A stretch of 64,000 bases of DNA from Polyangiaceae bacterium (GTDB lineage Bacteria; Myxococcota_A; Polyangia; Polyangiales; Polyangiaceae), in NCBI GenBank assembly GCA_019637295.1, contig JAHBVX010000004.1:186001-250000 (forward strand), read 5' to 3'. The notes under the pieces are model-generated. The model saw only the letters and a list, made by a program, of their open reading frames with translations, ran no database searches and was not told the origin of the DNA. Position 1 is the first letter of the stretch. The number at the start of each line of letters is the position of its first letter. A program made the translations under genes and the position numbers. Shown in pieces: positions 1 through 64,000 of the stretch.

Positions 1-653
1 AGGTGGGTCTCGCATCCGTTGGCCCCGATGGTGTCGCAGTCCGCGAAGTTCGACGCACACTGCTCGATCACGCACTGGCCCGACACGCAGGCGACGGACG
101 CTGCGTTGGCGAGCTGACACACGCCTCCACAGTGGCCGCAGTGCTCGAGACTGGTCTCGGTGTTGGTCTCGCAGTCCGGGTCGGCGTCACAGTTCGCGAA
201 CGGCGCGACACAGCTGGTCTCTACGCAAGTACCCGACGCACACAGGAAGTTCGCGGCGGGCTTGCTCGCGAAGCAGTCGCCGGTACACGAGCCGCAGGCC
301 TTCGGATCACCGTCGGTCTTGACCTCACAGCCGGTTCTCGGGTCTTCGTCGCAGTCCTGAAACCCCGGATAGCACTGCAGAATGACGCACCCTGACTCGG
401 CGCACTCGAAGTCGGCGACGTTCGGTGCGGCGCAGGGAGCGCACACCGTCCTGAGGCAGCCGTAGTTCGGGTTGCCGCCTGCGACGCACTCGATCACGTC
501 GCTGGCCTCGAGCTGGCAGGCCTTGGTCCCGAGCGAGCACTGCGGGATCACCGGTGACGTGTCGTCGTCACGCTCCTCGAAGCGCGTGAGCAACGTGCAC
601 CCGACCAGCAGGAGCGCACAGCTCGGTAGCGCGCGACGCAAGAGCGGTCTCAC
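1..653 (-). CDS. Cys-rich repeat lipoprotein, 3' end outside window
   Basis: The 217 visible residues begin with a lipoprotein signal (lipobox LLVGC near residue 20), so the protein is probably anchored in the outer membrane or at the surface. The mature part is a chain of short Cys-rich repeats in the style CDxDPxxGCE / CGxCGxxC, a pattern common in myxobacterial exported proteins of unknown function (sometimes misannotated as tryptophan synthase alpha chain). The GTG start at 653 overlaps the stop of the upstream TPR gene as GTGA, which supports this start and translational coupling. The C-terminus lies beyond position 1. No enzymatic motif is visible. Confidence 0.75.
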   Translation of the reverse strand, partial: MRPLLRRALPSCALLLVGCTLLTRFEERDDDTSPVIPQCSLGTKACQLEASDVIECVAGGNPNYGCLRTVCAPCAAPNVADFECAESGCVILQCYPGFQDCDEDPRTGCEVKTDGDPKACGSCTGDCFASKPAANFLCASGTCVETSCVAPFANCDADPDCETNTETSLEHCGHCGGVCQLANAASVACVSGQCVIEQCASNFADCDTIGANGCETH

Positions 654-1591
654 CACCAGGCTCCGCCGAGCCCAAAGGAAGCGGCAGGGGCTCCGCTCGG
701 CTCTCGCGTCGCGAGCACGACGGCTGTGGCACCCCCGGCCAGCGCCAGACCGAAGGAGATGTCCGCGGCCACTCGCAACACCTCGCCGCGGCTCCGGCGG
801 CGCGCGGCCTCGTCGGGAGCGGTGGCGGAGTCGTTGTGCGCCCGCGCGTCCGACAGGGCCACGATACCCATCACAGCGCCGGCTGCGGCCAGGGCGCCGG
901 AGGCGATGGTCACGCTCCAGAACGCATCGTCGAGCGCGCTCGCGCGGGGCGTGGGCGCGCGGGCCTCCGGGCGGGGTGCGGGCGGACGACGCTCGAGCGC
1001 GATGGTCAGTCGGACCTCCGCGCCACCATCGATGGTCAGCTGTCGCTGCTCGTCTCGGTAACCGGGCGCCGTCAGGCGCACGACGCGCGCGCCCGGGTTG
1101 ACCCGCACGGCAGTGCCCTGCAAGGCCGGCTCGCCGTCCACGGTCAGCCGCGCGCTCGCGGGCTTCACGGTGACGGTCAACTTCGCCACCCGAGCTCGCG
1201 CCTCCTCCAAGACTTGCCGCGCGAAGCTACGCTCTCTCGCATCCGGCGGAGCGTCGCTCAAGTAGCGCTCGAGGGCGTCGATCACCTGCACCGGACGCCC
1301 GAGGGCGCGCTCGGCGAGCGCGATGTTGTACAGCGTCGCGGGGTGCGGGAAGAGGGCGTAGGCGCGTTCGAAGTGTGAGCGAGCTTCGAAGGCTCTGCCG
1401 CCCTCGAGGGCGCGGGCGCCGAACTCGAACTCGCGGCGACTGTGTGCGCGTGGGTCCTCCGAAGCGGAGTCGGTCGCGTCGAGCGCGGGCTGAGCGTAGC
1501 CGGGCGTGGCGCCCGTGAGCACGAGCGCGACGACCCACGTGTGCGGCGACCGTCGGCGGGAAACACCCCTGGCTTCCGCTGGAGCACTCAC
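650..1591 (-). CDS. TPR/PEGA-like periplasmic protein with C-terminal membrane segments
   Basis: 313 residues. There is an N-terminal signal-like segment (WVVALVLTGATPGYAQ), then TPR-like helices (about residues 50-120, with FEFGARALEGGRAFEARSHF and the ALFPHPATLYNIALAERALG region). A PEGA-like beta domain follows (KPASARLTVDGEPALQGTAVRVNPG, about 140-200), then a Pro/Arg-rich linker and two hydrophobic segments near 230-300. This architecture is frequent in myxobacteria, often near Ser/Thr kinases, as here. It is probably an envelope scaffold or sensor accessory; no catalytic residues are seen. It overlaps the downstream Cys-rich lipoprotein by 4 bases. The start is GTG. Confidence 0.75.
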   Translation of the reverse strand: MSAPAEARGVSRRRSPHTWVVALVLTGATPGYAQPALDATDSASEDPRAHSRREFEFGARALEGGRAFEARSHFERAYALFPHPATLYNIALAERALGRPVQVIDALERYLSDAPPDARERSFARQVLEEARARVAKLTVTVKPASARLTVDGEPALQGTAVRVNPGARVVRLTAPGYRDEQRQLTIDGGAEVRLTIALERRPPAPRPEARAPTPRASALDDAFWSVTIASGALAAAGAVMGIVALSDARAHNDSATAPDEAARRRSRGEVLRVAADISFGLALAGGATAVVLATREPSGAPAASFGLGGAWW

Positions 1592-1640
1592 GGGCGACTA
1601 CTGTGCACCACTCGGCGACCCCACGCTACGTCAGGTAGCA

Positions 1641-2963
1641 TCAGTACGGCGCCTGGAGAATGACAGGCGGGCGCGAGCTCTCCGCCCGAGGCTCCGACGA
1701 GGGCGCCGCCGCGGGCGGGGTGGGGCGCGCCGTAGCCGTCGGCGCCGCGGTCGGCGACCTGCTTGCCAGCGCTGGCCGTGGCGGGCTCGGACTCTCGGCG
1801 TCGGCAGCGACCCCCGCATCCGTCGGCGAGACGCGGGCTGGTTGGCTCGACGCGGGGACGGCGCGCGACCCAGGCGCGGCGGGCAAGGGGCCAGCGGCTC
1901 GCGCGAGCTCGGGCGGCGCGCGCGGCGGCGCGCCGCGGCTCGCGGCTACCAGGGCGACGAGCGCGGCCGCACTCGCAGCGAGCGCGCCCCAGGTGAGCCA
2001 GCGACTGCGCGGATGGGTGGCAGCCCCGGTCGCGTCGGCGGACCGCGTTGCCGTCGTCGCGTCCACGTCCGCGCGCAGCAGAGTCGCCGCGAGCGCCACG
2101 TCCGGCGTGGGCAGGCCAGCAGCCCCGGCCACGCGCTCGAGCGCGCTCCGCATCTCGTCCGCGGTGGCGTAGCGTTCGGCCGCCACTTTCGCGAGGGCCT
2201 TGTCCAGGATGGCCTGCAGCCCCGTGCCCAGCGTCTCATCGAGCTGCACACCGTCGCGGAGGCGTCGCGCCTTACCGGTCAGCACGGTCGTCAGCAGCGT
2301 GTGCGCGTCGCCGAAGAACGGTGGACCCCCGGTGAGCATACGGAAGAGGGTGACGCCCACCGCCCAGAGATCGGCCGGCGGCCCCAGATCCGTTCGACCC
2401 TGGATCTGCTCGGGCGGCATGTACGCGAAGGTCCCGATCGTCTCGCCTTCACGGGTCAGCTCGCTGGGCTCGTCCGTGGCGATCTTGGAGATCCCGAAGT
2501 CCAGTATTTTGACCCGCACGCGGTCACCCACCCGCTCCAGGAAGACGTTGGCGGGCTTGAGGTCCCGGTGAATGACTCCCGCCTCGTGCGCCGCCGAGAC
2601 GCCGAGCAGCAGCTCGACGGCGATGGCGATGGCCACCTCGGGTTTCTGGCACGGCCGACGAGCGAGCACCTCGGCGAGGGAGCAGCCCTCGAGTCGCTCC
2701 ATCACCAAGAAGGGCCGCCCTCGGTCATCCCGATCGATGTCCAGGATCTCGACCACGTGCGGGCTCTTGATGCGACCCGCCGCGCGCGCCTCTCGTTCGA
2801 ACCGCGCCACCAAGTTCGGCTGCAGGGCGGCGGCCGGGAGCAACCGCTTGATGGCGACCTCGCGCTCGGTGCGGACATTGACCGCGGCGACGACCTCCGC
2901 CATCCCACCGGTCCCGAGCCGCTGCCCGAGCCGGTACTTGCCTCGCAGCAGCGGGTGAGTCAC
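1641..2963 (-). CDS. Membrane-anchored serine/threonine protein kinase
   Basis: 440 residues from the GTG at 2963, chosen because the kinase domain begins at once (LLRGKYRLGQRLGTGGMAEV). Visible motifs are the glycine loop GTGGMAEV, the ATP-binding Lys in VAIKRL, the catalytic loop HRDLKPANVFL and the DFG segment DFGISK, with the APE-equivalent region MPPEQ. A single membrane helix (about residues 335-355) follows the domain, then a Pro/Ala/Ser-rich C-terminal tail outside the membrane. This is a PknB-type Hanks kinase; the extracytoplasmic part has no recognisable sensor domain. It lies upstream of the TPR protein on the same strand with a 49-bp gap, so the two could be co-transcribed. The frame stays open further upstream but without kinase-like sequence. 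Confidence 0.92.
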   Translation of the reverse strand: MTHPLLRGKYRLGQRLGTGGMAEVVAAVNVRTEREVAIKRLLPAAALQPNLVARFEREARAAGRIKSPHVVEILDIDRDDRGRPFLVMERLEGCSLAEVLARRPCQKPEVAIAIAVELLLGVSAAHEAGVIHRDLKPANVFLERVGDRVRVKILDFGISKIATDEPSELTREGETIGTFAYMPPEQIQGRTDLGPPADLWAVGVTLFRMLTGGPPFFGDAHTLLTTVLTGKARRLRDGVQLDETLGTGLQAILDKALAKVAAERYATADEMRSALERVAGAAGLPTPDVALAATLLRADVDATTATRSADATGAATHPRSRWLTWGALAASAAALVALVAASRGAPPRAPPELARAAGPLPAAPGSRAVPASSQPARVSPTDAGVAADAESPSPPRPALASRSPTAAPTATARPTPPAAAPSSEPRAESSRPPVILQAPY

Positions 2964-3084
2964 GACGGGAGCGTAGCGCGACGGGCCGTGGGGCGGGGGG
3001 TTCTGGTGCGTCCGCGGCGACGCGCGCCGCCCGCCGCGGTCCGAGCCGACCGCGTCCGCGGTGACGCAGAGTGTTCGGGATCTC

Positions 3085-3113
3085 TCACCGATCGGCGCTG
3101 GCACGATCGGTGA
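3085..3113. promoter_or_regulatory. Inverted repeat overlapping the start region of the acylase gene
   Basis: Two perfect 10-base arms, TCACCGATCG (3085-3094) and CGATCGGTGA (3104-3113), flank a 9-base spacer. The match extends three more bases outward past one mismatch. It ends 12 bases before the ATG at 3126 and abuts the purine-rich GAAAGAGGA that would serve as ribosome binding site. It lies between the divergent kinase and acylase genes. It could be an operator or an RNA hairpin hiding the ribosome binding site; the sequence alone does not decide. Confidence 0.45.
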
Positions 3114-3125
3114 AAGAGGACGGGC

Positions 3126-5615
3126 ATGGCAATCCATCGACCTGGCTTCTGGGCGGCTTGGCTCGGCGCGCTCGGCGCGCTCCCGCTCGCGTGCGGCTCC
3201 TCCGACGACCCGGCCGGCGGGGGCGGCAGCGCGGCCATCGGCGGCAGCGCGGCCACCGGCGGAGACGCGGGCGGCAGCGGAGGCACGGACGGAGGCGGAC
3301 TGAGCAGTGACGTCGAGATCCTGCGCGACTCGCTGGGGACCCCGCACGTGTTCGCGGCGGACCTGCCGTCGGCGATGTACGGCCTGGGCTACGCCACGGC
3401 GCGAGACCGCCTGTTTCAGATGGATGTGTCGCGCCGATGGATGCGCGGGCGGTTGGCGGAGTGGTTTGGCCAGGGCACCGGCGGAGAGCACCTCGCCAAG
3501 GATCGCCACCACCGCGTGATGGGCTTCGCGCGTCATGCGGAGCAGGTCTCCAAGCAGCTGCCTGCCGACGTCCGCGCGGCGCTCGATGCCTACGTGGCGG
3601 GCGTGAACGCCTTCATCGGCTCGGATGGGTTCAAGCTGCCACCTGCCTATGCCGTCGTCGGCGCGTCCACCGTCGAGCCCTGGACCGCGGCGGATTCCCT
3701 GTTGGTCTGGGATCGACTCACCGCTCTGTTCGGTGCGAACGACATGCAGAACGAGCTGGAGAAGCTAGCCCAGTGTCGCAGCGCGGAGGGCTGCACGCCT
3801 GGCTGCCCGGCGGTGCTCGACGAGAGCGCGGCGCACGTCCCTAACCCAACGCTCGCGAGCATCCTGCCAACGGAGCCCGAGCGCTTCGAAGTGCCCGTCA
3901 AGGCCAGCCACGCCTGGGTCGTGTCCGGGAGCCGCAGCTCCACGGGTAAGCCCGTCCTGCACAGCGATCCGCAGACCCTCGTGACGGCGCCGGGCCCCTG
4001 GTACGAGGCGCACGTTTCCTTCGGTGACGTCTCGGCGCGCGGCATCGGTGTCCCCGGAGCCCCCGGCTTCCTGATCTTCTGGAACCGCCACATCGCAGTG
4101 GGAGCGTCCGCAGCGGGAGGCGACGTGAGCGACCTGTTCGAGCTCGAGCTGAGCACGGACGGCAAGAGCTACCTCGTCGACGGCGAGTCCCACCCCTTCG
4201 TCGAACGAGTGGAGACCATCCTGGTCAAGAACTCCGCGGCGGTGGAGGTGATGGCCAAGGACACGGTGTTCGGACCGGTCGTCGACTCGCTGCTCGAAGG
4301 CGCGCCACCCAAGGCGTCATACGCGCAGCGGCACTTGGGGCTGTGGAAGCCCAACGACCACTCTCTCGTCGGCGTCTTGCGCATGATGCAGGCAACGAAC
4401 CTCGAGGAGTACCGGAGCGCGGCCGAGCACTGGTACGCCCCAGGAGTCAACGGGATCTACGCAGACGTGGAGGGACACATCGCCTATCACACGTTGCTCG
4501 GCATCCCCAAACGCTCCCCACACGGCCAGTATCCAGGTCAGGTCGGGCGCGTGCCCAATGACGGCTCCACCTCGAAGCACGACTGGAGCGGTCCTCTGAG
4601 CGCCTCCGAGCGCCCGCACGTGCTCGATCCCGAGGCCGGCTATCTGCTCACTGCGAACCACATGGTGCACGGTGGTTGGTTCCCTCACTACACGGGCCTG
4701 GCGGGCTCCGGCGAGACCGTGCGCAGCCTCAGGCTGCGCTATCTGTTCGGGGAGGCACTACACCAAGACGGCAAGCCCTGGAATTCCCTGCTCCCGAGCG
4801 CCAAGCTCACTCCGGCGGACGTGCTGGCAATGCACCACGACTCGGGCTCCGACGTGGCGCGCGTCTTTCGCGACGCGCTCCGGGTGCTCGCGCTGAACGG
4901 GGTGATCGCCCAAGACGGCACCGGCTCGCGCAACGACCTGGCCGCTCGAACCCTCGAGGCGCTCGAGCTGTTTCAAGGTCAGCTCGTGATCGCGGACCCG
5001 ATCACGCCACTGGCAGCCGCGCTGACGGATCTGGCGCACACCCGCCTCCGGCCGCCGATGCCCGGCGCTCCTCCCGGTTCACCGGACTACGGCGCGGTGA
5101 TTTGCAAGTACGGCGGCGCGCAGGGCGGGCTGGGTGCGCTGCTCAAAGCGCTCGACTCCGGCGACGCCTCTGCCCTCGACCCGCAGCTGCGAGACTACCT
5201 GCTCGACACGGCCCAGGCGGCCTGGTCGACGGCCGCTCCCCCGGGACCGCCGTCGGCGTGGAAGCCCCACTCCCCCGACTTCGTGATCAAGTACCAGTCC
5301 AACTTCCTCTGCCTCGGGGGTCCGGGCGTCTGCAGTCTCTCGCCCCAGCACGACCTCGTGGTCAAGCTCACGTCGAACTCGCAGGCGACCCTCCTCTCGC
5401 AGCCAGGCAACTCGTACACCCAGCACGTGTCGCTGGCGGACATCGAGAGCTCGCTGGCCGTCTTTCCCACCGGCGCGAGCGAAGATCCGAGCTCACCCTG
5501 GTACGACAACCGAGTCAGCCGCTGGCTGAAGCAGGAGCTCGACCCCGCCCCTCTCGAGCGCGCCGCGATCGAGAAGAACGCGGTAGAGGTCACCCACCTG
5601 CAGTATCAACCCTGA
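3126..5615 (+). CDS. Penicillin-acylase-family lipoprotein (Ntn hydrolase)
   Basis: 829 residues. A lipoprotein signal (lipobox LPLAC, Cys 23) is followed by a Gly/Ser/Ala-rich spacer. The alpha-subunit region begins near residue 62 (EILRDSLGTPHVFAADL, GYATARDRLFQMD), typical of penicillin G/acyl-homoserine-lactone acylases. The predicted nucleophile at the start of the beta chain is Ser 261 (KA/SHAWVVSGSRSSTGKP), where the family has SNxW/SNAW. The enzyme would mature by autoproteolysis at that Ser and hydrolyse an amide substrate such as an AHL, beta-lactam or N-acyl peptide; the substrate cannot be told from sequence. As a lipoprotein it should sit in the envelope. The ATG at 3126 has GAAAGAGGA upstream. 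Confidence 0.9.
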   Translation: MAIHRPGFWAAWLGALGALPLACGSSDDPAGGGGSAAIGGSAATGGDAGGSGGTDGGGLSSDVEILRDSLGTPHVFAADLPSAMYGLGYATARDRLFQMDVSRRWMRGRLAEWFGQGTGGEHLAKDRHHRVMGFARHAEQVSKQLPADVRAALDAYVAGVNAFIGSDGFKLPPAYAVVGASTVEPWTAADSLLVWDRLTALFGANDMQNELEKLAQCRSAEGCTPGCPAVLDESAAHVPNPTLASILPTEPERFEVPVKASHAWVVSGSRSSTGKPVLHSDPQTLVTAPGPWYEAHVSFGDVSARGIGVPGAPGFLIFWNRHIAVGASAAGGDVSDLFELELSTDGKSYLVDGESHPFVERVETILVKNSAAVEVMAKDTVFGPVVDSLLEGAPPKASYAQRHLGLWKPNDHSLVGVLRMMQATNLEEYRSAAEHWYAPGVNGIYADVEGHIAYHTLLGIPKRSPHGQYPGQVGRVPNDGSTSKHDWSGPLSASERPHVLDPEAGYLLTANHMVHGGWFPHYTGLAGSGETVRSLRLRYLFGEALHQDGKPWNSLLPSAKLTPADVLAMHHDSGSDVARVFRDALRVLALNGVIAQDGTGSRNDLAARTLEALELFQGQLVIADPITPLAAALTDLAHTRLRPPMPGAPPGSPDYGAVICKYGGAQGGLGALLKALDSGDASALDPQLRDYLLDTAQAAWSTAAPPGPPSAWKPHSPDFVIKYQSNFLCLGGPGVCSLSPQHDLVVKLTSNSQATLLSQPGNSYTQHVSLADIESSLAVFPTGASEDPSSPWYDNRVSRWLKQELDPAPLERAAIEKNAVEVTHLQYQP

Positions 5616-5822
5616 GCGCCGCTGCGCTGGTGAGCAGGCACCACTGATTGGTGATCCCCGCCGGACGGGCCTGGAATCCCGAAGGGCTGGGCCCGCCCTC
5701 CTTCTACTTCTCGAGCGCGCCAGCGCCGTGGCCGCGCCGAACCGACATGAGATCGAGTCTCGGGCTGCACGCGACGCGGGGAGGCAACGCGTCGCGGCTT
5801 GACGCCGCTTTCGGACGCTGAA

Positions 5823-6503
5823 ATGACCTCGCCGGTGACCGCGAGCTACTTCGACGTGGACGGGACTCTGATCTCGACCAACCTCGTGCACCCGACGCTG
5901 TTCTATCTCGTCAACCAGGGTACCCCGGTGCAGACTGCGATGCGCTTCGGCCGGGCGCTGCTGCGTGCCCCGGCGATGGGCCTCGCCGAGCTGGCGGACC
6001 GACGCACCTTCAATGAGCTGCTGTACGCGTCCTACGAGGGAATGAGCGAGGACCGCCTGGTGCTGCTGGCGGACGAGGTGTTCGACACGGTGATCAAGCC
6101 CGCCATCTTCCCCCACGCCCGCAGCCTGGTGCGACAGAACCTCGAGCGCGGCCATCGGGTGGTGTTCATTTCCGGGGCGCTCGACTTCATCATCGACAAG
6201 CTCGTGGAGCACTTGGGCGCGCACGAAGCGATCTCCAATCGGCTGGAGATGAAGAATGGGCACTGCACCGGCAAGCTGGAGAAGCCCGTCGTCGCCGGCC
6301 CCGAAAAGGCCCGCTTGATCCGCGAGCACGCCCGGGACCACGGCTTCGATCTCGAAGAGTGCTACGCCTTCAGCGACAGCTACTCGGATCTCCCCATGCT
6401 GAGCGTCGTGGGGCACCCCGCCGCGGTGAACCCCGATCCGCGCCTGGCGCTCTTGGCCAAAGCCTACAGCTGGCCGAGCTTCGATCTTCGGGCCTCGGCC
6501 TGA
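5823..6503 (+). CDS. HAD-superfamily hydrolase, subfamily IB (PSP-like)
   Basis: 226 residues from ATG 5823 (an in-frame TTG at 5799 would add 8 and has GGGAGG further upstream). HAD motif I is YFDVDGTL, motif II the Ser in VVFISGALD, and the C-terminal Asp pair is AFSDSYSDLPML. Together these define an SerB/PSP-like phosphatase of the HAD-IB type, related to proteins that dephosphorylate phosphoserine or lysophospholipids. It is probably cytoplasmic. The next gene starts 22 bases after its stop and the following one overlaps that, so the three form a likely operon. Confidence 0.88.
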   Translation: MTSPVTASYFDVDGTLISTNLVHPTLFYLVNQGTPVQTAMRFGRALLRAPAMGLAELADRRTFNELLYASYEGMSEDRLVLLADEVFDTVIKPAIFPHARSLVRQNLERGHRVVFISGALDFIIDKLVEHLGAHEAISNRLEMKNGHCTGKLEKPVVAGPEKARLIREHARDHGFDLEECYAFSDSYSDLPMLSVVGHPAAVNPDPRLALLAKAYSWPSFDLRASA

Positions 6504-6525
6504 ACCACTGACGAGAACAGTCTTC

Positions 6526-8109
6526 ATGAGCCATCCCTCCGTCGTCACTCTGCAGCGAGACAGCCGTCCCCGAGTGCTCTTCTCCGGCGATCGCCTGGTC
6601 GAGGTCGACCTGCCCGCCGGCACCCGCGTCATCTACCCCAAGCCGCCCATCGAGCCGCTCAAGGATCCGGCGGCGGCCATCCGCTACGCCCTCAGCCACC
6701 CGCTCGGGACGGAGCCGCTGTACGCCAAGCTGAGGCCGGGGATGAAGGTGACCCTGGCGGTGGACGACATCAGCTTGCCGCTGCCGCCCATGAAGCGCCC
6801 GGACGCGCGCGCGCAGGTGCTCGAGGTGGTGCTCGAGCTGCTCGCGGATCACGGCGTGGATGACATCGAGATCATCATCGCCACGGGCATTCATCGCCGC
6901 ATGAAGGCCGCCGAGGTCCGGCACATGGTGGGGGACCGGGTGTTCGAGCGCTACTGGCCGGACCGGCTGTACAACCACGACGCCGAAGACCGCGACAACC
7001 TCACGGTGCTCGGGACCACGGAGCTCGGCGAGGTGGTGGAGATCAATCGCCGGGCGGCGGAGAGCGAGCTGGTCATCTACGTGAACCTGAACTTCGTGCC
7101 CATGAACGGTGGTCACAAGTCGCTCATGTGCGGGCTGGCGAGCTACCGTAGCCTCTCGCATCACCACAATCCGGAGACGATCCGTGCCTGCGACAGCTAC
7201 ATGGATCCGAAGAAGAGCGAGCTGGCCACCCGCCTGTGGCGCATGGGCCGGCTGTGCAATCAGAAGCTGAACGTCTTCACCATCGAGACGACGATCAACA
7301 ACCGCATGTTCGAGCGACCGCTGGAGTTCTTGACCAAGAACGAGGACGAGCTCGACGGGCGCGAGCGCGCGCTGCTCGCGGGGCTGGTGGCCACGACCAA
7401 GCGCCTGCCCCAGGCCGCGCGCCAGGCCATCTTCGAGAAGTTCCCCGCGCCCTACGGCGTGACCGGCGTGTGGGCAGGCGAGACGGAGGCCGTGCACGAG
7501 AAGACCCTGGAGCGTTGCTTCGAGCAGTATTGCGTTCCCGTGGAGGGGCAGAGCGACGTGGTCGTGTTCCCGATCCCTTACATCAGCCCCTACAACGTGC
7601 ATGCGTTCCTCAATCCGCTGCTCGTCAGCGTGCTGGCGCAAGGCTACCTGTTCAACATGAACCGCGGTGTCCCGCTGCTCAAGAAGGGCGGGACCATCGT
7701 CCTCTTGCACCCCTGCAGCGACAAGTTCGACCACGAGCAGCACGCCCCCTACATCGACTTCGTCCATCGGCTGCTGCCCGAGACTCGGGACGCGGTGGAG
7801 CTACACAAGCGGTACGAGCGGAAGTTCGCCAGCGATCCGGCGTTCATCCAGATGTTCCGCACCGGCCACGCCTACCATCCGGCCCATCCATTCTACATGT
7901 GGTACTGGGGCGAGAACGGACGGCAGCACGCCGGCCGGGTGATCGTGGTCGGCGCGGACAACGAGTACATCCCGCGGCTCATGGGCTGGGAGACGGCGCC
8001 GAGCATGGACGAGGCCCTGTACCGCGCCCGCAACGGCGAAGCGCGCACGCTGAGCGTGTCCTGCCTGCGCGTCCCTCCCATCGTGATGACGGACGTATCG
8101 CTCAAGTGA
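6526..8109 (+). CDS. LarA-like (lactate racemase / DUF2088) domain protein
   Basis: 527 residues, longer than LarA racemases (about 420-430). The N-terminal half has the LarA-family layout: an AVDDISLPLPP segment, IIIATGIHRRM (His 123), LYNHDAED (His 151) and GGHKSLMCG with Lys 198 at the place of the lysine that carries the nickel-pincer cofactor. In my alignment by eye the acid/base His about ten residues before that Lys is not evident (NLNFVPMNGGHK), and the Arg of the DxxR substrate motif is missing, so true lactate racemase activity is doubtful. No larB, larC or larE gene is seen nearby. It is in an operon with the HAD hydrolase and the serine hydrolase. Confidence 0.75.
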   Translation: MSHPSVVTLQRDSRPRVLFSGDRLVEVDLPAGTRVIYPKPPIEPLKDPAAAIRYALSHPLGTEPLYAKLRPGMKVTLAVDDISLPLPPMKRPDARAQVLEVVLELLADHGVDDIEIIIATGIHRRMKAAEVRHMVGDRVFERYWPDRLYNHDAEDRDNLTVLGTTELGEVVEINRRAAESELVIYVNLNFVPMNGGHKSLMCGLASYRSLSHHHNPETIRACDSYMDPKKSELATRLWRMGRLCNQKLNVFTIETTINNRMFERPLEFLTKNEDELDGRERALLAGLVATTKRLPQAARQAIFEKFPAPYGVTGVWAGETEAVHEKTLERCFEQYCVPVEGQSDVVVFPIPYISPYNVHAFLNPLLVSVLAQGYLFNMNRGVPLLKKGGTIVLLHPCSDKFDHEQHAPYIDFVHRLLPETRDAVELHKRYERKFASDPAFIQMFRTGHAYHPAHPFYMWYWGENGRQHAGRVIVVGADNEYIPRLMGWETAPSMDEALYRARNGEARTLSVSCLRVPPIVMTDVSLK

Positions 8110-9413
8110 GGCTCGCCGCACTCCTGGTCGCGACCGGACTGCTGGCCGGCTGCGAGCGCCCGGGAGGTCCGGTGCCCTCCTCCGCCGCGACCTCCGCGGG
8201 CCTGACGCCCGCCGCGAGCGCGCCCCACCCCGCCGCCGAGCCCGCCACGGCGCCGGACGCGGCGACCCCGGGCACCACTGCCAGTCCGCGAGCGGTCGAC
8301 ACGGAGCGCCTCGCGCGTCTGGTGTCCGACGCCAAGGCGCTCGGTAGCGACGCGCTCGTCGTCTCGCAGCGCGGCACGGTGCTCGCCTCCGAGTGGTGGT
8401 CGGCGGAGCGCGGGCCAATCCAGACCATGAGCGTCACCAAGAGCGTGCTGGCGCTCGTGGTCGGCTGCGCCATCGAGCAAGGCCTGCTCGGCCTGCGAGA
8501 TCCCGTGGCCAGGTTCTTCCCGATCTGGGAGGGCTCGGACAAGGCGAGCATCACGGTCGAGCACCTGCTCACTCACACCTCGGGGCTCGACGAGGGCAAG
8601 AACACCGCTCAGATCTACGCCGCGAGGAGCTTCGTGGACCAGGCTCTCGCTTCGCCGCTCGTCAGCCCGGCGGGCAAGGAGTTTCTCTACGGCAACCGCG
8701 CGAGCAACCTGCTCTCCGGTGTGCTCGCGAAGGCCGCAGGCAAGCCGACGGATCGCTACGCCGACGAGTGCTTGTTCCGGCCGCTGGGCATCACCCGCTG
8801 GTCCTGGAGCCGCGACCGTGCGGGCAATGCCCACGGTCTCGCGGGCCTGCACCTGCTGCCCGAAGACCTACACAAGCTGGGCACCCTCGTGCTGCACGAC
8901 GGCCGCTACGACGGCAAGCGCGTGCTCGACGCTGCGTGGGTGCGGAAGGTCAGCGCCGAGCCGGCCCTCAGCCCGCCGCACAAGCCGGCCTCGCACTTGT
9001 GGTGGCTGTTGCCCGCGTGGACGAAGCGCACCGTGGACGAGCAGCTCACGGCGAGCTGGCGCGCGGCGGGCGTGGACGGCGCGTTCGTCGCGCGCGCGGC
9101 GGGGGTGATGGGCAGCTACGACACGGCCATTGGCCTGACCGAGGCCTGGCAACGCGCGCTGGGTGACCCCACGCTGAAGGCGCTCGATGACGAGCTCTAC
9201 TCGAGGAAGCTCCGGGACGCGCGCTACGAGCACGGCCCGACCGTCGGCAGCTACGCGCACGGCTCGCTCGGCCAGTTCTTGGTGATCGTCCCCGCGCAGG
9301 GCGTCGTCGCCGTGCGCATGCGACGCTCACCCAAGTCAACTGTCGAGCGCAAGGACATCGCCCGCGCGTTTCCGGACTTCCCTCAGCGGGTCGCGTCGCT
9401 GATCGCCGAGTGA
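8106..9413 (+). CDS. Beta-lactamase-fold serine hydrolase lipoprotein
   Basis: 435 residues from GTG 8106, which overlaps the stop of the LarA-like gene as GTGA. A lipobox (TGLLAGC, Cys 16) is followed by an Ala/Pro-rich spacer. Class C beta-lactamase / DD-peptidase motifs are present: the nucleophile motif SVTK (Ser 109, Lys 112) and YGN (Tyr 195, Asn 197), with a helical domain around LLTHTSGLDEG. The family includes esterases, D-aminopeptidases and penicillin-binding-like proteins; which one cannot be said. The lipobox predicts attachment to the envelope facing the periplasm. Confidence 0.9.
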   Translation: MRLAALLVATGLLAGCERPGGPVPSSAATSAGLTPAASAPHPAAEPATAPDAATPGTTASPRAVDTERLARLVSDAKALGSDALVVSQRGTVLASEWWSAERGPIQTMSVTKSVLALVVGCAIEQGLLGLRDPVARFFPIWEGSDKASITVEHLLTHTSGLDEGKNTAQIYAARSFVDQALASPLVSPAGKEFLYGNRASNLLSGVLAKAAGKPTDRYADECLFRPLGITRWSWSRDRAGNAHGLAGLHLLPEDLHKLGTLVLHDGRYDGKRVLDAAWVRKVSAEPALSPPHKPASHLWWLLPAWTKRTVDEQLTASWRAAGVDGAFVARAAGVMGSYDTAIGLTEAWQRALGDPTLKALDDELYSRKLRDARYEHGPTVGSYAHGSLGQFLVIVPAQGVVAVRMRRSPKSTVERKDIARAFPDFPQRVASLIAE

Positions 9414-9421
9414 GCGCGCCG

Positions 9422-9658
9422 TCAGCCGCCGTCCGAGCCCGCCGAGCCGGCCGCGCCCGCCGAGCCCCCGGTGCTCGCGCCGCCGGCGCCGCCGCCCCCC
9501 GCGGCGCCGCCCGTGCCCGCGTCTTCATCGACGACACACTCACTCTGCAGCTCGGCGCTCGTGTCGTCGCAGCTCGAGCAGTCGCTCGCGCCGCTGCAGC
9601 ACGCCTGCAGAGAGCCGGCGACGGCGGCGATGGAAAGGAAGCCAAGGAAGCGGTTCAT
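9422..9658 (-). CDS. Small Cys- and Gly-rich lipoprotein
   Basis: 78 residues from ATG 9658 (MNRFLGFLSIAAVAGSLQAC). A clear lipobox (SLQAC) is followed by a Cys cluster (CCSGASDCSSC) and a C-terminal tail of Gly/Ala/Ser repeats. It is convergent with the serine hydrolase gene, with 8 bases between the stops. No function can be assigned; it resembles the many tiny Gly-rich lipoproteins of myxobacteria. An in-frame upstream start at 9733 would give a sequence without a sensible signal peptide. Confidence 0.6.
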   Translation of the reverse strand: MNRFLGFLSIAAVAGSLQACCSGASDCSSCDDTSAELQSECVVDEDAGTGGAAGGGGAGGASTGGSAGAAGSAGSDGG

Positions 9659-9813
9659 TGCGCTCGTGCTCAGCACGACGCGTGCCACGGCGAGAATCCC
9701 GCAGCTGCGGGGGAGCGCGGCCTCGAGCTCCACTGGCTCGGTAGGACATTCGTGTCAGGGCGCGGGACGGTCTGCTCTCGACGGCCGCGCCGGACCCTGA
9801 TTCCATCCCCGCC

Positions 9814-10368
9814 GTGGCCTCCACGCGGACCGTGAGCTGCAACGGCTGTGGCGCTCCGCTCGACGTGAGCGCGTCCGCTCGCTTCGTGACCTGCGGGTAC
9901 TGCGACGCACGCCTCCGAATCGAACACACCGACAGCGCCGTGTGGACCGAGGAGGTCGAGAAGCTCGCGCGCGATCAGAAGCGCATCGCCCGCGAACAGC
10001 AGAAGATGTCGAAAGAGCTCCGGCGCGCCAAGCTCGAGAGGGAGCTCGCCGATCTCGAGCGGGAGTGGGAGCACACCCGCGCGAGCGTGATGCTCCGGCG
10101 CGAGGATGGCACGCTGATCGAGCCCGGGCGCACCCTGCCTTGGGTGCTCTCCGCGACGGTGGTGGCGGCGCTGGGCGCGCTGTACATCCTGCGAAACGAA
10201 TCGCTGGAGTTCGGGCTCGTGGTCGTGCTCCTGCTCGGCGCGCTCGGCGGCGTGATGTACCTGCGCATCAGCAGCATGAAGCGGGCCTACGACCGCGCCC
10301 TCGAGCTGCACGTCGAGCGCACCGCCGAAGTCGAGGCCAAGCTCAGAAAGCTGGGGCGCTCTCGCTAG
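9814..10368 (+). CDS. Zinc-ribbon membrane protein with coiled coil
   Basis: 184 residues, GTG start. The N-terminus holds a zinc-ribbon-like pair CNGC...CGYC (about residues 9-32). A charged coiled-coil stretch follows (about 45-90, rich in Lys/Glu/Arg), then two adjacent membrane segments (LPWVLSATVVAALGALYIL and LVVVLLLGALGGVMYL, about 108-152) and a short charged tail. The ribbon probably binds Zn and sits in the cytoplasm. The function is unknown. It lies just upstream of the sensor kinase on the same strand. Confidence 0.7.
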   Translation: MASTRTVSCNGCGAPLDVSASARFVTCGYCDARLRIEHTDSAVWTEEVEKLARDQKRIAREQQKMSKELRRAKLERELADLEREWEHTRASVMLRREDGTLIEPGRTLPWVLSATVVAALGALYILRNESLEFGLVVVLLLGALGGVMYLRISSMKRAYDRALELHVERTAEVEAKLRKLGRSR

Positions 10369-10410
10369 CCATCCGGCTCGCCGTCCTGCAACCTGCATCG
10401 TGCTTGCGGG

Positions 10411-10439
10411 TTCTCGGCTCGGCCAGTAGCGGCTATACT
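10411..10439 (+). promoter_or_regulatory. Possible sigma-70-like promoter for the sensor kinase
   Basis: TATACT at 10434-10439 is a 5/6 match to the -10 consensus, and a weak TTCTCG (10411-10416) lies 17 bases upstream. A transcript would begin around 10446-10448, on or next to the TTG at 10448. The kinase would then be translated leaderless from that TTG or from an internal start such as GTG 10472. Confidence 0.35.
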
Positions 10440-10447
10440 GAGTTAGC

Positions 10448-12133
10448 TTGGCGGCGCCACGTCTGTTGATCGTGGGCGGGTCCGACGACGCGACGCCGGT
10501 CGTGGTCGCATCGCGCGAGGGTGCGCTGCTCGCCCACTCCCCCACGCTGACCGAGGAGCAAGCACGCGCGGTCGCGGCAGACCCGGCGGCGGCGACGGTG
10601 CTGGACACGGAGCAGCTGCAAGCGGAGGTCGCGACCAGCCGGCTGCACTTCGCCCAGGACATCACCGCCGACTTCGAAGCGACTCCGGACGGGCGGATCT
10701 CGAGCTGCAATCCGTCCTTCCTCCGGCTGTTCGGCTTCGCGTCCGAGTCGGCCGCCGTGGGCTCTCTGCTGACGGAGCGCTTTCCCTCGCCGCGCGCTGG
10801 CGTCGCCTTCCTCGAGACGCTGCTGCGAGAGGGCTCGCTCCAGGGGCATCTGTGCGAGCTCAGTTCGCTCGACGGCCGACGGCTTCACGTCGTACAGAAC
10901 GTGGTCGCAGACACAGACGATTCCGGGCAGGCTTCGCGCATCCGCGGCTACATGGAGGATCGCACCACCGAGCGCTCGCTGGTAGAAGAGCTGAACCGCT
11001 GGCAGCGGCTCGAGGCCGTGGGTCGGCTCGCTGGCGGAGTGGCGCATGATTTCAACAACCTGCTCACCATCATCCTGAACTACACCGAGCACCTCGAGCG
11101 CGCGCTCGAAGGGCCGCATCGCGACATGATCACCGAGGCCCGTATCGCCGCGGAGCGCGCCGCGGATCTGACGCGGCGACTGTTGGCGTTCGGCCGCCGT
11201 CAGTCCCTGCAAGAGAAGCTGATCGACGTGAACGACGTCATCCGTCGCATGATCCCGCTCGTCTCCAGCCTGCTGGGCAGCAGCGTCGAGCTCGACCTGC
11301 TGCTCGCGTCGGGCATTGGCGCGGTGCGCGGAGACGCAGGCCAGCTCGAGCGCGTGTTCATGAACTTGATCGTCAACGCCAAGGACGCGATGCCTGCTGG
11401 CGGTCGCCTGACGCTGGAGACGGAGCTAGTGGTCGTGGACGCGCCGTACCGTCGCGCCCACCCGTGGGCACACGCGGGGCGCTACGTCTTGATCTCAGTG
11501 ACCGACAGCGGGACTGGCATGCCGAGAGAGGTGCTGGGGCACCTGTTCGAGCCCTTCTTCACCACCAAGCCCCCCGGCGTGGGGACGGGTCTCGGCCTGG
11601 CCAGCGCGCACGGCATCGTCACCCAGCACGGCGGCATGATCCGCGCCTACAGCGAGGAGTCGGTGGGCACGACCATCAAGGTCTACCTGCCGGTGGCGAG
11701 CCGCTCGGCGGCCGCCGTCGGACCCAAGCTCACACCCCCCATCCGCGGCGGTAGCGAGCGCGTGCTGCTCGCCGAGGACGAAGGCAGCGTTCGCCGGGCG
11801 CTCGCTCACGCGCTCAGCGCGCACGGCTACTCGGTCGTCGAGGTCGACAGCGGCGAGGCTGCGCTCGCGGCCATCGCCGCGGATCCATCCATCTCGCTGT
11901 GCATCTTCGACGTGGTGATGCCCGGCATGGGCGGCCTCCGCGCGTACGAGTACGTTCGCCAGGAGAACACCGTACTGCCCATCGTGCTCACCAGCGGCTA
12001 CTCCGGCGACCTTCCGAGCGAGCGCTTCGCCGAGGACCTCCGCGCGTACTTCGTCCCCAAGCCGTGCTCACCCGAGACGCTCCTCGGCGAGGTTCGGCGC
12101 GCCCTCGACGAGGTCACGTCGGACACCGGTTGA
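10448..12133 (+). CDS. Hybrid sensor histidine kinase (PAS-HisKA-HATPase-REC)
   Basis: 561 residues from TTG 10448; GTG 10472 is an alternative. Domains in order: a PAS-like sensor (about 70-170, FEATPDGRISSCNPSFLRLF), an NtrB-type dimerisation/phosphoacceptor domain with His 200 in GGVAHDFNNLL, an HATPase with N box (NLIVNAKDAM), DSGTGM and GTGLGLA (about 300-415), and a C-terminal receiver with phosphoacceptor Asp 488 (CIFDVVMPGMGG). No membrane segment is visible, so it should be a soluble kinase sensing an internal signal or partner. No separate DNA-binding response regulator is adjacent. Confidence 0.93.
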   Translation: MAAPRLLIVGGSDDATPVVVASREGALLAHSPTLTEEQARAVAADPAAATVLDTEQLQAEVATSRLHFAQDITADFEATPDGRISSCNPSFLRLFGFASESAAVGSLLTERFPSPRAGVAFLETLLREGSLQGHLCELSSLDGRRLHVVQNVVADTDDSGQASRIRGYMEDRTTERSLVEELNRWQRLEAVGRLAGGVAHDFNNLLTIILNYTEHLERALEGPHRDMITEARIAAERAADLTRRLLAFGRRQSLQEKLIDVNDVIRRMIPLVSSLLGSSVELDLLLASGIGAVRGDAGQLERVFMNLIVNAKDAMPAGGRLTLETELVVVDAPYRRAHPWAHAGRYVLISVTDSGTGMPREVLGHLFEPFFTTKPPGVGTGLGLASAHGIVTQHGGMIRAYSEESVGTTIKVYLPVASRSAAAVGPKLTPPIRGGSERVLLAEDEGSVRRALAHALSAHGYSVVEVDSGEAALAAIAADPSISLCIFDVVMPGMGGLRAYEYVRQENTVLPIVLTSGYSGDLPSERFAEDLRAYFVPKPCSPETLLGEVRRALDEVTSDTG

Positions 12134-12157
12134 CACCGACGCGCCGCCTGGTCTGCG

Positions 12158-14278
12158 TCAGCTCGGCGGTTGGGGTGAGCAGAAGCCTCCCAGACAGCGG
12201 ATGCCGGTCTCTGGGGCGCAGCAGTCCAGATCTGTCTCGCACTTCTCCGAGACCTGCGAGCAGCCCTTCTTCACGCCGCACACCTTGGGCGACGACGGGT
12301 CGTTCTCGTCGCTCGGCCGGCAGAACCCCTCGCAACACTCGTCGCCGGTCTGGCAGGACTGGCCCGTGGCCTTGCAGGGATCGAGCGCCCAGTAGCCGCG
12401 CTCGTTCTTGGTGTCGGTCTGATTGGGCAGGAAGAACGGCGGGTGGCTCGGATCGCCGCTGCCGCCCGGCGAGATGGCCGTGACCCAGAGCTGCTTTCGC
12501 ACGGCTCCCCCTTGATGCAAGTTGCCATACTCGCGGATGCTGGTGAACACGACCCAGTAGTAGCCACCGGCGGGGATGGGCAGCGCGAAGGGCTCGTAGT
12601 TGTGGTTCTCGTCCGTAGCGGCGTTGCCCTGGTTGGCCTTGGCGAGCTCGACGTGGCCGCTCTGCGACACGTTCACCAGGTTCAGCCTGCCGTCGGCTCC
12701 GCCGTACACGCCGCCGGAGCTGCGCGTCGCCAACATCCCGCCGTGGGCAGGGTCGAAGTCCTGGCTCTCCTGCAGCACGATCAAGTTCGAGTCAGGCAGG
12801 AACGTCGCGTACTTCACGACCTTCCCCGTCGGCCCGTTGTCGAGCGCTACGGCTCGATTCGAGAACGTCAGCGTGCCGCCGGGGCCAGTGTTCGGATCGA
12901 TGCTCACGTCCATGACGTTGAGCGAGCGGATCACGGAGCCGGGGGGCGACGCGTCGCCGTGACCTTGAGTGAACACGTAGCGCTTGCCGTCGTGCGAGAA
13001 CGCGGGCAGGTACGCGCTGAGGCCCGGCCCGAGGCCGACCACCGTCGCCGGCGTCAAGCTCTGGGTCGTCGCGTCCACTCGCCAGGCGAGCTGGTTGACG
13101 CCCCCCCAGAAGTCGTTCTGGCTGCGCATCACGTAGCTGCCGTCCGGCGTCCAGGAGGCGAAGGAGAGCCCGCGGCTGTCTCCGCCGAGGCCCGCCGGCG
13201 ACTGAGTCATCTGCGTCGCGTTGCCGAAGGCGTCCACCTCGTACACGCCTGCCTCCGCGCTCTGGACGTTCCACTCGGCGCCCGTGGACAGGAACTTGCC
13301 GTTGGCGGAGACCGAGTGACAGACCACGCAGCCCGGCTTGACGTGCTTGGCAGCCGTCGTGTCACCCGGGCGCACCGACCACAAACCGGAGGGGTTCTCG
13401 TAGGTCAGGTAGTACACGACGCCCTTGAGGGAGCCGTCGGCGATGGTGACGCCGATGCTGTACGGCCCGTAGGCGCTGCCGCTGCTCGCCTTGACGACCT
13501 CGACGGTGAGCTTGCCGCCCGCTGCGGTGTTCACGGCGCCCTCCCACACGGCCTGCGGGATCGCGAAGCGCGGGGTCGCCGGCGCCGCCACCGTGTAGAA
13601 GCCCTCCCAGCTGAAGAAGGGCGCGCTCAGCTTCACCTTCGCGCTCTGGGGTGGCACGCTGCCCGCGCTCACCATCAAGAGCGGCGCGACGATGCCACGC
13701 GCCATCACGGTCTCGTCGTAGGGATAGAGGAAGCGCGTCGGGTTGGGCGGGCTCTCGCTCGCGCCGGGATCCGGCGCCGGCGCTCCCGACAGGGCGGCCT
13801 TGTCGGTCGGATCCACGCTGGGGTCGACGTCCTCGCTGATCACGACGTTGACGGTGAGCTCCGCGGTGGCGACTTTGCCTTGGTGCATCGCGGTGACGGT
13901 GACCTTGCCGCCACCGAGCGCCGTCGTCGTGGCGACGCCGGAGCTGTCGATGTTGACGAAGTTGTAGTTGCTGAGCGACCAGGTGGCAGCCACGGTGTCG
14001 CTACCCAGCTTCGCGCTGAAGGGCTGGCTGGCGGGCTGCCCCGCGCTCGTCAGCGTGAGGGTGGCCGTGGCTGGCTCGACGGTCAGCGCCTGGGTGTTGG
14101 CGTCGATGTCGATGTTGCCGCCGCCACCCCCCACGCCATTGCCACCGCTGCCGCTCGCGTTACCGAAGCCTGCCTGGTTGCCAGCGACGCCGCCCTCGTC
14201 GCCGCTGCAGCCAGCGAACGTCGCCGCGACGGCCACGACCCAAACCAACAACCACACCGCTCTGGAGTTCTTCTGCAT
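12158..14278 (-). CDS. Lipoprotein with Ig-like domain, CXXCH motif and propeller-like region
   Basis: 706 residues. There is a lipobox (TFAGC, Cys 24) and a Gly/Asn-rich spacer, then a bacterial Ig-like (Big_2-type) domain about residues 60-148. A beta-rich region follows with an isolated heme-c-type motif at Cys 317-Cys 320-His 321 (CVVCHSVS). Next come TolB/propeller-like blades (LSFASWTPDGSYVMRS, FSHDGKRYVFT). The Cys-rich C-terminus (about 640-706) has CxTGDECCEGFC and CETDLDCCAP units. The role is unknown; it may be a surface binding or electron-transfer protein. The ATG is supported by the signal sequence. Confidence 0.75.
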   Translation of the reverse strand: MQKNSRAVWLLVWVVAVAATFAGCSGDEGGVAGNQAGFGNASGSGGNGVGGGGGNIDIDANTQALTVEPATATLTLTSAGQPASQPFSAKLGSDTVAATWSLSNYNFVNIDSSGVATTTALGGGKVTVTAMHQGKVATAELTVNVVISEDVDPSVDPTDKAALSGAPAPDPGASESPPNPTRFLYPYDETVMARGIVAPLLMVSAGSVPPQSAKVKLSAPFFSWEGFYTVAAPATPRFAIPQAVWEGAVNTAAGGKLTVEVVKASSGSAYGPYSIGVTIADGSLKGVVYYLTYENPSGLWSVRPGDTTAAKHVKPGCVVCHSVSANGKFLSTGAEWNVQSAEAGVYEVDAFGNATQMTQSPAGLGGDSRGLSFASWTPDGSYVMRSQNDFWGGVNQLAWRVDATTQSLTPATVVGLGPGLSAYLPAFSHDGKRYVFTQGHGDASPPGSVIRSLNVMDVSIDPNTGPGGTLTFSNRAVALDNGPTGKVVKYATFLPDSNLIVLQESQDFDPAHGGMLATRSSGGVYGGADGRLNLVNVSQSGHVELAKANQGNAATDENHNYEPFALPIPAGGYYWVVFTSIREYGNLHQGGAVRKQLWVTAISPGGSGDPSHPPFFLPNQTDTKNERGYWALDPCKATGQSCQTGDECCEGFCRPSDENDPSSPKVCGVKKGCSQVSEKCETDLDCCAPETGIRCLGGFCSPQPPS

Positions 14279-14340
14279 GGCGCGACCTTGGCGCTCAGGG
14301 TATCAGCTCGCGGACGACCGCGGGGCCTACTCGCTCCAGC

Positions 14341-15435
14341 TCATGGGCGCGTGGGGCGTATCAGAGCCGCGGCCAGCAGCAGCGCGAGCATCGCGAGCGC
14401 CCCAGGCGACGTGCCCCCGGAGCCGGGGGGCCGGAGCGCACAGCCCCCGCCGGACGAGCCACCCGGCGATGAACCCGCGGGACCTGGCCCTGGAGCCGGC
14501 GCGACGCAGGCCCCGGCCACGCACTCGAGCCCGGCGGCGCACGGCGTCTGAGAGTCGCAGCCCGCGGGTGCGCAGGCGGGCTCGACCGCTGGGTCACACC
14601 CTGCGCCCGCGTCCGTGCAGGCCGGGTCGCTCGGATCGCAACCGGATGCGCCCCCGGTCCCCACGGCTCCGCCTCCGCTCGCCGCGACGGCCTGCGCGAT
14701 GAGCTCCTGGTGCACGTCGACCCGCGTGTAGTAGCTCTCGGGCACGTTGCAGCCGCTGGGGCCATAGCTGGACACTCCCAGGATTTCCCCGCGAGTCACG
14801 TGCAGGGCCGGACCGCCGCTGTCGCCGCTGCAGGTCCACGCCGGACCGGCGGACTCGAAGACGCCGTCGCCCACGTCGCTCACGGACGTTGCCCCGGAGT
14901 GCTTCAGGCCGAGCTGATCCGTCTGCGTGAACCCGAAACCGATGATGCGGAGCGGATCGCCCAAGAGCGGACCCAGCGTCGATAGGGGCCTGGGCGAGGT
15001 CGCCAGCTCGGCGGTCAAGACCAGGACGGCGATGTCCTTCCCGCCCAGGGCGTCGCTCTTCGTGTAGTCACCGGGGGTCGTGTACAGCGCGGTGACGCCG
15101 ACCGCTTGCTGCATCACCCCCGTGACGTTCTGCCCGACCGCCACGGTGAAGGCCGACGGCGGGAGGCTCTGCCACACGTCGTTGCTCGTCTCGTCGAAGA
15201 TGCAGTGCTTCGCGGTGAGCACCGCGCGAGGAGCGATCAGCGAGCCGGTGCAGAGGCGAAGCTTGGTGGTACCCGGTCGAATGTAGTGGACCGCCACGGC
15301 CCAGGCCTCGCCGCTCTCGGCCGCTCCGTAGTAGATGCCGCTGGACCGCTGCCCAACGCTCGGATCGTCTCCCGACCCGGAGCAACCCGCCAGCAGCAGG
15401 CCACCTAGGGCGATCAGCAAGTGACGGCTCCGCAT
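14341..15435 (-). CDS. Trypsin-like serine protease lipoprotein with MYXO-CTERM-like tail
   Basis: 364 residues from ATG 15435 (MRSRHLLIALGGLLLAGC; lipobox LLAGC). The S1 catalytic triad is visible: His in VLTAKHC, Asp in KDIAVLVL and Ser in CSGDSGGPAL. The C-terminal third is Cys/Pro/Gly-rich (CDPSDPACTDAGAGCDP...). It ends with a Cys-Gly-rich patch, a hydrophobic helix (LAMLALLLAAALI) and a short basic end, which resembles the MYXO-CTERM sorting tail. A lipobox and a sorting tail in one protein is unusual. The frame is open further upstream, but only the 15435 start gives a signal peptide. Confidence 0.87.
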   Translation of the reverse strand: MRSRHLLIALGGLLLAGCSGSGDDPSVGQRSSGIYYGAAESGEAWAVAVHYIRPGTTKLRLCTGSLIAPRAVLTAKHCIFDETSNDVWQSLPPSAFTVAVGQNVTGVMQQAVGVTALYTTPGDYTKSDALGGKDIAVLVLTAELATSPRPLSTLGPLLGDPLRIIGFGFTQTDQLGLKHSGATSVSDVGDGVFESAGPAWTCSGDSGGPALHVTRGEILGVSSYGPSGCNVPESYYTRVDVHQELIAQAVAASGGGAVGTGGASGCDPSDPACTDAGAGCDPAVEPACAPAGCDSQTPCAAGLECVAGACVAPAPGPGPAGSSPGGSSGGGCALRPPGSGGTSPGALAMLALLLAAALIRPTRP

Positions 15436-15578
15436 CTCCCTTGCTGGGATGGTAGCCAAAGTCCCCGCATCCGTCGAGGCACGCGCGGAGCCGGCGTGCG
15501 GGGAGGCCGGTGTCTCGCTCGCCGAAGTCCCCTCCTCTGGCCAACGCGCACAGCGCAGGAGCCGCCGCCCCTGGCGCG

Positions 15579-15809
15579 CTACCCACCCGCGGCTCGAGAG
15601 AGCGCGCGCATGCGCCGGATCGTGGCGTCGTCGCGCGCGGCGTTGGCCTCTTCGATGGTCCGAAAGCGCGTCACGCCGCGAGCAAAGTCCGGCGGTGAGA
15701 GCAAGAACGCGCGATTCCACAGGGTGCGGATGCGCAAGGCGAGTGAGCTTTCCGTCGGCCGCTCCGGTGGAGGCATGTCCTCGACGGATCGATAGCGCTG
15801 AACGCTCAT
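15579..15809 (-). CDS. Small conserved protein paired with nucleotidyltransferase
   Basis: 76 residues starting MSVQRYRSVEDMPPP, with an R-rich C-terminal helix (RTIEEANAARDDATIRRMR). I recognise the RYRSVEDM opening as that of small proteins often encoded next to AbiEii-like nucleotidyltransferases, as here; this is from memory. The ATG overlaps the upstream stop (ATGA). It may be the partner of that enzyme, possibly antitoxin-like, but this is inference from pairing only. Confidence 0.6.
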   Translation of the reverse strand: MSVQRYRSVEDMPPPERPTESSLALRIRTLWNRAFLLSPPDFARGVTRFRTIEEANAARDDATIRRMRALSRAAGG

Positions 15810-16162
15810 GAGCTACTCCGAGTCCTCGAGATGGAACGCCGCATCGCGCGCAGCCGCGCCCCGAGCCGCGTCAGGATGCCCAGATAGAGCGTCCCCTCTG
15901 GTGGCCCGTACCGAACGCTTGGGTAATCCCCGCACAGATCCTGCGCGGTGATTTGTTCGATGCTGGGATCGGACCACAGGCTCCGCAGTGCCTTCCTGAG
16001 CCGCTCCACGTTCTCCGGGTCCGGGCGAATGAACACGTCCAGGTCCTCGGTGGCGCGCACGAACCCGTGGACGTTCATAGCCACGCCGCCAACCACCACG
16101 TACTCGACACCGGCCTCGTTCAAGCTCGCAATGACCCGCAGTGCATCGTCGAGTGCGTCCAC
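15806..16162 (-). CDS. Truncated nucleotidyltransferase-fold protein (AbiEii-like)
   Basis: 118 residues. The N-terminus is a good nucleotidyltransferase fold of the minimal/AbiEii type: YVVVGGVAMNVHG and TEDLDVFIRPDPEN, giving the DLDxxI metal-binding pair. Related proteins run to about 170-190 residues; this one loses its C-terminal third. After ILTRLG the frame turns into an Arg/Ser-rich tail, while the neighbouring frame continues with AARDAAFHLEDSE and a stop at 15813, which fits the family better. A 2-base insertion (or 1-base loss) near 15860-15880 would explain this. It is probably inactive or decaying. Confidence 0.6.
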   Translation of the reverse strand: MDALDDALRVIASLNEAGVEYVVVGGVAMNVHGFVRATEDLDVFIRPDPENVERLRKALRSLWSDPSIEQITAQDLCGDYPSVRYGPPEGTLYLGILTRLGARLRAMRRSISRTRSSS

Positions 16163-16259
16163 CGCTCAGGCGTACCATGGGCGCGAGACTGCGGCGAGGG
16201 GCGGCGGCGTTCGCGGCGACGAACGTGGCTCTGGCCTCTCAGCGCAATCAGTGCTGCGC

Positions 16260-17390
16260 TCACTCCTGCCCGCCGCTCGCCTTCTGCTCCCCCAGCCAGC
16301 CCTTGCGCCGGAAGTAGTACAAGAGGCCCAGGGCCGTGGCGAGCATCACGCCGAGGGAGAATGGGTAACCGTAGGCCCAGCGCAGCTCGGGCATGTTCAG
16401 CGGCGAGCGATCCGGGTCGAAGTTCATACCGTAGATGCCGGCGATGAAGGTGAGCGGGATGAAGATGGTGGCGATGACCGTCAGCACCTTCATGATCTCG
16501 TTCATGGTGCGACTGACGGACGAGAGGTACACGTCCATCAACGAGCCTACGATCTCGCGATAGCTCTCGACCATGTCCAAGAGCTGTACGACGTGATCGG
16601 CGCAGTCCCGCAGGTAGACACGGGCTTCGTCGCCAACGAGCGCGGTCTCGTCCCGGGTCAGCACGGCCAACGCGTCCCGGAGCGGCCAGAGCGCCCGCTT
16701 GAGCCCGAGCAAGCGGTGACGCTTCTCCAGCAAGCGCTCGGGCACGTGACGCGTGGGGCGCTGCAGGATTTCTTCTTCGATGGTGTCGAGCTCGTCGCTG
16801 AGCTTCTCGAGCACCGGGAAGTAGTCGTCGATGGCCGCGTCGATCAACGCATGGGCGAGATGATCCGCCGACAAGTGCCGGAGCTTGCCACGCGCGCGGC
16901 GGACTCGCTCGCGCACCGGATCGAAGCAGTCGCCGGCCTCTTCCTGGAAGGTCACGACCCACTTGTTGCCCAGGAACACGCTGAGCTGCTCGGTGGTCTG
17001 CGCTTCGCCCCAGGGGGCCATACGCAGCACCAGGTACACGTGGTCTTCGTACTCCTCGAGCTTCGGCCGCTGATGGACGTTCACCACGTCTTCCATGGCC
17101 AAAGCGTGCAGGCCGAGAGCTTCGCCGAGCGCCGTGAGCATGGCGGCGTCACCGAGTCCGTCCACGTTGACCCAGACCACCGGGTGGCTCACGAGGAGGC
17201 CTTTCAGCGTGCCCACATCGTCGAGCTGCCGCTCCACGAAGTCGTCGGGCCCGAAGGCCATGACGGTCACGACGGACTTGGGCGCGCTCGGATCCACCGC
17301 GATGGTGCCGGCGGGCGCGCCGGGCAGCGTGCGGCGGTGCGGGATGATCAGGCTGGTGCGGCGGCGTCGTGTCTTCTTGGGGCGGGCCAT
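16260..17390 (-). CDS. corA: CorA-family magnesium/cobalt transporter
   Basis: 376 residues, the usual size of bacterial CorA. There is a large cytoplasmic N-terminal domain, then two C-terminal membrane helices. The signature YGMNF (GMN selectivity loop) lies between helix one (VIATIFIPLTFIAGI) and helix two (YPFSLGVMLATALGLLYYF). It mediates Mg2+ (also Co2+/Ni2+) uptake as a pentamer. The first 25 residues are very basic. It is divergent from the extensin-like gene with 60 bp between the starts. Confidence 0.95.
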   Translation of the reverse strand: MARPKKTRRRRTSLIIPHRRTLPGAPAGTIAVDPSAPKSVVTVMAFGPDDFVERQLDDVGTLKGLLVSHPVVWVNVDGLGDAAMLTALGEALGLHALAMEDVVNVHQRPKLEEYEDHVYLVLRMAPWGEAQTTEQLSVFLGNKWVVTFQEEAGDCFDPVRERVRRARGKLRHLSADHLAHALIDAAIDDYFPVLEKLSDELDTIEEEILQRPTRHVPERLLEKRHRLLGLKRALWPLRDALAVLTRDETALVGDEARVYLRDCADHVVQLLDMVESYREIVGSLMDVYLSSVSRTMNEIMKVLTVIATIFIPLTFIAGIYGMNFDPDRSPLNMPELRWAYGYPFSLGVMLATALGLLYYFRRKGWLGEQKASGGQE

Positions 17391-17450
17391 GCATTGCGCG
17401 TACTTCTGCGCGTGCGCGCCGTCATCTGCGAGCTATGCTGGCGCCCCGCC

Positions 17451-18347
17451 ATGCTCGCTCGCCCTGCCACGCGCCGGCCGCTTCCGGGGGTCTACCTCGC
17501 CGGCGCGCTGGCCGCGGCGTGCGCCGCCCCGCGGGCGGCGGGGCCGACGCCGCCGGCGACCTCGGCCCCGCTGTCCGCGCCGCCCCCCGACGCTCGCCCG
17601 GCCGCGGCTCCCGCCGAGGCGATAGCCTCGGCGCAGGCCGAGGGTACGGACGCGCCCGACGCGCCCGACGCGGACTCGGAGCCGGCGCCCCCGCCCGCGC
17701 CGGTCACGCATCCCTTTCACGCGCCGCTGCCGGACCGCCGCGCGCCCAACGCGCCCGCGATGCGGAACGCACAGCTCGCGCCGGAAGCGTGCCGCAAAGA
17801 GGTCGCGCGCCGCAAGCTCTCGGTGGCGCGTGACAACAAGCCGACGCCCGGTGTGGCCACGGCCTTCCGCCTCAAGGGCAAGCTCGGCGGCGTGCAGATC
17901 CAGACGGGCTCGAGCACGACGCCCTACGGCGTGCTCGATTGTCGCTTGCTGCTCACCCTCGACGACCTCGCGCCCCTGCTCGCGCGCCACGACGTCACCG
18001 CGCTGCGCATCGACAACGCCTATCGCCCCCACTCGAAGCTCGGCCGGCGCAAGCCGAGTCAGCACGCTCACGCCTTGGCCATCGACGTCACCACGTTCTC
18101 GTTGAGCGACGGCCGCGTCCTACACGTCGAGCGCGACTGGAAGGCGGACATCGGCGATCCCGTGTGCGGCCCCAGCGCCATCATGCACGAGCCGAGCGAC
18201 GAGTCGATCCGTCTGCGGAACTTGGTCTGTGACATCGTCGCCGGCGGTCACTTCCATCACGTGCTCACCCCCAGCTACGACGCCGCTCACCGGGATCACT
18301 TGCACCTCGACATCAAGCGCACGGGCTGGGCGGTCATCCTGCGTTGA
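17451..18347 (+). CDS. Extensin-like peptidoglycan hydrolase domain lipoprotein
   Basis: 298 residues from ATG 17451. An N-terminal signal with lipobox-like AAACAAP is followed by an Ala/Pro-rich linker to about residue 100. The C-terminal 190 residues match the extensin-like C-terminal family (LAS-type fold): GVLDCRLLLTL, NAYRP, QHAHALAIDV (H...D metal site) and DHLHLDI. The conserved His/Asp set suggests Zn-dependent DD- or LD-carboxypeptidase-like activity on peptidoglycan in the periplasm. The substrate is inferred. Confidence 0.85.
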   Translation: MLARPATRRPLPGVYLAGALAAACAAPRAAGPTPPATSAPLSAPPPDARPAAAPAEAIASAQAEGTDAPDAPDADSEPAPPPAPVTHPFHAPLPDRRAPNAPAMRNAQLAPEACRKEVARRKLSVARDNKPTPGVATAFRLKGKLGGVQIQTGSSTTPYGVLDCRLLLTLDDLAPLLARHDVTALRIDNAYRPHSKLGRRKPSQHAHALAIDVTTFSLSDGRVLHVERDWKADIGDPVCGPSAIMHEPSDESIRLRNLVCDIVAGGHFHHVLTPSYDAAHRDHLHLDIKRTGWAVILR

Positions 18348-18364
18348 GATGCCGAGTGCACGCG

Positions 18365-20086
18365 TCAGCCAGCACCACCGGACGACGCCGCCGTCAGGGT
18401 CGGGTACCTCGGAAACCACATCGCGCGCTCCACCTCCGCCGCGACGTCGCCGAGCTCGAGGCCCGCCAGGCCCTCGACCTGCACCTCCGTGGCCACCGCC
18501 TCGGCGATGCGCAGAGTGACTTCACGCAGGCGATTGAGCGCGGGAAAGAGCAGGCCGCGCTCGAGCTCGCGGGTCGTCACCGCGTCGGCCAAGACCTCAG
18601 CGGCGATGGTGAAGAAGCGATCCCGAACGCGACGAGCCTCACTCACCAGACACCCGAGCCCCACTCCTGGAAAGACGTAGACGTTGTTGCACTGCGCCGC
18701 CTCGAGCGTGCGCCCCGCCAGTGAGACGGGACCGAAGGGGCTGCCCGTGGCCACCAGCGCGCGACCGTCGGTCCAGCCGAAGAGCTGCTCCGGCGTCGCC
18801 TCGCTCTTGCTGGTCGGGTTCGACAGCGGAAAGATCACCGGCCTCTCTACCCGCCGCGCCATGCGCTGCACGATGTCTTGGTTGAACACACCGGGTTGAC
18901 CCGAGGTGCCGATCAGCACCGTGGGCTCGATGGCTTCCACCACGTGCGCCAGGTCGTGACTCTGCTCGAGCTTCAACCCGAGGTTGGTCGCGAGCTCCAC
19001 GGGCCAGGCGAGCGAGCGCTTGTAGGCGTCGCCTCGCTCGCCACCCTCGACCAGCAGACCGCGACTGTCCAGGATGGCCATGTGCTCGAGCAACGCGGTG
19101 CCCTCGAGCCCCGCCTTGTGCAGCGCATCGCGCAGGAGGCGCCCGATCCCCACCCCCGCGGCGCCCGCGCCCAGGATCACGATGCGCTGCTCGGAGAGGC
19201 GCTCGCCCTTGGCGCGGCAGGCGGCCATCACTCCAGCCAGCGCCACCGCCGCCGTGCCTTCGATGTCGTCGTTGAAGGAGGGCAGCACGTCGCGGTAGCG
19301 ATCCAACAGCGCGAAGGCGTTGCCCTTCTTGAAGTCTTCCCATTGCAGCAGGGCCCGCGGGAACAGCTCCTTGACGGCCAGCACGAACTCCTCCACCAGC
19401 GAGTCGTACTCCGCACCGCGCAGGCGCCGCTCTCGCACGCCCAGGTACAAGGGGTCGGCCAGCAGCGCTTCGTTGTCGGTGCCAACGTCCAGCGACACCG
19501 GCAGGGTCTGCGAGGGATGGATGCCCGCGGCCATCGTGTAGAGGGCCAGCTTGCCGATCGGGATCCCCATGCCGCCCGCGCCTTGATCGCCGAGCCCCAA
19601 GATGCGCTCGTTGTCGGTGACTACGATCAAACGCACTGGATCGCACGGGCTGTTGGCCAACACCTCGCGCACGCGCCCGCGATGCGCCGCCGTGATCCAG
19701 ATGCCACGACCGCGACGAAAGATGCGCGAGTACTGCTGGCACGCCTCCCCCACCGTGGGCGTGTACACGATGGGCATCAGCTCCTCGACGTGCTCGAGCA
19801 GCACGCGATAGAACAACGTCTCGTTGCGGTCTTGCAGTGCGGTCATGCCGATGTAGCGCTCGAGGGGCTCGGTCTTGGCGCACAGGGTGCCCCAGACTTG
19901 CTCCACTTGGCTCTCGATATCGCTGACCGCGTGGGGCAACAGCCCCTCGAGCCCGAACGTGCGCCGTTCGTCGAGGGAGAACCCGGTGCCCTTGTTGACC
20001 AGCGGCTGGTTGAGCAGGCCTCGCCCGCGCAGGGCTACCGCGGCCTTGGCCCCGGCCCCATCGAACGACCACGTGACTTCCTTCAT
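18365..20086 (-). CDS. maeA: NAD-dependent malic enzyme (large form)
   Basis: 573 residues, the size of the large SfcA/eukaryote-type malic enzymes. Motifs: YTPTVGEACQQYS, the malate/metal site around VVTDNERILGLGDQGAGGMG, the catalytic-Lys region IGKLALYTMAAG, the NAD-binding GxGxxG in ILGAGAAGVGIG, and FPLSNPTSKSEATPE near the C-terminus. It oxidatively decarboxylates malate to pyruvate and supplies NADH. NAD rather than NADP preference is inferred from the subfamily. Cytoplasmic, single gene; the ATG at 20086 is preceded by a divergence-free 111-bp gap to the lipoprotein gene. Confidence 0.95.
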   Translation of the reverse strand: MKEVTWSFDGAGAKAAVALRGRGLLNQPLVNKGTGFSLDERRTFGLEGLLPHAVSDIESQVEQVWGTLCAKTEPLERYIGMTALQDRNETLFYRVLLEHVEELMPIVYTPTVGEACQQYSRIFRRGRGIWITAAHRGRVREVLANSPCDPVRLIVVTDNERILGLGDQGAGGMGIPIGKLALYTMAAGIHPSQTLPVSLDVGTDNEALLADPLYLGVRERRLRGAEYDSLVEEFVLAVKELFPRALLQWEDFKKGNAFALLDRYRDVLPSFNDDIEGTAAVALAGVMAACRAKGERLSEQRIVILGAGAAGVGIGRLLRDALHKAGLEGTALLEHMAILDSRGLLVEGGERGDAYKRSLAWPVELATNLGLKLEQSHDLAHVVEAIEPTVLIGTSGQPGVFNQDIVQRMARRVERPVIFPLSNPTSKSEATPEQLFGWTDGRALVATGSPFGPVSLAGRTLEAAQCNNVYVFPGVGLGCLVSEARRVRDRFFTIAAEVLADAVTTRELERGLLFPALNRLREVTLRIAEAVATEVQVEGLAGLELGDVAAEVERAMWFPRYPTLTAASSGGAG

Positions 20087-20197
20087 CGTGGCCCGAGTAT
20101 ACCGATTCGGCTCAGCCCGCGGCCGACGTTGGCGCGCCCTGGCGAAGCCACGCGGAAACCGGCGCGACCGGCAGGCCGACCGCGTGAAGGCCCGGGC

Positions 20198-21880
20198 CTA
20201 CGGCGCGATGCAGACGAGCGCCGTGTACGAGTCGCCGGCGAGCGGAGACGAGCCGCCGTAGTCCAGCTCTCCCTTGAACACGCCCGTGAAACAGGCGCGA
20301 GCACCCTGAGCGGTGACCGAGCCTCGGGTGTCGTCGTCGGAGCAGCCGAAGGTGCGTACCCAGGTCGTGGCGCCGTCGCTCGCCGAGAACTGGGCGACGA
20401 ACACGTCCCGGGCGCCGGCGTGCACTAGACCCGTACCAAAATCCACGTCTTGCTGCTGGTCGCTCAGCTCTCCGAGCACCGTGAGGGTCTGACCTTCGTG
20501 CACCATCCGGAAGTTCTGCTCGAGACCCTCGGACAGGACGCGTCGATTCCAGAGCACCGCGCCCGTCGCACCGAGCCGCGCCAGCACCAGATCCTCACCG
20601 CCAGCGAGGCTGGTGGACAGCGCAACGAGGGGACCCGCGCCCAGGTCGATGGGTGGTCTCACGTTCACCGCCAGCAGCAGCTCACCGTCGTTCCGCAGTG
20701 CCAGCGCGTGGGTCTCGTTGGAGCCCGAGGTCGTCTCGTAGATCTTGGCGTATGAGAGGCTGCCTGCCGCGTCGAAGACGGCGACGTAGGGTGACTCACT
20801 CGAGTGCGGGTTGGTGAGCGCTTGCCCCGGCAGCTGCAGATGGGCCTGAACCGAGCCCCCCACGGCCACCGAGCCCGCGTCGTTCACGTCCAAGGCCAGA
20901 GTCCGTGAGAACGTGTTGTGACCGGTGATGGCCTGCGACCACTGATGCTGGAAGTTCGCGTCGAAGCTGGCGATGTATTCGTTGGTCTGGTTCGCGCTGT
21001 CAGCCACGAGCTCGCTGCCCCCGAGATCGGCGGTGCCGCCAAAGCTCCCCAAGATGGCGATCCGCCCCGAAGCGGAGATGGCCGCGAGCCCCACCTCTTC
21101 CGAGCTCTGAGGAGTGGCGTTCGTTGCCGCATCGACCGTGCCGGTGGCGCCGTCGAGCCGCACGAACATCGCGTCCCGGTATATTCCGGTGAGCGCGAAC
21201 CCGTCAGCGTTCCACGCTTTCAGTCGCGTGCCGACAGCGAGCAGATCACCGGCCACGAAGCGCAGCGCGCGCACCGCCCACTCCCGCTCGGACCACAGCT
21301 TGGACCAGCGCAGGGTGCCGTCGGCTTCGTACACCACGATGGCCACGCCGTTGTTGGCGCTGAGGCTCTGCCCTCCACCCAAGTCCGCCTGGCCAGCGAA
21401 CTCGATGAACACCGCCAGCTCGCCGTTCGGCCCGAACACCGGAGCGGACACCGAGACGAAGTTGTCGTCCACCGAGAAGTTCCACCCGCGGGCTTCGCTC
21501 AGCTTGGGACCGAACTCGGCGCCCACTTGCTTCGGTCCATCCACGGTCAGCGTGCAGGTGCTCGTCCCGGTGCAGTCACCAGTCCAGCTCCGAAACACGG
21601 ACTGGGGATCCGCAGCGGCGTCCAGGGTGACCACTGTTCCCTCCGCCAGCGTGAGCTTGGCGCTTCGCGTCTCGAAGCTGCCGGCTGGTATCGCGTAGGC
21701 GATGCGCCCACCCGTCTCGCAGCTGGACACCGCGATGTCCACCAGGTGGCTTGGCACCTGCCCGCCGCCGGTCCCACCCGCGCCGCCCGACCCCGCGTCC
21801 GGAGTGCCGCCGCTGGACCCGCCGCCGCTGCACGCTAGCGCGATCAGCGCTGGCGTAAGTCCGATCCTGGTGGCCCGCAT
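20198..21880 (-). CDS. Surface lipoprotein with InlB-like repeat and propeller-type repeats
   Basis: 560 residues. A lipobox-like LIALAC and a Gly/Ser spacer are followed by a divergent InlB B-repeat-type unit (about residues 60-130: LTLAEGTVVTLDAAADPQ, FRSWTGDCTG, CTLTVDG). The rest is a run of beta-propeller-like repeats with the motif DLGGGQSL / TADLGGSELV / IDLGAGPLVAL and FDAxGSLSYAKI, of the SBBP-like type found in exported bacterial proteins. No catalytic motif is seen; it is probably adhesive or structural at the cell surface. Confidence 0.75.
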   Translation of the reverse strand: MRATRIGLTPALIALACSGGGSSGGTPDAGSGGAGGTGGGQVPSHLVDIAVSSCETGGRIAYAIPAGSFETRSAKLTLAEGTVVTLDAAADPQSVFRSWTGDCTGTSTCTLTVDGPKQVGAEFGPKLSEARGWNFSVDDNFVSVSAPVFGPNGELAVFIEFAGQADLGGGQSLSANNGVAIVVYEADGTLRWSKLWSEREWAVRALRFVAGDLLAVGTRLKAWNADGFALTGIYRDAMFVRLDGATGTVDAATNATPQSSEEVGLAAISASGRIAILGSFGGTADLGGSELVADSANQTNEYIASFDANFQHQWSQAITGHNTFSRTLALDVNDAGSVAVGGSVQAHLQLPGQALTNPHSSESPYVAVFDAAGSLSYAKIYETTSGSNETHALALRNDGELLLAVNVRPPIDLGAGPLVALSTSLAGGEDLVLARLGATGAVLWNRRVLSEGLEQNFRMVHEGQTLTVLGELSDQQQDVDFGTGLVHAGARDVFVAQFSASDGATTWVRTFGCSDDDTRGSVTAQGARACFTGVFKGELDYGGSSPLAGDSYTALVCIAP

Positions 21881-22030
21881 GGTACTCGCCCAAGGCTACA
21901 GCAGGCCGAGCATGGACGCACCCCAGCGCTACGGGCGCCTCGAGAGTTCCCCCCGGCCCCCGAGCCGAGTTATGCTGCCGCGGAGGTGTCCCCACGATGC
22001 GGCGTGGGACACGCTCCACAGGAGTGGACC

Positions 22031-22675
22031 ATGATCAACGTCCGAAGCTCGGTGCCGACTCTGCTGGTGGTGCTCGCAGCGCTGCTCGCGTGCAAGAAGG
22101 AGAGCGGCAACATCGGCGCCGAGTGCAGCGCTGATGGCGACTGCCTCAATGGCCTGTCGTGTCAGACCGGCAAGTGTCAGGTCAAGCCGACCGCCGAGGC
22201 GACGCCGACGCCGGAGGCGCCGAGCGAGCCTGCCGCGCCGGCGACGCCGGAAGCCGTGGAGGCGACCCCGGTGGCGAAGAGCGAGAAGGACGTCCCAGAG
22301 ATCCCCGAAGGACGCTCCAACCCGCCAACCGTGGCCGAGTGGTCCGCAGCCCCGATCACGAACACCCAGGGCACGGGCTCCTGGGCGCCAGACTGCACGT
22401 CGAAGATCGTGCGCGAGTGGCTGCAGGTGAACTGCACCGGGAAGATCCTCGGCTACGAGAAGATGGAGAACTTCGGCAAGGAGCAGGTCGACTACTTCCA
22501 GTCAATCAAGCCGAACAACATCGCCTCCTTCGTGGTGCGCCTGAAGAAGGGCAAGACCATGAGCGTGCGCATCTGCCGCGAGAAGGACCGCGCTTCTCTG
22601 TTCATGAACTGGCCAGCCGCCAAGGATCGCCCGGTGCACGTGGCCCTGGGCAAGGGGCCACCGTGCGGGACGTGA
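22031..22675 (+). CDS. Lipoprotein of unknown function, possibly frameshifted at its end
   Basis: 214 residues from ATG 22031, with AGGAG seven bases upstream. A lipobox (ALLAC) leads to a small Cys motif (CSADGDCLNGLSCQTGKC), an Ala/Pro/Glu/Thr linker and a C-terminal domain of about 100 residues (WLQVNCTGKILGYEKMENFG...). It is divergent from the propeller lipoprotein. A coding-like stretch continues in the next frame after the stop (see 22676-22762), so the original protein may have been about 30 residues longer. Confidence 0.7.
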   Translation: MINVRSSVPTLLVVLAALLACKKESGNIGAECSADGDCLNGLSCQTGKCQVKPTAEATPTPEAPSEPAAPATPEAVEATPVAKSEKDVPEIPEGRSNPPTVAEWSAAPITNTQGTGSWAPDCTSKIVREWLQVNCTGKILGYEKMENFGKEQVDYFQSIKPNNIASFVVRLKKGKTMSVRICREKDRASLFMNWPAAKDRPVHVALGKGPPCGT

Positions 22676-22762
22676 GCCTCTGCTGTTCGACGCGGTGCTG
22701 CGAGAGCGCAACGACAACGCGAGCTTCGGCGTCGACACGTTGACGGTCCACGCCGACTTCTG
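22676..22762 (+). pseudogene. Coding-like remnant downstream of lipoprotein gene
   Basis: In the frame shifted by one from the preceding gene, the DNA reads PLLFDAVLRERNDNASFGVD and ends TLTVHADF-stop at 22763. Nearly every codon ends in G or C, which is the coding signature of this genome, and there is no start codon of its own with a ribosome site. It looks like the displaced C-terminus of the lipoprotein gene or of a lost gene. I do not recognise the family. Confidence 0.4.
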
Positions 22763-22817
22763 AGCGAGCCCTTGTCGGTCCGGCGCGGGCACGGCGGGTG
22801 GCTGGCCAGCTCCGGGC

Positions 22818-23642
22818 TCAGACCTCCGCCCGCCGGCGCAGCAGCACGCACGCGGGCTCGATGGCCGCGACGGCAGCGACGCAGGGCGCTCTGAACTCCT
22901 CCGTATCCGTGCGTGCGAGCACGCGACCGGTCTGCACCAGCTCGCTATCCATCACGCACACGACGGCGGACGGAGGTATCGCCACCGGGATCAGGCGTGG
23001 CGGCGGGGAGACGGCGGGCAGCGGGAGACCTTCGCGGGCGGAGATCAGCTCGATGGCATCGAGGGCGAACTCGACGGAGCCGAGCGGCGTGCGGGCACGC
23101 TCGACGACGGCGATCAACGAGGGCAAGTGCTCCGACGAGCCCAGGCGCCGCAGGGCGCGAATCGCGAGGAAGACCACCGAGCTGTCCCGGTCCCGCAGCA
23201 ACTTGTCGAGCAGCGGGCGTACCTCCGGGGCGTCGCGCTCGAGCAGCGCGCGCAGCGCGACGCTGCGCGTGGAGCCAGCGCGGTCGCGCAGCTTGGCGAC
23301 CAGCGTGGGCACGACGCGATCGCTAGGGCAGGCGCCGAGGGCGGCCAGGACCGAGTGGTGGTCGGCCCGGGCCGGCGAGCGTTCGAGTGCTTCCGCGAAC
23401 GCGTCCGGAAAGTCCCGGGCCAAGGCGACCAAGCACGCCTGGTACTCGGGCATCACGTCGCGATAGTCCGCGTCGTCACGGCCCAGCCGAGCGCCCGACT
23501 CGACCGCCTCGAGCAGCTCGCCGACGACCGGCGCTCCCAGCGCCAACAGCCCCTCGATGAGCTCCTCGGTGTTCGCGTCGCCCAGCGCGCCGAGGGCGGC
23601 GACTATCGCTCCTTGCCGTGCCTCGCTCCGGGTCGACACCAT
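22818..23642 (-). CDS. HEAT-repeat-like protein
   Basis: 274 residues from ATG 23642. Helical repeats of the HEAT/armadillo kind cover about residues 10-210: VVPTLVAKLRDRAGSTRSVA, LRALLERDAPEVRPLLDKLL and LRDRDSSVVFLAIRALRRLG, each ending in an LxALxxLG-like turn. The C-terminal 60 residues form a separate region (PRLIPVAIPPSAVVCVMD). Such proteins scaffold or bind partners; no catalytic residues are seen. It lies 38 bases downstream of the FAD oxidoreductase gene and is probably the last gene of that operon. Confidence 0.75.
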   Translation of the reverse strand: MVSTRSEARQGAIVAALGALGDANTEELIEGLLALGAPVVGELLEAVESGARLGRDDADYRDVMPEYQACLVALARDFPDAFAEALERSPARADHHSVLAALGACPSDRVVPTLVAKLRDRAGSTRSVALRALLERDAPEVRPLLDKLLRDRDSSVVFLAIRALRRLGSSEHLPSLIAVVERARTPLGSVEFALDAIELISAREGLPLPAVSPPPRLIPVAIPPSAVVCVMDSELVQTGRVLARTDTEEFRAPCVAAVAAIEPACVLLRRRAEV

Positions 23643-23680
23643 GCCCTGGATGTTCCCGCCACAGTGCCACGAGCGCAACG

Positions 23681-24916
23681 CTAGAGCGCCTTCGGCGCTG
23701 GCTCCACGGCCGCGGCCTGCGCGACCCGTCGGTGGTGAGGCGGTCGGGGACCAGGCGGGCGCGGCCGCATCCGAGTGAGCGGCCGCGCAGCAGAGAGCCA
23801 GCGCACCTCGGGGGTCATGGCCTGCGAGAAGTTCTTGTGCAATTGCTGCACGCGCTCGAGCGTCCAGGCGAAGGACGCGATCTCGTCGCTGATGTGGAAC
23901 ACCTCCGTCGTGAACTCGGCGCGCAGCCGAGCGTACCCTTCCAGATCGCCGCGCGCGATGGCCTCGGCCAGCAGCTCGGCGTCGCGCAGCGCGTCGGTGA
24001 TCCCGTGAGCGGTGATGGGATCGCGAAAGACACCCGCGTCGCCCACCAGCGCCCACCCCGGCCCGTAGGGGGCGCGTATGTGCCCCCGTGCGCCGGAGAA
24101 GCGCAGCAGTTTGCCGCTCGGTCGCGCGTCGACCAAACGCGCTGCCAGCTCCGGCGCGGCGGAACGCAGCAGTTCGACGTACGACGTCTCGACGCTCGCG
24201 CCGCTCATGACCACCTCGGGCGGGCCGGAGACGAATACGCAGGTCAGCCCGTCGTTGGTGGGGATGGCGCCCACGCCGACTCCCGGCGCATAGCCCCACA
24301 GGTAGCCGTCGACCTCGAGCCCTGACCAGTAACCGAAGATCACGGCGCCATGGTGCTCGCCCTCGAGCAGAGTGGGCGCGCGGACCCAGTCGGCCACCCG
24401 CGAAGAGCGTCCGTCGGCGCCGATCACGACGTCGGCCACCACGGCCTGGGTGCGACCCTGCCGATCGTGCACCACGACGCCCGAGACCCGACCGTCTGAA
24501 TCGCGCACGAGTCCCTGCACGAGCATGCCGTGCCGCACCTCCGCGCCCGCCTCCCGCGCCACGTCGACCACCACTCGATCGAGCAGCGTGCGCCGCGGCG
24601 CATACAGCGCGTCGCTGCCCGGAACCGACCGGATGGGCACCGTCACGCCCCCCGAGGGGTACAGGAACGTGGCCGAGCGCACGGCGGGGGTCCCCGCCGC
24701 GACGATGCGCTCGAGCGCGCCGAGCCGGTGCAGCGACAGCACACCGCCGCGCATCAGCGCGTGGGTGGAGACCGTGTCGGCGCCGTAGCGCGAGCGCTCC
24801 AGCACGAGCACCGACGCCCCCCGCTCGGCCAGCGCAGCGGCGGTCGCTGCTCCCGCGCACCGGCCGCCGACGATGACGGCGTCGTATCGTTGCTTCGAGG
24901 TGAGTCTCTGGGTCAT
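23681..24916 (-). CDS. FAD-dependent oxidoreductase (geranylgeranyl-reductase/monooxygenase-like)
   Basis: 411 residues from ATG 24916, with AGGAG seven bases upstream. The N-terminal FAD-binding beta-alpha-beta is DAVIVGGRCAGAATAAALAE, followed by LERSRYGADTVSTHAL. The middle motif is VIGADGRSSRVADWV and the second FAD motif is GDAGVFRDPITAHGITDAL. These identify a PHBH-fold flavoprotein related to aromatic monooxygenases, squalene-epoxidase-like and geranylgeranyl-reductase-like enzymes. It is likely to oxidise or reduce a small hydrophobic substrate. It is directly downstream of a second flavoprotein (19 bp), suggesting successive steps. Confidence 0.9.
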   Translation of the reverse strand: MTQRLTSKQRYDAVIVGGRCAGAATAAALAERGASVLVLERSRYGADTVSTHALMRGGVLSLHRLGALERIVAAGTPAVRSATFLYPSGGVTVPIRSVPGSDALYAPRRTLLDRVVVDVAREAGAEVRHGMLVQGLVRDSDGRVSGVVVHDRQGRTQAVVADVVIGADGRSSRVADWVRAPTLLEGEHHGAVIFGYWSGLEVDGYLWGYAPGVGVGAIPTNDGLTCVFVSGPPEVVMSGASVETSYVELLRSAAPELAARLVDARPSGKLLRFSGARGHIRAPYGPGWALVGDAGVFRDPITAHGITDALRDAELLAEAIARGDLEGYARLRAEFTTEVFHISDEIASFAWTLERVQQLHKNFSQAMTPEVRWLSAARPLTRMRPRPPGPRPPHHRRVAQAAAVEPAPKAL

Positions 24917-24935
24917 GGTCTCTCTCCTAGTGATG

Positions 24936-26183
24936 TCAGGCCGCTTGGCTGGTCGGTCCACCCAGGTACTTGGCTATCGCGGCGGCGAGCTCGGTGGCGT
25001 CGGCGCCCACTCCATCGAGGAAGCTCGAGTTGCGTCGGCGTAGGAACGGGAGCCCGAGCACGTACAGGCCCGGGTGCGGAGTGACCCCGCCGTCGTGCAC
25101 GATCTCACCCTGAGCATCGAGTACCCCAACGCGCAGCCATGGGTACTGACGCCGATAGCCCGTCGCCCACAGCACCGTGCGGATCCCAGAGTGTTTCCAG
25201 TGCAGCCTCGGCGCCACCGAGGGCGCTCGGATGGGCTCCGGGCGGAGGGTCTCGTCCTGGCCCGCGATCAACCCCGCGCGCCGGCCGAAGGCGTCGATGC
25301 GGCCGAGCAAGCGCCACAGCTTGTCGTCGGCCCGCCTGAGCTGGGCGTTCAGGTCACTGCCGAAGCTCACCCCGTCCGCGTCGGCGCCGAGGGTACCCCC
25401 GGCCAGCGCGACGCCGGCATCCGACAGCACGCCCAGGTCGAGCGTGCTGCGGTCGGGCCGTCCCACGAGCTGCATGGACGGCTGCTCCCGCGCGGCGTGG
25501 AGCGAGCGCACCTGATCCTTGCTCTCGCGCAGGACGCCCATCGCATCGAGCCACCAGAGGATGTCCCGCCCGCGGTAGACCCGCGGTAGACGCGTGTGAT
25601 GCCCGACGGACAGCGTGACCGGCCGACCGCTGCGATGGAGCTCGTCCGCGAGTTGCACGCCGGTCGCCGAGGCGCCCACGACCAGGACGCCCCCGGGCGG
25701 GAGCTGCTCCGGGCGCTTGTAGCGCGTGGGATGCACCTGCACGATGTGTCCCGGCAGGCGCGAGGCGAACTCGGGGACCCGAGGTACGTCGGCGTGCCCG
25801 GTCGCGATGACGACCGCGCGCGCGCGAAACGCGCCGCGCGTCGTTTGGACCTCGAGACTTTCGCCGCTCGCGGTGACGGCCTGCACGGTCGTGTCGGTCA
25901 GAAGCGGCGGCCCGAAGCTGCCAGCATAGCCCTCCAGGAGTGAGACGAGCTCGGCGCTCGTGGCGTACCCGTCCGGATCGGGCCCCGTGTAGCGGTAGCC
26001 GGGCAAGCGGCTCTGCCACTTGGGCGTGAGCAACATGAGCGAGTCCCAGCGCTCGGAGCGCCAGCGCTCGGCCAGGCGGCCCCGTTCGAGCACCACGTGC
26101 TCGACGCGGCGCTCGGTCAAGCATCGGCTCATGGCCAGCCCCGCCTGACCGCCTCCGATCACGACCGTGTCGACGTTTCTCAT
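24936..26183 (-). CDS. Flavin-containing monooxygenase (CzcO/FMO-like)
   Basis: 415 residues. Two dinucleotide-binding motifs are seen: VVIGGGQAGLAMSRCL near residue 8 for FAD and VLVVGASATGVQLADEL near 165 for NADPH. Between them, LPGHIVQVHPTRYKRP takes the place of the FMO fingerprint (usually FxGxxxHxxxY). These enzymes hydroxylate soft nucleophiles (N, S) or insert oxygen. GGGAGCG upstream of ATG 26183 fits a ribosome site. It sits between the OsmC gene and the second flavoprotein in one direction. Confidence 0.9.
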   Translation of the reverse strand: MRNVDTVVIGGGQAGLAMSRCLTERRVEHVVLERGRLAERWRSERWDSLMLLTPKWQSRLPGYRYTGPDPDGYATSAELVSLLEGYAGSFGPPLLTDTTVQAVTASGESLEVQTTRGAFRARAVVIATGHADVPRVPEFASRLPGHIVQVHPTRYKRPEQLPPGGVLVVGASATGVQLADELHRSGRPVTLSVGHHTRLPRVYRGRDILWWLDAMGVLRESKDQVRSLHAAREQPSMQLVGRPDRSTLDLGVLSDAGVALAGGTLGADADGVSFGSDLNAQLRRADDKLWRLLGRIDAFGRRAGLIAGQDETLRPEPIRAPSVAPRLHWKHSGIRTVLWATGYRRQYPWLRVGVLDAQGEIVHDGGVTPHPGLYVLGLPFLRRRNSSFLDGVGADATELAAAIAKYLGGPTSQAA

Positions 26184-26247
26184 GGTTCGCTCCCGGCAAT
26201 GCTCCAGCCGGCGCCCGCGCAGGGCGCCGACTGGAGCGGCCGCTCGC

Positions 26248-26859
26248 TCATGCGCCCGCGTTCACCTCGAGCTCGACCGGCACGCCGTTGGTGAGCACGT
26301 CGAACACCGCAGAGCGGCTGCGGGACTGCTGCACGATCTCGACGAGCTTCTCCGCGCTGGCGTCACCCTCGATCTCGAAGCTGATGCGGATGGCTTGATA
26401 GCCGTTGCGCACTCTCTCCGACATGCCGAAGATCCCGAGCAGATCGATGTCGCCCTCGACCGTGGATTGCACGCGCGTGAGCGCAACGCCCCGCGACGCC
26501 GCGATGTTGGCGATGCCGGCCGTGATGCACGCTGCGAGCGCGTGAAGCAAGAACTCGACCGGCGTGGGACCCTGGTCCTCACCGACGAGCACGCCCGGGT
26601 GATCCGCGTCATAGCGAAACTCCGCCGTGTGCGCGTGCTGACCCCCTGCGCCCGAGTAGCCGTGGATGTGGGTGCGGCTGTGGGTGCCCGCGAGCCACTG
26701 GTTCGTGGCCCGGAACTGGAACTTCGCCAGCTCCGGCTGGCCGCGCACCGCGTCTAGGGTGGCGAACAGCGTGGGGACGTTCACCCCGTTCAGTGGCGGT
26801 TTGGGCGCCTTGGGCGCCTTTGGGGTCCGGGTGCTGGTCACATCGTGGCTCATGCTCAT
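26248..26859 (-). CDS. OsmC-family protein with a single cysteine
   Basis: 203 residues. An N-terminal Lys/Pro/Ala tail is followed by an OsmC/Ohr-fold domain (about 70-200): GPTPVEFLLHALAACITAGIAN contains the conserved first Cys, but where OsmC/Ohr proteins have the second Cys (CPV/CSV) this one reads SRSRSAVFDVL. It is the only cysteine in the protein. Classical two-Cys peroxidase chemistry is therefore unlikely. It may work with an external thiol or bind a ligand. GGGAGAG precedes ATG 26859 (a second ATG is at 26853). It is probably the first gene of the flavoprotein operon. Confidence 0.88.
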   Translation of the reverse strand: MSMSHDVTSTRTPKAPKAPKPPLNGVNVPTLFATLDAVRGQPELAKFQFRATNQWLAGTHSRTHIHGYSGAGGQHAHTAEFRYDADHPGVLVGEDQGPTPVEFLLHALAACITAGIANIAASRGVALTRVQSTVEGDIDLLGIFGMSERVRNGYQAIRISFEIEGDASAEKLVEIVQQSRSRSAVFDVLTNGVPVELEVNAGA

Positions 26860-27009
26860 GCTCTCTCTCCCATTTATGCGGTGTTTCCCGCTGACGAGAG
26901 TGAGCTTGCGCCCCCGACGTGTGAGGGCGCGTTTGAGCCGGCGTGGAAAGGCGGCCTTGGCCTCCTTTGCCGATCCTTGTCCGATCGCGCCAAGGCGGCG
27001 CAGGTCGAG

Positions 27010-27279
27010 CTAAGGCGTGATCTTCGTGGCCGCCCAGACCCGGGAGAAGGGCAGACTCGCCAAGCGATTGGCCTCGCGCACGCTCTCCGCGTCTGCCGCT
27101 TCGTACACGCAGATCATCTTCTTGCGGTCCGCCGAGAAGTACGAGTGGAGAAAGTCGATCGAGCGCAGCGCGAAGCAATCCCCGCTAGCCGCCTCCAGGG
27201 CTTGAACCTCCTCGAAGGTGACCGGCTCCTCGAACTCGCGCTCCACCAATATCAATGCCATCGCTTCCTCCAACTTCAT
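27010..27279 (-). CDS. DUF4242-like small protein
   Basis: 89 residues. The pattern LVEREF near the start, DFLHSYFSADRKKMICVYEA in the middle and ESVREANRLASLPFSRVW matches the DUF4242 (SCO4226-like) family, small ferredoxin-fold proteins, one of which binds nickel. The ATG at 27279 overlaps the stop of the BTAD regulator (ATGA), so it is translated together with it; an internal ATG at 27261 is an alternative. Function unknown; the coupling suggests a link to the regulator, such as a ligand-binding partner. Confidence 0.82.
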   Translation of the reverse strand: MKLEEAMALILVEREFEEPVTFEEVQALEAASGDCFALRSIDFLHSYFSADRKKMICVYEAADAESVREANRLASLPFSRVWAATKITP

Positions 27280-30200
27280 GTCCCCGAGCCGCCGGGGTCG
27301 AGCAACTCCTCGACCGCGCGCTCGGCCAGCGCCGAAATCCCTCGCAGGGACTCGGCCTTGAGCTCGTCCAAGTGTCGCGCCGCCGCGAGCTCGTCTCCAC
27401 TCGCGCGCGTCGCACGCACGAGCGCGACGAACGAGAGCACGATGTCACTCGCGCGATCCAACAGCCGCGCGAGTTCGAGCGCCTCACGCGCCTGGGTCCG
27501 TGCCCGCGCCGGATCGACAGCAGCATCGTCCTCGAGCGCCGCACGGGTCAGCAGGTAGAGCAGGCGCTGCTTGGCGTCGAAGCCCCTGAGTTCGTCGAGC
27601 GCACGGTCGAGCTGTTGGCGCGCGCTCGGGTTACTGGCGAGCTCGCCAAGCGCGACCAGTCCGCGAGCGAACGGCGCCTCGCTGCCTTCGCGCACGCGCT
27701 CGGCCAGCGCCAGGTAGTCGGCGGCGTGCGCTCGGGCCCGTGCTCGCTCGCCGTGCTCCCACTCGAGCAACGTCAGCCGCTCGATGACGTGCAGCTCCAC
27801 TTCCCGGTCATGCGCTTCGCGCGCGGCGAGGTGCGCGCGCTCGAGCGCGCGGTTGCCGTCTTCGTACTGGCCTTGATGCGTGCGCAGCAGCCCCTCTGCG
27901 GCGACGAGCGCGGTAGGCTCGATGCGCAGGGCCTCCGCGCGCGTGCGGGCGTCCGCGAGCATCCGCTCCGCCTCCGGGAGGTCGCGTTCGAGGAGCACGA
28001 GGCAACGAGCGGCCTCCGCGACGGCGGCGACGTTCTCGCGCTCGTCGCCGCCCCGACTCACTCGCTCGGCGCGCAGCATGAGCTGCTCCGCGTCGGCGAC
28101 TCGACCCGACTGGAAGCGCAGCTCCGAGACGAGCTGAAACGCGAGACGCGCGTGGTCGGCGCACCCGTGCTCCGCCGCCGTCTCGGCCAAGCGCTCGAGC
28201 TCGCGCGCGGTGCTCTCCAGCTCCTCTGGGTGGCGGGCTCGCACGCTCGCCTGCATCAGCTCGATCCGGACGCGCACGCGCTCCGGCTCGGCGAGCCCGT
28301 CGGCGTGTCGCAGGCCGCGCTTGGCCAACGCCGCCGCCTCGGTGCTGGCGAACATGCGCATGCACTGCCGCGACGCGGTCAGGTGAGCGCGCGCCGCGCG
28401 AGCCGCGTCCCCGGCCAGCGACGCGTGGTGGGCGACCTCGAGCGCGCGGTCTTCACTGAACTGGGCACCCTCGTCCAGCGCGTCCGCCACGCGGGCGTGC
28501 ATCAACCGCCGGCGCGGCTCGGACAGGTCCGAGTGCGCCACGGAGCGCAGCAAGTCGTGCGCGAAGGCGTAGCTCGAGGGCCCCGCTTCTTCGGAGACGC
28601 GAATCAAGCCGTGACGCTCGAGCAATTCGAGGGACGCGACGAGGCGATCCGGCGCCAACGACGTGACCCGCTGCAGCCGCTCGACGGCAAAGGTGGCTCC
28701 GAGAACCGCGCCCCAGCGCAGGAGGTCGAGCGCCTCGGCGGGCAGACGCTCGAGGCGCTCCCGAATCAGCTCGGTCAGGGTGTGAGGAGCGCTACCGTCG
28801 CGCTCCGTCGCCCGCGCCAGCTCCAGCGCGAATAGTGGGTTGCCTCCACTCTGAGCGCAGAGCATGTCGATGTCGCCGTCGGGAGCCAGGAACGACACCA
28901 GCGCGCCCGTGTCTTCGCTGCTCAGTGGGCCGAGAGGCAGCTCGTCGAGCAGGCGGTCCCGCCGCAGGCTGCGCACCACGCTCGACGCCGGCGCGTTGTC
29001 CGCGAGCTCGCCACCCCGCGCGCCGAGCACGAAGCAGAGCTGCTGATTCTTGCTGACTCGCGCCACATAGTGCAGCAGCGTCGCCGAGGCATCGTCGCAC
29101 CACTGCAGGTCATCGAAGACGACCAGCACGGGGTGCTGGCCCTGCGCCCGGGTCGTGAGCAGCTCCGCGACCTCCGAGAACAGCCGGTCGCGGGTCTGCA
29201 TCGCGTTCGCTCCCCCGCCTCGAAGCTCTCTCGCGACGGCGGCGAGCAGCTCGCCGTCCGTCGACGCGGGCATTCGGCCGAGGGCATCCAGCCAGGGCCC
29301 GTACGGGCGAGCGCGCTCCGCCTCGTAGCACGCGCCCATCAGCGCGAGCCCGCCTCGTTCTCTCACGCGCTGGCGCACTTCGTGGAGCAGGCGCGACTTG
29401 CCGATGCCAGGCTCGCCGGTGACGAGGACGAAGCGCTCGCGTCCAGTCGCCACGACGGTCTCGTAGCTGCCCAGCAGTCGCTCTAGCTCCGCGCCGCGCC
29501 CCACCAGAGGAAAGGTGGCGGCTCCGGAGCGGGTGCTGGGCGGGGCGTCCAGGTCCAACCTCGCGAGCCTCGAGGGGGTCACGGGGACGGGCGACGAGGC
29601 CGCGGCGATGCGGGGTGCGCCCTTCGCGTCTTGCCAGGCCTGGACCAGCTCACCGCTCGGTGTGGTGCCCAGCTCTTTGAACAGTCGAAGCCCTGCGTTG
29701 TACTGTTGCTCGGCTTCTTCGCGGTGTCCGGTCACCATCAGCAGCCGCACGAGGATGGCCCGTGCTCGCTCGTCGAGGGGCTCGACCCGCGTCCAAGCGC
29801 GCGCGTGCGCGACCGCGCGGTTCGGATCGTCGGCGAGCCGCTTCACCAGCTCGGCGAGCGCGCGGGCGTGAAGGCGCCTGAGCTCCTCGCGCTCGGCGAT
29901 ACACCACGCCTGGAAGTCGTCGAAGTCCGGGAGGTCCAGGCCCTCCAGCAGCTCGCCGCGGAAGTAGCCCAGGCAGCTGGTGATCGACTCGGTGGACGCG
30001 CCCTCGAGCCCTCGACCCAGGCACTCGCGAACACGGAGCACGTCCACTTCGGCGCCGTGCGCGTGGAACTCGACCTGATCTCGGTCGGCGATGATGCGCT
30101 TGTGCCGCTCGTCGTCGACCAGGGTTCGCAGCTTGGAGAGACTCCAGCGCAGCGCGCCCCGGGGATCGTCGGTCACGTCCCAAAACAGGGAGCAGAGTCG

Positions 30201-30344
30201 CTCGCGACGATGCGGGCGGCCCGTGAGCACCAGGTAGGCGAGCAGGGCGCGGGTCTTCTTCGAGGGAGGCAGCGCGAGCGCAAGCCCACCCCGAGCGACC
30301 TCCACGCTCCCGAGAAACCCCAACGCCAGCGCTCCCTTGGCCAC
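27276..30344 (-). CDS. BTAD/AAA-ATPase transcriptional regulator (SARP/AfsR-like, large)
   Basis: 1022 residues, GTG start. An OmpR-like winged helix (about 5-100, LPPSKKTRALLAYLVLTGRP) is followed by a BTAD domain (about 100-245). The AAA ATPase has Walker A TGEPGIGKSR (309-318) and Walker B VVFDDLQWCDD (about 420). The C-terminal half is TPR-like helices. This is the architecture of AfsR/MalT/LuxR-like STAND regulators with a SARP head, which bind direct repeats in promoters and respond to a ligand through the TPR part. It lies divergent from the methyltransferase operon, with 122 bp between, and is translationally coupled to the DUF4242 gene; local control of both sides is likely. Confidence 0.9.
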   Translation of the reverse strand: MAKGALALGFLGSVEVARGGLALALPPSKKTRALLAYLVLTGRPHRRERLCSLFWDVTDDPRGALRWSLSKLRTLVDDERHKRIIADRDQVEFHAHGAEVDVLRVRECLGRGLEGASTESITSCLGYFRGELLEGLDLPDFDDFQAWCIAEREELRRLHARALAELVKRLADDPNRAVAHARAWTRVEPLDERARAILVRLLMVTGHREEAEQQYNAGLRLFKELGTTPSGELVQAWQDAKGAPRIAAASSPVPVTPSRLARLDLDAPPSTRSGAATFPLVGRGAELERLLGSYETVVATGRERFVLVTGEPGIGKSRLLHEVRQRVRERGGLALMGACYEAERARPYGPWLDALGRMPASTDGELLAAVARELRGGGANAMQTRDRLFSEVAELLTTRAQGQHPVLVVFDDLQWCDDASATLLHYVARVSKNQQLCFVLGARGGELADNAPASSVVRSLRRDRLLDELPLGPLSSEDTGALVSFLAPDGDIDMLCAQSGGNPLFALELARATERDGSAPHTLTELIRERLERLPAEALDLLRWGAVLGATFAVERLQRVTSLAPDRLVASLELLERHGLIRVSEEAGPSSYAFAHDLLRSVAHSDLSEPRRRLMHARVADALDEGAQFSEDRALEVAHHASLAGDAARAARAHLTASRQCMRMFASTEAAALAKRGLRHADGLAEPERVRVRIELMQASVRARHPEELESTARELERLAETAAEHGCADHARLAFQLVSELRFQSGRVADAEQLMLRAERVSRGGDERENVAAVAEAARCLVLLERDLPEAERMLADARTRAEALRIEPTALVAAEGLLRTHQGQYEDGNRALERAHLAAREAHDREVELHVIERLTLLEWEHGERARARAHAADYLALAERVREGSEAPFARGLVALGELASNPSARQQLDRALDELRGFDAKQRLLYLLTRAALEDDAAVDPARARTQAREALELARLLDRASDIVLSFVALVRATRASGDELAAARHLDELKAESLRGISALAERAVEELLDPGGSGT

Positions 30345-30466
30345 CGCGCGTCACCTTAGCAGATCCCGATTCCACGGGACCTCCCACGCGCCGTCACACG
30401 CGGCAGCGTCACGTTTGGCGGGTCCCGGCCCCCACGCAGCGCCGGCCCACAGCAAGGAGAGGTTCC
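30345..30466. promoter_or_regulatory. Divergent promoter region between BTAD regulator and methyltransferase operon
   Basis: A 122-bp region between two divergent starts. Repeated CGTCAC at 30392-30397 and 30407-30412 (15 bp apart), and inverted 7-base arms CGGGACC (30375-30381) and GGTCCCG (30421-30427). AAGGAGAGG precedes ATG 30467 as ribosome site. The repeats are candidate sites for the BTAD regulator; they are short and could be chance. Confidence 0.35.
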
Positions 30467-31258
30467 ATGGCCATCCAGAGTCCCCCCGGTTTCGACGTCG
30501 CTCGCCTGCGGCAGCTCGTGCAGAACACCTACGCTTCCGTCGCGGACGACCCCGACGGAGCGTTCCACTTCCACCGCGGCCCTGCGTACGCGGCGAGGCT
30601 GCTCGGCTACGACGCCGAGGAGCTCGCGACCCTGCCCGCGCGGAGCGCCGCCCGCTTCGCGGGGGTCGGAAATCCACTGGCTATTGGCCCCATCCATCCC
30701 GGCGAGACCGTGCTCGACCACGCCTGCGGCGCCGGTATGGACCTGTTGCTCGCCGCGCGCCGAGTGGGCCGCGCGGGGCGGGCCATCGGCGTGGACATGA
30801 CCCCCGCCATGCGCGAGGTCGCGGCGGCGTCGGCGAGCGCCGCGGGCCTCGAACAGGTCGACATTCGAGCCGGGTTCTTCGAGGAGCTGCCGATTGCGCG
30901 CGAGAGCGTCGACGTCGTGCTCAGCAACGGTGTCGTCAACCTGTCCCCCGACAAGGAGCGCGTGTTCGCGGAGATCTACCGGGTGCTGGTGCCCGGTGGT
31001 CGCCTGTACTTGGCCGACGTGGTCGTCCAGCGCGAGCTGCGTCTCGCCACGCGCCAGCAGCCCGAGCTGTGGGCGGCGTGTATCGCCGGCGCGCTCCCGG
31101 AGGGTCAACTGCTCGAGCTCGCGCGCAACTGCGGCCTGACCGACGTGCGCGTCACCCACCGCTACGACTCCTTCGCCGACACCAGCGCCCGGGCCCAGGT
31201 CTCGTCGGACCTGCGGGTCGGAGCCGTCGGGCTCTTCGCGACAAAGCCGCTCGGCTGA
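30467..31258 (+). CDS. ArsM-like SAM methyltransferase lacking two catalytic cysteines
   Basis: 263 residues. It has the class I SAM-binding fold with LDHACGAGMDLLLAARRVG and GVDMTPAMREVA, and LSPDKERVFAEIYRVLVPGG as in arsenite methyltransferases. The family cysteines are mostly missing: GCGNP reads GVGNP (Val 67) and SNCVINL reads SNGVVNL (Gly 155), while Cys 205 of the CxAGAL motif remains. Arsenite methylation is therefore doubtful and another S-, N- or O-acceptor is more likely. The start has AAGGAGAGG upstream. It is the first gene of a four-gene operon with a CysM-type enzyme 28 bp downstream. Confidence 0.88.
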   Translation: MAIQSPPGFDVARLRQLVQNTYASVADDPDGAFHFHRGPAYAARLLGYDAEELATLPARSAARFAGVGNPLAIGPIHPGETVLDHACGAGMDLLLAARRVGRAGRAIGVDMTPAMREVAAASASAAGLEQVDIRAGFFEELPIARESVDVVLSNGVVNLSPDKERVFAEIYRVLVPGGRLYLADVVVQRELRLATRQQPELWAACIAGALPEGQLLELARNCGLTDVRVTHRYDSFADTSARAQVSSDLRVGAVGLFATKPLG

Positions 31259-31286
31259 GCCTCGAGTTCATGGAACACTGTCGACC

Positions 31287-32180
31287 GTGCACGTCGCCGA
31301 CCTGATCGGAAACACACGCCTGGTGGAGCTCTCGGCGCTCCTCGAACGCCCCGGGGTTCGCCTGTTCGGCAAGCTCGAGGGCGACAACCCGGGCGGAAGC
31401 GTCAAGGATCGGCCCGCCAAGTGGATGATCAGAAACGCCATCGCCCGAGGCGAGCTCGTCCCGGGCATGCGCCTGATCGAGCCCACGAGCGGCAACACCG
31501 GCATCGCGCTCGCGATGTTGGCCCGGGCCTACGGCGTCGAGATCGATCTGGTGATGCCCGAGGGCTCGACCCTCGAGCGCGTGCACACCATGCAGGCGTT
31601 CGGCGCCAACGTGATCTCGACCCCCGCGGAGGGCGGCATGGAGGCCGCCATCGACCTCGCCCGCCAGCGCGTACGCGACGGAGGCGTGCTGATGCTGGAC
31701 CAGTTCTCCAACCCGGACAACTGGCTCGCCCACTACGAGACCACCGCGCCGGAGATCTGGCGTGACACTCAGGGACAGCTGACGCACTTCATCTCCGCCA
31801 TGGGTACGACCGGCACCATCATGGGCTGCGCGCGCTACTTCGCCGAGCACGCGCCGAGCGTACGGGTCGTCGGCGTCCACCCTGCGGGTGAGTCGCGCAT
31901 CCCCGGCATTCGCCGCTGGCCCGCGGCGTACCTACCCAAGATATTCGAGCCGGCGCGCGTGCACGAGACCTTCGAGGTGACCGCGGAGGAAGCCGAAGCG
32001 CAGACCCGCGAGCTGGCGCTCCGGCTCGGCGTGTTCGTGGGCGTCAGCGCGGGGGGCGCCGTCGTGGCCGCCAGGCGCGTCGCCGCAGGTCTGGAGCGCG
32101 GCACCCTCGTCACCATCCTGTGCGATCGGGGGGATCGCTACCTCTCGTCGGGCCTGTTCGGGCCGCGGGAGACGCCGTGA
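31287..32180 (+). CDS. CysM-type cysteine synthase family PLP enzyme
   Basis: 297 residues, GTG start. PLP Lys in GGSVKDRPAKW (Lys in SVKDR), the PLP-phosphate loop region EPTSGNTGIALA, and ISAMGTTGTIMG are all present. PEGSTLERVHTMQAFGA and DQFSNPDNW are typical of CysM (O-acetylserine sulfhydrylase B), which can also use thiosulfate or protein-bound thiocarboxylate. It makes or replaces the beta-substituent of a serine derivative. Its setting between a methyltransferase and an OsmC protein suggests a pathway-specific job rather than housekeeping cysteine synthesis. It overlaps the next gene by 4 bases. Confidence 0.93.
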   Translation: MHVADLIGNTRLVELSALLERPGVRLFGKLEGDNPGGSVKDRPAKWMIRNAIARGELVPGMRLIEPTSGNTGIALAMLARAYGVEIDLVMPEGSTLERVHTMQAFGANVISTPAEGGMEAAIDLARQRVRDGGVLMLDQFSNPDNWLAHYETTAPEIWRDTQGQLTHFISAMGTTGTIMGCARYFAEHAPSVRVVGVHPAGESRIPGIRRWPAAYLPKIFEPARVHETFEVTAEEAEAQTRELALRLGVFVGVSAGGAVVAARRVAAGLERGTLVTILCDRGDRYLSSGLFGPRETP

Positions 32181-32608
32181 CCACCCTCGATCTCACGCTG
32201 CGCCGCGTGGGCCCCGTCCAGTTCGAGGCGTCTGACGCCCGAGGCCACCGCGTCTTGGTGGAAGGCTCGACCGAGCTCGGCGGCCGCGACGAGGGCATGC
32301 GACCCATGGAGATGTTCCTGGTGGCGCTCGCGAGCTGCAGCGCCATCGACGTCGTCCACATCCTCGAGCGCAAACAGAAGCACACCCTCGAGCAGCTGGT
32401 CGTTCGCGTCCGCGGCGTGCGCGCCGACGCCGTCCCGGCCGTCTTTACCGAGGTGGAGCTCGCGTTCGAGGCCACCGGGAACATGAGCGAGAAGAAGCTC
32501 GCTCGCGCGGTCGCGCTCTCGGTAGAGAAGTACTGCTCCGTCACCCGCATGCTCGAGGGCAACGTCGTAGTACGTCACACGTACCGCCTCTCGCCCTCCG
32601 CCGGATAG
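32177..32608 (+). CDS. OsmC-family protein with both cysteines
   Basis: 143 residues from GTG 32177, overlapping the CysM stop as GTGA. YhfA-like OsmC fold: GMRPMEMFLVALASCSAIDV carries the first Cys and VEKYCSVTRML the second, so both redox cysteines of the family are in place. It may reduce organic peroxides or act on persulfides; the tight link to a CysM-type enzyme favours sulfur chemistry, which is inference. The next gene starts 3 bases after its stop. Confidence 0.9.
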   Translation: MTTLDLTLRRVGPVQFEASDARGHRVLVEGSTELGGRDEGMRPMEMFLVALASCSAIDVVHILERKQKHTLEQLVVRVRGVRADAVPAVFTEVELAFEATGNMSEKKLARAVALSVEKYCSVTRMLEGNVVVRHTYRLSPSAG

Positions 32609-32610
32609 CC

Positions 32611-33420
32611 ATGCTGCTCACCGTCCACTCGAGCTTGTGGCCGCTGTTGGTGTTGTTCCTCGTGTCCAACGCCTACGGCACGAGCGTGCTGTTCGGCGTC
32701 GCCCTGCTGAAGCAGCAGAGCTTCTTCGAGGGCAGCTTCTCGTCGCGCAAGTACTACCTGCTCATGGGCTGGGCGCCGCTCACCTATCTGGGCCTCGCGT
32801 TGCTGTTGGATCCTCGCTACGCGCTGTTCTTCGTCACTGCCGCGGCCCTCGGGGTGATCGGCGAGCTGCTGGTCTCCATCCACTTTCGCAGCTTCTTCCG
32901 CGAGCCCATCTGGACCTACAGCCACAGCTCGATCCTCTCGGGCTACACCGCCACCATCAACATCTTGCCCTGGGCCGTTGGAGCGCTCTTGTTCCACGTC
33001 TTCGGGCGGCTGATCTTTCCGGCGGCTGAGCCGCTGCCGGTGGACGCGATGCTCACCGCCACTGTCGCGGTCCTGGGCGGCGTTGCCCTGTCGCTGGCGC
33101 TGCGCTCACGCACGAGCGCCCGCACGGGGCAGCTCTCCGTCGCCGCGTTCGCGGTCTTTTGTCTGCCCATCGCGACTTCGGCCCTGGCCCTGGGGCTGCT
33201 CTGCGACGCGCGCTACCCGCTGGTCATGGCCATCTTCTCGCTGGTCGGCTTCAGCACCGAGTACGGTTACGGTCGCAGCATGGCGCTGTTCTTCGATCGT
33301 GCACTGTGGACCTACAACCACTGGCCCATCGACGAAGGTCACTCGAGCTTCGTCACGTTCCCGTTGTGGGCCCTCGGGGGCCTCTACTTTCACTTCATCG
33401 CGGTGCTCGTGGGACTGTGA
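32611..33420 (+). CDS. Internally duplicated polytopic membrane protein
   Basis: 269 residues with about seven hydrophobic segments. The two halves repeat with a 132-residue period: Asp67-x-Arg-Tyr70, Gly81, Glu85, Phe95-Phe96 and the WTYSH motif (101-105) recur as Asp199-x-Arg-Tyr202, Gly213, Glu217, Phe227-Phe228 and WTYNH (233-237). Conserved Glu and His inside or next to membrane helices suggest metal, cofactor or proton handling. I do not recognise the family. It is the last gene of the methyltransferase-CysM-OsmC operon. Confidence 0.8.
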   Translation: MLLTVHSSLWPLLVLFLVSNAYGTSVLFGVALLKQQSFFEGSFSSRKYYLLMGWAPLTYLGLALLLDPRYALFFVTAAALGVIGELLVSIHFRSFFREPIWTYSHSSILSGYTATINILPWAVGALLFHVFGRLIFPAAEPLPVDAMLTATVAVLGGVALSLALRSRTSARTGQLSVAAFAVFCLPIATSALALGLLCDARYPLVMAIFSLVGFSTEYGYGRSMALFFDRALWTYNHWPIDEGHSSFVTFPLWALGGLYFHFIAVLVGL

Positions 33421-33489
33421 GGGCCCGAGCATCTCCGCGAGCGAAGTTTGGATTGACCGACCTCGGTTAACGCTCGCCGCTCTTGCGGC

Positions 33490-34215
33490 ATGATGGGGAC
33501 CATGAGCACGACCTCTACCCTGTGGACCTCCGCGCTGGTCGCGCTGATCGGCGGCGCCGTAGGCGGCGTGGTGGGCCGAGTGACCGCTCCGGCGAGCGCA
33601 CAGGCGCCCACGGCCGCGGCGGAGTCGCCCGAGGACGGCACCCAGCCCGCCAGCGGCGCGCCGGCGCTGGCGAAGCGCGTGGGTGAGCTCGAGGCAACCG
33701 TGCGCGAGCTCGAGCGCGAACGCCGGCTGCGCGGCGCGGCTCGAGCCTACGCAGAGCCATCCGAGCCGGGCTCGGCGCCGGATGGCGGGGTTCGGGGGCT
33801 GGCCGTCGTGGACGATCCGGTGTTCGAGGCGGCGGTGCGCGACGTGCTCGATCAGGTGCGGGTCGAGCAGCGCAGCCAGCGTGACACGGAGCGGGAAGAG
33901 CGGCGGAGAGAGTCGGTCACTCGCTGGAGCGGAGGGCTCCAGGCCAAGCTCCGGCTCACGGACCCGCAGCGCCAGAAGATCGAACGCATCGCGGAGGACT
34001 ACTTCGCAGAGCTGCGCAAGCTCCGGGACTCGGACGAGCGACCGCAGAGCCGAGAGGAGTGGCGCACGAAAATGCAGGCCCTGCGCGAGCAGAGCAACGC
34101 CAAGATCGCCGGCCTGCTCGATCCCTCCCAGCGCCGTGACTACCAGGCGCTCGAGGCAGAGGAGCAGCTCGGGTTCGGGCTCGGCGGGGGCGGGCGGCGG
34201 CGAAATCGCGACTGA
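33490..34215 (+). CDS. Spy/CpxP-like periplasmic helical protein
   Basis: 241 residues. The N-terminal hydrophobic segment (LWTSALVALIGGAVGGVVG) is followed by a coiled-coil (VGELEATVRELERERRLRG) and a C-terminal helical region with LRLTDPQRQKIERI and AGLLDPSQRRDYQAL, similar to the LTxxQ motifs of Spy/CpxP chaperones and CnrX-like sensors. It lies 133 bp upstream of the efflux operon in the same direction and may sense envelope stress or metals for it. Three ATG codons at 33490, 33493 and 33502 compete as start. Confidence 0.65.
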   Translation: MMGTMSTTSTLWTSALVALIGGAVGGVVGRVTAPASAQAPTAAAESPEDGTQPASGAPALAKRVGELEATVRELERERRLRGAARAYAEPSEPGSAPDGGVRGLAVVDDPVFEAAVRDVLDQVRVEQRSQRDTEREERRRESVTRWSGGLQAKLRLTDPQRQKIERIAEDYFAELRKLRDSDERPQSREEWRTKMQALREQSNAKIAGLLDPSQRRDYQALEAEEQLGFGLGGGGRRRNRD

Positions 34216-34354
34216 TCGAGTCCGAAATCGGGTCGCGGGGACGCCCCGTCGCACTATACGGTGACGCGGCGGCGGATCTTCCCGTCGGCGGATTCTTTGA
34301 ATATTTGGCTAACGCAGCGCCCGCGCGCGGCATCCGCCACTCGAAGTCGTGACC

Positions 34355-35677
34355 ATGCAGCAACAAGGCGATCCCGAAGTCCTCAAGACCTTGACCAAAG
34401 GCCGCTCCCCGCTGCGCCGCTGGCTCTTTCGCTTGCTGCCCATCGTGATCATCGCCGCCATGGTGGGCGGGATCATGCTCTATCGCGCGCGCACACAGCG
34501 CCCCGACTCGGACCGGTACGTCACCGCGCCCGCTGAACGCGCGAGTATCCGCGAGACGGTGTCCGCCACCGGGACGCTCAGCGCCCTGGACACCGTCGAG
34601 GTGGGCGCGGAGGTCACCGGGCGCGCCATGAAGGTCCTCGTCGACTTCAACGATCAGGTCAAGGCAGGTCAGGTCCTCGCCGAGATCGACACCGAACAGC
34701 TCGACGCCAAGGTCGAGCAGTCGCAGGCGCAGCTTCGTAGCGCTCAGTCGTCCTATCGCAACTCACAGGCGACGGCGCGCGAGTCCAAGCTCAAGGCCGA
34801 GCGCGCGAGGGAGCTGCACAAGCGCGGGTTGGTATCGGATCAGGACCTCGAGACCCTGGAGGCCACGCTGGCCCGCGCGAACGCCAGCGTCGGCAGCGCC
34901 TCCGCGCAGGTCACCGTGGCTCGCGCCAACGTGCGTGCCGACCAGACGAGCCGCTCCAAGGCGCTGATCAAGTCGCCCATCGACGGCATCGTGCTGTCGC
35001 GCAGCGTCGAGCCGGGTCAGACCGTGACCGCGGGCTTTCAGACCCCCGTCCTCTTCATGCTGGCGCGGGATCTGACCCAGATGCAGCTCAAGGTGGACGT
35101 GGACGAGGCGGACATCGGCAAGGTGCAAGAGGGCCAACGGGCCACGTTCCTCGTCGACGCCTACCCGCGCAAGCGCTTCAACTCCAAGGTGCTCAGCCTG
35201 CGCTACCTGCCCAAGCCCGCCACGTCGGTGGTCACCTACGAGGCGGTGCTGTCGGTGGACAACTCCGAGCGCTTGCTGCGGCCGGGCATGACGGCCACGA
35301 GCACCATCGTCGTGGAGGACAAGCAGAACGTGCTGACGGTGCCGAACGCTGCGCTGCGCTTCACGCCGCCCCGAGAGGGAGGCGCCGGTAGCCGCGCTAC
35401 AGCCGCGATACCGCTGCCTGGCTTCGGCGGCCCGGGCGCCAGCCTGGGTCGCGGTGGAGGCATGCGCGGCGGCGGGGGGCCTCGGGGCGGGGGCACTCCG
35501 GGCGCGGGCCAAGCTCGGGGCGGCGGCGCGGACAAAGTGTTCGTACTCCGGGAGGGCAAGCTGGTGCGGGTGGCCGTGGAAATTGGCGTGAGCGATGGCC
35601 GTCGCAGCGAGATCGTCGGGGGCGAACTGAAGGAGGGCGACCTGGTGGTCACCGAGATGTCGGAGACCACGAAGTGA
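34355..35677 (+). CDS. MacA-like periplasmic adaptor (HlyD/RND-MFP family)
   Basis: 440 residues from ATG 34355 (GTG 34349 is also in frame). A single N-terminal membrane helix (LPIVIIAAMVGGIMLY) is followed by a lipoyl half-motif (VGAEVTGRAMKVLVDFNDQV), a long alpha-hairpin (about 115-190), the second lipoyl half (IKSPIDGIVLSRSVEPGQ) and beta-barrel and membrane-proximal domains. A Gly/Arg-rich insert (about 355-390) sits in the last domain. It joins the inner-membrane ABC pump to the outer-membrane channel. It overlaps the ATPase gene as GTGA. Confidence 0.92.
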   Translation: MQQQGDPEVLKTLTKGRSPLRRWLFRLLPIVIIAAMVGGIMLYRARTQRPDSDRYVTAPAERASIRETVSATGTLSALDTVEVGAEVTGRAMKVLVDFNDQVKAGQVLAEIDTEQLDAKVEQSQAQLRSAQSSYRNSQATARESKLKAERARELHKRGLVSDQDLETLEATLARANASVGSASAQVTVARANVRADQTSRSKALIKSPIDGIVLSRSVEPGQTVTAGFQTPVLFMLARDLTQMQLKVDVDEADIGKVQEGQRATFLVDAYPRKRFNSKVLSLRYLPKPATSVVTYEAVLSVDNSERLLRPGMTATSTIVVEDKQNVLTVPNAALRFTPPREGGAGSRATAAIPLPGFGGPGASLGRGGGMRGGGGPRGGGTPGAGQARGGGADKVFVLREGKLVRVAVEIGVSDGRRSEIVGGELKEGDLVVTEMSETTK

Positions 35678-36426
35678 CGACCTTCGCCGTCGTCGAGTTC
35701 AAGGGCGTCTCCAAGATTTACGGCGCCGGCGACACCGAAGTGCGCGCGCTCGACGGCGTGGACATGCGCATCCATCGCGGAGAGTTCGTCGCCATCATGG
35801 GCTCGAGCGGCTCGGGCAAGAGCACGGCCATGAACCTGATTGGCTGTCTGGATTTGCCGACCCTTGGCGCCTACGAGTTTCGTGGCGTGAACGTGTGCGA
35901 GCTCGACGCGGACCAGCGCGCGCTACTGCGGCGGATGTACATCGGCTTCGTGTTCCAAGGCTTCAACCTGCTCGCGCGTACCAGCGCCGTGGAGAACGTG
36001 GAGTTGCCCCTCGTCTATCGACGGGTCCCCGCCCGTGAGCGTCGCGAGCGCGCCATGGAGTCCCTGCGCGCGGTCGGACTCGAGAACCGCGCGCACCACA
36101 CGCCGTCCGAGCTCTCCGGCGGACAGCAGCAGCGCGTCGCCATCGCACGCGCGTTGGTGTCGGACCCATCCCTGTTGCTCGCGGACGAGCCCACGGGGAA
36201 CCTGGACTCGCCGCGCAAGCGGGAGATCATGGAGCTGCTCGTCCGCCTGAACGAAGAGCGGGGCATCACCATCGCCATGGTCACCCACGAGCCGGACATG
36301 AGCGTCTACGTCTCCCGGGTCGCCATGTTCAAGGACGGCAAGCTGGTGGGCGACGACGCTCCAGAGCACGTGACCTTCGCCGGGCCGCTCTCCACGCGCC
36401 CGCTGTCGTCGAGGCAGTCGTCATGA
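35674..36426 (+). CDS. MacB-type ABC transporter ATPase
   Basis: 250 residues, GTG start overlapping the adaptor stop. Walker A GSSGSGKS, Q-loop FVFQGFNLL, signature LSGGQQQR, Walker B LLLADEPTGNLD and H-loop VTHEP are all intact and of the MacB/LolD/YknY type. In E. coli MacB the ATPase and permease are one chain; here they are separate, as in YknYZ. It powers export of small molecules or peptides, or lipoprotein handling, from the periplasm by mechanotransmission. It shares ATGA with the permease gene. Confidence 0.96.
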   Translation: MTTFAVVEFKGVSKIYGAGDTEVRALDGVDMRIHRGEFVAIMGSSGSGKSTAMNLIGCLDLPTLGAYEFRGVNVCELDADQRALLRRMYIGFVFQGFNLLARTSAVENVELPLVYRRVPARERRERAMESLRAVGLENRAHHTPSELSGGQQQRVAIARALVSDPSLLLADEPTGNLDSPRKREIMELLVRLNEERGITIAMVTHEPDMSVYVSRVAMFKDGKLVGDDAPEHVTFAGPLSTRPLSSRQSS

Positions 36427-37628
36427 TCCGCGCCACGCTCGTCATGGCGCTGCGCGAGATCCGTCGCAACACCCTGCGCTCGTTCTTGACCATGCTCGGC
36501 ATCGTGATCGGCGTGGGGGCGGTGATCGCCCTGACCACCATCGGCGAGGGCGCGACGGCGCGCGTCACGCAAGACATCGCCAAGCTGGGCAACAACTTGC
36601 TCATCGTCCAGCCGGACCGCAGCCGGCGCAGCGGTGGCTTCACGCCGGCGGCCCCCTTCCGCCAGACGGACGTGGAGATCATTCGCCAGGAGGTCACCGG
36701 CGCGGAGGCCGTGGCTCCCACGGCCAACCGGCAAGCGATGGCGGTCTGGGGCAACCGCAACCGCCAGCTCAGCGCCACCGGCACCACGAACGACTACCTG
36801 ACCGTGCGCGGCTATACGCTGTCGGCGGGCCGCTCCTTCATGGAGTCGGAGGAGAACTCGTCGTCGCCCTTGTGCATCATCGGCGCCACGGTGCGCACGG
36901 AGCTCTTCGGCGGCAGCGATCCGATTGGTCAATCCATACGACTCGACAAGCTGAGCTGCGAGGTGATCGGCGTGCTCGGCGCCAAAGGCCAGAGCGGGAT
37001 GGGACAGGACCAGGACGACGTGATCCTGCTGCCTCTTCGGACCGTGCAGCGCCGAATGCTGGGCACCAACGACGTCAACGCCATCTACGTCTCGGCGGCG
37101 GAGGGGCGCAGCACGGCGCAGGTCAAGAGCCAGATGGAGTCCTTGCTCCGGCAGCGCCGGCGGATCCCGCCCGGCGGAGAGGACGACTTCTCCGTGCGTG
37201 ACATGGCGGAGATCGCTGCGGCCATGAGCAGCGCCACGGGCGTATTGACCACGCTGCTCGGCGCCATCGCGGGCGTCAGCCTGCTCGTGGGCGGCATCGG
37301 CATCATGAACATCATGCTCGTCAACGTCACCGAGCGCACCCGGGAGATCGGCATCCGCCTCGCCATCGGCGCGCGCGGTCGGGAGGTCATGCTGCAGTTC
37401 CTGGTCGAAGCCGTGGTGCTCTCCACCCTCGGCGGGGTCATCGGCATCCTGCTCGGGCTCTTCGGCTCGTACATGGCCACACGCTCCTTGCAGATGCCCT
37501 TCGTGCTGGTCCCCGACGTGATGGGCCTCGCCTTCGTGTTCTCGGCACTGGTCGGGATCGGTTTCGGATACTTGCCGGCGCACAAAGCGGCCCGGCTCAA
37601 CCCCATCGAGGCGCTTCGTCATGAGTGA
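36423..37628 (+). CDS. MacB-type ABC transporter permease (FtsX-like)
   Basis: 401 residues with four membrane helices: one at the N-terminus (FLTMLGIVIGVGAVIAL) and three in the C-terminal FtsX domain (about 270-395, LLGAIAGVSLLVGGIGIMNI). A large periplasmic MacB_PCD domain lies between them. The conserved segment TERTREIGIRLAIGARG is present. The ATG overlaps the ATPase stop, and its own stop lies 8 bases inside the outer-membrane channel gene, so all four efflux genes are translationally linked. Confidence 0.95.
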   Translation: MIRATLVMALREIRRNTLRSFLTMLGIVIGVGAVIALTTIGEGATARVTQDIAKLGNNLLIVQPDRSRRSGGFTPAAPFRQTDVEIIRQEVTGAEAVAPTANRQAMAVWGNRNRQLSATGTTNDYLTVRGYTLSAGRSFMESEENSSSPLCIIGATVRTELFGGSDPIGQSIRLDKLSCEVIGVLGAKGQSGMGQDQDDVILLPLRTVQRRMLGTNDVNAIYVSAAEGRSTAQVKSQMESLLRQRRRIPPGGEDDFSVRDMAEIAAAMSSATGVLTTLLGAIAGVSLLVGGIGIMNIMLVNVTERTREIGIRLAIGARGREVMLQFLVEAVVLSTLGGVIGILLGLFGSYMATRSLQMPFVLVPDVMGLAFVFSALVGIGFGYLPAHKAARLNPIEALRHE

Positions 37629-39117
37629 CCGCACTTTCTTTCGCTGCTCGCTTGTCGCATTGCTCGTGGCCACCGCCGCCGAAGCCCAGCCCGACGCCGC
37701 CGAGGCGACGCGGGCCAGCACCCTCCGTCGCCTTCAGGTGGAGCAAGCCGTCGCCCTCGCGCTGCGCAACAACCCCGGACACAAGGTATCCGAGCTCGAC
37801 GTGCTGCGCGCGCAGGAGGCGCTGCGGGGCGAGGAGGGGCGCTACCCCTTCGTCTTCTTGGCGGACGCGGGCTTCACGCGCAGCGACAACCCGCGCCTAG
37901 GCCCGAACGACTCCGTCAGCTCCTCCGTCAATCGCACCTACGCGCTCGGTTCCGCGCTGCGCAAGACCTGGGCGACGGGCACGGCGGCAGAGGTGCGCGT
38001 CGAGGGGCGTCGCTTCGAGAACGACATCACGACCAACCCCGCGCAGCCGAGCACGGTCTCCGGCACCGGGTACAACACGACCGCTCGTGCGTCGCTCACG
38101 CAGCCACTGTTGCGGGGAGCAGGCACGGGCGTCGGCGAGCTCGAGCTGCGCGCTGCTCGCGCCAGTCGCTCGGCCGCTGATCGCGGGCTCGCTCGCGACA
38201 CCAGCGCGCTGGTCCGCGACGTGCTCACGGCCTACTGGGAGCTGTGGTATGCCGGGAGAGCCACGGACATCGAGCGCAACGCGCTGGCCACCGCCAAGCG
38301 CCAAGAGGCCGAGGCCGAGGCGCGGGTCGCGGCGGGCGCCGTCGCTCCAGCGGACGTGCTGTCGTTCAACACGCGGGTGGCGCAGCTCGAGGAGGCGGTC
38401 GTCGGCGCGGACATCTCGCGTGAGCAACGCGCGCTCGCCGTGCTCGAGCTGATGGGGGACACCAGCGACACGGGGCAGGGTTTGCTGGCCACCAGCAGCT
38501 TGCCTCCCGCCCGGCCCCTGAGCACACGCAGGGACGTGGAGACCGCGCTTCGCTCGGACTCGGTGGAGCTGGCGACGCTCGAGGCGCAGCTCGTGGTGGC
38601 TCGCACACGCGCCGAGTACGCCGGCGAACAGAGTCGCCCCCGGCTGGATCTGAGCGGCTACCTGGAGTCGAACGGCGTGAGCGAGGCGCTGCCGCGCTCC
38701 TTTGCACGCACCGGGCAGATGGGCTGGGTGACGGGTCACGTGGGGCTCACGTTCGAGCTGCCCCTCGACGACTCTCGCCGTCAGTCCGAGAAGAGCGCGG
38801 CGCTACTCAATGTTCGGATCGCCGAGACGCAGAACCGCGCCGCGCGTCAGCGCATCGGCACGGACGCCTCCTTGGCCGTGGCGCGGGAGACCGCCGCGGC
38901 CCGCCGCCTGGCGCTCGCAGAGCGAACCTTCGACGTCGCCAAGCGGACGCACGAGGCCGAGAGGGCACGTTTCGAGCTGGGGCAGTCGATCCCCATTCAA
39001 GTGCAGCAGGCCGAAGACGATCTGAAGCAGGCGGAGCTGCGCGTGACGCGCGCCCGGGTGGACATGGTCCAGTCGCAGATCCAGCTCGACCACCTGACGG
39101 GTCGGCTCATCCCCTAG
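37621..39117 (+). CDS. TolC-family outer-membrane efflux protein
   Basis: 498 residues. An N-terminal signal peptide (LVALLVATAAEAQ) is followed by long alpha-helical repeats rich in Ala/Arg/Glu (e.g. RTHEAERARFELGQS, QQAEDDLKQAELRVTRARVD), giving the two OEP repeats of the TolC fold. It is expected to form the trimeric channel for the upstream adaptor and ABC pump. Its start overlaps the permease gene by 8 bases. It ends tail to tail with the lipase-like gene, only 3 bases apart. Confidence 0.93.
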   Translation: MSDRTFFRCSLVALLVATAAEAQPDAAEATRASTLRRLQVEQAVALALRNNPGHKVSELDVLRAQEALRGEEGRYPFVFLADAGFTRSDNPRLGPNDSVSSSVNRTYALGSALRKTWATGTAAEVRVEGRRFENDITTNPAQPSTVSGTGYNTTARASLTQPLLRGAGTGVGELELRAARASRSAADRGLARDTSALVRDVLTAYWELWYAGRATDIERNALATAKRQEAEAEARVAAGAVAPADVLSFNTRVAQLEEAVVGADISREQRALAVLELMGDTSDTGQGLLATSSLPPARPLSTRRDVETALRSDSVELATLEAQLVVARTRAEYAGEQSRPRLDLSGYLESNGVSEALPRSFARTGQMGWVTGHVGLTFELPLDDSRRQSEKSAALLNVRIAETQNRAARQRIGTDASLAVARETAAARRLALAERTFDVAKRTHEAERARFELGQSIPIQVQQAEDDLKQAELRVTRARVDMVQSQIQLDHLTGRLIP

Positions 39118-39120
39118 ACG

Positions 39121-41169
39121 TCACTCGCAGACGGCCTTCCAGTCGTCCTTGGCCGCCGGGATGCGCGCCTTGCCGGTGCTCGCCCAGGACCACAGGAAGC
39201 AGCCGTACTGGTACTTCAAGTCGTCACGGTAGACGTAGATGGCGTGGCCGTCGCCGATGGGCGCAAAGGGAAGGATGGCGCCGGTGTACTTCTCGCCGCT
39301 CTCGGAGCTGAGGTTGTCCTGCAGCGGGAGGGAGAGTTCTCCGTCGAGGCCGGCGAGGGCGAGGCTCTCTTGTAGGCTGGGCCACTGGGCGGGGCCCGCC
39401 TGCGGGTGACCGAAGGCGAGCGCCATGGCGTCGTAGGTCGCGGTCGCGAAGTACGAATCTTGGGGCGCGCTCGGCTCCAGGATGGAGCGCGCAGAGACGC
39501 CGGGCAGCGGACGCCGCCCGATGCGTGGCGCGTAGACGATGGGATCGGCGGGCTCGAGCCCCGCCGCCGCCACGCCTACCAGCGGGTGCGTCAGGCTCAG
39601 CGAGCCCGGGGTCCCGGCGGCCAGGTTGACGAGACCTGGGTACGCACCACCGTTCAACGGAGTCTCGAAGATGAAGTGGCTCCAGTGACCGCCCGCGCCG
39701 GTGGGAACCACGGCGCCGAGCTTGGGCTCGACCGGGGCGAGCATGTTGGTGAGCATGCCGCCCATGGACTGCCCGGTGACCACGACCTTCTCTGGATCGA
39801 ACGCGAACCCCGTCGCGCCGCTCGGCAGCGTCGGACCGGAACAGCCCGCCACCACGCTGGGCTCGATGTTGAGCTTCAGCAGCGCCTCGAGCAGCAGTCG
39901 CAGCTCGATCACCCCCTGGCGGAACGTATCGCGCAGGCACGCGAGGTTCATCGGGTTGATGTACGCGAGCTCGCTCGCGCCCGGCAGGCGCTCGGGGTTG
40001 AGCGGCATGGCGCTGCCCGCGATGGCGAACCCCCGGTGCGCGAGCGGGAAACCGGAACCGATGGGCTCCCCGGGTTGGCCGAGCTCATTCACGGGCCGGA
40101 GCATCGCGATGCTGTAGCCGCCGGAGCCATGGATGTTGAGCACCAGCGGATAGCCGGCCGCCGGCATCTCCGTCTTCGGAAGCACGAGCTTGATCGGCGC
40201 TGTCTCGCTGCGCTGTTCGATGGGCAGACCGTCGCTGCCGATGACGAAGCGCCCCGCCGTGTCGTACGGGGGCGTGCCGGCTTGAAACTGAGGATAGCTG
40301 ACGGTGCCGGCTAGAATGCACACGTCGGGTATCTCTGGATCATCCTGGACCGTCAGCCCTTCGATGGTGACGTCGTAGCGCGCGAGCATCGCGTCGGACA
40401 ACTCCGCCATGTCGGCGACGACATCGCCCGTGGTGAACACCGTGGCAGACACCACCTCCCTGCGCGCAACCCCGAGCTGGTCGAGCGTCTGCCACATCGG
40501 CGCCAGCAGCGTGTCCGCGCTCTGCTCCAGCGCGCCGCGGGGCGCCCGCTTCGAGAGCCGCTGCCAGCGCGGAGACTGCGCCAGGCTCTTGCCCGCCGCG
40601 TCGGTCAGAGCGCTTCGGACCACGAAGGCGTAGCTGTTGTCCGGGCGGAGCACGAAGCCTGGGCGCGGAGCCACGGCGAGCGCACCCTCGGGCACGTACA
40701 GGTCCACGTCCGGAGTGCGCGCCACGACGGGGATCAGCTGTCCCTGGTCCGGGGAGTCCGGATCGACGTCGATGAGCAGGATCGGCGCGCTCGTCTCCGC
40801 AGCGATGACGTCACTGTCCGCACGCAGATCGAGCGCGTCGCTGAAGCGAAACAGCGCCGTGGGGAGCATGGAGAAGCCCCGCGCCTCGCTCGCGTTCGCG
40901 AGGAAGCCCTGGACGAACGACAGGTTGGCCGGGTTCGGGAAGCCCGAGAGCCGGGGACGTCCTGAGTCATCCAAGCGCAGATCGCTGGGGTATGGCACGT
41001 CGAAGAAGCGCTCTGGATCGCCGAGGTCCGCTTCGAGCTCGAGCAGTCCAAAGGTCCCCACCGGCGCGCAGTCGTCGCACGCCGCGTCGTCTCCGCCACA
41101 CGCGGATAGCAGTGCGGCGACGCACAGCACGCGGAGCCACTGCCCCGCAGCCGCGGGGGACACGGTCAT
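39121..41169 (-). CDS. Large lipase/esterase-like lipoprotein
   Basis: 682 residues from ATG 41169, which overlaps the upstream stop (TGATG). Lipobox LLSAC is followed by a beta-rich N-terminal domain (FDVPYPSDLRLDDSG...) that recalls the VolA/Pla-1 type of surface lipases. The alpha/beta-hydrolase part has LVLNIHGSGGYS (oxyanion region) and the nucleophile elbow VTGQSMGGML. It probably hydrolyses lipids or esters at the cell surface. The VolA-like assignment is tentative. It is coupled to the Cys-rich lipoprotein gene. Confidence 0.8.
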   Translation of the reverse strand: MTVSPAAAGQWLRVLCVAALLSACGGDDAACDDCAPVGTFGLLELEADLGDPERFFDVPYPSDLRLDDSGRPRLSGFPNPANLSFVQGFLANASEARGFSMLPTALFRFSDALDLRADSDVIAAETSAPILLIDVDPDSPDQGQLIPVVARTPDVDLYVPEGALAVAPRPGFVLRPDNSYAFVVRSALTDAAGKSLAQSPRWQRLSKRAPRGALEQSADTLLAPMWQTLDQLGVARREVVSATVFTTGDVVADMAELSDAMLARYDVTIEGLTVQDDPEIPDVCILAGTVSYPQFQAGTPPYDTAGRFVIGSDGLPIEQRSETAPIKLVLPKTEMPAAGYPLVLNIHGSGGYSIAMLRPVNELGQPGEPIGSGFPLAHRGFAIAGSAMPLNPERLPGASELAYINPMNLACLRDTFRQGVIELRLLLEALLKLNIEPSVVAGCSGPTLPSGATGFAFDPEKVVVTGQSMGGMLTNMLAPVEPKLGAVVPTGAGGHWSHFIFETPLNGGAYPGLVNLAAGTPGSLSLTHPLVGVAAAGLEPADPIVYAPRIGRRPLPGVSARSILEPSAPQDSYFATATYDAMALAFGHPQAGPAQWPSLQESLALAGLDGELSLPLQDNLSSESGEKYTGAILPFAPIGDGHAIYVYRDDLKYQYGCFLWSWASTGKARIPAAKDDWKAVCE

Positions 41170-41948
41170 CAACAGGCTCCGCAGGTCGCGCACGCATCCG
41201 GGCAGCAGTCACCCGACAGGACACACAGCGAGTCGCAGTAGCAGCTGAGCGGAGACACGGTCCCGCAGTAGCCCTGGCAGCAGGGCGTGCCCGGGCACTT
41301 GCCCGGCGGCAGGGTCACGTTCGCGCCGCACTCGCGCGGGTAGGTGCCGGTCGGATCCGAGCCGGTGAATCCGGTGCCTCCGCAGGAGTACCAGTTGTTC
41401 GCCGGATCCCAGCCGCAGGAGTTGGTGCCGCAGGAACCCGGTCCGCCCTGCAACACGCCGCACTCCCAGTAGTAGATTTGGTTGTTGGGACCGCAACAAC
41501 CCACGTCGGCGTGGGCCTGCTCGCAGGTAGTCGGGATCACGTTGGTGCCGCCGCCGGTGCCCCCCGTGGCGACGCCGCCGGTTCCACCGGTGACCGCGCC
41601 CCCGGTGCCCCCTGTGGTCACGCCGCCGGTGCCCCCTGTGGTCACGCCGCCGGTTCCGCCGGTGGCCAGGCCGCCGGTTCCGCCGGTAGCCAGCCCTCCG
41701 CTACCGCCCGCCCCAACGCCGCCCACGCCGGCCGCGCCGCCAGTGACCGAGCCCGCGAAGCCTCCGAAGCTGCTGCCGCCGAACCCTGCGTCGAAGCCCC
41801 CGAACCCACCACCCGCAGGACTGCCGCCGACACCCGAGACGGCTCCGCCCCCAGGGCCGGTATCCGTTTCGCCGGTCGCACAGCCGAAGCCGGCCAGCGC
41901 CCCGCACACCACCCCCCCCAAGCCCACTAGCCAACCAAGGAGTCTCAC
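41169..41948 (-). CDS. Lipoprotein with Gly/Thr repeats and somatomedin-B-like Cys domain
   Basis: 259 residues. Lipobox-like ALAGFGC, then about 115 residues of Gly-rich repeats built on GGTGG(V/L)(A/T)T. The C-terminal 120 residues are Cys-rich; near the end CYCDSLCVLSGDCCPDAC has the CxCDxxCxxxGDCCxD spacing of somatomedin-B domains, which are mostly known from animals. It is expected on the cell surface, perhaps binding a protein or polysaccharide. Its stop is coupled to the lipase-like gene, so the two may work together. Confidence 0.75.
   Translation of the reverse strand: MRLLGWLVGLGGVVCGALAGFGCATGETDTGPGGGAVSGVGGSPAGGGFGGFDAGFGGSSFGGFAGSVTGGAAGVGGVGAGGSGGLATGGTGGLATGGTGGVTTGGTGGVTTGGTGGAVTGGTGGVATGGTGGGTNVIPTTCEQAHADVGCCGPNNQIYYWECGVLQGGPGSCGTNSCGWDPANNWYSCGGTGFTGSDPTGTYPRECGANVTLPPGKCPGTPCCQGYCGTVSPLSCYCDSLCVLSGDCCPDACATCGAC
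41530..41715. repeat. Imperfect Gly/Thr-coding tandem repeats
   Basis: Short GC-rich repeats (about 24 bases, reading GGTGG with A/T/V) make the spacer of the Cys-rich lipoprotein. Copies differ by few bases, which suggests recent expansion by slippage or unequal recombination. Repeat number could vary between strains. Confidence 0.7.
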
Positions 41949-41997
41949 AGCGACGTACTCTACGCGACCTCGGGCCTACGGGCACGCGGGATGTGGC

Positions 41998-43869
41998 TCA
42001 CGGCGCTACTTCCACGCGATTGCGCCCGGCCTGCTTGGCCCGGTACAGGGCCTCGTCAGCGCGTCGCAGCACGTCATCCAGCGACTCGCCCCGCTGGCGG
42101 GACGCGATCCCGACGCTGACGGTCACGTGCAGCGATCCCGCAGGCCCCACCACCGGTGAGGTCGCCAGCATGGCCACGATGCGCTCGACCGCCAAGTGCG
42201 CCGCCTCCATCCTCGTCTCGGGCAAGAGAAAGGCGAACTCCTCCCCACCGTAGCGGGCCAGCACGTCCGTGGTTCGGAGCTCCGCGCGACAGACCTGCGC
42301 GATGATCCGCAGCGCCTCGTCGCCCACCGCGTGTCCGTGCTCGTCGTTGATCGCCTTGAAGTGATCGGCGTCGAGCATCGCGACGCTGAGCGGGCGGTCG
42401 TGACGCTCGGCGAGCTCGACGAGCGCGTCGGCGAGCTCGAAGAAGTGTCGACGATTGTAGACCCCGGTGAGCCCGTCGATGGTGGCCAGCTCCCGGAGCC
42501 GCGCCTCGAGCTGCTTCTGCTCGGTCACGTCCAAGAGACCGACCATCATTACGTTCTGCCCGTCGAGGGTGAGCGTGCGGGCGCTGAGCTGCGCCCAGAA
42601 CGGGCGACCCTGCGCCGTCTCGAGGCGCGCCGTGTGCTGTTCGGCCCGGCCGCTGCGCCGCAGCTCGTCGAGCAGTGCCCGCCGCTCCGAGGCGTCGATG
42701 TAGAAGTCCGGTGCGCGGCGGCCCAAGAATGACTGCAGATCGATCTCGAACAAGTCCGCCGCGCGCTCGTTGCTGAAGCGGATCACGTCGTCCTCGATGC
42801 CGGTGACGACCAGCGGAATGGGCGCCGCGTCGAGGAGGGTCCGCAAGAACTCCCTGCTCCTTCGCAGCTGCTCCTCGGCCACCTTTCGCTCGGTCACGTC
42901 CTGAACGCTCACGAGCAGCGCCGACTCCCCCTCGAAGGTGATGACCTGCACCGAGACGGAGCCCCAGAAGGTGCGGCCGGCAGCCGTCCTGAGCTCGGTG
43001 TCGTAGCCCTCCACCCGCCCGTGGCTGTGCACCAGCTCGAGCAGGTGGTCCCGCGCCGACAGGTCCACCCAGAAGTCCGTTACCCGTCGCCCTCGCGCCG
43101 CCTCCATCGGCACGTCGAACAGCTCTGCGGCGCGACGATTGGCGAGCAGCACGCTCTGATCCGAGCGGCGGGTCAGGATCAACGCAACCGGCGAGCCTGC
43201 GAACAGGGCGCGGACGTTCTCGCGCGACTCGCTCAGCTCGCGGGTGCGCTCCTGTACCAGCACCTCGAGCCCATCCCGGAGGCGACCGAGATCCCGAGCC
43301 TGCGTCGCGTGCTCCGCTGCGCTCAGCGCCATGCCCACGAAGTCCGCCAGCGTGCCGGCGAGCAACTCTTCCCGAGCCTGCCACGCGCGCGGGCTGCCCA
43401 CGTGCTCGTGACAGACGACGCCCACGAGCTGACCGCGCACCAACACCGGCGCATCGAGCAGCGCCGTGATGTCGTTGGGGATCAGGTAGCTCTCGGCGAA
43501 GTCCCGGGTACGCAGGTCGGCGCGAGCGTCGCCCACCACGATGCAGCGTGCCTGCTGGGTCGCATCGAAGTACGCAGGCGCGTCGTCCCTCGACAGTGAC
43601 ATGGCGCTCTGGTGCGTCATCAGCTCGCCATCGTACAAGTCCAGGCAGTCGATGCGCGTCCGCTCCGCGTCGAAGCGCCACACGCTGGCCCTGCGTACGC
43701 CGAGCAGGCGGGCGGCGCTCTCGGTGATGAGCCCGATGGCGACTTCGAGGTCGCCTTCCGCCAACGCTGGCGACCGGATCAGCTTCTCGATGACGTCGCG
43801 CTGCAGCGAGAGCACGTCCTCCACGCTCGGCGGCGTGGAAGACGGAGGCGGCAGCGAGTCACGTTTCAT
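41998..43869 (-). CDS. GAF-PAS-PAS-GGDEF diguanylate cyclase
   Basis: 623 residues. A GAF-type sensor domain (about 35-180) precedes a coiled coil and two PAS domains (about 215-330 and 340-455: VALILTRRSDQSVLLANRRA, PLVVTGIEDDVIRFSNERA). The C-terminal GGDEF domain (about 460-620) carries RYGGEEFAFLLPE, an active-site variant competent for c-di-GMP synthesis, and DADHFKAINDEHGH. No EAL domain and no membrane helix are present. Its c-di-GMP output would follow an internal signal bound by GAF/PAS. No RxxD I-site was looked for in detail. Confidence 0.95.
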   Translation of the reverse strand: MKRDSLPPPSSTPPSVEDVLSLQRDVIEKLIRSPALAEGDLEVAIGLITESAARLLGVRRASVWRFDAERTRIDCLDLYDGELMTHQSAMSLSRDDAPAYFDATQQARCIVVGDARADLRTRDFAESYLIPNDITALLDAPVLVRGQLVGVVCHEHVGSPRAWQAREELLAGTLADFVGMALSAAEHATQARDLGRLRDGLEVLVQERTRELSESRENVRALFAGSPVALILTRRSDQSVLLANRRAAELFDVPMEAARGRRVTDFWVDLSARDHLLELVHSHGRVEGYDTELRTAAGRTFWGSVSVQVITFEGESALLVSVQDVTERKVAEEQLRRSREFLRTLLDAAPIPLVVTGIEDDVIRFSNERAADLFEIDLQSFLGRRAPDFYIDASERRALLDELRRSGRAEQHTARLETAQGRPFWAQLSARTLTLDGQNVMMVGLLDVTEQKQLEARLRELATIDGLTGVYNRRHFFELADALVELAERHDRPLSVAMLDADHFKAINDEHGHAVGDEALRIIAQVCRAELRTTDVLARYGGEEFAFLLPETRMEAAHLAVERIVAMLATSPVVGPAGSLHVTVSVGIASRQRGESLDDVLRRADEALYRAKQAGRNRVEVAP

Positions 43870-43890
43870 CGGGCGGCAGCCCCACGAAGG

Positions 43891-44628
43891 TCAGTCGTGA
43901 CCCTCGACGTCGATGATGGCTTCTTTTGCGCTCGAGGTGCCGTCGGCCACCGCCCCGAGCGCCGCGCAGTACGCGTCCGTGGCCTCGATCGAGTGCAGGA
44001 TCAGGTTCTTCACCCAGTGCAAGTCGAGCGTCGTGTCGGCGAAGTCCACCGTGCTCTTGAAGCGCACGTAGCCGGACTCGAGATCCATCTCGAAGTTGCC
44101 AGAGACCAGGCCGAAGTTGGCCCGCGTCACGAACTCCATCACCTGACCGCGCCGGGGCTTCGGGGTCGGGTCGAGGAACGTCGTGTACAGCACGAGCCGT
44201 TGGTCGTCTTCGTACAGCTCCGCGTGGATCCCGAGCTTCTCTCCTTCCGGGACGTGGACGACGAAGTACTTCTCGTTGCCGCTCGCCTCGAGCGACCACT
44301 CCCACTCGGCGTGATCGAACACTCGGGACACCACGACGTCTGCCGCGACGTTCCCTCGCGACGACGCTGCTCGCTTCGCGGGAGCCTTCTTCGCGGGAGC
44401 CTTCTTCGCGGGAGCCTTCTTCGCGGGAGCCTTCTTCGCGGGAGCCTTCCTCGCGGGAGCCTTCCTCGCGGGAGCCTTCCTCGCGGGAGCCTTCTTCGCG
44501 GGAGCCTTCCTCGCGGGAGCCTTCTTCGCGGGAGCCTTCCTCTTCGCAACAGCCCTCTTGGCTGCGGGCTTCTTCCGGGCGCTCGGGCTGCGGGTCTTCT
44601 TCTGTGCTTTTCGGGTCGCCTTGGCCAT
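43891..44628 (-). CDS. Histone-H1-like Lys/Ala/Pro tail fused to YbjN-like domain
   Basis: 245 residues from ATG 44628. Residues 1-90 are a basic tail with eleven KAPA(K/R) pentads, like the C-terminal tails of eukaryotic H1 and bacterial HctB/AlgP-type proteins that bind DNA. Residues about 100-240 form a YbjN-like domain (type III secretion chaperone-like fold): [38 protein letters not shown] and [20 protein letters not shown]. Such a join is unusual: the tail would tie a protein-binding domain to DNA or nucleoid. The role is inferred from layout only. Confidence 0.8.
44375..44539. repeat. Eleven tandem 15-base repeats
   Basis: Units of TTCGCGGGAGCCTTC (one or two C/T differences among copies) run without interruption and encode the KAPA(K/R) pentads of the adjacent basic tail. 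They are fully in phase, so any change in copy number keeps the reading frame. This is a probable site of length variation between strains. Confidence 0.9.
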
Positions 44629-44658
44629 GCGACAACCTAACACGCCGAGGGAAAGTGC

Positions 44659-45402
44659 ATGACCGAAACCACCGCGTCACCGTACGAGCTCTTCTACTGG
44701 CCGACCATCCAAGGTCGAGGCGAGTTCATCCGCCTCGCCCTCGAGGAAGCCGGGGCCGAGTACGTCGACGTGGCGCGGCAACCCAAGGAGACTGGCGGCG
44801 GAGTCCCCCGCTTGATGCAACTTCTGCACGACGGCGAGGGCAGCGTGCTCCCCTTCGCTCCACCGCTGCTCAAGTCCGGATCGCTCCTCTTGTCGCAGAC
44901 CTCGGTCATCCTCGCGTACCTCGGCCCGCGTCATGGTCTGTGCCCGGACTCGGAGGCCGGGCGCCTCGCGACCCAGGCGCTACAGCTCACGCTCTCGGAT
45001 CTGGTCAGTGAGGTGCACGACACGCATCACCCGGTCTCCACTCAGCTCTACTACGAGGACCAGAAGCCCGAGGCAGCGCGGCGAGCGCGCGCGCTCGTCG
45101 ACCACCGCCTGCCCAAGTTCCTCCGCTACTTCGAGCGCGTGCTAGAACAGGGGGACGGTGAGCACCTGGTCGGGACCGCGACGACCTACGCAGATCTGTC
45201 CCTCTTCCAGGTGCTCGAGGGCCTCGCCTACGCGCTGCCGAACACCCTGTCGCGCATCGAACACGAGGTGCCGCGGGTCGCGGCGCTGCGCGAGCGCGTC
45301 GCCCAGCGCCCACGCATCGGACGTTACCTCGCCTCGGAGCGACGCATCCCCTTCAACGAGAACGGGATCTTCCGTCACTACCCGGAGCTCGACCTCGGCT
45401 GA
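44659..45402 (+). CDS. Glutathione S-transferase family protein
   Basis: 247 residues. An N-terminal thioredoxin-like domain ([23 protein letters not shown]) with a Tyr near the start and [10 protein letters not shown] (the SxA-type glutathione contact region) is followed by the all-helical C-terminal domain with [19 protein letters not shown]. The layout is that of sigma/nematode-like GSTs. It conjugates or reduces with glutathione; myxobacterial glutathione use was not tested. Convergent with the hydrolase gene and divergent from the H1-like gene by 30 bp. Confidence 0.9.
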
Positions 45403-45421
45403 CCCGCGCCCGCGCGCGGTG

Positions 45422-46327
45422 TCACTGCTCCGCCCCGCCCTCGACGCCCCAGTGTGAGAAGGCCTCGTCCAGATAGACCTCCCGCGCGCCATGAGGCAAC
45501 GGATGCGCTGCGACGCGCACGGGCCAGCCTGCATCGGTGAGGAGCTTTCCGAGGGCGCGAGCCGAGCCAGCCACCGAGTCGTGGCTGCCGAAGCCGACGT
45601 AAAAGGGCCGCGGGCGCAGGGTGGCCAGCTCCTCCGTGCGATAGCCGGCCCCGCCGCTCATGGCGCCGAAGCCGTGTGCTTCGTCCATCGCGCCGTGCAG
45701 GGCGATGGCGGTGGCAAAGTAGGCTCCGGAGGACGAACCCGCGACCATCACCCGGGAGAAGGTCACGCCCACCACGTCTTCCAGGTGCTTTCGCTGCGTG
45801 CGGATGCGCTCGACGAGCTCGGGGCCAAGCCGCCGGTAGCTCGGACCGGTGGTGGGCCAGCCCCACCACTTCTCGTGGCCCTTGGGCGCGAGCCCCACGT
45901 TCCCTCGCGGGATCAACGCGACCACGCCCGCGCGCTCGGACGCGTTGGCTACCACGGTCTGGAAGTTGGTCTTCTGCACGCTGCTCGGCGTCGGCGGCAC
46001 GATCCCGTGCAGATACACCAGCAGGTCGGACGAAGGCCTGCTGGGCAGGACGTAACACGCGCCTTGCTCGAGCGTTCGCACTCGGTCGATGCACCAGTCG
46101 GTCACCACCGGGGCAGGCTCGCGCCTCGGCCAAGGCGCAGCAGGTTCAGGCTCGGCGGACGCGCTCGCGCGGGGCTCCGCGCTCGGCGTCACCTCCGGCT
46201 GCGCGTCGACGCGCACGGAGGTCGTCGCGGACTGACCCGGCGAGCGGGCGCTCACCTCGGTCTCTCGACACGCCAGAGCGCCAAGCGCCACGCAGGCGAG
46301 CACGAGCGGCCAAGTCGACGAACGCAT
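45422..46327 (-). CDS. Alpha/beta-hydrolase-like lipoprotein
   Basis: 301 residues from ATG 46327. A lipobox (ALGALAC) leads to a Ser/Ala/Pro/Glu spacer and an alpha/beta-hydrolase domain (about 80-300). DLLVYLHGIVPPTPSS is the oxyanion-hole strand and VMVAGSSSGAYFATAIA the nucleophile elbow (GxSxG). A C-terminal His is likely in VAAHPLPHGAREVY. It is probably an esterase or feruloyl-esterase-like enzyme of the envelope. The longer reading frame upstream has no signal peptide and is not used. Confidence 0.8.
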   Translation of the reverse strand: MRSSTWPLVLACVALGALACRETEVSARSPGQSATTSVRVDAQPEVTPSAEPRASASAEPEPAAPWPRREPAPVVTDWCIDRVRTLEQGACYVLPSRPSSDLLVYLHGIVPPTPSSVQKTNFQTVVANASERAGVVALIPRGNVGLAPKGHEKWWGWPTTGPSYRRLGPELVERIRTQRKHLEDVVGVTFSRVMVAGSSSGAYFATAIALHGAMDEAHGFGAMSGGAGYRTEELATLRPRPFYVGFGSHDSVAGSARALGKLLTDAGWPVRVAAHPLPHGAREVYLDEAFSHWGVEGGAEQ

Positions 46328-46373
46328 GACCGCTACCTTCCCAGCCCTGGGCGCCCCCCGCAAGCTCTCTGCA

Positions 46374-47924
46374 TCAGCGCGGGATCGCGCCTGCGACGTC
46401 GAGCGCGTTCTTGTGCCGCGCCGTCGCGAGCTTACGCAGCTCGGGCGGCAGCCTGCGCTGGGCCGCCTCGTAGCGCGCAGCCACACCCTTCCAATACGCG
46501 GCGTCCGAGTCCGCTGGTCGACCGATCTCGAGCAGCAGCGCCGCGTCGAAATCGACGAAACCGGCGAGTGATGGGCTCTTGGCGCCGAGCGCGTCGAGCG
46601 CCCGCACGTCACGCAGCGCGGGTGAAAGCTCGGATACGGACTGCATCATCTGGGCAGCGTTGGCAGGGCCCTTGGCCAGGATGGGCGCGAGCGCAGCGAT
46701 CAGCTCCATGTCCGCGAGGCGCAGCCCAGCGGCCAGCGCGGCGGCCTGGGCGAAGTCACTCGCGCTCCAGTGCGTCTGCGCCGAGCGAAACAGCGCGCGC
46801 GCCAGCGCTCGACGTGCCGCGTCGGAGCGCTGGCCCGAGTCGATGGTCAGCCGGCTGGCTCTGGGGACGCCGTTCTCCAGCGCTAGCGCGAGCATGTCGT
46901 CGGCGCCGGTCGCGAGCTCCGGCGCGAGCACGCCGAGATGATAGGTGGGCAGCAGGCGCGCCAGGTCGGCTTCGACGCCCGTCGCGCTCGGCCGCGGAGC
47001 GTCCGGCAACAGCAGCCCGTCCAGCGCGTCGATGCGGCGTCCGGCGTAGAGCCGCGAGAGCAACACGCGCGCGCGACCCACCCGCGCATCCTTCACGACG
47101 CCTTGCTCCGCGAGCTTGGCCAAGCCGACCAGAGCGGCCACTCGACCGCGCTCTTTGCGCGGCTCCAGCGCCTGATCGAGCGTGGTGTAGTAGGCCTCGG
47201 CGAGCTCGGGGTCGGTCCGGAACTCGACCGGAACCGGCACCTCCCGCGCGATGTCCACGAAGCGCAGGTCGGCCAGGCCGGCCTCGACGGCGATCACACC
47301 CTTGCCGTACCCATCGAGGTTGGCCCCCCGCGTCGACAGCTCGAAGATGGCCGCGGCCTGCTGGGCGATCCACTCGCTGAGCGTCGTCTTGACGAACTGC
47401 TCGACCCGCGCCTTGTCGTGAGGCTCGGCGAGCGCGGGCGGCCCTTGCACCAGGCGGCTCGCCTTCGCCGCCAGATCGAGCCCCTCGAGCGTGTCGCGCA
47501 CGTCGGCGCGCAGGCCGCTGGGCGGTGCGCTGAGCCAGGGGCCCGTGAGCAGGTCGGCGCAGCCCGTTGTTGCCAAGTCGGCGCGAAGCGCGCGGATGGC
47601 GCCCACCGGAAGGACGCTGCACCTCTCGAGCTCGGCGAGCTTCTCGTCCCGCGCTCGCCCAGTGAGCTTCAGCGCTCCGGCCAAGCCGAGTCGCGCGGCG
47701 CCCGCGTCCGCACAGCTCGGACCCGGCGCCCCGTCGACCGCGAGCTCGGCACGGCAGGACTCGGGTGGCGGAGGAACCGTCGTGCGCAGCGGGTCGACCG
47801 GCGCTGGCGCCGGCGCCTCGGGCGGGGGCGCAGTGGGGGTGACCGGCGCGTTGGCCGGCGGCGGTGCGCCAGCACAAGCGCCGAGCGCGAGGGGCAAGAA
47901 CAACAAAGCAGCGAACGCTCGCAT
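46374..47924 (-). CDS. Helical lipoprotein of unknown function
   Basis: 516 residues. Lipobox ALGAC, then about 40 residues of Ala/Pro/Thr, then a mostly helical protein rich in Ala, Leu and Arg with two early Cys pairs (SCRAELAVDGAPGPSC, ERCSVLPV and TGCADLL). The repeats look like TPR or similar helical hairpins (RVGRARVLLSRLYAGRRIDA, DAARRALARALFRSAQTHW) but do not match a family I know. Exported, probably periplasmic or outer-membrane facing. It lies 46 bp upstream of the hydrolase gene, same strand. Confidence 0.65.
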   Translation of the reverse strand: MRAFAALLFLPLALGACAGAPPPANAPVTPTAPPPEAPAPAPVDPLRTTVPPPPESCRAELAVDGAPGPSCADAGAARLGLAGALKLTGRARDEKLAELERCSVLPVGAIRALRADLATTGCADLLTGPWLSAPPSGLRADVRDTLEGLDLAAKASRLVQGPPALAEPHDKARVEQFVKTTLSEWIAQQAAAIFELSTRGANLDGYGKGVIAVEAGLADLRFVDIAREVPVPVEFRTDPELAEAYYTTLDQALEPRKERGRVAALVGLAKLAEQGVVKDARVGRARVLLSRLYAGRRIDALDGLLLPDAPRPSATGVEADLARLLPTYHLGVLAPELATGADDMLALALENGVPRASRLTIDSGQRSDAARRALARALFRSAQTHWSASDFAQAAALAAGLRLADMELIAALAPILAKGPANAAQMMQSVSELSPALRDVRALDALGAKSPSLAGFVDFDAALLLEIGRPADSDAAYWKGVAARYEAAQRRLPPELRKLATARHKNALDVAGAIPR

Positions 47925-47935
47925 GGACCCGACTT

Positions 47936-49123
47936 CTACGAAGGTGTTCGCAAGGCCGCAAGCGCGTGGGCCAGGCCCTCGTAGTCCTCGAGCCGATTGT
48001 AGAGCTGAGCGGATACGCGCAGCTGGCGTGTTTCCGGCGTGGGCCAGGCGAAGAGGGGCACCTCGATGCGGTACTCATCGTAGAGCGCGAGCTGCAGCGG
48101 ATCCACGTCCCAAGCCGACCGTGCCGGCGCGCCGGTGAATGGCAGCGTCAGCGTGGCCATGGAGCCGAGCATGGCGTCGGGAGCCGGCGGCTCCGTCGCT
48201 AGCGCCGCGCACAGGAGATCGCGCGCTCGGAGCGTCAGCTCGTGGTTCCTTCGGCGCACCGTCTCCCAGGTTCCGCCGGCGATTCGGGGCACACACTCCA
48301 GCGCGGCGGGCAGGCACAGCGCAGGTGTGAAGTCGTCGGTGCCGACCCAATCGAACTCCTCCAAGAAGCGACCACGCTGCCGGCGCGAGGTGTAGCCATG
48401 ACTGATCACCGCCGGGTGGAGGTCCGACTGCCGGTCGCGCCGTACGTGGAGGAAGCCGACGCCTTTGGGGGCGCACACCCACTTGTGGAGATTGCCCGTG
48501 TAGTACGACGCACCGAGCGAGCCGAGGGCGAGCGGGAGCATGCCCGGCGCGTGCGCTCCGTCCACGAGCACGGCGACTCCGCGCGCCTCCAGAGCCCGGA
48601 TCAACGGCTCGATGGGCAGCACCAACGCCGTCGGGCTGGTCACGTGATCGAGCAACACGAGCCGCGTCCGCTCCGTGACCGCGTCGAGCACGGCAGCAAC
48701 CACCTCCTCGGGCCCACGGATGGGGAAAGGCACGTCGGCTACGACCACTCGCGCGCCGGCCCGGCCAGCCCAGTGCTGGAGCGCGTTCCGGCACGCGCCA
48801 TAGGCGTGGCTGGTGGTGCACAGCTCGTCCCCGGGCGTTAGCCGAGCGCTCGCGAGCACCGCACCCACCGCCTGCGTCGCGTTGCGTACGAACACGAGAT
48901 CCCGAGGGTCGGCCTCGACGAAGCGAGCGAGCGCCGCGCGAGACCGCTCGAGCAACTCCGGCAATTCTCGAACGAAGAAGGCGGTCGGCGACGCCTCCAT
49001 CGCGCTACGGAAGCGCGCTTGAGCGTCGAGCACCTCCCGCGGGCACGCCCCGAAGGAGCCGTGATTCAACTGCACGATCGTCGGGTCGAGCGCGAAGTGC
49101 GCGATGGACGACGACGGCGCCAC
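47936..49123 (-). CDS. Class V aminotransferase-fold PLP enzyme (isopenicillin-N-epimerase-like)
   Basis: 395 residues, GTG start. N-terminal QLNHGSFGACPREVL and RNATQAV are characteristic of the isopenicillin-N-epimerase branch of class V aminotransferases. The Asp binding the PLP nitrogen is in VLVDGAHAPG and the PLP Lys in GNLHKWVCAPKG. Members act as epimerases, cysteine desulfurase-like lyases or ergothioneine-pathway enzymes. No beta-lactam or ergothioneine genes are adjacent, so the substrate is open. It lies 11 bp upstream of the helical lipoprotein gene and may form an operon with it. Confidence 0.9.
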   Translation of the reverse strand: MAPSSSIAHFALDPTIVQLNHGSFGACPREVLDAQARFRSAMEASPTAFFVRELPELLERSRAALARFVEADPRDLVFVRNATQAVGAVLASARLTPGDELCTTSHAYGACRNALQHWAGRAGARVVVADVPFPIRGPEEVVAAVLDAVTERTRLVLLDHVTSPTALVLPIEPLIRALEARGVAVLVDGAHAPGMLPLALGSLGASYYTGNLHKWVCAPKGVGFLHVRRDRQSDLHPAVISHGYTSRRQRGRFLEEFDWVGTDDFTPALCLPAALECVPRIAGGTWETVRRRNHELTLRARDLLCAALATEPPAPDAMLGSMATLTLPFTGAPARSAWDVDPLQLALYDEYRIEVPLFAWPTPETRQLRVSAQLYNRLEDYEGLAHALAALRTPS

Positions 49124-49147
49124 GGCGAGCGTGCTCAGGCGCGCGAG

Positions 49148-50314
49148 TCAGCGCGGCACGGGCTTGGTGACGGAGCCGGTGGACTCCTCGACCGACCACT
49201 GGAAGTTGTCGATGAGCACCGTCGAGTCGAGCCAGTCGTCCCCTACGTCGTAGATCGTGAAGCGCAGGGTGATCTCGCTGCCGGGATCGACCGGCGACTG
49301 CGTCTCGAGCCAGCCCGTGGCGGCGCCACCCTGGAAGCCGGTGCCTTGGAGCTGGCCGGTCCCGAGCGGACAGGGGAAGGTCTTGCCCTTGTGGGTGCCC
49401 GGTACGCACACGTCGAGCATGCTGTTGTTCACGCTGACGGGGTTGTTCTGGGAGTCGAACGAGATGTTGCCCTGAACCGCGTTGGGCGGGGCCGGATTCT
49501 GCAGCGCCACGAAGAAGTCGTTGAAGGCAGTGCAGATGTAGACCGGGTACTCCGCGGTGTAGAAGTTGAAGGCGAACTTGAAGCTCTTGGCGTTGGTTGG
49601 GACGCGAACCCGAAGCTCGAGCCCAGCCGGGTCGATCGCGTTGCCACCCGTGGTGACGCCCGGGCAGGCCGGCGTATCGATGGGGAAGCCGGGGGGCTGC
49701 GGGCTCTGCGTGCCCATGCTGCCGTCCTGCGGCGTGAGATAGCCGATGTCACCCGGTCGCCGCGCCGCGCCGCTCGACAGCGCCAAGAGGCGCTGGCCCT
49801 CTTGGGTCTGCACGTTCGGTCCGAAGTTCGGGAGCAGCCCGTGCGAGGTCGGATTCATCCCGGCCGTGCCGTCGGCCTTCACGTACTTCGCCTCGATGAC
49901 GCCCCAGCTGCCGCCCTGCGCCACCTTGCACAGACCGATCGCCTGCGCCGCGCTCATGGGATCGGCGTAGCCGATGTCGGGGATCGCGCCGTCGCAGCCG
50001 ACCACCTCGTTGTCGATCTGCCCGTCGCAGTCGTCATCGAAGTTGTTGCCTGGGATGTCGTACGCGCCGGGATCGCAGACGAGGCCGCCGCCGCCGACCG
50101 CACCCGAGCCCGCCATGCCGCCCACGGCGATGCTCGCGCCGTTACCGCCGAGGCCGAGTCCTCCGCCGCTGGCCGAGCTGCCGCCGCTGCCCGTGCCGGC
50201 CCCGTATCCGCCCTCTGCACCCACGCCGTCGCCGCCGCTCGTACTCGAGCAGCCCGCGTTGGCGAGCAGAGACATCGCGACCACCCCGCCCGCACACACC
50301 AGCAGCTTGTTCAT
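49148..50314 (-). CDS. Lipoprotein with MopE-like calcium motif and anchor-type domain
   Basis: 388 residues from ATG 50314 (MNKLLVCAGGVVAMSLLANAGC; lipobox ANAGC). A Gly/Ser/Ala spacer of about 60 residues is followed by NNFDDDCDGQIDNE, an Asp-rich loop like the MopE-type metal-binding motif. The remainder is a beta-rich domain with FKFAFNFYTAEYPVYICTAF and FNDFFVALQNP, which I associate with choice-of-anchor-type domains of myxobacterial surface proteins. It is exported; the function is unknown. The longer frame upstream lacks a signal peptide. Confidence 0.75.
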   Translation of the reverse strand: MNKLLVCAGGVVAMSLLANAGCSSTSGGDGVGAEGGYGAGTGSGGSSASGGGLGLGGNGASIAVGGMAGSGAVGGGGLVCDPGAYDIPGNNFDDDCDGQIDNEVVGCDGAIPDIGYADPMSAAQAIGLCKVAQGGSWGVIEAKYVKADGTAGMNPTSHGLLPNFGPNVQTQEGQRLLALSSGAARRPGDIGYLTPQDGSMGTQSPQPPGFPIDTPACPGVTTGGNAIDPAGLELRVRVPTNAKSFKFAFNFYTAEYPVYICTAFNDFFVALQNPAPPNAVQGNISFDSQNNPVSVNNSMLDVCVPGTHKGKTFPCPLGTGQLQGTGFQGGAATGWLETQSPVDPGSEITLRFTIYDVGDDWLDSTVLIDNFQWSVEESTGSVTKPVPR

Positions 50315-50496
50315 GGGAACCAAATCGTAGCTCAGGGCGCCGGGGCTGTCACGGCGCTTGGGTCGGTCCGGCGCGGAAACGATGGCGGAACGGGGATGAC
50401 GCAGTGCGAGGACCGTCACCACTGACCGGCGTGGCCTTCGAGTACCGGCGCTGACGCGGGTAGGTGGTGGGCCGAGCGTCTGTTACCTTCCGGCGA

Positions 50497-51606
50497 ATGA
50501 GTCGACCCGCGGCGGAGTGGGGCGCGCTGATGCGAGCGCGCGTCGCGGTGGAGCGTTGGTCCGCCCGGGGGATCTTCGGCGCTGACCCTCTGGTGCGGCT
50601 GCTCGCGCGGCGGCGGGCCGAGCCCGTTGACGGGCGCGTGCTCGATGCTCGCGCGGCTGCCATGCTGCGCCTGGACGACCTCACGGGCGACTCGGTGGTG
50701 AGCGGCTACACCCCGGAGCAAGCGCGGCGGCGCGTCGCGCGCGGCATCGCCATCGTCGACGGCGACGCCCCGAAGAACGTCAGCCACCAGGAGCTCGACG
50801 CAGAGCTCGGCGCCGTGACGCTTCGGCTGCGCATCTACTCACCTCCGGGTGAGCAGGGCGCCACCCCGGGGGTGGTGTTCTTTCACGGCGGGGGCTGGGT
50901 CACCGGCGACTTGAACACCCACGACGGCGCCTGCCGCCGGCTGGCTCACGCCGCGCGTTGCCGCGTGGTGTCGGTGGACTATCGCCTCGCGCCGGAGCAC
51001 CCGTTCCCCGCGGCCGTCGACGACGCGTTGGGCGCATTTCGTTTCATCGCGTCGCACGCGCGGGAGCTGAAGCTCGACGCGGAGCGGCTCGCCGTGATGG
51101 GCGACAGCGCTGGCGGCAACCTGAGCGCGGTCGTGTCGCTGCGCACGCGTGGCGACTCCCTTCGGCCCGCGCTGCAAGTACCGGTCTACCCCGCGACGGA
51201 TGCGCGCCGCGCCCATCCGTCGCACGCGCTCTTCGGCAAGGGCTACTTCCTCACTCATGAAGCCATCGACTGGTACTACGGCCACTACGCTACGGACTCA
51301 CTGCGAACCCACCCCGACATCTCTCCGCTGCTCGCGCCCGACATGAGCGGCGCGCCCCCGGCGTTGGTGGTCCCTGCGGGCTTCGATCCACTCCTGGATG
51401 AAGGCGTCGCGTATGGCGAGCGCCTGGCCGAGGCCGGCGTGCCGACCCGCATCTGGCGCGTGGACACGCTGCCGCATGGTTTCTTGTTGATGACGGGCGC
51501 GATCCCGCTCGCGGCGCGAGTGAGCCAAGAGCTGGGCGAGACGATTGGACGCGTGCTCCGCGGCGAAGAGTCCCTGCTCACGCGGACCGTGGCGGTTCCC
51601 GGGTAA
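50497..51606 (+). CDS. HSL-family alpha/beta hydrolase (esterase/lipase)
   Basis: 369 residues from ATG 50497. The hormone-sensitive-lipase signature VVFFHGGGWVTGD forms the oxyanion hole, the nucleophile elbow is MGDSAGGNLSA, and the acid and His are in the GFDPLLDEG and LPHGFLL segments. It hydrolyses short- to medium-chain esters in the cytoplasm. An extra N-terminal region of about 80 residues (basic and helical) precedes the hydrolase domain, as in cap-containing members. It is divergent from the preceding lipoprotein gene (182 bp gap). Confidence 0.93.
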   Translation: MSRPAAEWGALMRARVAVERWSARGIFGADPLVRLLARRRAEPVDGRVLDARAAAMLRLDDLTGDSVVSGYTPEQARRRVARGIAIVDGDAPKNVSHQELDAELGAVTLRLRIYSPPGEQGATPGVVFFHGGGWVTGDLNTHDGACRRLAHAARCRVVSVDYRLAPEHPFPAAVDDALGAFRFIASHARELKLDAERLAVMGDSAGGNLSAVVSLRTRGDSLRPALQVPVYPATDARRAHPSHALFGKGYFLTHEAIDWYYGHYATDSLRTHPDISPLLAPDMSGAPPALVVPAGFDPLLDEGVAYGERLAEAGVPTRIWRVDTLPHGFLLMTGAIPLAARVSQELGETIGRVLRGEESLLTRTVAVPG

Positions 51607-51663
51607 CCGCAAGTAGCGGAGATTTCTAGCAACTCCGCGCTGGGCTGACCGAGCTGCCGGGTC

Positions 51664-51999
51664 GTGGCAGAATCCAACATCATCATGGGCCGGGTGAAGC
51701 GACTCGAAACGGCGTTCATCCAAGTGAGCGAGTTGCTCGTCGATCACAGCGAGCGCTTCGACCGGATCGAAGGGCGAATCGAGAGCATCGACGCTCGCCT
51801 CGAGGGGGTGAACCAGCGGCTCGACAGCGTGACCGAGCGGCTCGACAGCGTGACCGAGCGGCTCGACAGCGTGACTGAGCGGCTCGACCGCCTGATCCGC
51901 GTCACGGTCGAGGAGCGCACGTTTCACTACGAGCGGCTCAGCGACATGGAGCGCCGTCTAGCCAAGCTCGAAGAGCGGGTCTTCCCGGAGCCCGGCTAA
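51664..51999 (+). CDS. Coiled-coil protein with heptad repeats
   Basis: 111 residues, GTG start. It is nearly all coiled coil; the centre holds three identical heptads RLDSVTE encoded by a 21-base DNA repeat, flanked by RIESIDARLEGVNQ and RLDRLIRVTVEER. No catalytic residues. It may be a structural or multimerisation protein. It overlaps the end of the convergent PAP2 gene by 4 bases. Confidence 0.65.
   Translation: MAESNIIMGRVKRLETAFIQVSELLVDHSERFDRIEGRIESIDARLEGVNQRLDSVTERLDSVTERLDSVTERLDRLIRVTVEERTFHYERLSDMERRLAKLEERVFPEPG
51817..51879. repeat. Three tandem 21-base repeats encoding RLDSVTE
   Basis: Units at 51817-51837, 51838-51858 and 51859-51879 are near identical (one C/T change in the third). 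Each codes for a full heptad, so copy-number change lengthens or shortens the coiled coil in steps of one heptad. Confidence 0.85.
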
Positions 52000-52613
52000 G
52001 TCGACGGACGCGGCGAGCATCGCTGGTCCAGCCACACGGCCCAGCCGGCGCCCAGGAGCCAACCGGCGAGCACGTCCGAGGCGAAGTGGACGCCGAGCCC
52101 CAAGCGCGACAGCCCCATCGCCAGGATCAGCGCGACGGCACCCGAGAGCCACACCCGGCGCTTGGCCGGCCACTGCCGCGCCAACGCCAGCCCGATGGCC
52201 AGGTACACGGCTGCGGCGCCCATGGCGTGCCCACTCGGGAACGAGTAGCCGCTCGCCACCGTCAGACCGAGCTCTGGCCTGGGACGCGACAACAGCAGCT
52301 TCAGCCCCGTGTTCGCCAGCCCAGCCCCCGCGGCGGAGAGCCCAATGCACAGGGCGGCGGGGACCCGCCGAGCGCCGAGCGCGATCAGCACGGCGACCGC
52401 CGCGGTCACGGCTAGCGCCCAGCCTTGTCCCAGCAGCGAGAAGGTCATCGTGGCTCGACTGAGCGGCGAGCCCTGCGCGAGCCGCAGCGCTTCGCCGATC
52501 GACGCGTCCACGGCGACGAACAGCCTCAGCTCCACGGCTGCCGCGAGCAGCAGAAACAGCACGAGGGTCAGGGCCAACGGCGCGGCTTGGCGAAGTGGTG
52601 TCGAGCAGCTCAC
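51996..52613 (-). CDS. PAP2-family membrane phosphatase
   Basis: 205 residues from GTG 52613, which overlaps the upstream stop as GTGA. The three PAP2 motifs are visible: KLLLSRPRP, SFPSGHA and SRLGLGVHFASDV, set among about five to six membrane helices. These enzymes remove phosphate from phosphatidic acid, undecaprenyl diphosphate or similar lipids on the outer face of the inner membrane. Which lipid cannot be told. It is coupled to the upstream exported protein. Confidence 0.92.
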   Translation of the reverse strand: MSCSTPLRQAAPLALTLVLFLLLAAAVELRLFVAVDASIGEALRLAQGSPLSRATMTFSLLGQGWALAVTAAVAVLIALGARRVPAALCIGLSAAGAGLANTGLKLLLSRPRPELGLTVASGYSFPSGHAMGAAAVYLAIGLALARQWPAKRRVWLSGAVALILAMGLSRLGLGVHFASDVLAGWLLGAGWAVWLDQRCSPRPST

Positions 52614-53539
52614 GGATCCCACATCAACCCAATGCGTAGCCCTCCGCGCAGCAGGTGCGCCTGGGGGCGCCCGCCGCTCGCCAGGTAGTGTTCGTAGGCG
52701 ACCGCGAGGCCAGCCCAAGGCAGCACGCCGCGAGTCCTGAGCGCCTTGACCCCGAAGCCCGCGCCCACCCGGCCGCCGTAGCTCACGGCCGTGTCGTCGG
52801 CCTGGAACAGCGCCACGGGCGCGACCTCCACGTCGTAGTGCCAAGAGATCTCGTGGAAGCGGACGATCACGGGCAGCGCCGGTACGTAGTTGATGACCAG
52901 CTCCGTCGGGTTTGTGCGCGGCCGCAGCATCGCTCCGCCGCCGAACTCGGGCCCCGCGAGGAGCGTCACGTCGCCGCCGAAGCCGTAGCCGGGCAGCAGT
53001 CGACCATAGCCGCCACCGCCGAAGGTCCAGGTGCCGTCGGTCTGGCGGAGCTGCACCAGGCCGCCGGTCTCGAGGCTGAGCGTGAAGCGATCTCGATCCG
53101 TCTGGCGTCCGCGAAAGTCGGCGGAGGGGACCTCCCAGTAGGGGCAGTCGCGCGTCGCCGCCGACAGCGCGCGCTCGAACGCGTGCAGGCGACGCTCTTC
53201 GGTGCGCGCCTCACGCACCGTCGCCGTGACGACCTGCCCCTCGGCCTCGAACAGAGCTCGCGGATTGCCGGCGCGCGCCGAGCGGGCCGCGAGCGTCGCG
53301 CGAGCCACCTCTCGCGCCTCGGGCACCGCCCGGCAGACGCTCTCGAGCAGCTTTGGGGTCGAAGAGCGAAACGCCTCCTCGTCCACGAACCAGCCGGCCC
53401 CCTCCTCGACCGCCACCACCCGCTCCACGTCCGCGACGAGCCCTGCGGCCTGATCGCCGTGCGCGCTCGGCTCGGCCCGAGCCACACCGCCGAAGCAGAG
53501 AAGCGCCGCCGACAGCGCCGCGATGGCCCAGGACTTCAC
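52610..53539 (-). CDS. Exported protein of unknown function, beta-rich C-terminus
   Basis: 309 residues from GTG 53539 (signal peptide AIAALSAALLCFGGVARAEP). The first half is helical and acidic; the second has alternating Gly/Val/Leu strands (GYGFGGDVTLLAGPEFGGGA, YGGRVGAGFGVKAL, PQAHLLRGGLRIGLMWDP), ending in an aromatic-Pro, which suggests an outer-membrane beta-barrel or strand-rich domain. The family is not recognised. Its stop overlaps the PAP2 start. Confidence 0.65.
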   Translation of the reverse strand: MKSWAIAALSAALLCFGGVARAEPSAHGDQAAGLVADVERVVAVEEGAGWFVDEEAFRSSTPKLLESVCRAVPEAREVARATLAARSARAGNPRALFEAEGQVVTATVREARTEERRLHAFERALSAATRDCPYWEVPSADFRGRQTDRDRFTLSLETGGLVQLRQTDGTWTFGGGGYGRLLPGYGFGGDVTLLAGPEFGGGAMLRPRTNPTELVINYVPALPVIVRFHEISWHYDVEVAPVALFQADDTAVSYGGRVGAGFGVKALRTRGVLPWAGLAVAYEHYLASGGRPQAHLLRGGLRIGLMWDP

Positions 53540-53656
53540 CAGGGGGAGCTTTGGGGCACACTCGCCGGGACGGCAAGCGGCCCGACGCCCTGCGGGCCCA
53601 GAAGGTGTGACAGAACCCTGAAACACGAGCCCGAGGTGGCGGGCGATACTGCCCCG

Positions 53657-54448
53657 GTGACGAGCCCACTCATCGGTTCCTACACCTACGCAGAGTTCCT
53701 GGGCTGCGCGCTCGGGTTCTACCCCATCATGGCCCTGAGCCACCTCCGGCACCGCGGCGAGCCGACCCAGCGGGTGCCCGGCCAGTGGATGCGGCGCTTC
53801 GGCCGGGTGACCTCGCGGCTGACGCCGGTGTGGCAGTTCTCGGTCGACGGCGAGCCGCCGGAGGACATCCTGCGGCGCGGCTACGTGGTGATCGCCAACC
53901 ACGAGTCCACGGCGGATCCCTTCCTGCTCTCCTTCCTACCCTGGGACATGCGCTGGGTGGCGAAGGAAGAGATCTTCAAGCTGCCGTTGCTCGGAGGCCT
54001 GATGCGCTTCTGCGGCGACATCCCGCTCAAGCGCGGGTCGCGCGAGAGCGTGGAGCGCATGATCGCAGAGTGCGAGAAGACGCTGCGCGCAGGGTTGCCT
54101 GTCATGATCTTCCCCGAAGGGACCCGCTCGCCGGACGGGAACATGCTGCCGTTCAAGAACGGTGCGTTCGACCTCGCCATCGCGGCGCAGGTACCCGTGC
54201 TGCCCGTCGCGCTCGCCGGAACGCGCAACTGCCGGCCGAAGGGCTCGAAGTGGTTCGGGCAGGCACGCGCGCACGCGCGCGTGCTCGAGCCCATCGCCAC
54301 CGAGGGGCTGGGGCCGGCGGATCTGGAGTCGCTCAAGCAACGCGCCCGCGAGAGTATCGAGCGAGCCTTGCCTGGGGTCCGCGAGCACGTCGGTCAACCG
54401 GCTGCCCGTCGACCTGCCAACCCTGCCGCGGAGCACGCGCAGCTCTGA
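53657..54448 (+). CDS. 1-acyl-sn-glycerol-3-phosphate acyltransferase family protein
   Basis: 263 residues, GTG start. The acyltransferase block I motif NHESTAD (NHx4D) and block III FPEGTRS are intact, with GDIPLKRGS between them. It transfers an acyl chain from acyl-ACP or acyl-CoA to a lysophosphatidate-like acceptor at the inner membrane. N-terminal hydrophobic stretch FLGCALGFYPIMALSHL could anchor it. It lies 54 bp upstream of the hydrolase/acyl-CoA-synthetase fusion and is probably in one operon with it. Confidence 0.92.
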   Translation: MTSPLIGSYTYAEFLGCALGFYPIMALSHLRHRGEPTQRVPGQWMRRFGRVTSRLTPVWQFSVDGEPPEDILRRGYVVIANHESTADPFLLSFLPWDMRWVAKEEIFKLPLLGGLMRFCGDIPLKRGSRESVERMIAECEKTLRAGLPVMIFPEGTRSPDGNMLPFKNGAFDLAIAAQVPVLPVALAGTRNCRPKGSKWFGQARAHARVLEPIATEGLGPADLESLKQRARESIERALPGVREHVGQPAARRPANPAAEHAQL

Positions 54449-54502
54449 CCCAAGCAGCCCACCACTAGAGCAAGCCGGGCGGGGCGATGGTATGAGCTGG
54501 CC

Positions 54503-57463
54503 ATGAGCGAGCCGTCCGACACCGGGCAACGCAAGCGAGGGCGACGGCGAGGGCACGCGCTGCGAAGAGTCACGTCCGGGCTGAAGAACACCCTCGAGGT
54601 GATGCGCCTCGGCCGCCTCACGGACCACGCGGGCGCGCCCTTCGACGTGGTGCACCGGGAGGCGAGCTACCGGCTGCGACGCTACGCGCCTGCCATCCCG
54701 CCAGGCGATCGCCCGGCGCTCCTGCTCGTACCGCCGCTGATGCTGACTGCGGAGGTGTACGACTTGGCGCCGGACCTGTCGGCCGTCGACTTCCTCACCA
54801 GCCGCGGCGTCGACGTTTGGGTCGTCGACTTCGGCGCGCCGGAGCGTGAAGAGCACGGCATGGAGCGCACGCTGGACGACCACGTGCGCGCCGTCGCAGA
54901 CGCCGTCGAGCGCGTGCGGACCGCGACCGGGCGCGATGTCCACCTCGCGGGCTATTCCCAGGGGGGCATGTTCGCGTACCAGGCCGCGGCGTTGCTCCGC
55001 TCCCGCGGACTCGCTTCGGTCATCACCTTCGGCAGCCCGGTGGACATCCATCGCAGCCTGCCCAGGGTCAGCCAGAACGTCACCGCGCGGCTGGTCCGCG
55101 GGCTGCGTCCGGTGGTGAGCGCTCCGCTCCGGCGCATCGAGGGCTTGCCAGGCTTCTTGACGAGCACCGCCTTCAAGCTGCTCTCGCCCAAGAAGGAGTT
55201 AGCGCAGTTCGTCGACTTCGTCTCCAAGCTGCACGACCGCCAAGCGCTCGAGAAGCGCGAAGTGCGTCGTCGCTTCCTCAATGGCGAGGGCTTCGTGGCC
55301 TGGCCCGGCCCGGCGCTCTTGAAGTTCCTGGACGAGTTCATCGTTCACAACCGCATGATGAGCGGCGGTTTCGTGATCGACGGTCAGGCCGTCTCCCTCG
55401 CGGACATCCGCTGCCCAGTGCTCTATTTCGTGGGCACCCGCGACGAGATCGCTCGGCCCGCGGCCATCCGCGCCATCACACGAGCCGCTCCGGGGGCGGA
55501 AGCGCACGAGGCGCGGGTACGCGCCGGGCACTTCGGTCTGGTGGTGGGCTCCACGTCCCTCAGCGACACCTGGCCCTCGGTGGTCGAGTGGCTCAAGTGG
55601 AGAGAGGGCGCAGGCAATCGACCGCGCCTGCTCACCCCGGCCCCATCGCAGCCCGAGGCCAGGGACTACGAAGACGCCGAGGTCGAGGACCTGGCCTTCG
55701 AGGGTCCCTTCGATCTCGAGTTGTTCACGGACGCGATGCGCGGTGCTGCGGCCGAAGCGTGGAACCGACTGGGCCATCGCTTCGAGGACTTCGGGGACAC
55801 GCTCGACTCGCTCCGCTTTCAGTTGCCGCGCCTCGCCAAGCTGAGCCTGATGCACGACGGCACCCGCGTGAGCTTCGCGCAGAAGCTCACGCGCCAGGCC
55901 GAACGCATCGGCGAGCGCACGTTCTTCTTGTGGAAGGGTCGCGCGTTCACCTACGCGGACGCCAACGCACGCGTCGATCGCGTTGCTCGCGGCTTGTATG
56001 CCTCGGGCATTGAGCGCAAGGAGCGGATCGGCGTGATCATGAACGCGCGACCCAGCTTCCTCTCGGTCGTGACCGCGCTCAACCGCCTCGGCGCCGTCGC
56101 GGTCTTGATCAGCCCAGCGCTCGAGGACGCCGCGCTGGCCGAAGCGCTGCAGGTCGGCGACGTCACCCGCGTGATCGCCGACCCGGACACCGCACCCCGG
56201 GTGCGCGAGCGGTTTCGGGGAGAGGTGCTCGCCCTCGGTGGCGGCGGACCGAACCGCCGCCTACCGGACGGCGTGCTGGATCTCGAGGCCATCGATCCCA
56301 CCGCCGTGGTCATCCCCGATGCTCAGCCCCTCGACGCCGGTCGCGCCGAAGAGCTCGCGCTGGTGTTCGTGACCGCGGGGCACGGCCTGCCCGCGCGCGC
56401 AGCCAACGTGACCAATCGCCGCTGGGCGATCTCGGCGATGGGCGCCGCGGCGGCCTGCACCCTGAGCGACTCGGACACCGTCTACTCGTGCCTGCCGCTC
56501 CATCACCCGTCCGGGTTGATCGTGAGCGTGGGCGGCTCGTTGGTCGGCGGCTCCCGCTTGGCGCTGGCCACCCGCTTCGAGCCCGAGACCTTCTGGCGCG
56601 AGATCCGTCACTACGGCGCCACCGTCGCGTTCTACGCCGGCGAGATGAGCCGGCGCCTGGTGGACGCGCCGCGCTGCATCGACGAGCGCCAGACGCCGCT
56701 GAGAATGCTCGCGGGCAGCGGCATGCGCAAGCACTTGTGGGACGCGGCCGTGCACCGCTTCGACGTGGGGGTGCTCGAGTTCTATGCGTCCACCGAGTGT
56801 CAGCTCGTGCTCGCCAACGCGGCCGGTCACAAGGTCGGCGCGGTGGGGCGCGCCTTGCCCGGCAGCGCCGAGGCGCGGCTCGTTCGCTTCGACTTCGAGC
56901 GGGGCGAGATGGCACGCGACGAGCACGGCGTCCCAGTGTTGGCCGCCGACGGCGAACCCGGGCTCCTGCTCGCGGGCCTGCGCAGCACGCAGCCGGGCGC
57001 CGAGGCCAAGAGTCGCGTCGTGCGCGGCCTGTTCGAGCGGGGGGACGCCTGGTTCGTGACCGGGGACCTGCTGCGGCGCGACGAAGACGGGGACCTCTGG
57101 GTCGTGGGTCGCGCCAGCGAGGTGCTGCGCACGAAGGCCGGCTTGGTGTTCCCGCGCGACGTGGAGGACGCCCTGTACGAGCTCCCCTCCGTCTCGCTCG
57201 CCGCGGTCTACTCCTTGGCCAACGGCGCGACCCCAGAGCCTCGCGCCGCGCTCGTGGCGCGGGACGGCGAGCTGGACGTGCGAGCGCTCTCCGAGCACGT
57301 CGCGGCGCGGCTCCCCGCCGAGGCGCGGCCCAGGGTGGTCCGGGTGCTGGCGAGCATGCCCATGACGGACGGGTTCCGGCCCATCCGGCCGCTGCTCGCC
57401 CGCGAGCAGGATGAAGCCCTGACCACCTGGCGCTGGAACGAAGCCAACCGGCGCTACGAGTGA
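54503..57463 (+). CDS. Fusion of PhaC-like hydrolase and degenerate acyl-CoA-synthetase domain
   Basis: 986 residues. Residues about 50-370 are a PHA-synthase-like alpha/beta hydrolase: LLLVPPLMLTAEVYDL, WVVDFG and GYSQGG with Ser 152 where true PhaC has Cys. From about 450 to the end an AMP-binding enzyme follows: FLWKGRAFTYADANARV, GRALPGSAEARL, WFVTGDLLRRDEDGDLWVVG. The ATP loop, usually TSGTTGxPKG, reads VTAGHGLPARAA, and the C-terminal catalytic Lys motif (TxTGKxxR) reads MTDGFRPIR. Two key Lys are missing, so normal adenylation is doubtful. It may bind acyl-AMP or act as an esterase or acyl carrier partner. Confidence 0.85.
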   Translation: MSEPSDTGQRKRGRRRGHALRRVTSGLKNTLEVMRLGRLTDHAGAPFDVVHREASYRLRRYAPAIPPGDRPALLLVPPLMLTAEVYDLAPDLSAVDFLTSRGVDVWVVDFGAPEREEHGMERTLDDHVRAVADAVERVRTATGRDVHLAGYSQGGMFAYQAAALLRSRGLASVITFGSPVDIHRSLPRVSQNVTARLVRGLRPVVSAPLRRIEGLPGFLTSTAFKLLSPKKELAQFVDFVSKLHDRQALEKREVRRRFLNGEGFVAWPGPALLKFLDEFIVHNRMMSGGFVIDGQAVSLADIRCPVLYFVGTRDEIARPAAIRAITRAAPGAEAHEARVRAGHFGLVVGSTSLSDTWPSVVEWLKWREGAGNRPRLLTPAPSQPEARDYEDAEVEDLAFEGPFDLELFTDAMRGAAAEAWNRLGHRFEDFGDTLDSLRFQLPRLAKLSLMHDGTRVSFAQKLTRQAERIGERTFFLWKGRAFTYADANARVDRVARGLYASGIERKERIGVIMNARPSFLSVVTALNRLGAVAVLISPALEDAALAEALQVGDVTRVIADPDTAPRVRERFRGEVLALGGGGPNRRLPDGVLDLEAIDPTAVVIPDAQPLDAGRAEELALVFVTAGHGLPARAANVTNRRWAISAMGAAAACTLSDSDTVYSCLPLHHPSGLIVSVGGSLVGGSRLALATRFEPETFWREIRHYGATVAFYAGEMSRRLVDAPRCIDERQTPLRMLAGSGMRKHLWDAAVHRFDVGVLEFYASTECQLVLANAAGHKVGAVGRALPGSAEARLVRFDFERGEMARDEHGVPVLAADGEPGLLLAGLRSTQPGAEAKSRVVRGLFERGDAWFVTGDLLRRDEDGDLWVVGRASEVLRTKAGLVFPRDVEDALYELPSVSLAAVYSLANGATPEPRAALVARDGELDVRALSEHVAARLPAEARPRVVRVLASMPMTDGFRPIRPLLAREQDEALTTWRWNEANRRYE

Positions 57464-57473
57464 CTGGTCTCGC

Positions 57474-58712
<1,239 letters not shown>

Positions 58713-58790
58713 GGCGAGGGCGGGGACAATAGCGGAGGAAAGGCGCACCCCCAAGCCCTTCCTCGCGATGCTATGCTGCGGCGGCTTCCG

Positions 58791-59225
58791 ATGCACACCC
58801 TCGGCCGGCACCTGATCGCAGAGCTCTACGGCTGCAGTCGCGAAGCCATCGACGACGTCGACGTCGTACGCCGCGCCTTGGTAGCGAGCGCCGCGGCCGT
58901 CGGGGCGACGGTAGTGGGGGAGGCATTCCACCGCTTCGCGCCGCAGGGCGTGAGCGGAACGCTGGTCATCGCCGAGAGCCACCTGTCGGTGCACACCTGG
59001 CCGGTGCAGTGCTACGTCGCGCTCGACATCTTCACCTGCGGGGGTCTCGATCCCAGGCCCGGGGTGCGCTGCCTGGCGGACGCCCTCGGCGCCAAGAGCT
59101 GGCGAGTGCAGGAGATCTTGCGCGGGCTGCCGGAGGACGTCGAGCCCAACCGCGAGCTCCTCCCCGAGGACGTGCGCATCGTGGCGCACGAGAGCCCGCT
59201 CATCGCCCGCGAGGGGCCAGAGTAG
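58791..59225 (+). CDS. speD: S-adenosylmethionine decarboxylase (SpeD), pyruvoyl type
   Basis: 144 residues from ATG 58791, the size of class 1b SpeD proenzymes. The self-cleavage site is IAESHLSVHTWP: Ser of ESH becomes the pyruvoyl group, and HTWP holds the catalytic His. CYVALDIFTCG carries the conserved Cys. It forms decarboxylated AdoMet for spermidine synthesis. No spermidine synthase gene is next to it. It is divergent from the aminotransferase (78 bp gap) and the following lipoprotein begins 38 bp downstream. Confidence 0.92.
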   Translation: MHTLGRHLIAELYGCSREAIDDVDVVRRALVASAAAVGATVVGEAFHRFAPQGVSGTLVIAESHLSVHTWPVQCYVALDIFTCGGLDPRPGVRCLADALGAKSWRVQEILRGLPEDVEPNRELLPEDVRIVAHESPLIAREGPE

Positions 59226-59263
59226 CGGCCCCCACCGCCGATTCCTGGTATGGGGCAACGGTC

Positions 59264-59833
59264 ATGACTCGAGTCACCCTGCTGACCACGGCGTGCCTCC
59301 TCGGCTCGCTCCTCGCGGCCTGCGACGAGAAGAAGCCCGCGCCGGCGCCGGCGCTCGACGAGCCCACCGACGCGAGCGCCGAGAAGCCCAAGCGAGCGGA
59401 CGACGACGACGACGACGAGCCCAAGGTCGTCGCGCGCCCGCCGGGTTGGGTCCCGCCCGAAGACGCTGGCGTCGACGCGGGCCGGGAGCCGCGCACGGGT
59501 ATCTGCTCCTTCAACGAGTCCGGCTACGACGGCATGGACACCAAGAGCAACGAGAAGCTCGTGGTGCGCATCAAGGAGGAGACCATCGTGGCGGCGGAGT
59601 ACACCTACCGCGGCTCCTACGCGCTGGACGGCAAGGCGCCGCTGTCCATTCCCTTGCAGGAGCGCAAGTGGCTGGAGTTCGAGCTGCCCATGACCAGCGG
59701 CAGCAAGACCTTCACTGTGCGCGTCAAGAGCAACGTGATGGACATCAAGGGCACCGCCGCCAAGGACGCACAGGGCAACTGCGCCTGGGAAGATCTGGAC
59801 CGTAAGGACAAGCGCCGCATGAAGCGCAAGTGA
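59264..59833 (+). CDS. Lipoprotein with acidic linker, unknown function
   Basis: 189 residues from ATG 59264. Lipobox LLAAC, then a linker with a run of six Asp ([10 protein letters not shown]) and a small beta-rich domain with [31 protein letters not shown] and [16 protein letters not shown], ending in a basic tail ([10 protein letters not shown]). It is exported; function unknown. The stop overlaps a possible GTG start of asnS. Confidence 0.65.
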
Positions 59834-59847
59834 GCGAAGCAGGAGCG

Positions 59848-61254
59848 ATGATGGACAACTCTGTCTCGGTCAAATACGCCTTGTCGGGGGCCGTCGCCGA
59901 AGGCAACCAGGTCACCGTGCGCGGCTGGGTCCGGACCCGGCGCGACTCGAAGGCCGGGCTGTCCTTCGTGCACGTCTCCGACGGCTCCTGTTTCGAGCCC
60001 ATCCAGGTCGTCGCGCCGTCCAGCTTGCCCAACTACGAGTCGGAGGTGCTCAAGGTGACCAGCGGCTGCTCGGTTCGCTGCACCGGCACCGTGAGCCGCT
60101 CGCAGGGCAAGGGCCAGGCCTTCGAGATCCAGGCCACGAGCCTGGAGGTGGTGGGCTTCGTGGACGACCCGGAGACCTATCCCATCCAGCCAAAAGCGCA
60201 CAGCATGGAGTACCTGCGCGAGGTCGCCCACCTGCGCCCGCGCACCAACACCTTCGGCGCGGTCTCGCGAGTGCGCCACACGATCGCCCAAGCCATCCAC
60301 CGCTACTTCCACGAGCGCGGGTATCTCTGGGTCAACACCCCCATCATCACGGCCAGCGACTGCGAAGGTGCGGGACAGATGTTCCGCGTGTCGACGCTCG
60401 ATCTGGCCAACCTGCCGCGCACCGAGGGCGGCGCCATCGACTACTCCCAGGACTTCTTTGGCAAAGAGGCCTACCTCACGGTCTCGGGTCAGCTCGCGGT
60501 GGAGGCGTACTGCCTGGCGCTCAGCCGCGTGTACACCTTCGGCCCCACCTTCCGCGCAGAGAACTCGAACACCGCGCGCCACCTGGCGGAGTTCTGGATG
60601 GTCGAGCCGGAGATCGCGTTTGCGGATCTGGCCGCCGACGCGGACCTGGCCGAAGACTTCCTGAAGTACGTCTTCCGCGCGGTGCTCGACGAGCGTCCCG
60701 ACGACATGGACTTCTTCGCGCAGCGCATCGAGAAGACCGCGCGCGAGCGGCTCGAGCGGTTCGTGGAGCAGAGCTTCGCGCGCGTCAGCTACACCGACGC
60801 CGTCGACGTCCTCGCCAAGAGCCGAAAGAAGTTCGAGTTCCCCGTGAACTGGGGCATGGATCTGCAGACCGAGCACGAGCGCTTCCTGGTGGAGGAGCAC
60901 TTCCGCTGCCCCGTGGTCGTCACCGACTACCCCAAAGAGATCAAGGCCTTCTACATGCGCCTGAACGACGACGAGAAGACCGTCGCCGCCATGGACGTGC
61001 TGGCCCCCGGCATCGGCGAGATCATCGGCGGCTCACAGCGCGAAGAGCGCCTCGACGTCCTCGACCGTCGCTTGGTCGAGTTCGACCTCGATCCCTCCGC
61101 CTACGGCTGGTACCGCGACCTGCGCCGCTACGGCACCGTCCCCCACGCCGGCTTCGGCCTCGGCCTCGAGCGCCTGGTCGTGTACGTGTGCGGCCTGGCC
61201 AACATCCGCGACGCCATCCCCTACCCGCGCACCCCCGGCAGCGCGACGTTCTGA
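59848..61254 (+). CDS. asnS: Asparaginyl-tRNA synthetase
   Basis: 468 residues from ATG 59848 (AGGAG just upstream; ATG 59851 or GTG 59830, overlapping the previous stop, are possible). The OB-fold anticodon domain begins [20 protein letters not shown]. Class II motifs follow: motif 2 around [20 protein letters not shown] and motif 3 [13 protein letters not shown] near the C-terminus. The C-terminal end GSATF-stop is the family ending and is contained in a 31-bp direct repeat (61234-61264). It charges tRNA-Asn in translation. Confidence 0.97.
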
Positions 61255-61264
61255 GGTGCGTGCC
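61234..61264. repeat. Direct repeat, left copy (asnS 3' end)
   Basis: 31 bases identical to 62436-62466. This copy covers the last codons (PGSATF) and stop of asnS plus the next ten bases. It marks one border of the 1.2-kb two-gene segment and could be an attachment or recombination site. Confidence 0.85.
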
Positions 61265-61278
61265 CGCTGCGGGCGCAG

Positions 61279-61686
61279 TCATGGGGAGTAGCGACGGGTG
61301 TCCGCGAAACACGCCTCTGCGAGCTCTCTGCAGGCGGGCGGGTCCTTGGCGCAATCCCGGCACTCGTCGGTGATCGGCCCCTGCACGTCGGGGCAGGGGA
61401 TCGAACACATGGGGCACGCTTCGCAGAAACACTTCATCAAGGAATCGAACTGGGCCTGCGCGCCGGGACACGGGTAGTCCTTGGGTCCGCCGCCGCTGAG
61501 CGCCAGACAGCCGCTACACTGGCTCGCCGCCGGTGCGTCGGCGGGCGTCGGGGCATCCGGCGACGCACCGGCGTCGTCGCTCGCGGTCGCGTCCCGCTCG
61601 ACCTCGCCGCAACCGAGAATGGGGAAGATCAGCACAATGGCGGTCAGTGCCACAATGGGTGGGGGAAGCAACACGACGAACCTCAT
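61279..61686 (-). CDS. Small Cys-rich lipoprotein in cassette
   Basis: 135 residues from ATG 61686. The signal segment (VALTAIVLIFPILGC) ends in a lipobox-like Cys, then an Asp/Ala/Pro spacer. The mature part has twelve or so Cys in CxxC and CxCxxC patterns (CSGCLALSG, MKCFCEACPMCSIPC, ECRDCAKDPPAC). It may bind metal or be disulfide-bonded; no family recognised. The ATG overlaps the stop of the upstream gene as ATGA. Confidence 0.65.
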   Translation of the reverse strand: MRFVVLLPPPIVALTAIVLIFPILGCGEVERDATASDDAGASPDAPTPADAPAASQCSGCLALSGGGPKDYPCPGAQAQFDSLMKCFCEACPMCSIPCPDVQGPITDECRDCAKDPPACRELAEACFADTRRYSP

Positions 61687-62309
61687 TGCGGCGGGGGTTG
61701 AAACAAGCGGAGTCGGACCTGCTGACCCGATGCGCGCTGGCGAACGCGAACGGCGAACCTGTGACGGTCGAAGCCGACGTCGGACCGACGGACGCGAACC
61801 GGCGTTGGCGGCGTGAGCGTCGAATGCTTTGAGCCGACGACGCATGAACCCGCAAGCCACACACCGTGGAACTCGGTCGCGCCCATGTCCTGGAACTGGC
61901 GACAGCTGCCGAGGCAGCGGTACCAACTGAGTTTCGCGTAGTGTTGATTGCAGTCAATCTCGTTCGTTGGGGTATGACCCAGCGCTCCAACCCCTCCGGA
62001 GCTCGGCAAGTTGTGAGCGAACATCTCCACGTTGATTCCATCGTTGAGATCCGGATGGCCGTTGTCGTTCGAGTTGGTCGCCATCATCAAGTCTACCACT
62101 AAGGAGCGACAGGGCCCGGCAGCATACTCGGGGCGATACCAGTACCTGCCGTCGCGAGCGACGAAGCTCTGCTCATGGAAGAACTCCGGAACGTGGAAGA
62201 TAGCGTCCGCCGGCGTGGACTGACACGGGTCGACGGACTGCGCCCGAGCAATCCCCGAGAACGACACCATCACTGCAGCCAGCACGACTCCGATCCGCCA
62301 GACCCTCAT
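61683..62309 (-). CDS. Secreted protein of unknown function in cassette
   Basis: 208 residues with a clean signal peptide (VVLAAVMVSFSGIARAQ). The mature protein has several Cys and aromatic residues (FHEQSFVARDGRYWYRP, YRCLGSCRQFQDMG) and an Arg-rich C-terminal beta region. No catalytic motif or family is recognised. It is coupled by ATGA to the small Cys-rich lipoprotein downstream, so both probably act together outside the cytoplasm. Confidence 0.65.
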   Translation of the reverse strand: MRVWRIGVVLAAVMVSFSGIARAQSVDPCQSTPADAIFHVPEFFHEQSFVARDGRYWYRPEYAAGPCRSLVVDLMMATNSNDNGHPDLNDGINVEMFAHNLPSSGGVGALGHTPTNEIDCNQHYAKLSWYRCLGSCRQFQDMGATEFHGVWLAGSCVVGSKHSTLTPPTPVRVRRSDVGFDRHRFAVRVRQRASGQQVRLRLFQPPPQ

Positions 62310-62435
62310 TCACAAAGTCTACCCCCCCCGGGCCTTGTCAATCCCTCACTGCGTGCGTGGGGCCCAGCTAGATCGCGGCGCAAAGCGCTTGGTTCCGGAC
62401 ACTCACGTGCCGCCAAGTCTGGTCGAGCCCTTCCG

Positions 62436-62466
62436 CCCGGCAGCGCGACGTTCTGAGGTGCGTGCC
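62436..62466. repeat. Direct repeat, right copy
   Basis: 31 bases identical to the asnS 3' end copy at 61234-61264. Here the same codons PGSATF-stop are not part of asnS but end a non-genic frame, which shows that this copy is secondary. It lies 18 bases from the stop of the phosphatidyltransferase gene. Confidence 0.85.
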
Positions 62467-62483
62467 GTGCGCTTCCGACGCGC

Positions 62484-63038
62484 TCAGCGCCGCCTGCGCC
62501 GCAGCAGTTCGCGGCGCCAGTAGCTCACCGCGGCGCCGAGACCCACGATCCCGGCGCAAGCGAGCAGCGGCACGAGGGACGGTGAGCGCAGGATGCTCGC
62601 CACCACCGCCGCGAACTGCAGCACCGTGGCGACCTTTCCCGGCACGTTCGCCTTGGGATCCTCGGCGCGGATCTTTCGCTGCGGCGGGCTGAGCATCCAC
62701 CACACGACCAGCGGAGCTTCGCCGAGGTCCCGCGCACCGAGGAGCAGCACGCCCCACAGCGGCAGCTTGTCCGTGACGAGCAGCGTTCCCACGACCGAGA
62801 GCATGAAGAGCTTGTCCGTCACACCGTCGACGACGGCGCCGGTTGCCGTGGCCTGACCAAGCCGGCGGGCCAGATAGCCATCGAGCACGTCGGACGCCCC
62901 CGCGGCCGCGAGCAGCCCGAGGGCCAGCCACGGGTCCGACGCAACCCAGGGGAACGCGAACGCCATGGGAACGCGACACAGGCTCACCACACTCGGCGGC
63001 AAGAGCAGGTCCCGCGCTCGGTAACGACCCATGTCCAC
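62484..63038 (-). CDS. CDP-alcohol phosphatidyltransferase family protein
   Basis: 184 residues (ATG 63038; ATG 63032 is also possible). The full signature DGx2ARx8Gx3Dx3D is visible in SDVLDGYLARRLGQATATG followed by AVVDGVTD. About five membrane helices surround it. The family joins a CDP-linked lipid to an alcohol (glycerol phosphate, inositol, serine and others) in the inner membrane; the acceptor is not given by sequence. The C-terminus is a basic run of Arg. Confidence 0.92.
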   Translation of the reverse strand: MDMGRYRARDLLLPPSVVSLCRVPMAFAFPWVASDPWLALGLLAAAGASDVLDGYLARRLGQATATGAVVDGVTDKLFMLSVVGTLLVTDKLPLWGVLLLGARDLGEAPLVVWWMLSPPQRKIRAEDPKANVPGKVATVLQFAAVVASILRSPSLVPLLACAGIVGLGAAVSYWRRELLRRRRR

Positions 63039-63157
63039 CGCACCGTAACCCGCCGCCCACCGCGCCGCACACTCTCACGCCCTCGATGTCGACCCATCGC
63101 GGCAACGGTCGACGTCCGCCCGGGGCCGGAGCGAGCACTTCGCGCAGGGCCATGCGC

Positions 63158-64000
63158 TCACCCGACCCGGCGACGCACCAACCGCTTGCGGGCCACGTCC
63201 ACGACGAAGAAGACCGGCGCGCCGAGCGCGGCGAACGCGACCCAGCCCGCCGGGACCGGCGCGGTGCCGAGCAGCCGGTTGAGCGGCGGCCAGTAGACGA
63301 CCGCGACTGCGAACGCGAGCTCGAGGGCGATGCCAAGGAGGAGGAGCGGATTGCGCGCCAGGCCCCGGTCGAGGCCGCTCGCCGTCTCGGTCCGCCGCCC
63401 GACGAGGTTCGCGACCTGGGTGAAGACGACCGCGACCAGCGTGAGGCCGGTCGCACCGCGCAGGAGCACGGCGTCCACGTCGGTACCGTGCGCCCAGCGC
63501 CACCCCCCCGCGTCGAGGTACAGGAAGAAGGTCAGCATCGCCCAGGCGGCTTCCAGCACTCCGAGCACGAGATAGCTGCGCAGCATGAGCGACGCGGACA
63601 GGAGTCGGGTGCGCCGGCCGCGCGGCGGCGTTCGCATCGTCTCCGCGTCAGGTGGCTCCTCGCCCAGTCCGATCGCCGGCAAGAGGTCCGTGCCGAGATC
63701 GATGCTGAGGATCTGCACGACGGTGAGGGCGAGCGGGACGGGAAACGTCACGTAGGCCAGAAACGGGACGATCTCGGGGACGTTGCTCGCGAGCACGTAG
63801 CTGGTGAACTTCTGCACGTTGGCGAAGACCGCGCGCCCCTCCTCGACGCCGGCGACGATGCTGGCAAAGTCGTCGTCCAGGAGCACGATCTGCGCGGCCT
63901 CGCGCGCCACGTCGGTGCCCTGCACGCCCATGGCGACGCCGACGTCGGCGGCGCGCAGCGCCGGAGCGTCGTTGACGCCGTCGCCGGTCATCGCCACGAC
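63158..64000 (-). CDS. P-type cation-transporting ATPase, C-terminal part
   Basis: About 280 residues visible; the N-terminal two thirds lie beyond the window end. It starts inside the hinge motif [11 protein letters not shown], then [23 protein letters not shown] and the C-terminal membrane domain of P2-type (Ca/Mg/other cation) ATPases, with [32 protein letters not shown] and further helices. The Asp in IDLGTDL is at a conserved ion-binding place. It pumps a cation across the inner membrane. The stop at 63158 is clear. Confidence 0.9.

What the first reader, a model, noticed from the sequence alone, without database searches (positions are those of the whole stretch)
22818..33420. Divergent redox/sulfur locus under a BTAD-AAA regulator: candidate undescribed pathway
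On one side: BTAD/AAA regulator, coupled DUF4242 protein, single-Cys OsmC, an FMO, a second flavoprotein, a HEAT protein. On the other: ArsM-like methyltransferase without key Cys, CysM-type synthase, two-Cys OsmC and a duplicated membrane protein, packed with gaps of 28 bp, a 4-base overlap and 2 bp. SARP-type regulators often control small-molecule pathways. The set would suit making, methylating or oxidising a sulfur (or selenium) compound, with OsmC proteins handling persulfide or peroxide by-products. The function is inference.
Basis: partly seen in the sequence, partly recalled or inferred. Interest (0 to 1): 0.68.

Follow-up and report, generated by a model that had tools for sequence, protein, structure and literature searches.

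The report
Conserved sulfur-redox gene module, function unproven
A stretch of bacterial DNA joins two gene sets that are each conserved in other bacteria and may handle small reactive sulfur (or selenium) compounds; I found no description of either, and what they act on is still unknown.

Summary
They are not one conserved unit but three pieces.

(1) A flavoenzyme module. In 317 same-class genomes, FMO1 loci of at least 48% identity have OsmC1 next door in 15 of 16 (window included); 37-40% homologues in 0 of 10. In 80 public loci whose titles name six phyla, OsmC1 accompanies FMO1 in 76, FAD2 in 31, BTAD-type hits in 18. The regulator's N-terminus resembles AfsR, a SARP.

(2) CysM-OsmC2, a separate pair: adjacent in 12 of 12 genomes with OsmC2, window included.

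(3) The methyltransferase, from an ArsM offshoot that lost two of three arsenic-site cysteines. Its Cys205 is an in-frame TGA in six relatives, followed by a SECIS-like hairpin. One TGA form lies directly upstream of OsmC1-FMO1-FAD2; the other five have sulfur genes within 4 kb. The subfamily is in only 2 of the 80 loci.

Best reading: inducible handling of small thiols, persulfides or methylthiols. Substrate and reactions are inferred; MaoC after FAD2 supports a catabolic rival.

The parts
27276..30344 (-). BTAD-AAA_16 regulator, 1022 aa, SARP-type N-terminus, STAND-like ATPase core
   Evidence: Pfam BTAD 42 bits, AAA_16 100 bits; AF2 model of residues 1-250 (mean pLDDT 69.6) best matches AfsR 8k60/8hvr, then EmbR 2ff4; BTAD-type hits in 18 of 80 module loci
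27010..27279 (-). SCO4226-like (DUF4242) small protein, 4-bp overlap with the regulator
   Evidence: PF14026 62.6 bits; the only match of the family in this genome; one or two copies in related loci
26248..26859 (-). OsmC1, single-Cys OsmC (C111), core of the module
   Evidence: PF02566 68.5 bits; one Cys; only PDB sequence match of its profile is 2opl; with FMO1 in 76 of 80 loci
26184..26247 (-). 64-bp gap OsmC1-FMO1 that folds into a 16-bp GC-rich hairpin (-48.5 kcal/mol)
   Evidence: z -5.3; over all 83 gaps scored, 15 have z below -3 and 30 a stem of at least 10 bp
24936..26183 (-). FMO1, FMO-like flavoprotein, 415 aa
   Evidence: Pyr_redox_3 78 bits; 349.6 bits to TIGR04046, below its cut-off 498; nearest PDB sequences 4usq/4usr/4a9w
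23681..24961 (-). FAD2, FAD_binding_3 / geranylgeranyl-reductase-superfamily flavoprotein, 26-bp overlap with FMO1
   Evidence: hits in 31 of 80 module loci
22818..23642 (-). HEAT-repeat protein, 274 aa; not seen in relatives' loci, probably not part of the module
   Evidence: HEAT_2 39.6 bits; start; no match in relatives' loci
30467..31258 (+). MT, ArsM-derived 'FHFH' methyltransferase with Cys205 at the Sec position
31287..32180 (+). CysM-type cysteine synthase
   Evidence: NF008735 417.5 bits, cut-off 413; below TIGR01138's cut-off and TIGR01136's
32177..32608 (+). OsmC2, YhfA-like two-Cys OsmC, 4-bp overlap with CysM
   Evidence: PF02566 72.2 bits; NF008009 (PRK10738) 91 bits, below its cut-off 138; CysM neighbour in 12 of 12
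32611..33420 (+). MEM, membrane protein with two similar halves; PF06541-like
   Evidence: 32.5 bits; halves align; in 4 of 39 genomes, window included; no other window gene beside it in the other three

Best explanation
The locus brings together a conserved redox module (SARP/STAND regulator + DUF4242 partner, one-Cys OsmC1, FMO1, FAD2), a conserved CysM-OsmC2 pair, and the Cys form of an ArsM-derived Cys/Sec methyltransferase. Most likely mechanism (inferred): the regulator, perhaps with DUF4242 as ligand or metal sensor, switches the genes on when a small reactive thiol, persulfide or methylthiol (or its selenium analogue) builds up. MT methylates the soft nucleophile using Cys205. OsmC1 holds the sulfur species on its single thiolate, and FMO1 and FAD2 oxygenate or dehydrogenate it. 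CysM with OsmC2 fixes released sulfide or persulfide into cysteine. Shown by sequence: gene content, OsmC1-FMO1(-FAD2) conservation, the Cys/Sec equivalence and the CysM-OsmC2 pairing. Inferred: substrate, reaction order, sensing, and that the arms work together. About 0.9 that OsmC1-FMO1 is a real functional pairing; about 0.35 for the sulfur mechanism, which is the confidence given here.
For: OsmC1 next to FMO1 in 15 of 16 close FMO1 loci (window included) against 0 of 10 distant ones, 1.5 kb examined on each side; with FMO1 in 76 of 80 public loci, upstream on the same strand within 411 bp in 75 of 80. All 15 genomes with FMO1 of at least 48% identity also have OsmC1. Gene order and orientation differ while the set is kept. 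MT sits inside the module in G174 and G311 and directly upstream of OsmC1 in a Longimicrobiales MAG, there with TGA at the Cys205 position. Six MT relatives have that TGA with a hairpin right after it: 97.9% of cells paired, covariation score reached by 1 of 500 shuffles, slid versions much lower. tRNA-Sec is over cut-off in 5 of the 6 genomes and in the window's genome. The five stand-alone Sec-MT loci all have a sulfur gene within 4 kb: DsrE (L038, L041; L041 also FCSD/SQR-like), ArsR-rhodanese (L037, L039; L039 also Sulf_transp and a metallo-beta-lactamase-fold gene), Cys/Met PLP enzyme about 2 kb off (L040). A PALP enzyme related to CysM (glutaredoxin-fused in L118, the one scanned) gives strong hits in 7 module loci, directly upstream of OsmC1 in 5 (Chelatococcus three, Oricola, Tropicimonas). 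SBP56, the methanethiol-oxidase family, is convergent with OsmC1-FMO1 in 9 Mesorhizobium loci. CysM-OsmC2 12 of 12.
Against: No substrate evidence at all. The MT subfamily is in only 2 of 80 public module loci (L136, L188), and of 9 of 192 class genomes with it only G000 and G174 showed it beside the module; in G048 the Sec-MT and the module lie on different contigs. Rhodanese, metallo-beta-lactamase and Sulf_transp queries found 0 of 81 module loci, DsrE 1, FCSD 1, Cys/Met PLP 2. SBP56 is confined to one genus and is convergent, not co-directional. MaoC hits occur in 16 of 81, mostly right after FAD2, which points to CoA-thioester chemistry. FAD2 is missing from 49 of 80 loci and BTAD from 62 (some contigs are short). 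Two covariation measures of the hairpin are no better than chance or weak (pairs with a double change: 200 of 500 shuffles as high; further pair types: 32 of 500). The genome has 7 CysK/M-family matches, three over cut-off, so this CysM is not needed for bulk cysteine. The one sampled genome of the same genus, G001, has no OsmC1, FMO1 or OsmC2 at the thresholds used.
Confidence: 0.35

Rival explanations
1. OsmC1-FMO1-FAD2-(MaoC) is a catabolic or detoxifying route for an organic compound (for example a terpenoid, ketone or acyl compound): flavoenzymes oxygenate it, MaoC hydrates a CoA ester, and OsmC1 removes peroxides leaked by the flavoenzymes. Sulfur is incidental.
For: MaoC hits in 16 of 81 module loci, mostly directly after FAD2, in loci titled Acidobacteria, Alphaproteobacteria, Deltaproteobacteria, Gemmatimonadota and Mycobacterium; 0 of 16 other loci; FAD2 nearest to halogenases, geranylgeranyl reductases and hydroxylases; alpha/beta hydrolases next to some loci.
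Against: OsmC1 lacks the second Cys of classical OsmC/Ohr peroxidases; no MaoC hit in the window; the Sec/Cys methyltransferase and CysM-like neighbours are unexplained.
Confidence: 0.3
2. The divergent arms are unrelated: a module on the left and an ordinary CysM-OsmC2 pair on the right, brought together by rearrangement, with no shared pathway.
For: In the 11 other genomes the CysM-OsmC2 pair had no other window gene within the up to 1.5 kb examined on each side; in G174 the two sets lie on different contigs; MEM and HEAT do not follow either set; the MT subfamily is in 2 of 80 module loci.
Against: MT lies beside the right arm here and inside or next to the left module in G174, G311 and L188; PALP enzymes recur directly upstream of OsmC1 in three other genera; tight spacing of MT-CysM-OsmC2-MEM.
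Confidence: 0.25
3. Arsenic handling: ArsM plus an ArsO-like monooxygenase.
For: MT hits arsenite methyltransferase models (211.9 bits) and FMO1 hits ArsO (121.3 bits).
Against: Both are below the curated cut-offs (263 and 425). The C72 position is Val in 10 of 10 scorable subfamily rows and the C174 position Gly in 11 of 11, against Cys in 17 of 17 and 19 of 20 ArsM-like rows. No ars gene came up among the neighbours I scanned, a selection only.
Confidence: 0.05
4. A small biosynthetic cluster making a sulfur natural product under SARP control.
For: SARP-type regulator; methyltransferase, PLP enzyme and flavoenzymes.
Against: No scaffold-building enzyme among the ten genes (the rest of the window was not scanned by family); OsmC1-FMO1 is spread over unrelated phyla with different neighbours.
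Confidence: 0.08

Closest known systems
TIGR04046 / MSMEG_0569-family FMO (the NitH-type flavoprotein of Nit1C nitrilase clusters; that placement is recalled)
   Same: FMO1 aligns over almost the full model (350 bits)
   Different: Below the cut-off 498; the 37-40% class homologues have no OsmC1 beside them (0 of 10)
Selenocysteine arsenite methyltransferase (UxxG, NF008823 and fusions; table passages of PMC13188914)
   Same: Sec/Cys at a UxxG position, ArsM sequence family
   Different: This subfamily lacks the C72 and C174 cysteines, has an N-terminal FHFH motif, and groups apart from 19 of 20 ArsM-like rows
OsmC-like selenoprotein / NF041052 (UxxT; passages of PMC1088965 and PMC13188914)
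   Same: OsmC1 has one Cys and matches NF041052 at 62 bits
   Different: Below the cut-off 95; no Sec form among the 19 OsmC1 homologues read
AfsR-type SARP regulators
   Same: N-terminal fold and BTAD
   Different: Adjoining DUF4242 partner gene; not an actinobacterial locus
SBP56 methanethiol oxidase (passages of PMC5739008)
   Same: Its family lies beside OsmC1-FMO1 in nine Mesorhizobium loci
   Different: The paper describes mtoX with SCO1/senC and mauG and does not mention OsmC; no SBP56 hit in the window

Membership tests
SARP regulator | AfsR-like winged-helix plus BTAD N-terminus | tested here: met
   BTAD by Pfam; AF2 model best hits AfsR, E 1.2e-4, TM 0.57. Trans_reg_C itself did not score, and residues 46-81 have low confidence
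OsmC/Ohr thiol peroxidase (OsmC1) | two catalytic cysteines | tested here: not met
   single Cys C111
OsmC/Ohr thiol peroxidase (OsmC2) | two catalytic cysteines | tested here: met
   C54 and C120; activity not testable
Arsenite methyltransferase ArsM | three-Cys As(III) site (C72, C174, C224 in the algal enzyme; numbering recalled) | tested here: not met
   V67, G155, C205; also 211.9 bits against cut-off 263
Sec/Cys methyltransferase subfamily (as defined here) | Sec or Cys at UxxG, with a SECIS-like hairpin in the Sec forms | tested here: met
   Sec insertion itself not shown
TIGR04046 MSMEG_0569 FMO | score over the curated cut-off | tested here: not met
   349.6 against 498.35
Flavin-containing monooxygenase fingerprint FxGxxxHxxx(F/Y/W) (recalled) | central His | tested here: not met
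   LPGHIVQVHPTRY at 143: Gln149 at the His position
CysM cysteine synthase | score over the curated cut-off | tested here: inconclusive
   NF008735 417.5 against 413 met; TIGR01138 359.9 against 394.2 and TIGR01136 330.4 against 344.15 not met
SCO4226-like nickel protein | conserved Ni-1 ligands D43, S46, H76 (passages of PMC4186839) | tested here: inconclusive
   Pfam family met; the profile found no PDB match to number the ligands on
Sulfoxidising or methylthiol-active FMO | turnover of thiols or sulfides | not testable with these tools
   needs enzyme assay

The most novel reading that the evidence does not exclude
An undescribed SARP-controlled pathway for one-carbon sulfur or selenium compounds, spread over several phyla, in which a Cys/Sec methyltransferase makes a methyl-chalcogen and a one-Cys OsmC works as a dedicated chalcogen carrier that hands it to a paired FMO; the CysM-OsmC2 pair would be a second use of OsmC as a sulfur carrier, for cysteine synthase.
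Probability: 0.15. Interest if true: 0.76.

Novelty: new variant of a known kind. Interest (0 to 1): 0.5.

Why it matters
OsmC proteins are usually filed as peroxide-stress enzymes (recalled; also so described in passages of PMC8346489). Here two different OsmC types each travel with an enzyme partner, FMO1 and CysM. That makes a partner-protein or sulfur-carrier role directly testable, and gives a handle on a flavoenzyme module of unknown substrate that also occurs in named isolates. The Cys205/Sec exchange marks the residue to test in the methyltransferase.

Tried and rejected
OsmC1 as a selenoprotein: one search flagged one TGA in G174 and in G260; one search showed no internal Sec, so these are stops at the end of the match.

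Arsenic locus: rejected on the lost cysteines and sub-cut-off scores.

MT-like hits in module loci (9 of 80): only L136 and L188 are this subfamily. L120 is an ordinary ArsM-like sequence, L138, L150 and L159 are UbiE-like, and L123, L133 and L169 are short weak hits.

MEM structure: AF2 mean pLDDT 55.7, too poor to search; left.

DUF4242 against PDB: no match.

Promoters and terminators: no sigma-70-like site; 2 terminator-like sites against 3.0 in shuffles.

Literature. I saw the listed entries only (15 of 72, 25 of 5,531, 20 of 55, 11 of 11, 20 of 194, 12 of 35, 1 of 1, 4 of 4, 15 of 38) plus passages of five papers. No listed title or abstract start described an OsmC-FMO or CysM-OsmC pair. 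Papers outside the held library were not searched.

Weakness of one control: the 16 'other' loci are not random; seven are MT loci, four of which supplied six of the nine panel queries, so the hits there are largely self-hits. How often sulfur genes lie near a random gene was not measured.

Rows dropped: three minus-strand loci (L009, L011, L012) were read on the wrong strand; that alignment was redone and is not used. In one search, 20 of 21 ArsM-like loci entered the tree (a length filter dropped one). In one search, loci with gaps under 20 bases were not scored.

Full report
What is there. All ten genes of the finding are present with the stated spacing. Family scans give a BTAD-AAA_16 regulator, an SCO4226-like protein (DUF4242), OsmC1, an FMO-like flavoprotein (FMO1), a FAD_binding_3 flavoprotein (FAD2) and a HEAT protein on the minus strand, and an ArsM-type methyltransferase (MT), a CysM-type synthase, OsmC2 and a PF06541-like membrane protein (MEM) on the plus strand. 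The HEAT start is probably 23642.

The left arm holds a conserved module. I searched 317 genomes of the same class with OsmC1 and with FMO1. OsmC1 matched in 19 genomes (E up to 1e-25) and FMO1 in 21 (E up to 1e-60); all 15 genomes with FMO1 of at least 48% identity are among the 19. Of the 26 FMO1 loci, the 16 at or above 48% identity (window included) have OsmC1 beside FMO1 in 15; in the sixteenth (L069) FMO1 runs up to a contig end. The 10 loci at 37-40% have none within 1.5 kb. Longer stretches show BTAD, one or two DUF4242 copies, OsmC1, FMO1 and FAD2 together in changing orders: BTAD divergent in L096, L097 and L099, but DUF4242, MT and BTAD downstream of FAD2 in G174 (L035) and G311 (L102). 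The same set in rearranged orders argues for function rather than shared ancestry alone.

It is widespread. Record titles name Acidobacteria, Myxococcota lineages, Proteobacteria classes, Gemmatimonadota, actinobacterial lineages and Eisenbacteria. OsmC1 accompanies FMO1 in 76 of 80; the window's other proteins hit FAD2 in 31, BTAD-type regulators in 18, CysM-like genes and MT-like genes in 9 each, DUF4242 in 8, and OsmC2, MEM and HEAT in none. These are hits anywhere in loci of 3 to 21 kb, so short contigs undercount. In 75 of 80, OsmC1 is upstream on the same strand within 411 bp. Of the four loci without OsmC1, L153 and L176 have FMO1 within 150 bases of a contig end; L130 and L164 do not. 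Ten of the 80 are Mesorhizobium, and some are the same loci as in the class search (for example L136 = L102).

Neighbours differ between loci. Panel over 81 loci (80 + window): MaoC-like hydratase 16, mostly right after FAD2 (L136 and L181 not directly); PALP synthases 9, including the window's own CysM, with 7 strong ones (Chelatococcus three, Oricola, Tropicimonas, a Mesorhizobium 6 kb away, a deltaproteobacterium 4 kb away), and the one scanned (L118) is fused to glutaredoxin; SBP56 9, all Mesorhizobium, convergent; Cys/Met PLP 2; DsrE 1; FCSD 1; ArsR-rhodanese, metallo-beta-lactamase and Sulf_transp 0. So sulfur-linked partners recur, but so does a CoA-type partner.

The regulator. Residues 1-250 modelled with nine sequences (mean pLDDT 69.6) match AfsR first and then EmbR among solved structures, so 'SARP-type' is right, with low confidence at residues 46-81. 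DUF4242 occurs once in this genome. A DUF4242-BTAD pair also exists at a locus of G010 (L197) without OsmC1 or FMO1 in the stretch held, so it may be a general sensor pair.

The right arm. OsmC2 (E up to 1e-20) was found in 12 of 192 genomes, and CysM is beside it in 12 of 12, the window included. In G174, which has both sets, they lie on different contigs (C429 and C381). MEM was found in 4 of 39 genomes, with no other window gene beside it in the three others. The genome carries 7 CysK/M-family matches, three over the cut-off, the window's own (330 bits) just below it, so this CysM is a paralogue with a specific partner.

The methyltransferase. Against solved ArsM structures the aligned C72 position is Val67, the C174 position Gly155, and the C224 position Cys205 (numbering recalled). 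Close relatives have TGA exactly there: L037-L041 and L188. A hairpin follows (columns 13-20 with 24-31 counted from the T of TGA; the outermost pair is missing in L188). Over 8 pairs and 6 sequences, 97.9% of cells pair and two pairs change on both sides. Cells paired, cells with double changes and the covariation score were each reached by 1 of 500 shuffles, but the number of pairs with a double change by 200 of 500 and further pair types by 32 of 500; slid versions were lower. This is good but not final evidence for Sec. tRNA-Sec is over cut-off in G000 and in 5 of the 6 genomes, not G087. The window has TGT and a broken outer stem. In a tree of 31 rows the subfamily separates from 19 of 20 ArsM-like rows, with the long-branched L030 falling beside it; L188 is also a long branch. 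The five Cys rows form one clade (100/100) among Sec rows, which fits one Sec-to-Cys change, the root being unproven. The C72 position is Val in 10 of 10 scorable members and the C174 position Gly in 11 of 11.

Context of the methyltransferase. The subfamily was in 9 of 192 class genomes searched (G163's copy is cut by a contig end) and in 2 of the 80 module loci. It is inside the module in G174 and G311 (the latter is also L136), directly upstream of OsmC1 as a Sec form in the Longimicrobiales MAG L188, and beside the module in the window; elsewhere it stands apart, in G048 on another contig than the module. Around the five stand-alone Sec forms I found DsrE next to it (L038, L041), an FCSD/SQR-like gene (L041), ArsR-rhodanese next to it (L037) or 3 kb off (L039, with Sulf_transp and a metallo-beta-lactamase-fold gene), and a Cys/Met PLP enzyme about 2 kb off (L040). 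I did not measure how often such genes lie near a random gene. Two stand-alone Cys forms (L036, L042) share another neighbour, AurF-like below the cut-off.

Mechanism. The account that uses most of the evidence is an inducible system for small reactive thiols, persulfides or methylthiols (or selenium analogues): MT methylates via Cys205; OsmC1, with one Cys only, cannot run the usual two-Cys peroxidase cycle alone and may carry the sulfur species; FMO1 and FAD2 oxygenate or dehydrogenate; CysM-OsmC2 fixes sulfur. None of these reactions was tested. The catabolic rival (FMO1-FAD2-MaoC on an organic substrate) is nearly as likely for the core, and the arms may be unrelated.

Known or new. Every protein belongs to a known family. 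Sec-containing arsenite methyltransferases (UxxG) and OsmC-like selenoproteins are in print (passages of PMC13188914 and PMC1088965). In nine searches of the held library, of which I saw the listed entries only, I met no description of the OsmC-FMO module, the CysM-OsmC pair, or this cysteine-poor methyltransferase subfamily. I rate it a new variant of a known kind.

Noticed in passing
window 26184-26247 (- strand): The OsmC1-FMO1 gap folds into a 16-bp hairpin (z -5.3). Of 83 gaps scored (some loci twice), 30 have stems of at least 10 bp and 15 have z below -3; sequences differ between loci.
   Followed up: partly
window 31079-31114: Possible remnant of a SECIS-like stem after the Cys205 TGT codon of MT.
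   Followed up: partly
G311:C152:13062-13943: A CysK/M-family match (408 bits) reported with one in-frame TGA; could be a natural stop, a pseudogene or Sec.
   Followed up: no
G183:C6:41258-41665 (L201): OsmC2 homologue reported with one TAG in the match.
   Followed up: no
L168: A MAG labelled Klebsiella pneumoniae carries OsmC1-FMO1; probably mis-binned or mislabelled.
   Followed up: no
L197 (G010:C212): DUF4242 beside a BTAD-AAA regulator without OsmC1/FMO1 in the stretch held: perhaps a general regulatory pair.
   Followed up: no
L037:10783-11574, L039:4954-5850: A second methyltransferase gene downstream of the Sec methyltransferase in both loci.
   Followed up: no
window 34349-39117: HlyD-like, ABC ATPase, FtsX-like permease and TolC-like ORFs in a row downstream of the right arm (by eye only).
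   Followed up: no
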